NCBI GenBank assembly: GCA_029937205.1
Contig: JAPYQV010000015.1
Location: 1 to 16,033, forward strand
Direction of reading: 5' to 3'
DNA: 16,033 nucleotides
Origin: Alphaproteobacteria bacterium
Lineage (GTDB): Bacteria; Pseudomonadota; Alphaproteobacteria; UBA828
The translations under genes were made by a program, and so were the position numbers. Positions 1-16,033 of this stretch are shown one piece after another. Numbering within the stretch: the stretch's first letter is position 1; each line of letters begins with the position of its first letter. A model generated the notes under the pieces. The model saw only the letters and a list, made by a program, of their open reading frames with translations, did no database searches and was not told where the DNA came from.

Positions 1-1661
1 CTCTTGCACCTATCTCTTCAATTTGTACTTCCAGATCTGACACGACATCCTTGAACACTTCGTCCAATTTCGTTGACACGAACGGTCGGGCTTGGGAGGA
101 GATACGTGAGAAGTTCAGCAAATCATCGATTAGCGCCTGCATACGAAATGCGGCATTTTTCATTCTATCGAGATAATCTAGACCCTACTCATTCAGGCTA
201 TCGGAAATCTGAGGCCGCAAACGGTCACCGAAGGCTTGAATTTTACGTAAAGGCTCCTGAAGGTCGTGCGATGCCACGGAGGCGAATTGTTCGAGCTCGG
301 CATTTGAACGCGCAAGCTCCTCCGCACGCCTCTTGAGTGCTGTTTCTGTGCGAACACGTACCGAGACGTCATGAATCATCGCCAATACGAGAGAATCGGA
401 CGCATGTTCAATTTGTGCCAAGCCAATCTCTGCGATAAACGGCTCCACCGGATTTTGTAATGCCTTCCAGCCCACTTCTATTGCTCATGGCAAGCACACC
501 TGAGCCACCCTTCAGGGTGCGCCGTAATTCGGGATGCTGTTGCCGAATATGAGGCGGTACCAACATCTCGATTGGTTCTCCCTTCAGCTCAGCGCGCGTG
601 TATTCAAAGAGTTTCTCCGCCTGCAAATTGGAAAATGCGATAGCGCCGTCATTATCGACCGCGATCATTGCAACCGGCGCAAGATCAAGCAGCCGCCGAT
701 ACCGTTCCTCGGCCTGTTTGGCTTCGCGATACTGCAGTTTCAGTTCGATTCGATTGTGCTGCAGCGCCTTAACGTAATTCTGCTCGCGCTTGAAAAGATG
801 GAACGTGCTGATCAGAAGGCCGGTGAGTACAGCGACATAGCTCACTTTTTTCAGCAGGTGCGCGACGTCGAATTCCATGTCGAAGAGCGTTCCTGAGAAC
901 GACATGAATACGGCCTGACTAACAAACCCAATGACGATGGATATTACCAGCCAGTGCTCGAATGGGTCTTCCCGCCAACGGCCCTTCTTTAGATAGCCGA
1001 TCAAGGCCAAGAGAAAAAACAGGGCCGGTGCGAACTCCTCCGGGCGATGGAACGGTATGTCCGGATAATAGGCGGGAGGCAGGGGAACGAAAACAAACAG
1101 GACAAAACTGGCCAGCAGCAAAATGGTCGCCCAAAAATAGATCGTGCCCTCTTTGAATAATTTGGCGACGCCCAATTGGGCCTCCCGACGCCACGCCAAT
1201 ACACTCAGGAACAGAACAACGGAAAGGTAGAGCCGGGATGCAACCCAGCTCCATGGTATCAATGTGGAGAGCCCGGACGGAAACAGGTCCTTGATAATCC
1301 AGGACGTGACGATTGCGTGGTAACCGTCGAGAAACGCTGTGCCCAGGAATGCCACCCCGATGAGCAGAATCGCGCTGTTTTTTTGGCTGTAATAACGGAC
1401 CAAGGCCAAGGTACCGACCAGCATGGCCAACAATGTCGCGACCGCTTCAATGATGGTGTGAAGAGTCGCAGAGCTTTGCCAGTTGGCGCCCCTCAGCAGC
1501 AAAAACAAAACAACCAGGCCTACGGCGATCCCGGCATAGGTGCCGATGCGCAACCTAGTCCGCGCCCTTCCGCGGCCATCGTCATTGCCTGAAATCGAAT
1601 TATCAGTGTTTGAATTCTGCGCAATCACATTGTTTTTTGCGTAAACAATGTCAGCCGACAT
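1..1661 (-). pseudogene. Broken membrane-anchored PAS sensor histidine kinase, left end cut by window
   Basis: The intact N-terminal part (417 codons from the ATG at 1661, preceded by an AAGGA ribosome site) has about seven or eight hydrophobic segments between residues 40 and 290. They resemble MASE-type integral membrane sensor regions (a segment reading AFLDGYHAIVTS). A short linker and a PAS domain (about residues 318-385) follow. Near 475-490 the frame shifts by one base. The next frame continues the PAS end, a coiled linker and the HisKA dimerisation helix with the phospho-accepting His in ASHDLQEP (codon about 266-268). An in-frame TAG at 185-187 interrupts it just before the second HisKA helix (MKNAAFRMQALIDDLLNFSR), which stays open in the same frame to base 1. 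The ATPase domain would lie outside the window. Two separate lesions point to decay, though assembly errors are possible. The ligand is unknown. Confidence 0.8.
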
Positions 1662-1915
1662 AATTGCAGTCCTTCAAAAAAATAACCGATGTCTATTTGA
1701 CGGACTATTTGATCACTGCTGTTCTTAATTTATTACTAATCACAGTAAATTTATGTTTACATTACTTTGGTTCTACAGAGAATTTAGGGCGCTGCGAAAT
1801 CTAGCCTGATTGGAATAACTAATTATCTATGCGAGCTTGATGGCAACCGGTAAAAATATAATTCTGTCGCCGCTGGCGCGCCAAAATTCTCAAACATTCA
1901 AATGATTAAATGCAC
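1662..1915. other. AT-rich intergenic gap between soxG and the kinase remnant
   Basis: This 254-base stretch lies downstream of soxG and upstream of the kinase remnant, both on the minus strand. It is much richer in AT than the sox genes. It holds a dyad at 1745-1760 and presumably the old kinase promoter. I see no convincing open frame, tRNA or clear intrinsic terminator. Confidence 0.6.
1745..1760. promoter_or_regulatory. AT-rich dyad, possible operator upstream of the kinase remnant
   Basis: The sequence gtaaatttatgtttac has 5-base arms (GTAAA / TTTAC) around a 6-base centre, about 85 bases upstream of the kinase start. Its position suits a regulator site, but an AT-rich dyad this short is expected often by chance. 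Confidence 0.2.
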
Positions 1916-2530
1916 TCAATCGACGCCGCCGACCACAACGCCGTATTCCGCCGCCGCATCTTCCAACCAGACCCAAAGATAGGCGGCGAAACTCCACGCC
2001 ACATGAATGTCATAGGCCGGCGTGTCGGCGGTTTGGTGCAGCAGGATGGCAGCGCGGGCGAGGCGGGTTTGCGCGCAATGGCCGGTCTGGAAGGCGCGCG
2101 GGTGGAGATCCAGGCTGCAGCCTTTTTCCAACACCGCACGGGCGCGTGGCCCGGCCAGGGTCAACACGATGCGCGCATCACTGACATCGCTCAGCGCCAC
2201 ATGAGCGCCGGCCGCCGCCGTGGCGAGCGCTTCGTAAAGCGGATTTTCCTGCCCCATTGGTACGGTAATCAACCATTCATCGGGGCCGAGCCAAAAAGCG
2301 CCTCGGCTGTCCTGGCCGTTCGTCCGGTTTGGCTCCAATGGCAAGGCATAGCCCAAAACGCCCGCGAAAGCGCTCATCAGCGCCCCATCGGCGGGATCGG
2401 CACGCAAATTCAACTTGCCGACGGAGCGCCGCTCGGCCAACTGGACGGAGGCCTCGGGCTCGGATTGGCCCTCGCGGCCGCCAAGATGGAGGGTCGCCAG
2501 AGGACTCTGGCGCAGCGACGGATCAGCCAT
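1916..2530 (-). CDS. soxG: Sarcosine oxidase gamma subunit
   Basis: This 204-residue protein is the last gene of the soxBDAG operon. The gamma subunit is a small GcvT-fold protein that packs against the alpha subunit in heterotetrameric sarcosine oxidase (TSOX), which oxidises sarcosine to glycine. The length fits the family (about 180-210). Typical stretches include the segment reading GAFWLGPDEWLI and a C-terminal part (AYDIHVAWSFAAYLWVWLEDAAAEYG) in which family members usually carry similar aromatic-rich text. The ATG at 2530 lies inside the 3' end of soxA, an 8-base overlap, which implies translational coupling. Family assignment rests mainly on operon position plus these motifs; SoxG sequences diverge quickly. 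Confidence 0.88.
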   Translation of the reverse strand: MADPSLRQSPLATLHLGGREGQSEPEASVQLAERRSVGKLNLRADPADGALMSAFAGVLGYALPLEPNRTNGQDSRGAFWLGPDEWLITVPMGQENPLYEALATAAAGAHVALSDVSDARIVLTLAGPRARAVLEKGCSLDLHPRAFQTGHCAQTRLARAAILLHQTADTPAYDIHVAWSFAAYLWVWLEDAAAEYGVVVGGVD

Positions 2531-5516
2531 TTAAACGCTCTCCCTTGGGGTCGTAAAATACCGGGCTGACGATCTCGGCCTTCACCACGCGGCCTTCCAG
2601 GGTCAACGGCATGGTGACCGTCTCGCCGAAGCGCTCGCGCCCACTGGTAATCAGCGCCAGCGCGATCGGCCGGCCAAGGGTGGCGCTGTCATAGCTCGAG
2701 GTCACATGGCCGATCATTTTCATCGGCGGGCGGCGTTTATATTCGGCCACAATCTGCGCGCCTTCCGGTACCCGCGCCTCGGGCAGAAGGCCGACGAATT
2801 GCCTGCGGTCGGTGCGAACGGTATCGGCACGCGCGAGCGAACGCCGGCCGATAAAATCTTTCTTTTTGCTGACGATCCAATCCATGCCGAGATCGCCCGG
2901 CGTCACCGAGCCGTCGGTATCGTGGCCGACCGCGATATAGCCCTTCTCGGCGCGCAGCACATGCAGTGCCTCGGTGCCGATCGGCGTCAGATCGAAATTT
3001 TCACCGACGCGCTGAAACGCTTGCCACAGCGCCAGGCCATGGCTCGTCGCGACGCTCACTTCATAGCCGAGCTCGCCGGTGAAGCTGACGCGGAAGATGC
3101 GCGCCTCGATGCCGGCGACCCGGCCCATGCGCATCGCCATATGGGGAAAAGCGTCAGGCGCAAGATCGACACCCTCGGCGAGCTCGCTCAGCAGGCGCCG
3201 CGCGTTCGGTCCGGAGATCGAGAGCGTCGCCCACTGCTCGGACACCAAGGTGAGATAGATTTTCAAGTCCAGCCATTCGCATTGCAGCCAATCCACCATC
3301 CACGCCATGACCCTGGCCGCGCCGCCGGTGGTGGTGGTCATGAAATAGTGGTTATCGCCGATCCGCGTGGTGACGCCATCGTCCATCACCATGCCGTCTT
3401 CGCCCAGCATCAGGCCATAGCGGCAACGCCCGACGGCGAGCTTGCCCCAGTTATTGGTATAGATGCGGTTGAGAAACTGCGCCGCATCGGGGCCGTGAAT
3501 ATTAATCTTGCCGAGGGTCGAGGCATCGAGAATCGCCACCCCGTTCCGTGCTGAGATGCATTCGCGCCGCACCGCCGCCGCCATGTTCTCGCCGGCGCGC
3601 GGGAAATACCATGGCCGCTTCCAGTGACCAACATCATCGAACACCGCGCCTGAGCGCTCATGCCAGCCATGGATCGCCGTCATGCGCACCGGATCGGCGA
3701 GCACGCCGACATCGCGCCCGGCCATGACGCCGTAGGGCACCGGCGTGTAAGGCGGGCGGAACGTGGTGGTGCCGACAGCCGGGATTGGCAGACCCTTGAT
3801 CTCGGCCAGGATCGCCAGCGCGTGCATATTTCCCGTCCGCCCCTGATCCGGGCCCATGCCGGTGGTGGTGTAGCGTTTAAGATGCTCGATGGCGCCATAG
3901 CCTTCGCGCGCCGCCAGTTCGATGTCGGACACTGTGACGTCGTTGTGAAGATCGACAAAGCGCCGTTCGCCTTTGGAGACCGGCGGCAAGCGCCAGACCG
4001 GCATCAGCGGGCTGGTTTCCTCTGGCGCGACCGGCAACGCCTGTGGCGCACCGGGCTCGCTAAAACCGCTATTTGCGGCGGCATCGCGGCCCACCGCCGC
4101 GCCCTCGCCGAGACAGCCCTTGAGGGAATAGACGCCGTTCGCCGCCCCGGCGACGGAAACTGCCTGACGCGCTTTGCCGGGCAGGAAACAAGCCCGATCC
4201 TCGCTATAGTCTAACCTGCCGCCCGACTGGGAAAACAAATGCACCGTCGGAGTCCAGCCGCCCGAGAGACACAGCAGGTCGGCGCGCAGGCGGCGGATAT
4301 CACCGGCAAAACCGTCGCCCTTGTCATTCAGCGCCAGCACCTCAACTCCGCGCAGACGCTTTTTGCCGAGCGCGCCGCCAACCGCATGGCGCGCCAAAAT
4401 TTCGATACCGCGCTCTCGCACCGCCGCCACCGTTTCGCCGGCCGGCTTGGCGCGCACATCGACCACCGCTTCGATGCGCACCCCGGCATCGGCGAGATCC
4501 AGCGCTGCCTGGTAGATATGATCATTGTTGCCATAGAGTACGGCGCGATTGCCCGGCTTGACACCGTAGCGGTTGATGTAGGTCCGCGCCGCGCCGGCCA
4601 GCATGACGCCGGGGCGGTCATTGTCGGCAAAGATCATCGGGCGCTCGATTGACCCGGTCGCCACCACCACCTGGCCGGCGCGAATTTTCCACAGGCGCTG
4701 GCGCAGCGTGCCCGGCGGCGCACCGAGGTGATCGTTCACGCGCTCGACCATCAGCACATAATTATGATCGTAATAGCCGAACGCGGTGGTGCGCGAGAAC
4801 ACGCGCACCTCATCCATGCCATCCAGTTCGGCCCGCGCGCCCATGGCCCAATCGATGCCGGAAGCGGCCTCGATACGTTCGCCATTGCCGAGCAGCGCAC
4901 CGCCAAGCTCGGCCTGCTCGTCCGCCAAGATCACCCGCGCTCCGCTGCGCCCCGCGGCCAGCGCCGCCGAGATGCCCGCCGGCCCGCCGCCGACCACCAG
5001 CACATCGCAATGCTGGTGGCGCTTGTCATAAATATTGTGATCCGCGACTTGCGGCGCGGTGCCGAGACCGGCGCCCTTGCGAATGATTTTTTCATAGCGG
5101 TGCCAAAAACTTTTCGGCCACATGAAGGTCTTGTAATAGAAGCCCGCCGGCAACAGGCCGGAGAAGCGGTCATTGAGAGACCAGACATCGAACTTGACGC
5201 TCGGCCAGCAATTGACGCTCGCCGCCTCGAGCCCGTCGAACAGTTCGACCTGAGTGGCCCGCAGATTGGGCTCGCTTGCGGCGCCAACGCCCAATTGCAC
5301 CAAGGCGTTGGGCTCCTCCATGCCGGCCGAATAGATGCCGCGCGGGCGGTGGAATTTGAAACTCCGCCCGACCACACGCACGCCGTTGGCGAGCAACGCC
5401 GAGGCCAGCGTGTCACCGCCGAAACCTTCATAGGCCTTGCCGTTGAATTGGAAACTGAGGCGCCGGCTGCGGTCGATCCGGGCACCCACATCAAGGCGAT
5501 AGCGCTGCCGTCTCAT
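2523..5516 (-). CDS. soxA: Sarcosine oxidase alpha subunit
   Basis: This 997-residue subunit of heterotetrameric sarcosine oxidase binds NAD+ and tetrahydrofolate and releases 5,10-methylene-THF from the sarcosine methyl group. Residues about 15-110 form the small ferredoxin-like N-terminal domain seen in SoxA (KFHRPRGIYSAGMEEPNALVQ). Residues about 170-480 are a two-dinucleotide-binding flavoprotein-type domain with GGGPAG at 176-181 and the ATGSIERP segment near 286-293. Residues about 620-990 are a GcvT-like aminomethyltransferase domain for folate (GWHERSGAVFDDVG, FTGELGYEV, GTEALHVLRAEKGY). The chosen ATG at 5516 overlaps the soxD stop as ATGA. The open frame extends 60 codons further upstream, but that part only overlaps soxD out of frame and has no family similarity. 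Length matches the family. Confidence 0.96.
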   Translation of the reverse strand: MRRQRYRLDVGARIDRSRRLSFQFNGKAYEGFGGDTLASALLANGVRVVGRSFKFHRPRGIYSAGMEEPNALVQLGVGAASEPNLRATQVELFDGLEAASVNCWPSVKFDVWSLNDRFSGLLPAGFYYKTFMWPKSFWHRYEKIIRKGAGLGTAPQVADHNIYDKRHQHCDVLVVGGGPAGISAALAAGRSGARVILADEQAELGGALLGNGERIEAASGIDWAMGARAELDGMDEVRVFSRTTAFGYYDHNYVLMVERVNDHLGAPPGTLRQRLWKIRAGQVVVATGSIERPMIFADNDRPGVMLAGAARTYINRYGVKPGNRAVLYGNNDHIYQAALDLADAGVRIEAVVDVRAKPAGETVAAVRERGIEILARHAVGGALGKKRLRGVEVLALNDKGDGFAGDIRRLRADLLCLSGGWTPTVHLFSQSGGRLDYSEDRACFLPGKARQAVSVAGAANGVYSLKGCLGEGAAVGRDAAANSGFSEPGAPQALPVAPEETSPLMPVWRLPPVSKGERRFVDLHNDVTVSDIELAAREGYGAIEHLKRYTTTGMGPDQGRTGNMHALAILAEIKGLPIPAVGTTTFRPPYTPVPYGVMAGRDVGVLADPVRMTAIHGWHERSGAVFDDVGHWKRPWYFPRAGENMAAAVRRECISARNGVAILDASTLGKINIHGPDAAQFLNRIYTNNWGKLAVGRCRYGLMLGEDGMVMDDGVTTRIGDNHYFMTTTTGGAARVMAWMVDWLQCEWLDLKIYLTLVSEQWATLSISGPNARRLLSELAEGVDLAPDAFPHMAMRMGRVAGIEARIFRVSFTGELGYEVSVATSHGLALWQAFQRVGENFDLTPIGTEALHVLRAEKGYIAVGHDTDGSVTPGDLGMDWIVSKKKDFIGRRSLARADTVRTDRRQFVGLLPEARVPEGAQIVAEYKRRPPMKMIGHVTSSYDSATLGRPIALALITSGRERFGETVTMPLTLEGRVVKAEIVSPVFYDPKGERLNG

Positions 5517-5809
5517 GTGCCGCCGCCGTCTTGCGGCTCGATCCGGCGCGGCTCGCCCATGGCATAGACGAACAGAATCTCGTGGCTCACTGTATCGCGT
5601 TCGACATTGAACCAGCGCCGGCAACCGATGATGTGGCACCAACGCTCGGCCAGAACGCCCTTGGGGTTGTCGCGCATGAAGAGATAATCCGCCCATTCCG
5701 TGTCACTTAGTTTGTCCGGCTCTTTGGGGCGGGGAATATGCGCTTCACCGCCGCACGAGAACTCAATCTCGTCACGCGGGCCGCAATGCGGGCATTCGAT
5801 CCTGAGCAT
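5513..5809 (-). CDS. soxD: Sarcosine oxidase delta subunit, zinc-binding
   Basis: This 98-residue protein is the small zinc-binding subunit of heterotetrameric sarcosine oxidase. The expected zinc ligands are all present: Cys6 and Cys9 in CPHCG, then His59 and Cys63 in WCHIIGCRRW. The family hallmark segment around RDNPKGVLAERWCH is intact. It begins 3 bases after the soxB stop and its stop overlaps the soxA start as ATGA, so it sits in a coupled operon. Its role in the known enzyme is structural, not catalytic. Confidence 0.96.
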   Translation of the reverse strand: MLRIECPHCGPRDEIEFSCGGEAHIPRPKEPDKLSDTEWADYLFMRDNPKGVLAERWCHIIGCRRWFNVERDTVSHEILFVYAMGEPRRIEPQDGGGT

Positions 5810-5812
5810 GAT

Positions 5813-7072
5813 CTAGTGTGCCACGCCGGAGGCGCCATGTTCGTCGATCAGCGCACCGGTGGTGAAGCGCTCGAGCGCGAAAGGCGCTGCAAATTCATGC
5901 GGCTCGTCTTGCGCCATGGTGTGGGCAAAGACATAGCCAGAGCCCGGGATCGCCTTGAAGCCGCCGGTGCCCCAGCCGCAATTAAAGTAGAGCCCGGAGA
6001 CCGGCGTCTTGCCGACGATCGGGCTGGCATCCGGGCAGATATCGACGATGCCACCCCATTGGCGCATCATCTTGACCCGGCTGAAGATCGGGAACAGTTC
6101 GACCGCGGCAGCCAGCATATCTTCCAACACAAATGGCGAGCCGCGCTGGGCATAGGAATTGAATCCATCCGTGCCCGCGCCCATCACCAGTTCGCCGCGG
6201 TCCGACTGGCTGAGATAGACATGCACCGTCGCCGACATGATGACCGTGTTAAAGATCGGCTTGAGCGGCTCCGACACCATGGCCTGCAGCGGTTTACTTT
6301 GGATCGGCATGCGGAAGCCGGCCATCTCGGCCAGCACGCTCGAATGGCCCGCCACCGCAACCCCGACCTTGGGTGCGGCGATAAAGCCGCGGTTGGTCTC
6401 AACACCTTCAATGCTTCCGCCCTGTATGCGTAAGCCGGTCACCTCCGTGTGCTGCAGAATATCAACGCCGCGGTCATCCGCCGCGCGGGCATAGCCCCAG
6501 GCCACCGCATCATGGCGGGCGACGCCGCCGCGCCGTTGAATGGAAGCGCCGATCACCGGATAGCGCGAGTTTGGCGAGAGGTTGAGAATCGGCGCCAGTT
6601 CCCTGAGCTCGGCCATGGAGAGCATTTCGGAATCAATGCCGTTCAGACGGATCGCGTTCACGCGCCGACTAATCTCGCGCAAATCATGCTGATTGTGGGC
6701 GAGGCTGACCAGCCCGCGCTGGCTCAGCATGATATTGAAATTGAGATCCTGGCTCAGGCCCTCATAAAGCTTCAACGACAACTCATAGATCGCAGCGCTT
6801 TCGTCCCACAAATAGTTGGAGCGGATTACGGTGGTGTTGCGCCCGGTATTGCCGAGGCCGATCGGTCCCTTTTCCACTAGCGCCACATTGGTGAGGCCGT
6901 GCTCTTTGGCGAGATAATAGGCCGTCGCCAGGCCATGGCCGCCGCCGCCGATGATAATCGCGTCATAGGACGGTTTGAGTTCCGGGCTGCGCCATGCCGC
7001 AGCCCAATTCTCATGATAATTGCGCGCATTGCGCGCCAGGTTGAATATGGAATAGCGCTTCTTTTTTTTCAT
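5813..7072 (-). CDS. soxB: Sarcosine oxidase beta subunit, flavoprotein
   Basis: This 419-residue subunit carries the sarcosine oxidation site of heterotetrameric sarcosine oxidase: sarcosine plus O2 gives glycine, hydrogen peroxide and a one-carbon unit. The dinucleotide-binding loop GGGGHG lies at residues 42-47 and [19 protein letters not shown] follows. His187 in [11 protein letters not shown] corresponds to the histidine that covalently holds FMN in characterised enzymes (His173 in the Pseudomonas/Stenotrophomonas enzyme numbering). The C-terminal FAD contact region [16 protein letters not shown] is intact, and the end [10 protein letters not shown] is typical. The ATG at 7072 has only a weak upstream ribosome site (ggcga). 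It is the first gene of the coupled soxBDAG set and lies 284 bases after the hydrolase gene, with a structured repeat in between. Confidence 0.97.
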
Positions 7073-7162
7073 CGTTTCGCCACAGCAACCGACATAGCAA
7101 CCGACCGGCCCCCCCGAATCGGCGCGGCCATCATAGCCGAAACAACGCTCAGGCTATAGTTG

Positions 7163-7174
7163 GTGCGGATGCAC
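7163..7174. repeat. Short hairpin with the same GGAT/ATCC loop as the tandem element
   Basis: The stem GTGC/GCAC closes a GGAT tetraloop on the plus strand (ATCC on the minus strand), the same loop as in the two larger hairpins centred 81 and 153 bases away. Its flanks do not resemble the larger repeat, so it may be a chance match. Confidence 0.3.
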
Positions 7175-7198
7175 ATGAATTTCCAATATCGGCACCAC

Positions 7199-7345
7199 CT
7201 CCCAAAATGCGACTAGCATTCCGGCAAGCGCGCCAAGTCAAGGCCACGGATGTGGCCGCCCGGCGCTTGAGGGTCTTTAGAAATGAGCGACCGAGCATGC
7301 GCGAGGTAGCCAAGAGCGCGGATGCGCTCGCCCGGTGCCTGAGGG
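7199..7345 (-). ncRNA. Tandem structured element in the soxB leader, unassigned; possible cis-regulatory RNA or dispersed repeat
   Basis: Two diverged copies of one unit lie head to tail: unit A at 7345-7274 and unit B at 7273-7199 (minus-strand reading). Each starts CCCTCA[G/A]GC[A/G]CCGGGC, then a 6-bp hairpin with loop ATCC, then CTTG[G/A]CT and a weaker match CGCGC[A/T]TGC. The hairpin arms are 7314-7319/7324-7329 in A and 7242-7247/7252-7257 in B. Three of six pairs differ between copies and every change keeps pairing, so the structure is conserved. In both units CCGGGC can also pair with a downstream segment (7330-7335 with 7291-7296; 7258-7263 with 7221-7225). In A this needs one G-U pair on the minus strand, which would be an A-C mismatch on the plus strand, mildly favouring the soxB-sense strand. 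I do not recognise it as a known riboswitch class. Confidence 0.5.
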
Positions 7346-7356
7346 ACATCTAACAA

Positions 7357-8052
7357 CTACCTATTATCGAAAGCCTCGATGCCGTCGAGATATTCGAGCA
7401 CGTTGTCCAAGGGCTCGACATCGCCGAACTTGGCATCGATATCGAAGAGATTCCACTCAACCACGCCCGGCACCCGGTCGCCCACGCCTTCGCGCACAAC
7501 GATCGGGCGGAAACCCTCGGCGATGGCGTCTTCGGTCGAGTGGCGCACGCAGCCGGCCATGGTCACGCCGGTGAGGATCACCGTATCGACCCGCTGGGCA
7601 CGCAGATATCCGGCGAGATAAGTGCCATGGAAGGCGCTCGCACGTTTCTTGACGATCACCATCTCGCCATCCTCGGGCGCGATGCGGTCGTCAATCGCCG
7701 CTTCCTCGCTGCCTTCGAGCAGAGTTTCGACCGGAATTTTGTGGTGCCACAGGCCGGTATCGGAGTGCGGCCCCTTCGGGTCCTGATAGGCGGTGGTGGT
7801 GTAGACAACGGGAATTCGCTTGGCCCGTGCGGCTTTCAAGAGGGCCTGATTGGTCGGGATGATGACATCCATATCATCGCAGGTGAAGGCGTAGCCGGGC
7901 CGCGTCCAGGCATTGGCGAGGTCGATAATCACCAGCGCCGGGCGCGCGCCATAGCCGATGCGGCGTTGAAATCCGCGCTCTTTATAGATATCGGAATCCG
8001 CCGCGAAGATCACTTCCAGCGCCTTTTTTACTTCCGGACTCGTTGTCGCCAT
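7357..8052 (-). CDS. N-carbamoylsarcosine amidase-like cysteine hydrolase, isochorismatase family
   Basis: This 231-residue protein belongs to the isochorismatase-like hydrolase fold. The catalytic triad is visible: Asp44 in VIIDLANAW, Lys135 in IVKKRASAF and Cys168 in TGVTMAGCVRHS. The Lys-to-Cys spacing of 33 equals that of Arthrobacter N-carbamoylsarcosine amidohydrolase (Lys144, Cys177). That enzyme turns N-carbamoylsarcosine into sarcosine, CO2 and ammonia, which matches the downstream sarcosine oxidase genes. I chose the ATG at 8052 because GGGAGG lies five bases upstream; an in-frame ATG at 8100 has no good ribosome site. Related folds include nicotinamidase, ureidoacrylate amidohydrolase and maleamate amidohydrolase, so the substrate is an inference from similarity and context. 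Confidence 0.82.
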   Translation of the reverse strand: MATTSPEVKKALEVIFAADSDIYKERGFQRRIGYGARPALVIIDLANAWTRPGYAFTCDDMDVIIPTNQALLKAARAKRIPVVYTTTAYQDPKGPHSDTGLWHHKIPVETLLEGSEEAAIDDRIAPEDGEMVIVKKRASAFHGTYLAGYLRAQRVDTVILTGVTMAGCVRHSTEDAIAEGFRPIVVREGVGDRVPGVVEWNLFDIDAKFGDVEPLDNVLEYLDGIEAFDNR

Positions 8053-8113
8053 GGCCGCCTCCCAATTTAAGATGTGACGCAAAGTTAGCCCGGCTTTCAT
8101 TGCCGGTCCAATA

Positions 8114-8494
8114 TCAATTTGCTATGATTTGATGCCGACAAGGTATCAATATGAATATCGAACTGCGCATATCGATCGTCATGGTGGCGCGCGTACGGTT
8201 GGCGCCTAGCTTCTCGAGCCGCCATCCACCACGGGCGTCTTCGACCAGAGCGGGCAGCCCTTCCATCGACAATTTGAAGCTCTCATTCTCGTTCCACTCG
8301 AGCACGTTCTCCACGATCGTGCCGAAGCCCTTCACGTCGCAGGTGCGGCCGGCCCCGAGTCCACGCTCAACATCCGTGTGATAGTGGGCTTGGTTTATCG
8401 TCTGCGACCAATTTTTGATGTCGGTGAGATTGCTGATCTTGCGCCAGACAACGGCGATTGGGGCGTCAATTTCGATGATGCGTTGGACGTGCAT
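8114..8494 (-). CDS. SRPBCC (START-like) family protein with shortened C-terminus
   Basis: This 126-residue protein begins as a typical START-like polyketide cyclase/dehydrase family member (MHVQRIIEIDAPIAVVWRKISNLTDIKNWS). It keeps the beta-sheet region down to ATMTIDMR. The last about 15 residues (SSIFILIPCRHQIIAN) do not look like the long C-terminal helix that closes the ligand cavity in this family, and the protein is about 20-30 residues short. It may be truncated or frameshifted at its 3' end. The ATG at 8494 has GAGGA five bases upstream and is preferred over the GTG at 8506. It starts 18 bases after the TetR gene, so the two are probably co-transcribed. No substrate can be inferred. 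Confidence 0.65.
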   Translation of the reverse strand: MHVQRIIEIDAPIAVVWRKISNLTDIKNWSQTINQAHYHTDVERGLGAGRTCDVKGFGTIVENVLEWNENESFKLSMEGLPALVEDARGGWRLEKLGANRTRATMTIDMRSSIFILIPCRHQIIAN

Positions 8495-8512
8495 GATATT
8501 CCTCACTCTGAG

Positions 8513-9154
8513 TTATGCAGCGGGCTCATCCCGCGCGTTGATTCCGTCGAATATTATTTGCAGAGTCGCCCGCACCCAGTATTTGCGATATTCGGGGTCG
8601 AGCGTCGATGTGTTGAAGAACATTTCGTGCGCGTGGACGAAGCGCGCCTGATTGAGTAACCGGTCCATGAGAATGCCGGCGACGATGTCGGGATCCACAT
8701 CGGCCCGGACAAAGCCGAGAGCCATGGCTCGCTTGATGAATTCCGAAATCGCAAAGCTGGTGTTGAGCATTTCGCCGACGACGCCATCATCGGCGTAGGG
8801 AAGCAGCTGCTCGAACTCGCGAAACATGATCAGCAACGTCTCACGGTTTTCGAGATAGGCGTCGAGAAGTTGCTCGAAGAACAGCTCCACGCGAATCACA
8901 AACTCCTGCTGCGATTTCGGATCTGCCGACAACACTGTCTTCGCGTGCTCGAGCTGGAAGGACGCAAAGCTGTCGAGAATATCGCGATAGAGCTGCTCTT
9001 TGGATCCGAAGTGGTAGGTGATTGCGTTGGCGCTGGCGCCGGCGCGCGAACAGACCTCGCGCACGGACGCGCCGCGATAGCCATGCTCAGAGAACAACGC
9101 CGTGGCGGCTTCGACGATAGATTGGCGGGTGCTCATGGATCGTATTTGTGACAT
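8513..9154 (-). CDS. TetR family regulator, CerR-like
   Basis: The protein has 213 residues from the ATG at 9154, or 207 from the ATG at 9136. The N-terminal TetR DNA-binding domain spans about residues 10-57, with ALFSEHGYRGASVREVCSRAGASANAITYHFGSKEQLYRDIL containing the recognition helix. The remainder is a helical ligand-binding and dimerisation domain resembling the CerR/YbiH type (DUF1956-like). Neither start has a clear ribosome site. It is transcribed away from the reductase gene at 9323 and heads a same-strand array leading through the SRPBCC protein and the hydrolase towards sox. Such regulators usually repress the divergent gene and themselves; the inducer is unknown, and an imine, amine or N-methyl compound would fit the context. 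Confidence 0.88.
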   Translation of the reverse strand: MSQIRSMSTRQSIVEAATALFSEHGYRGASVREVCSRAGASANAITYHFGSKEQLYRDILDSFASFQLEHAKTVLSADPKSQQEFVIRVELFFEQLLDAYLENRETLLIMFREFEQLLPYADDGVVGEMLNTSFAISEFIKRAMALGFVRADVDPDIVAGILMDRLLNQARFVHAHEMFFNTSTLDPEYRKYWVRATLQIIFDGINARDEPAA

Positions 9155-9160
9155 TCATAA

Positions 9161-9172
9161 TAATATATATTA
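9161..9172. promoter_or_regulatory. Perfect AT palindrome at the TetR start, possible operator or promoter part
   Basis: TAATATATATTA is a perfect 12-base palindrome just upstream of the TetR gene in the divergent region 9155-9322. Its position suits autoregulation or a promoter element. It is pure AT, so chance occurrence is a real possibility. Confidence 0.3.
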
Positions 9173-9261
9173 CGATCATAACATATGTCAATATCAGATC
9201 CGCCGGCAGACTGGCCTCAAAATGAGTTATCGTTTTTGTTGGTCTATTGGACTTCGATTGT

Positions 9262-9271
9262 ATCAATTGAT
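9262..9271. promoter_or_regulatory. Perfect palindrome upstream of the reductase cassette, possible operator
   Basis: ATCAATTGAT is a perfect 10-base palindrome about 50 bases upstream of the cassette start. A TTGGAC hexamer lies just upstream of it (9248-9253). It is a candidate site for the divergent TetR protein, but nothing proves binding. Confidence 0.25.
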
Positions 9272-9322
9272 CTGTCCGGCAAGAGAACCTCGGGCACGAG
9301 GCTGAGTTTGGAGGAGCATGGT

Positions 9323-10240
9323 ATGGACATCTCGGTGATTGGTATCGGTGCGATGGGTGCGGCTGTGGTCGAACGCCTGCTCGCGACCGGCCATCGCGTC
9401 ACGATCTACAACCGCTCAGCTGAGCGCTCTCTGCCGCTCGCCGATAAAGGCGCTCGGGTCGCCGCTTCGGCGCGCGACGCGGTCGAGGCATCGGCGCTCA
9501 CCATCTCCCTTGTTGTGGATGCGCCGGCGATGGAAGCGGCAATCCTTTCGGATGAGATCGTCGCGCTCTTTGCCGGCAAGGCATTCATGAAGATGACGAC
9601 GACGAATGGCCGGGTTGCACGCGAAGTAGCTGGCCGGGTGACGGCGGCCGGCGGGCGTTGCCTGGATATCGCGATCCTGAATTTTCCCGACGATGTGGCG
9701 GCCGGTAAAATGCATGCCCTGGTCGGTGCGAGCCAAGCCGACGTCGACAAATGGGCCGCGATGCTGAGCGATCTGGGGCCGAGGATTGTCAGGGTTGGCG
9801 ATGTTGGCACGGCATCCATTGCAGAGAACGCGCTGCTGCAAATCATGATGTTTCAAGTCGTGACGTTTGCCTATGGTTTGGCGGTATTCGAGCGCGCAAA
9901 ATTGCCCCAGAATGTGCTCATGGAGGCGACAGGTGAAAATCCATTGTTTCAGATCTCGATGGGCGAGTATTTCCGCGATCGAATGACAAATCGCGATTTC
10001 ACACCACCGCTTTATCGCCTGGCAAAGCATACGATGGACATGCAACTCACGCTCGACGATATGGAGGATTTGGGAATCATGACCGATGGCGTCCACGCCC
10101 TGCGCCAGATCTTTGTGAAAGCGACGGCGCAGGGACTGAATGAAAACGACTACAGTGCCATCTATGACATCATCTGCGCGCGCGGCAGCGACAACATGCG
10201 TTCGGCCGTAAGTGGCGCGATCGAACCGCAGGATACCTAA
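9323..10240 (+). CDS. NAD(P)-dependent beta-hydroxyacid dehydrogenase / imine reductase-like protein lacking the family lysines
   Basis: This 305-residue protein starts at the ATG at 9323, chosen because GGAGG lies about eight bases upstream and the Rossmann loop GIGAMG then falls at residues 7-12 as usual. The open frame upstream to 9185 has no family similarity. The fold follows 3-hydroxyisobutyrate/6-phosphogluconate dehydrogenases: an N-terminal nucleotide domain to about residue 160, then an all-helical dimerisation domain. The substrate motif DxPVSGG is replaced by DIAILNFPDD (115-124). The catalytic Lys in GxxxxxKxxNN is replaced by Glu168 (GTASIAENALLQ), and the later KDL lysine position reads TMDM (237-240). 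Loss of the lysine is typical of imine reductase-like members, so reduction of a C=N bond is plausible but unproven. The DAO-type gene follows after 3 bases. Confidence 0.8.
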   Translation: MDISVIGIGAMGAAVVERLLATGHRVTIYNRSAERSLPLADKGARVAASARDAVEASALTISLVVDAPAMEAAILSDEIVALFAGKAFMKMTTTNGRVAREVAGRVTAAGGRCLDIAILNFPDDVAAGKMHALVGASQADVDKWAAMLSDLGPRIVRVGDVGTASIAENALLQIMMFQVVTFAYGLAVFERAKLPQNVLMEATGENPLFQISMGEYFRDRMTNRDFTPPLYRLAKHTMDMQLTLDDMEDLGIMTDGVHALRQIFVKATAQGLNENDYSAIYDIICARGSDNMRSAVSGAIEPQDT

Positions 10241-10243
10241 GCC

Positions 10244-11575
10244 ATGCTTCATCGCCGCATGCGATCGACACCGCTCACAGATTCCCTGTGGTCGCAAAAT
10301 GCGGCGGCACCACCGGAGACGCCGGCGCTGGAAGGATCGGTTCGGGCGGACGTCGCCGTCATCGGCGCGGGGTATACGGGTCTTTCGACCGCCCTTCATC
10401 TCGCCCAACGGGGCATCGATGTCGCGGTGATCGAGGCCGACGAGGTCGGCTATGGCGGCTCGGGCCGTAATCTTGGCCATTGCACGCCGACCTTCCTCTA
10501 CCGCGAGGTCGACGAGGTGCGGCGTATGCTCGGGCCAAAATGGGGCGAACGATTTATCCGCCTGCAAGCAGATGCCGCAAATCTCGTTTTCGAACTTATC
10601 CGGCGCTACGACATCGACTGCGAGGCCAAGCAGAACGGACTCCTCCAGGTTGCTCTCGGGCCAAGCGCGATGCCGCTCTATGAAAAACGTTGCGCCACAT
10701 ACACGGCGCTCGGAAAAGCCTGCCGAATGCTTGACCGCGACGAGGTCGCCAGCTTAACCGGAACAGATCGCTATCACGGCGCCTGGCTCCATCCCGAGGC
10801 CGGGCATCTCAACCCGCTCGGTTATGCGCGCGGATTGGCGCGCGCGGCGCTCGCCGAGGGCGCCTCGGTTTTCACCCAGTCACCGGCGCTGTCGCTCAAC
10901 AAAGAAGGTGGCAAATGGCATGTGCGCACGGCGCGCGGCGAAGTGATCGTGGACAAAATTGTTATCGGGACCGGCGCCTATTCCGATGATCTCTGGCCAG
11001 GGCTCAAACAAATATATTCAATCATTATCGCCTTCGGCCTCGCCAGCGAGCCGCTCAATGAAAATGTCATCAAGACTGTGCTGCCCGGCGACAACCATGT
11101 CGTCGACAGCGCCGGTGACACGCATTTCTACAAACTCTCGGGGCAGCGAATTGTTGCCGGCGGCATGCTTGAAGCGAAGTTCGGGCGAAACCTCGACTTC
11201 ACGCGCCGCGTCATGAGTGAGCGCATGGCGTGGCTCTTTCCTCAAGTCGGCACGCTGGATTGGCCTCATTTCTGGTGCGGCAACATGGATGTGGTGCCGT
11301 CAACGCTGCCGAGCTTTTACGAATTGGCGCCCGGCGTAACGACGGTGATCGGCTATTCGGGGCGCGGCATCCCGACCGCAACCGCCATGGGAACCCAACT
11401 CGCCGCTTACGCGGCAGGAACGCCCGCAGAAGACCTCAGCGTTGAAATCAAGACGCCAAAAGCGCTTCGCTGGCGAGGATTGATAAGCAATGCCTATGTT
11501 CTCTTAGGACCGCTCTACCGCCTCAAAGACCGCCGCACAGCACGGCGCGACGGGGTAGAGAAAATACCTTTTTAA
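10244..11575 (+). CDS. FAD-dependent amine/amino acid oxidase (DAO family, PuuB-like)
   Basis: This 443-residue flavoprotein belongs to the D-amino acid/glycine oxidase superfamily. It begins with the WSQNAAAPPETPALEG-type leader common in gamma-glutamylputrescine oxidase-like members, then the FAD loop GAGYTG (41-46), the EADEVGYGGSGRNLGH segment (64-79) and the C-terminal FAD contact GYSGRGIPTATAMG. These enzymes oxidise amines or secondary amino acids to imines. The gene starts 3 bases after the reductase stop; an AGGA lies 10 bases before the ATG, and a second in-frame ATG is at 10259. The pairing with an imine reductase-like gene and a carrier suggests catabolism of an imported amine or N-methyl amino acid. 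The exact substrate cannot be read from sequence. Confidence 0.85.
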   Translation: MLHRRMRSTPLTDSLWSQNAAAPPETPALEGSVRADVAVIGAGYTGLSTALHLAQRGIDVAVIEADEVGYGGSGRNLGHCTPTFLYREVDEVRRMLGPKWGERFIRLQADAANLVFELIRRYDIDCEAKQNGLLQVALGPSAMPLYEKRCATYTALGKACRMLDRDEVASLTGTDRYHGAWLHPEAGHLNPLGYARGLARAALAEGASVFTQSPALSLNKEGGKWHVRTARGEVIVDKIVIGTGAYSDDLWPGLKQIYSIIIAFGLASEPLNENVIKTVLPGDNHVVDSAGDTHFYKLSGQRIVAGGMLEAKFGRNLDFTRRVMSERMAWLFPQVGTLDWPHFWCGNMDVVPSTLPSFYELAPGVTTVIGYSGRGIPTATAMGTQLAAYAAGTPAEDLSVEIKTPKALRWRGLISNAYVLLGPLYRLKDRRTARRDGVEKIPF

Positions 11576-11589
11576 GGATTGGTGGCACG

Positions 11590-12834
11590 ATGAACTCAAT
11601 TCGTGAGACTGCGCCGGAGCCTGTTTATCGTTGGGTGATTGTTAGCGCATCGGCGCTTATGCTCGCACTTAGCATGGGCATGATGGTCAATGGGACCTCT
11701 GTCTTATTCATACCGCTTTTTGAAGAGTTCGGTTGGCAGCGTGGTGCCGTCTCGCTGATAAATACCTCAGGCATGGTCGGTCTGGCTATTGGCGGCATTT
11801 TTATGGGCCGGATTGCGGACAAAACGCCAATCCGCCGGGTCGTACTGGTTGGCGCGGTAGTTATTGGGCTCTGCATGTTAGGCGCTTCACAGGCAAACGC
11901 CTTGTGGCAGTTTTACGTGCTATTTTTTATCGCTGGATTTCTGGGAGTTGGAGCCCTTTTCGCGCCCTTGATCGCCAATGTGGGAAATTGGTTTAAAACG
12001 GGTGCTGGATTGGCGCTGGGCATTGCCGCAGCGGGTCAGGCTTTGGGCCAGGGTGGGATGCCTTATGTGCTGGCGCTATTGATCGGTGCTTTGGGCTGGC
12101 GCGATGCATTAATGAGTGTTGGTTTGACCATGCTTGTGTTGCTGATATCGCTGGCCATGTTGATCAAACAACCGCCTAAAAACACAACATCTTCAGACAC
12201 CGGCGCAGCGGACGATCCGTTGGCCGACGTCGGGGACACTGTTTTGATTGCTCCCAATACCATTGCGCTGTGGCTAGGTGCGGCGGCAATTTTGTGTTGC
12301 ACCTGCATGGCGGTTCCTTTGATGCATCTGGTGCCTTTAATGCAGGACCGGGGCATTCCACTGGAAGATGCGGGCAGTGTGCTTTTTGTTATGTTGGTTG
12401 CCGCGATTGCGGGCCGCATTGCCTTTGGCAAACTGGCCGACATGATCGGCGCGATCCGGAGTTATTGGATTGCTTCGTGCTTTCAGACGGTGCTGGTCTT
12501 TTTCTTCCTACAGATCGACACACTCCAGGGGTACTATATTTTCGCGGTCATTTACGGCTTTGGTTACGCCGGTGTCATGACGGGCATTCTGGTTTGTGCG
12601 CGGGCCTTAACACCGGTATCAAAGCGGGCTTCCGTGCTTGGTATTGTCTTATTTTTTGCGTTTATGGGCCACGGCATCGGCGGGTATCAGGGCGGGTTCT
12701 TTTTTGATTTGACCGGAAATTATACTCTGACTTATGCCAATGCTGCCATTGCAGGAATCGTAAATCTGATTTTAGTTGGCGCGTTATACATCACGACAAA
12801 CCGCCGCCGCACCGCCCTGGCGTTTGCGACGTGA
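11590..12834 (+). CDS. MFS transporter, oxalate/formate antiporter-like (monocarboxylate type)
   Basis: This 414-residue membrane protein has about 12 hydrophobic segments in two halves, with a polar central loop near residues 195-220. The loop between helices 2 and 3 reads MGRIADKTPIRRV, and its counterpart in the second half is FGKLADMIGAIRS; both are the MFS signature pattern. The opening FIPLFEEFGWQRGAVSL is typical of the oxalate/formate and monocarboxylate-like MFS group. It starts 14 bases after the flavoprotein stop, with GGTGG just before the ATG, so it is probably the last gene of the cassette and the importer of its substrate. Base composition and codon use are clearly more AT-rich than in the flavoprotein gene before it, suggesting a separate origin. 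The substrate is unknown. Confidence 0.85.
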   Translation: MNSIRETAPEPVYRWVIVSASALMLALSMGMMVNGTSVLFIPLFEEFGWQRGAVSLINTSGMVGLAIGGIFMGRIADKTPIRRVVLVGAVVIGLCMLGASQANALWQFYVLFFIAGFLGVGALFAPLIANVGNWFKTGAGLALGIAAAGQALGQGGMPYVLALLIGALGWRDALMSVGLTMLVLLISLAMLIKQPPKNTTSSDTGAADDPLADVGDTVLIAPNTIALWLGAAAILCCTCMAVPLMHLVPLMQDRGIPLEDAGSVLFVMLVAAIAGRIAFGKLADMIGAIRSYWIASCFQTVLVFFFLQIDTLQGYYIFAVIYGFGYAGVMTGILVCARALTPVSKRASVLGIVLFFAFMGHGIGGYQGGFFFDLTGNYTLTYANAAIAGIVNLILVGALYITTNRRRTALAFAT

Positions 12835-12880
12835 AGGCGACATACCACAAACCGTTCGGGCAACCGGGGGAGTGTTGATC

Positions 12881-12903
12881 ATCACAGTCTGCTGAATTGT
12901 GAT
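12881..12903. repeat. Inverted repeat between converging genes
   Basis: Arms ATCACA and TGTGAT flank an 11-base centre in the 73-base gap between the MFS gene and the HxlR gene, which converge here. No T run follows on either strand, so it is a poor intrinsic terminator. It might be a weak transcription block or chance. Confidence 0.2.
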
Positions 12904-12907
12904 CGCT

Positions 12908-13576
12908 TCAGTCTCCGTGTGCAAAAATGGTCATTGCCGCACCCATCAGCGTCATAAACTCCCTATCCTTGTTCGTCGTGTGACAGACCATTTCGACGTG
13001 GTTGCGCAAAAATTGATCCATCGGTATTTCACCCTCCGCTGCCGCCATCATGGGCTCGTAGGATGACGTCATGACGATGTCGGGTGATTTGGCGGGCGCA
13101 TAGCGCATGTCGACCGACCCCTCGCCGACTTCGAGCGTAAAGTGCTCACCGTCGACAATAATCTCGGCCACAAAGCGCGCGTCCGGCGTCACCACGCGGC
13201 GCATTGCGGTGCGCATGGAGAGCACAATCGTTCGCAGGTTTCCAGGCTTGCGCGGCTCTTCGTCGGGTTTAAATCGACCGCCAAACATGGCCAGTTCAAA
13301 CAGCAGCTCATCTGTAGAAGCGCCAAGTTCGGTGAGCTCGTAAAGGGTGATGCCATGTTCGCCGCTGCGCTTCACCACCAGCCCGTCGGCCATCAATTGC
13401 TGCAGACGATCGGTCAAAAGATTGGTCGCGATGCCGGCCAAACCGCTCTCAAGTACTGAAAACCGGGCCGGGCCGGCGTGCAGGTCGCGCAATATCAACA
13501 AGGTCCAACGATCGCCGATGCGGTCTAACGCGCGCGCGATTGAACACAGCAGTCTGTAGCGACGGGATCGGGCCAT
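12908..13576 (-). CDS. HxlR family winged-helix regulator with SCP2-like C-terminal domain
   Basis: This 222-residue protein starts at the ATG at 13576, preceded by AAGGAG eight bases upstream; the GTG at 13585 would sit on that site. Residues about 8-100 form an HxlR winged helix (SIARALDRIGDRWTLLILRDL, then RFSVLESGLAGIATNLLTDRLQQL and GHGITLYELTELG-like wing text). Residues about 115-220 resemble the sterol carrier protein 2-like domain found fused to some HxlR regulators (LEVGEGSVDMRYAPAKSPDIVMTSS). That domain may bind a lipophilic ligand; this is inference. It diverges from the DUF1330 gene across an AT-rich region with an inverted repeat, so it probably controls that gene and itself. 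Confidence 0.85.
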   Translation of the reverse strand: MARSRRYRLLCSIARALDRIGDRWTLLILRDLHAGPARFSVLESGLAGIATNLLTDRLQQLMADGLVVKRSGEHGITLYELTELGASTDELLFELAMFGGRFKPDEEPRKPGNLRTIVLSMRTAMRRVVTPDARFVAEIIVDGEHFTLEVGEGSVDMRYAPAKSPDIVMTSSYEPMMAAAEGEIPMDQFLRNHVEMVCHTTNKDREFMTLMGAAMTIFAHGD

Positions 13577-13602
13577 GAGCGCCACTCCTTCACGAGAAGA
13601 TG

Positions 13603-13640
13603 ACTTTATTTTATAAATTTATCACTTGATTTAATAAAGT
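13603..13640. promoter_or_regulatory. Inverted repeat in the HxlR/DUF1330 divergent promoter, likely operator
   Basis: Perfect 8-base arms ACTTTATT (13603-13610) and AATAAAGT (13633-13640) have centres 30 bases apart, about three helical turns, so two subunits could bind the same face. A perfect inner palindrome ATAAATTTAT lies at 13613-13622. The right arm overlaps the spacer of the proposed DUF1330 promoter, which suits repression. Confidence 0.5.
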
Positions 13641-13656
13641 ATATACATCATATAAT
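13626..13656 (+). promoter_or_regulatory. Candidate sigma70-type promoter for the DUF1330 gene
   Basis: A perfect TATAAT lies at 13651-13656, with TTGATT at 13626-13631 and a rather long 19-base spacer. Transcription from here would give a leader of roughly 105 bases before the ATG at 13770. Confidence 0.4.
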
Positions 13657-13769
13657 CCACTATCGGCTCTGGCAGATGATTGAACACAAAATATCAACCC
13701 GATCAAGGATCACAGAAACCAGTTTCTGGCCACATACGGCCGTCACGCACGTTTGAAAGGAATAAAAAG

Positions 13770-14063
13770 ATGAGCGCACTCATGATCGCCAATGTTACCG
13801 TCAAAGATCCCGCGAAATTCCAGGAATACATCGCCAAGACGACGCAGGTCGCTGGAACCTTCGGCGCCGAGTTGCTGGTTCGTGGCAAGGCAGACAGGGT
13901 GTTGAGCGGCGAGAGCAAGGATCACGACCTCACCATCATCGTCAAATTTCCCAGTCTCGAAAAAATCAATGAATGGTACGGATCGGATTCCTATAAACCG
14001 CTCAAGACGTTGCGCGAAGAAGCAGCGGACATGCAGATGACGAGCTACGAAGTGATGGGGTAG
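13770..14063 (+). CDS. DUF1330 family protein
   Basis: This 97-residue protein is a small ferredoxin-like alpha/beta barrel protein of the DUF1330 family. Typical features are the opening MIANVTVKDPAKFQEYI, the segment GAELLVRGKADRVLSGE and FPSLEKINEWYGSDSYKPLKTLR. The ATG at 13770 has AAGGA eight bases upstream; the in-frame extension to 13680 lacks both a ribosome site and family similarity. The family has no settled biochemical role. It stands alone, divergent from the HxlR gene and followed by a strong hairpin, so it is probably a single-gene unit controlled by that regulator. Confidence 0.85.
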   Translation: MSALMIANVTVKDPAKFQEYIAKTTQVAGTFGAELLVRGKADRVLSGESKDHDLTIIVKFPSLEKINEWYGSDSYKPLKTLREEAADMQMTSYEVMG

Positions 14064-14074
14064 CCGGCTTTTTC

Positions 14075-14100
14075 GCCCGATGAGACCGATCTCATCGGGC
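14075..14100. terminator. Strong hairpin between converging genes, probable terminator
   Basis: Arms 14075-14085 and 14090-14100 form an 11-bp perfect stem with the 4-base loop ccga, 11 bases after the DUF1330 stop and 8 bases before the crotonase stop. The trailing T run on the plus strand is weak (gcttta), so it may act as a bidirectional or factor-assisted terminator. Confidence 0.6.
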
Positions 14101-14108
14101 GCTTTACC

Positions 14109-14921
14109 TTAGTCCTCGAATTGGCTCTCGCGCCAGCGAACCGCAGCTTTGAGCCCGTCCTTCTGGGCAATTTCCAGGAATTTGGTGTGCGCCTCGGTGG
14201 GCGTCGCATCGAGAATCGCGCCGGTCTCGACGCCATAGTCGACCGCGGCGCGGAAGCCGGCGATTTCGGCCCCCCTGTTGATCGACGCCTTGGTCGTCTG
14301 AAGACCGACGAGCGAGATTTGTGCGGCGCGCCGCGCATATTTCAGGGTCGCCGCCTCGAGTTCACCGTCCGCCACGACATGGTTGACCATGCCGAGGCGA
14401 TGCGCCTCCGGGGCGTCGATCAACTCGCCGGTATAGAGCAGCTCGCGCGCCTTCTTCAGCCCGATCAGCCACGGCATGACGACCACCGGCGGCGAAGTGG
14501 AATGGCGGATCTCGGGCTCGCCGAACATGGCGGTTTCGGAGGCGAAGGTGACGCAGCACATCATGGCGAGCTCGCAGCTTCCGGCCAGGCAGTAGCCGCG
14601 CACCATGGCAATGACGGGCTTGGAGCAATCCCACGGCCCAAACTCAAATTCGAGGCAGGCGCGCAGCATGGTGCGCGCACCGATTGCGGTATCGAGATCA
14701 AAACGCCCGGCCCAGTCATCCTTGAGATCGTAGCCGGCGCCGAAATGCGCGCCGTTATGGCCGAGAACGACGACACGGATGGCGTCGTCGGCATCGGCCT
14801 CGCGCAGTGCCGCGGAGAGTTCGTCCATCAGTTCGAAGGACAGGGAATTCATCTGCTTCACCCGGTTGAGGCGGATATGGCAGATGCGGTTTTTGTTTTC
14901 GATTTCGATCGTGGTGGGCAT
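14109..14921 (-). CDS. Enoyl-CoA hydratase/isomerase family protein (crotonase)
   Basis: This 270-residue protein has the crotonase fold. The oxyanion-hole segment is FGAGYDLKD (60-68) and the second is RGYCLAGSCELAM (108-120). Both acids used by enoyl-CoA hydratases are present, Glu117 in SCELA and Glu137 in FGEPEI. The usual glycine-rich GAGGTQRL after that is replaced by STSPPVVVMPWLIG, so the substrate or reaction may differ from classic hydration. I chose the ATG at 14921 because AGGGAG lies seven bases upstream; the frame stays open to 14993 without support. It stands alone between a hairpin and a 99-base gap. The acyl-CoA substrate is unknown. Confidence 0.87.
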   Translation of the reverse strand: MPTTIEIENKNRICHIRLNRVKQMNSLSFELMDELSAALREADADDAIRVVVLGHNGAHFGAGYDLKDDWAGRFDLDTAIGARTMLRACLEFEFGPWDCSKPVIAMVRGYCLAGSCELAMMCCVTFASETAMFGEPEIRHSTSPPVVVMPWLIGLKKARELLYTGELIDAPEAHRLGMVNHVVADGELEAATLKYARRAAQISLVGLQTTKASINRGAEIAGFRAAVDYGVETGAILDATPTEAHTKFLEIAQKDGLKAAVRWRESQFED

Positions 14922-14972
14922 GGTCTCGCTCCCTGGTGCGGCGATTATTTTAGAGAGCGCGAGGATAGCACC

Positions 14973-15020
14973 GCGCGGCCGCTTGAGCATCATGGCGTAC
15001 GCTGAAGCAGCGCGGCCGCT
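14973..15020. repeat. Pair of 11-base GC repeats, self-complementary core
   Basis: GCGCGGCCGCT occurs at 14973-14983 and 15010-15020 in the gap between the crotonase gene and the small membrane protein gene. The core GCGGCCGC is a palindrome, so the copies could also pair as an 8-bp stem across 29 bases. No T run follows. Confidence 0.35.
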
Positions 15021-15206
15021 CTAATTCTCAGGCGGGCGCGCCTCTTTCTTCGGCTCCGGGAATATCCACAGCGAACCGGCCATGAACAGGCCGAGGCCGA
15101 TGATGAACCATTTGATGCTGCCGGCGGCCTGATGCTCGAAATAGGCTGCCACCAGGGCGGCCAGGACGATCAGAGCGGAGACGATGATCTTAATGTTGGT
15201 CGGCAT
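15021..15206 (-). CDS. Small two-helix membrane protein
   Basis: This 61-residue protein has two hydrophobic segments, about residues 5-22 (IKIIVSALIVLAALVAAYF) and 31-48 (IKWFIIGLGLFMAGSLWIF), and a charged proline-rich tail (PEPKKEARPPEN). It follows the fatty acid hydroxylase-like gene by 10 bases on the same strand, so the two are probably co-transcribed and both sit in the membrane. The ribosome site is weak (GGCGAGAAA). I recognise no family. The hydrophobic pattern and close spacing support it as a real gene; it could be a partner or simply a hypothetical. Confidence 0.65.
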   Translation of the reverse strand: MPTNIKIIVSALIVLAALVAAYFEHQAAGSIKWFIIGLGLFMAGSLWIFPEPKKEARPPEN

Positions 15207-15216
15207 GATTTCTCGC

Positions 15217-15984
15217 CTAAACCGTCAAGGTGCCTGATGCAGCTTCAACCGGTGTTTTCGGTGCGCTGCGCAGATCGCCGCGAATATGCTTGGTGCTGTA
15301 GCCATTGAGCAAATGGCCGAGCAGCCCGCGATTGAGGTCCGAGGTACCGAACAGCCAGTCGGCGATCGGGAAGGTCAGGTTCATGTTGCGCTCCATCATC
15401 AGGCGGGTGTTGTGATGCGCGGTGTGATGACGGCGCAGCGTATTGACGAAGGGAAAATTGGCGACCAGCCGGTTTTCGTCGACGTGACAGCAAAGATGCA
15501 TGAACTCATAGAGCAGGTACATGCCGATCGTGGTGGAAATGACCAGCCAGCCGACATTGGACGAGATCAGCAGGCCGAGGATCAAGGCCGGCACAATCGA
15601 CATCAAGGTGAAGACGACAAGAGCGTAGGTCGGGAACACGGTGACACGCCAGTCGCGATGATTGAGGAAACGAATCTCGCTGTCGGTGAAGAACTGGTGA
15701 TGGTTCAGCGTGTGCCGATTATAGACCGCCTTCAGGCCCGGTAAATTGATCGGGCGGTGCATGACATAGCGATGGACGGACCATTCGAAGATGTTGCACA
15801 GCAGGAAGGCGACCGGGACAGTCAGCCACTCCCACCACTGAACCCCCGCCATATTGTGGATGAAGACATAGAGGAGACCGGCGCCGATGCCATAGATGAT
15901 CAGCACATGAGCGTAACCATTGTACCAACCGACCATCCGCGAACGATACGTCTCGCGGAAAATCCTTTGCCGTTCCGAAACCAT
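15217..15984 (-). CDS. Membrane fatty acid hydroxylase / sterol desaturase family protein
   Basis: This 255-residue protein is a di-iron membrane oxygenase family member. The histidine clusters expected to hold two irons are all present: HRYVMH (71-76), HTLNHH (91-96), HLCCH (163-167) and HHTAHH (186-191). Hydrophobic segments lie near residues 25-42, 52-68, 115-140 and 143-160. Family members hydroxylate or desaturate lipid chains, sterols, sphingoid bases or carotenoids; the substrate here cannot be told. The ATG at 15984 has GGGGAG nine bases upstream. It is the first gene of a two-gene unit with the small membrane protein. Confidence 0.85.
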   Translation of the reverse strand: MVSERQRIFRETYRSRMVGWYNGYAHVLIIYGIGAGLLYVFIHNMAGVQWWEWLTVPVAFLLCNIFEWSVHRYVMHRPINLPGLKAVYNRHTLNHHQFFTDSEIRFLNHRDWRVTVFPTYALVVFTLMSIVPALILGLLISSNVGWLVISTTIGMYLLYEFMHLCCHVDENRLVANFPFVNTLRRHHTAHHNTRLMMERNMNLTFPIADWLFGTSDLNRGLLGHLLNGYSTKHIRGDLRSAPKTPVEAASGTLTV

Positions 15985-16033
15985 TATTCTGCACTCCCCA
16001 CGTCAAGCTCTACCCGCAACACCATTCGAGTAG

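Follow-up and report, generated by a model that had tools for sequence, protein, structure and literature searches.

A probable two-unit copy of a dispersed MITE-like palindromic element between an amidohydrolase gene and soxB in an alphaproteobacterium

According to the text of Di Nocera et al. 2013 (PMC3733652), most REPs can be sorted into a GTAG and a CGTC class. Br-REP1 of Bradyrhizobium is described in the text of its report as three palindromes present in many copies and transcribed in convergent 3'-UTRs (PMC5082802). The feature analyzed here lies in a 16,033-nucleotide stretch of an alphaproteobacterial genome (the window; assembly GCA_029937205.1, contig JAPYQV010000015.1, positions 1 to 16,033), in the spacer between an amidase gene and soxB, and the preliminary description had taken it for a ligand-sensing leader RNA of soxB. 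It is instead very probably a copy, with two units, of a palindromic mosaic element that resembles MITEs and is dispersed in Alphaproteobacteria. The element is a widespread repeat whose ends are clear in distant relatives and degenerate in the window copy. The literature searched by sequence words and host names, a collection outside which most subscription journals lie, returned no description of it.

The copy between the amidase gene and soxB

The gene for sarcosine oxidase subunit beta, soxB, occupies 5813–7072 on the minus strand (TIGR01373, 683.6 bits, above cut-off) and is followed downstream by soxD, soxA and the gene of a SoxG-like protein (PF04268; 123.1 bits against an NCBIfam cut-off of 143.95). 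An isochorismatase-fold amidohydrolase gene (7357–8052, minus strand; PF00857, 110.5 bits) has its stop codon 11 nt before the element. The composite two-unit element spans 7190–7345 on the minus strand, as delimited by the family consensus, by an empty site in a congeneric genome (G002) and by matches to the covariance model R1 at 7345–7296 and 7273–7199. The two units are arranged head to tail on that strand, as first described, with starts at 7345 and 7273 and tags of the form CCCTCA..CCGGGCG; the element extends to about 7190, where it ends in GGTGGTGCCG.

All parts of the copy are read on the minus strand, from the sequence and the family consensus. Unit A opens with the tag CCCTCA-GG-CACCGGGCG (7329–7345), which shows a single departure from the consensus CGCCGGGCG, and continues with hairpin HP1, a GAGCGC/GCGCTC stem below an ATCC loop (7314–7329; also placed by the family alignment), and with the linker TTGGCTACCTCGCGCATGCTCGG, which holds the conserved CTTGGCTACCTCG..CTCGG block (7291–7313). 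The inter-unit spacer TCGCTCATTTCTAAAGA (7274–7290) has similar counterparts in other composite copies. Unit B, the inner unit, consists of the tag CCCTCAAGCGCCGGGCG (7257–7273), identified by the head pattern, a hairpin with a GGCCAC/GTGGCC stem and an ATCC loop (7242–7257), and the linker CTTGACTTGGCGCGCTTGCC with the rest of the second hairpin module (7223–7242). There follow a third hairpin, HP3 (CCGGAATGC..GCATTTTGG; 7202–7224), which is the terminal hairpin of the family and is imperfect here, and the 3' end block GAGGTGGTGCCG (7190–7201). The window copy has neither the 5' terminal hairpin nor exact transposon ends.

The six-pair stems of the two units (7329–7314 and 7257–7242) differ at three pairs, every one of which is still paired, in agreement with the preliminary description. 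The second pairing proposed there, of CCGGGC with GCTCGG or GCCGG, is not the conserved lower helix of the family, which is formed by GCCGG with TTGGC and shows little or no variation in alignments of 36 and 25 copies; in the window one pair of this helix is broken in each unit by an A for a G (CACCGGG in unit A, CTTGAC in unit B). Single-sequence folding is weak on both strands (z of -1.50 on the minus and -1.33 on the plus strand), and a direct-repeat search of the spacer found none at the settings used. There was no Rfam match on the window and none at E ≤ 1 on 7080–7360, and ten related loci returned tRNA and tmRNA only. An intrinsic terminator was rejected: a simple scan of 6900–7600 found no terminator-like site, and T-runs precede the heads (37 of 64 first heads) and do not lie 3' of the hairpins.

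Between the element and soxB, and outside the element, lies a promoter-like box, TTTCGGCTATGATGG (7128–7142, minus strand), whose TATGAT aligns in five of six congeneric genomes; all of the six but G003 have TTT(C/T)GG(G/C)TATGAT or a near variant in the interval from the element position to soxB. By its look the box is a candidate -10 region of a soxB promoter, and a simple sigma-70 consensus scan of 6900–7600 returned no site, the box at 7142–7128 included. The window copy sits between the stop codon of the amidase gene and what is probably the soxB promoter. The best SoxB match in five congeneric genomes is 87–90% identical, and the amidase–soxB gene pair, with the end of the amidase gene upstream of SoxB as judged by eye, is common to six. 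The element occupies the spacer in two of these (G000 and G001), and by eye and by model is missing from the other four (G002, G003, G004 and G005), whose spacers are short. G001 carries a single-unit variant directly past the amidase stop, the only model match among the five congeneric sox loci at E values up to 1 (56.3 bits). The spacer of G002 aligns to the window on either side of the insertion and represents an empty site. The window copy has no special tie to sarcosine metabolism.

A dispersed repeat whose hairpins vary by paired changes

The genome of the window, which is 87% complete, contains at least 56 BLAST matches to the spacer (40 of 92 candidates scored). The head pattern CCCTCANGCNCCGGGCG, with up to two mismatches, occurs 55 + 57 times there against 4 + 3 for the reversed control, and R1, built from 36 single-unit copies, has at least 84 matches on both strands (150 of 3966 candidates scored). 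The preliminary description had itself named many hits on both strands with no common gene as the sign of a dispersed repeat, and this is the distribution observed. In 53 loci of the genome and the window there are 78 head clusters; eight lie inside genes predicted by a simple codon-usage gene finder and were set aside, and the remaining 70, on both strands, are intergenic. The spacers that hold them are convergent in 24 cases, codirectional in 29 and divergent in five, with one neighbour missing in 12. Convergent placement is enriched (p = 4e-7) relative to the spacers of the same loci (34 convergent and 59 divergent, element spacers included), and 25 of the 41 copies with a same-direction upstream gene start within 30 nt of its stop codon. 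The bias toward gene 3' ends is modest in G195, a genome from another family of the class (eight convergent against five divergent, p = 0.03), and is not significant in the class-wide named set (14 convergent and 11 divergent, p = 0.15; eight of 88 cores inside genes and 18 without a neighbour). Six genes of mixed kinds separate close copies in the 53 loci and the window; from the look of their translations they are metabolic or transport genes and one fragment, with no transposase evident among them.

The range of the element extends through the class. R1 has matches in 22 of 60 genomes, and the pattern CCCTCANNCGCCGGGCGN(10-17)CTTGGCT was found in 29 of 385 genomes of the class and in eight of 398 genomes of the phylum, all eight within Alphaproteobacteria; the window's own genome is included in each count, and the reversed control gave 0 in every row shown for the class. 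Hosts among the 80 matching stretches listed, of at least 118, include Azospirillum, Niveispirillum, Nitrospirillum, Magnetospirillum, Roseomonas, Telmatospirillum, Erythrobacter, Qipengyuania and Sphingomonas. Three plasmid records gave matches, with no annotated feature, and phages gave no match at E 1e-5. In Falsiroseomonas bella two element units lie near a tmRNA gene (L113, 6945–7454).

In many copies the hairpins are kept by paired changes. An alignment of 36 genus copies (A1, which omits six of 42 single-unit copies, four of them with a longer first module) has 92.0% of its cells paired and 53 double-change cells, against 11.4 after shuffling. Helix 1 (GCCGG/TTGGC) has its two G-U pairs in every one of the 36 copies, and two positions of HP1 are mispaired in 12 and 13 of them. 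In an alignment from G195 (A4; 25 of 38 matches, 30 of which have loci, five of other anatomy being omitted) the three helices are 99.0% paired, with 86 double-change cells against 30.8 after shuffling and no more than 20 in slid controls. The preliminary description had treated compensatory change between the two window units as direct evidence for selection on structure; the paired changes stand in both alignments, and the weight laid on two copies was too great because the units belong to different recurring subtypes. In the four outer pairs of the variable stem, counted over 62 distinct spacers (80 named loci of at least 118 class-wide stretches), there are 231 Watson-Crick pairs, three G-U pairs and 14 others, against 90, 21 and 137 in the shuffled control. 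This near-absence of G-U pairs outside the two fixed steps is better explained by a constraint that acts on the DNA or equally on both strands, or by palindrome correction, than by the ordinary drift of an RNA. The tag and the two G-U steps vary little or not at all within the genus and G195, and the same holds for most of the distant copies inspected.

The two-unit arrangement is itself recurrent. Among 24 neighbouring same-strand head pairs of the window's genome, 11 are spaced by 71–75 nt, and the inner CCAC-RTCC-GT hairpin type, to which unit B belongs, recurs in nine. The shared spacing and inner hairpin indicate that the window pair is a recurring composite, and on these two grounds a local duplication of two diverged units was ruled out. 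Three further arrangements were seen in the same genome. At L022 (contig C130) the element, at 2016–2114, seems to provide the stop codon of a neighbouring gene whose G001 counterpart, read by eye, ends without it. At L064 (contig C24, about 149–246) inverted head units form a near-perfect long palindrome (CCCTCAAACGC...GCGTTTGAGGG). Repeats of GGGGACAG (AATTATGGGGACAGGTTTATTAATTATT) lie 116–170 nt past an element head at L014, L018, L053 and L055, and five of eight occurrences of GGGGACAG in 56 loci, among which some contigs are represented twice, are within 250 nt of a head; the motif fits the GGGGWSAS of TIRYT-type terminal repeats as given in the text of PMC3733652.

Ends, target duplications and turnover of copies

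In distant copies a hairpin stands before the tag and another past the core, and the copies end in TACCA and TGGTA. Further covarying hairpins come after the core, whose order is CCCTCA-nn-CGCCGGGCG-hairpin-CTTGGC. Most copies with both ends measure about 135–170 bp. Both ends (TACMA...KGGTA) are kept in 23 of 281 cores, and the 258 cores without both end motifs were left out of the end analysis. Directly outside the ends, 14 of the 23 copies have an exact 3-bp TNA duplication, against a mean of 3.7 and a maximum of nine in 2000 shuffled pairings; the duplication is missing in nine of the 23, including all four both-ended copies of the window's genus. Twelve of these 23 copies had guided the definition of the ends, for which the shuffled pairing and a search blind to the core served as controls. 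That search, for TNATACCA and TGGTATNA with equal TNA, returned 16 pairs in 2.72 Mb, most of it gathered around cores or their hosts. The core is present in all 13 TNA-matched pairs of 141–175 bp (duplications included) and in two of the three longer pairs. The longer pairs (981–1432 bp) hold frames of 236–292 aa, and no clear autonomous partner with the same ends was seen among the 16. A coding function of the element was rejected, the longest frames in the 13 shorter pairs being 44–55 aa. TGACC stands 19 nt from the end at nine of 23 left and six of 23 right ends, and 22 nt from it in one more, against a background rate of 0.05 in any 42-nt stretch.

Most copies of the window's genus are without the 5' terminal hairpin and exact ends. 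A hairpin of the TACCAACGGGTCATAAGAATGACCCGTTGTA type was counted by hand at 11 distinct places in the genus loci analyzed and is followed by a head on its 3' side at ten, with 35 nt from hairpin start to head in nine and 43 nt in one. Copies also come and go between related genomes. At 20 syntenic sites compared between G000 and G001 (flanks 67–86% identical), the element is missing from G001 at ten, as confirmed by the model; the share of sites at which it is present is biased upward, since about half of the G001 stretches were chosen around copies of its own. Unit number differs at several other sites (for example two to one, one to three and one to two), two of the G001 copies are degenerate, and at L009 (position 2027) the orientation is opposite in the two genomes. 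Mobility of the element is supported by these empty sites in the genus together with the target duplications of both-ended copies.

A 3-bp target duplication is the product of a staggered cut and fits a DDE-type transposase, not Y1 chemistry, of which target duplications are not expected. Transposition of the IS200/IS605 type employs an HUH enzyme, is not known to leave a target duplication and has a replication-strand bias. The TNA targets found here may resemble those of IS5-family groups. Y1_Tnp was detected in eight of 40 element genomes (three of 21 and five of 19, some of the genomes being incomplete). Nine Y1_Tnp genes have an intact head on one side in two cases and a two-mismatch head in a third, and none has intact heads on both sides in the surrounding loci, some of which are cut by contig ends. 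On the G195 chromosome 16 of 28 copies are codirectional with replication (p = 0.57), which is no strand bias; the copies were counted by hand, and 19 noisy samples of skew served to place the origin and the terminus. On the same chromosome (G195:C1, 1.8–3.4 Mb) copies occur in strand runs, seven of eight on the minus strand at 1.8–2.56 Mb and then eight of eight on the plus strand.

The target duplications lead us to infer that both-ended copies entered their sites through an enzyme whose cuts are staggered by 3 bp; this would most likely be a transposase of the DDE type supplied in trans. The arms of the hairpins would stay complementary either because the structure works as DNA or because palindrome correction re-makes them. 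In the window's genus, where most copies have no 5' terminal hairpin, species differ in the unit number at one and the same locus, which gives one-, two- and three-unit copies, and the copies that persist would mostly be those at gene 3' ends, where they would do the least harm. A sequence so placed may also have a secondary role in the stability of 3'-UTRs.

Alternative explanations and comparison with known repeats

A cis-acting, riboswitch-like leader of the soxB operon would be codirectional with soxB and could consist of two aptamer-like units with covarying stems, all of which the window copy offers. This reading can be given almost no credence: dozens of copies stand beside different genes on both strands, most copies do not appear to share a downstream gene (70 intergenic clusters on both strands, 24 of them convergent, and genes of mixed kinds, judged by eye, between close copies), the element is missing at the sox locus in four of six congeners that share the gene pair and so is not conserved at orthologous loci, the conserved TATGAT box, a candidate promoter, lies downstream of its place in five of the six, and Rfam has no match. 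The window copy belongs to a mobile repeat of many alphaproteobacteria whose copies stand chiefly in intergenic spacers, often directly past stop codons, and it does not act as a sensor for the sox operon. A functional 3'-UTR RNA (a stabiliser, an attenuator or a source of small RNA), spread by transposition and with its core kept for the gain of host genes, would account for a core more conserved than passive filler and for the proximity to stop codons; the invariant tandem G-U pairs could suit an RNA as well, and the text on the Bradyrhizobium repeats reports transcription of three palindromes in convergent 3'-UTRs (PMC5082802). G-U intermediates are nearly absent, however, copies are inserted in both orientations, and half of the 20 syntenic sites are empty in G001, so that this reading is somewhat unlikely.

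The double changes with few single-sided intermediates could also have arisen through template-switch (quasi-palindrome) correction in replication, in which one arm is rewritten from the other with no selection involved. The near-invariance of the tag and the G-U steps across copies shows that these parts at least are constrained, and we regard correction as a possible but not the favoured source of the paired changes. A REP- or BIME-type element moved as single-stranded DNA by a REP-associated tyrosine transposase (RAYT) would resemble the present element in its many copies, in palindromes that are imperfect, in a conserved tag that stays unpaired and in the placement near stop codons that the text of PMC3733652 reports for REPs. 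It was rejected as improbable on the scarcity of Y1_Tnp and on Y1_Tnp genes without heads on both sides; the TNA duplications and the absence of replication-strand bias in one chromosome also speak against it and against IS200/IS605-type movement in general. The MITE-like mosaic element is the reading that we retain. It is conceivable, if rather doubtful, that it belongs to a class-wide, unnamed superfamily of mobile palindromes with the tag CCCTCA, ends TACCA/TGGTA, TNA targets and a conserved, covarying multi-hairpin core, one end detached in some lineages and growth by tandem accretion, which would have become the standard 3' end of many genes, a mobile 3'-UTR module.

Compensatory changes between tandem units are insufficient for calling a leader RNA, as repeats bear the same signature, and hairpin-rich intergenic regions of Alphaproteobacteria could pass for new structured RNAs. 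The ends and the tag of the element provide search patterns for annotating such regions. The element is also a test bed for how REP-like repeats move without a RAYT, as in the CGTC class, and for whether palindromic repeats that lie at the ends of genes are parasites or serve as parts of 3'-UTRs.

The element is probably distinct from the REP families of PMC3733652, judged by their written descriptions in that text. The GTAG REPs and BIMEs with RAYTs are like it in being short, intergenic, high-copy palindromes with an unpaired tag, in their preference for convergent and codirectional spacers by stop codons and in their alternative complementary stem residues (PMC3733652). The present element differs from them in its CCCTCA tag, in several hairpins of fixed order over about 135–170 bp and in its TNA duplications, and no link with a RAYT was found, Y1_Tnp being as infrequent and as poorly flanked by heads as reported above; GTAG is not its tag, and when read from the opposite strand a GTAG (GGTAGCCAAG) is frequent within the genus of the window and only sporadic elsewhere. 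The CGTC REPs share the main host class, have no known transposase and are placed at 3' ends, and CCTC, a reported variant of the CGTC tag, sits within CCCTCA (PMC3733652). In the element CCTC precedes a variable dinucleotide and not the A-T stem start of CGTC REPs, whose stems are described as 8–9 bp long with A-T as the first two pairs, followed in most cases by a CCA tail, features that the element does not have; CGTC REPs are also reported missing in Acetobacteraceae (PMC3733652), whereas the element is found in Roseomonas and in MAGs titled Acetobacteraceae. Of the consensus sequences of Br-REP1 and Br-REP2, those printed in the text lack the CCCTCA..CGCCGGGCG core; Br-REP1 is a close functional likeness, with three palindromes in convergent 3'-UTRs (PMC5082802). 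Compared with bacterial MITEs, the element has hairpins at both ends, a conserved and covarying inner core and tandem units. It resembles them in being short, non-coding and present in many copies, with terminal inverted repeats in 23 of 281 cores (the window copy not among them) and a target duplication in 14 of those 23.
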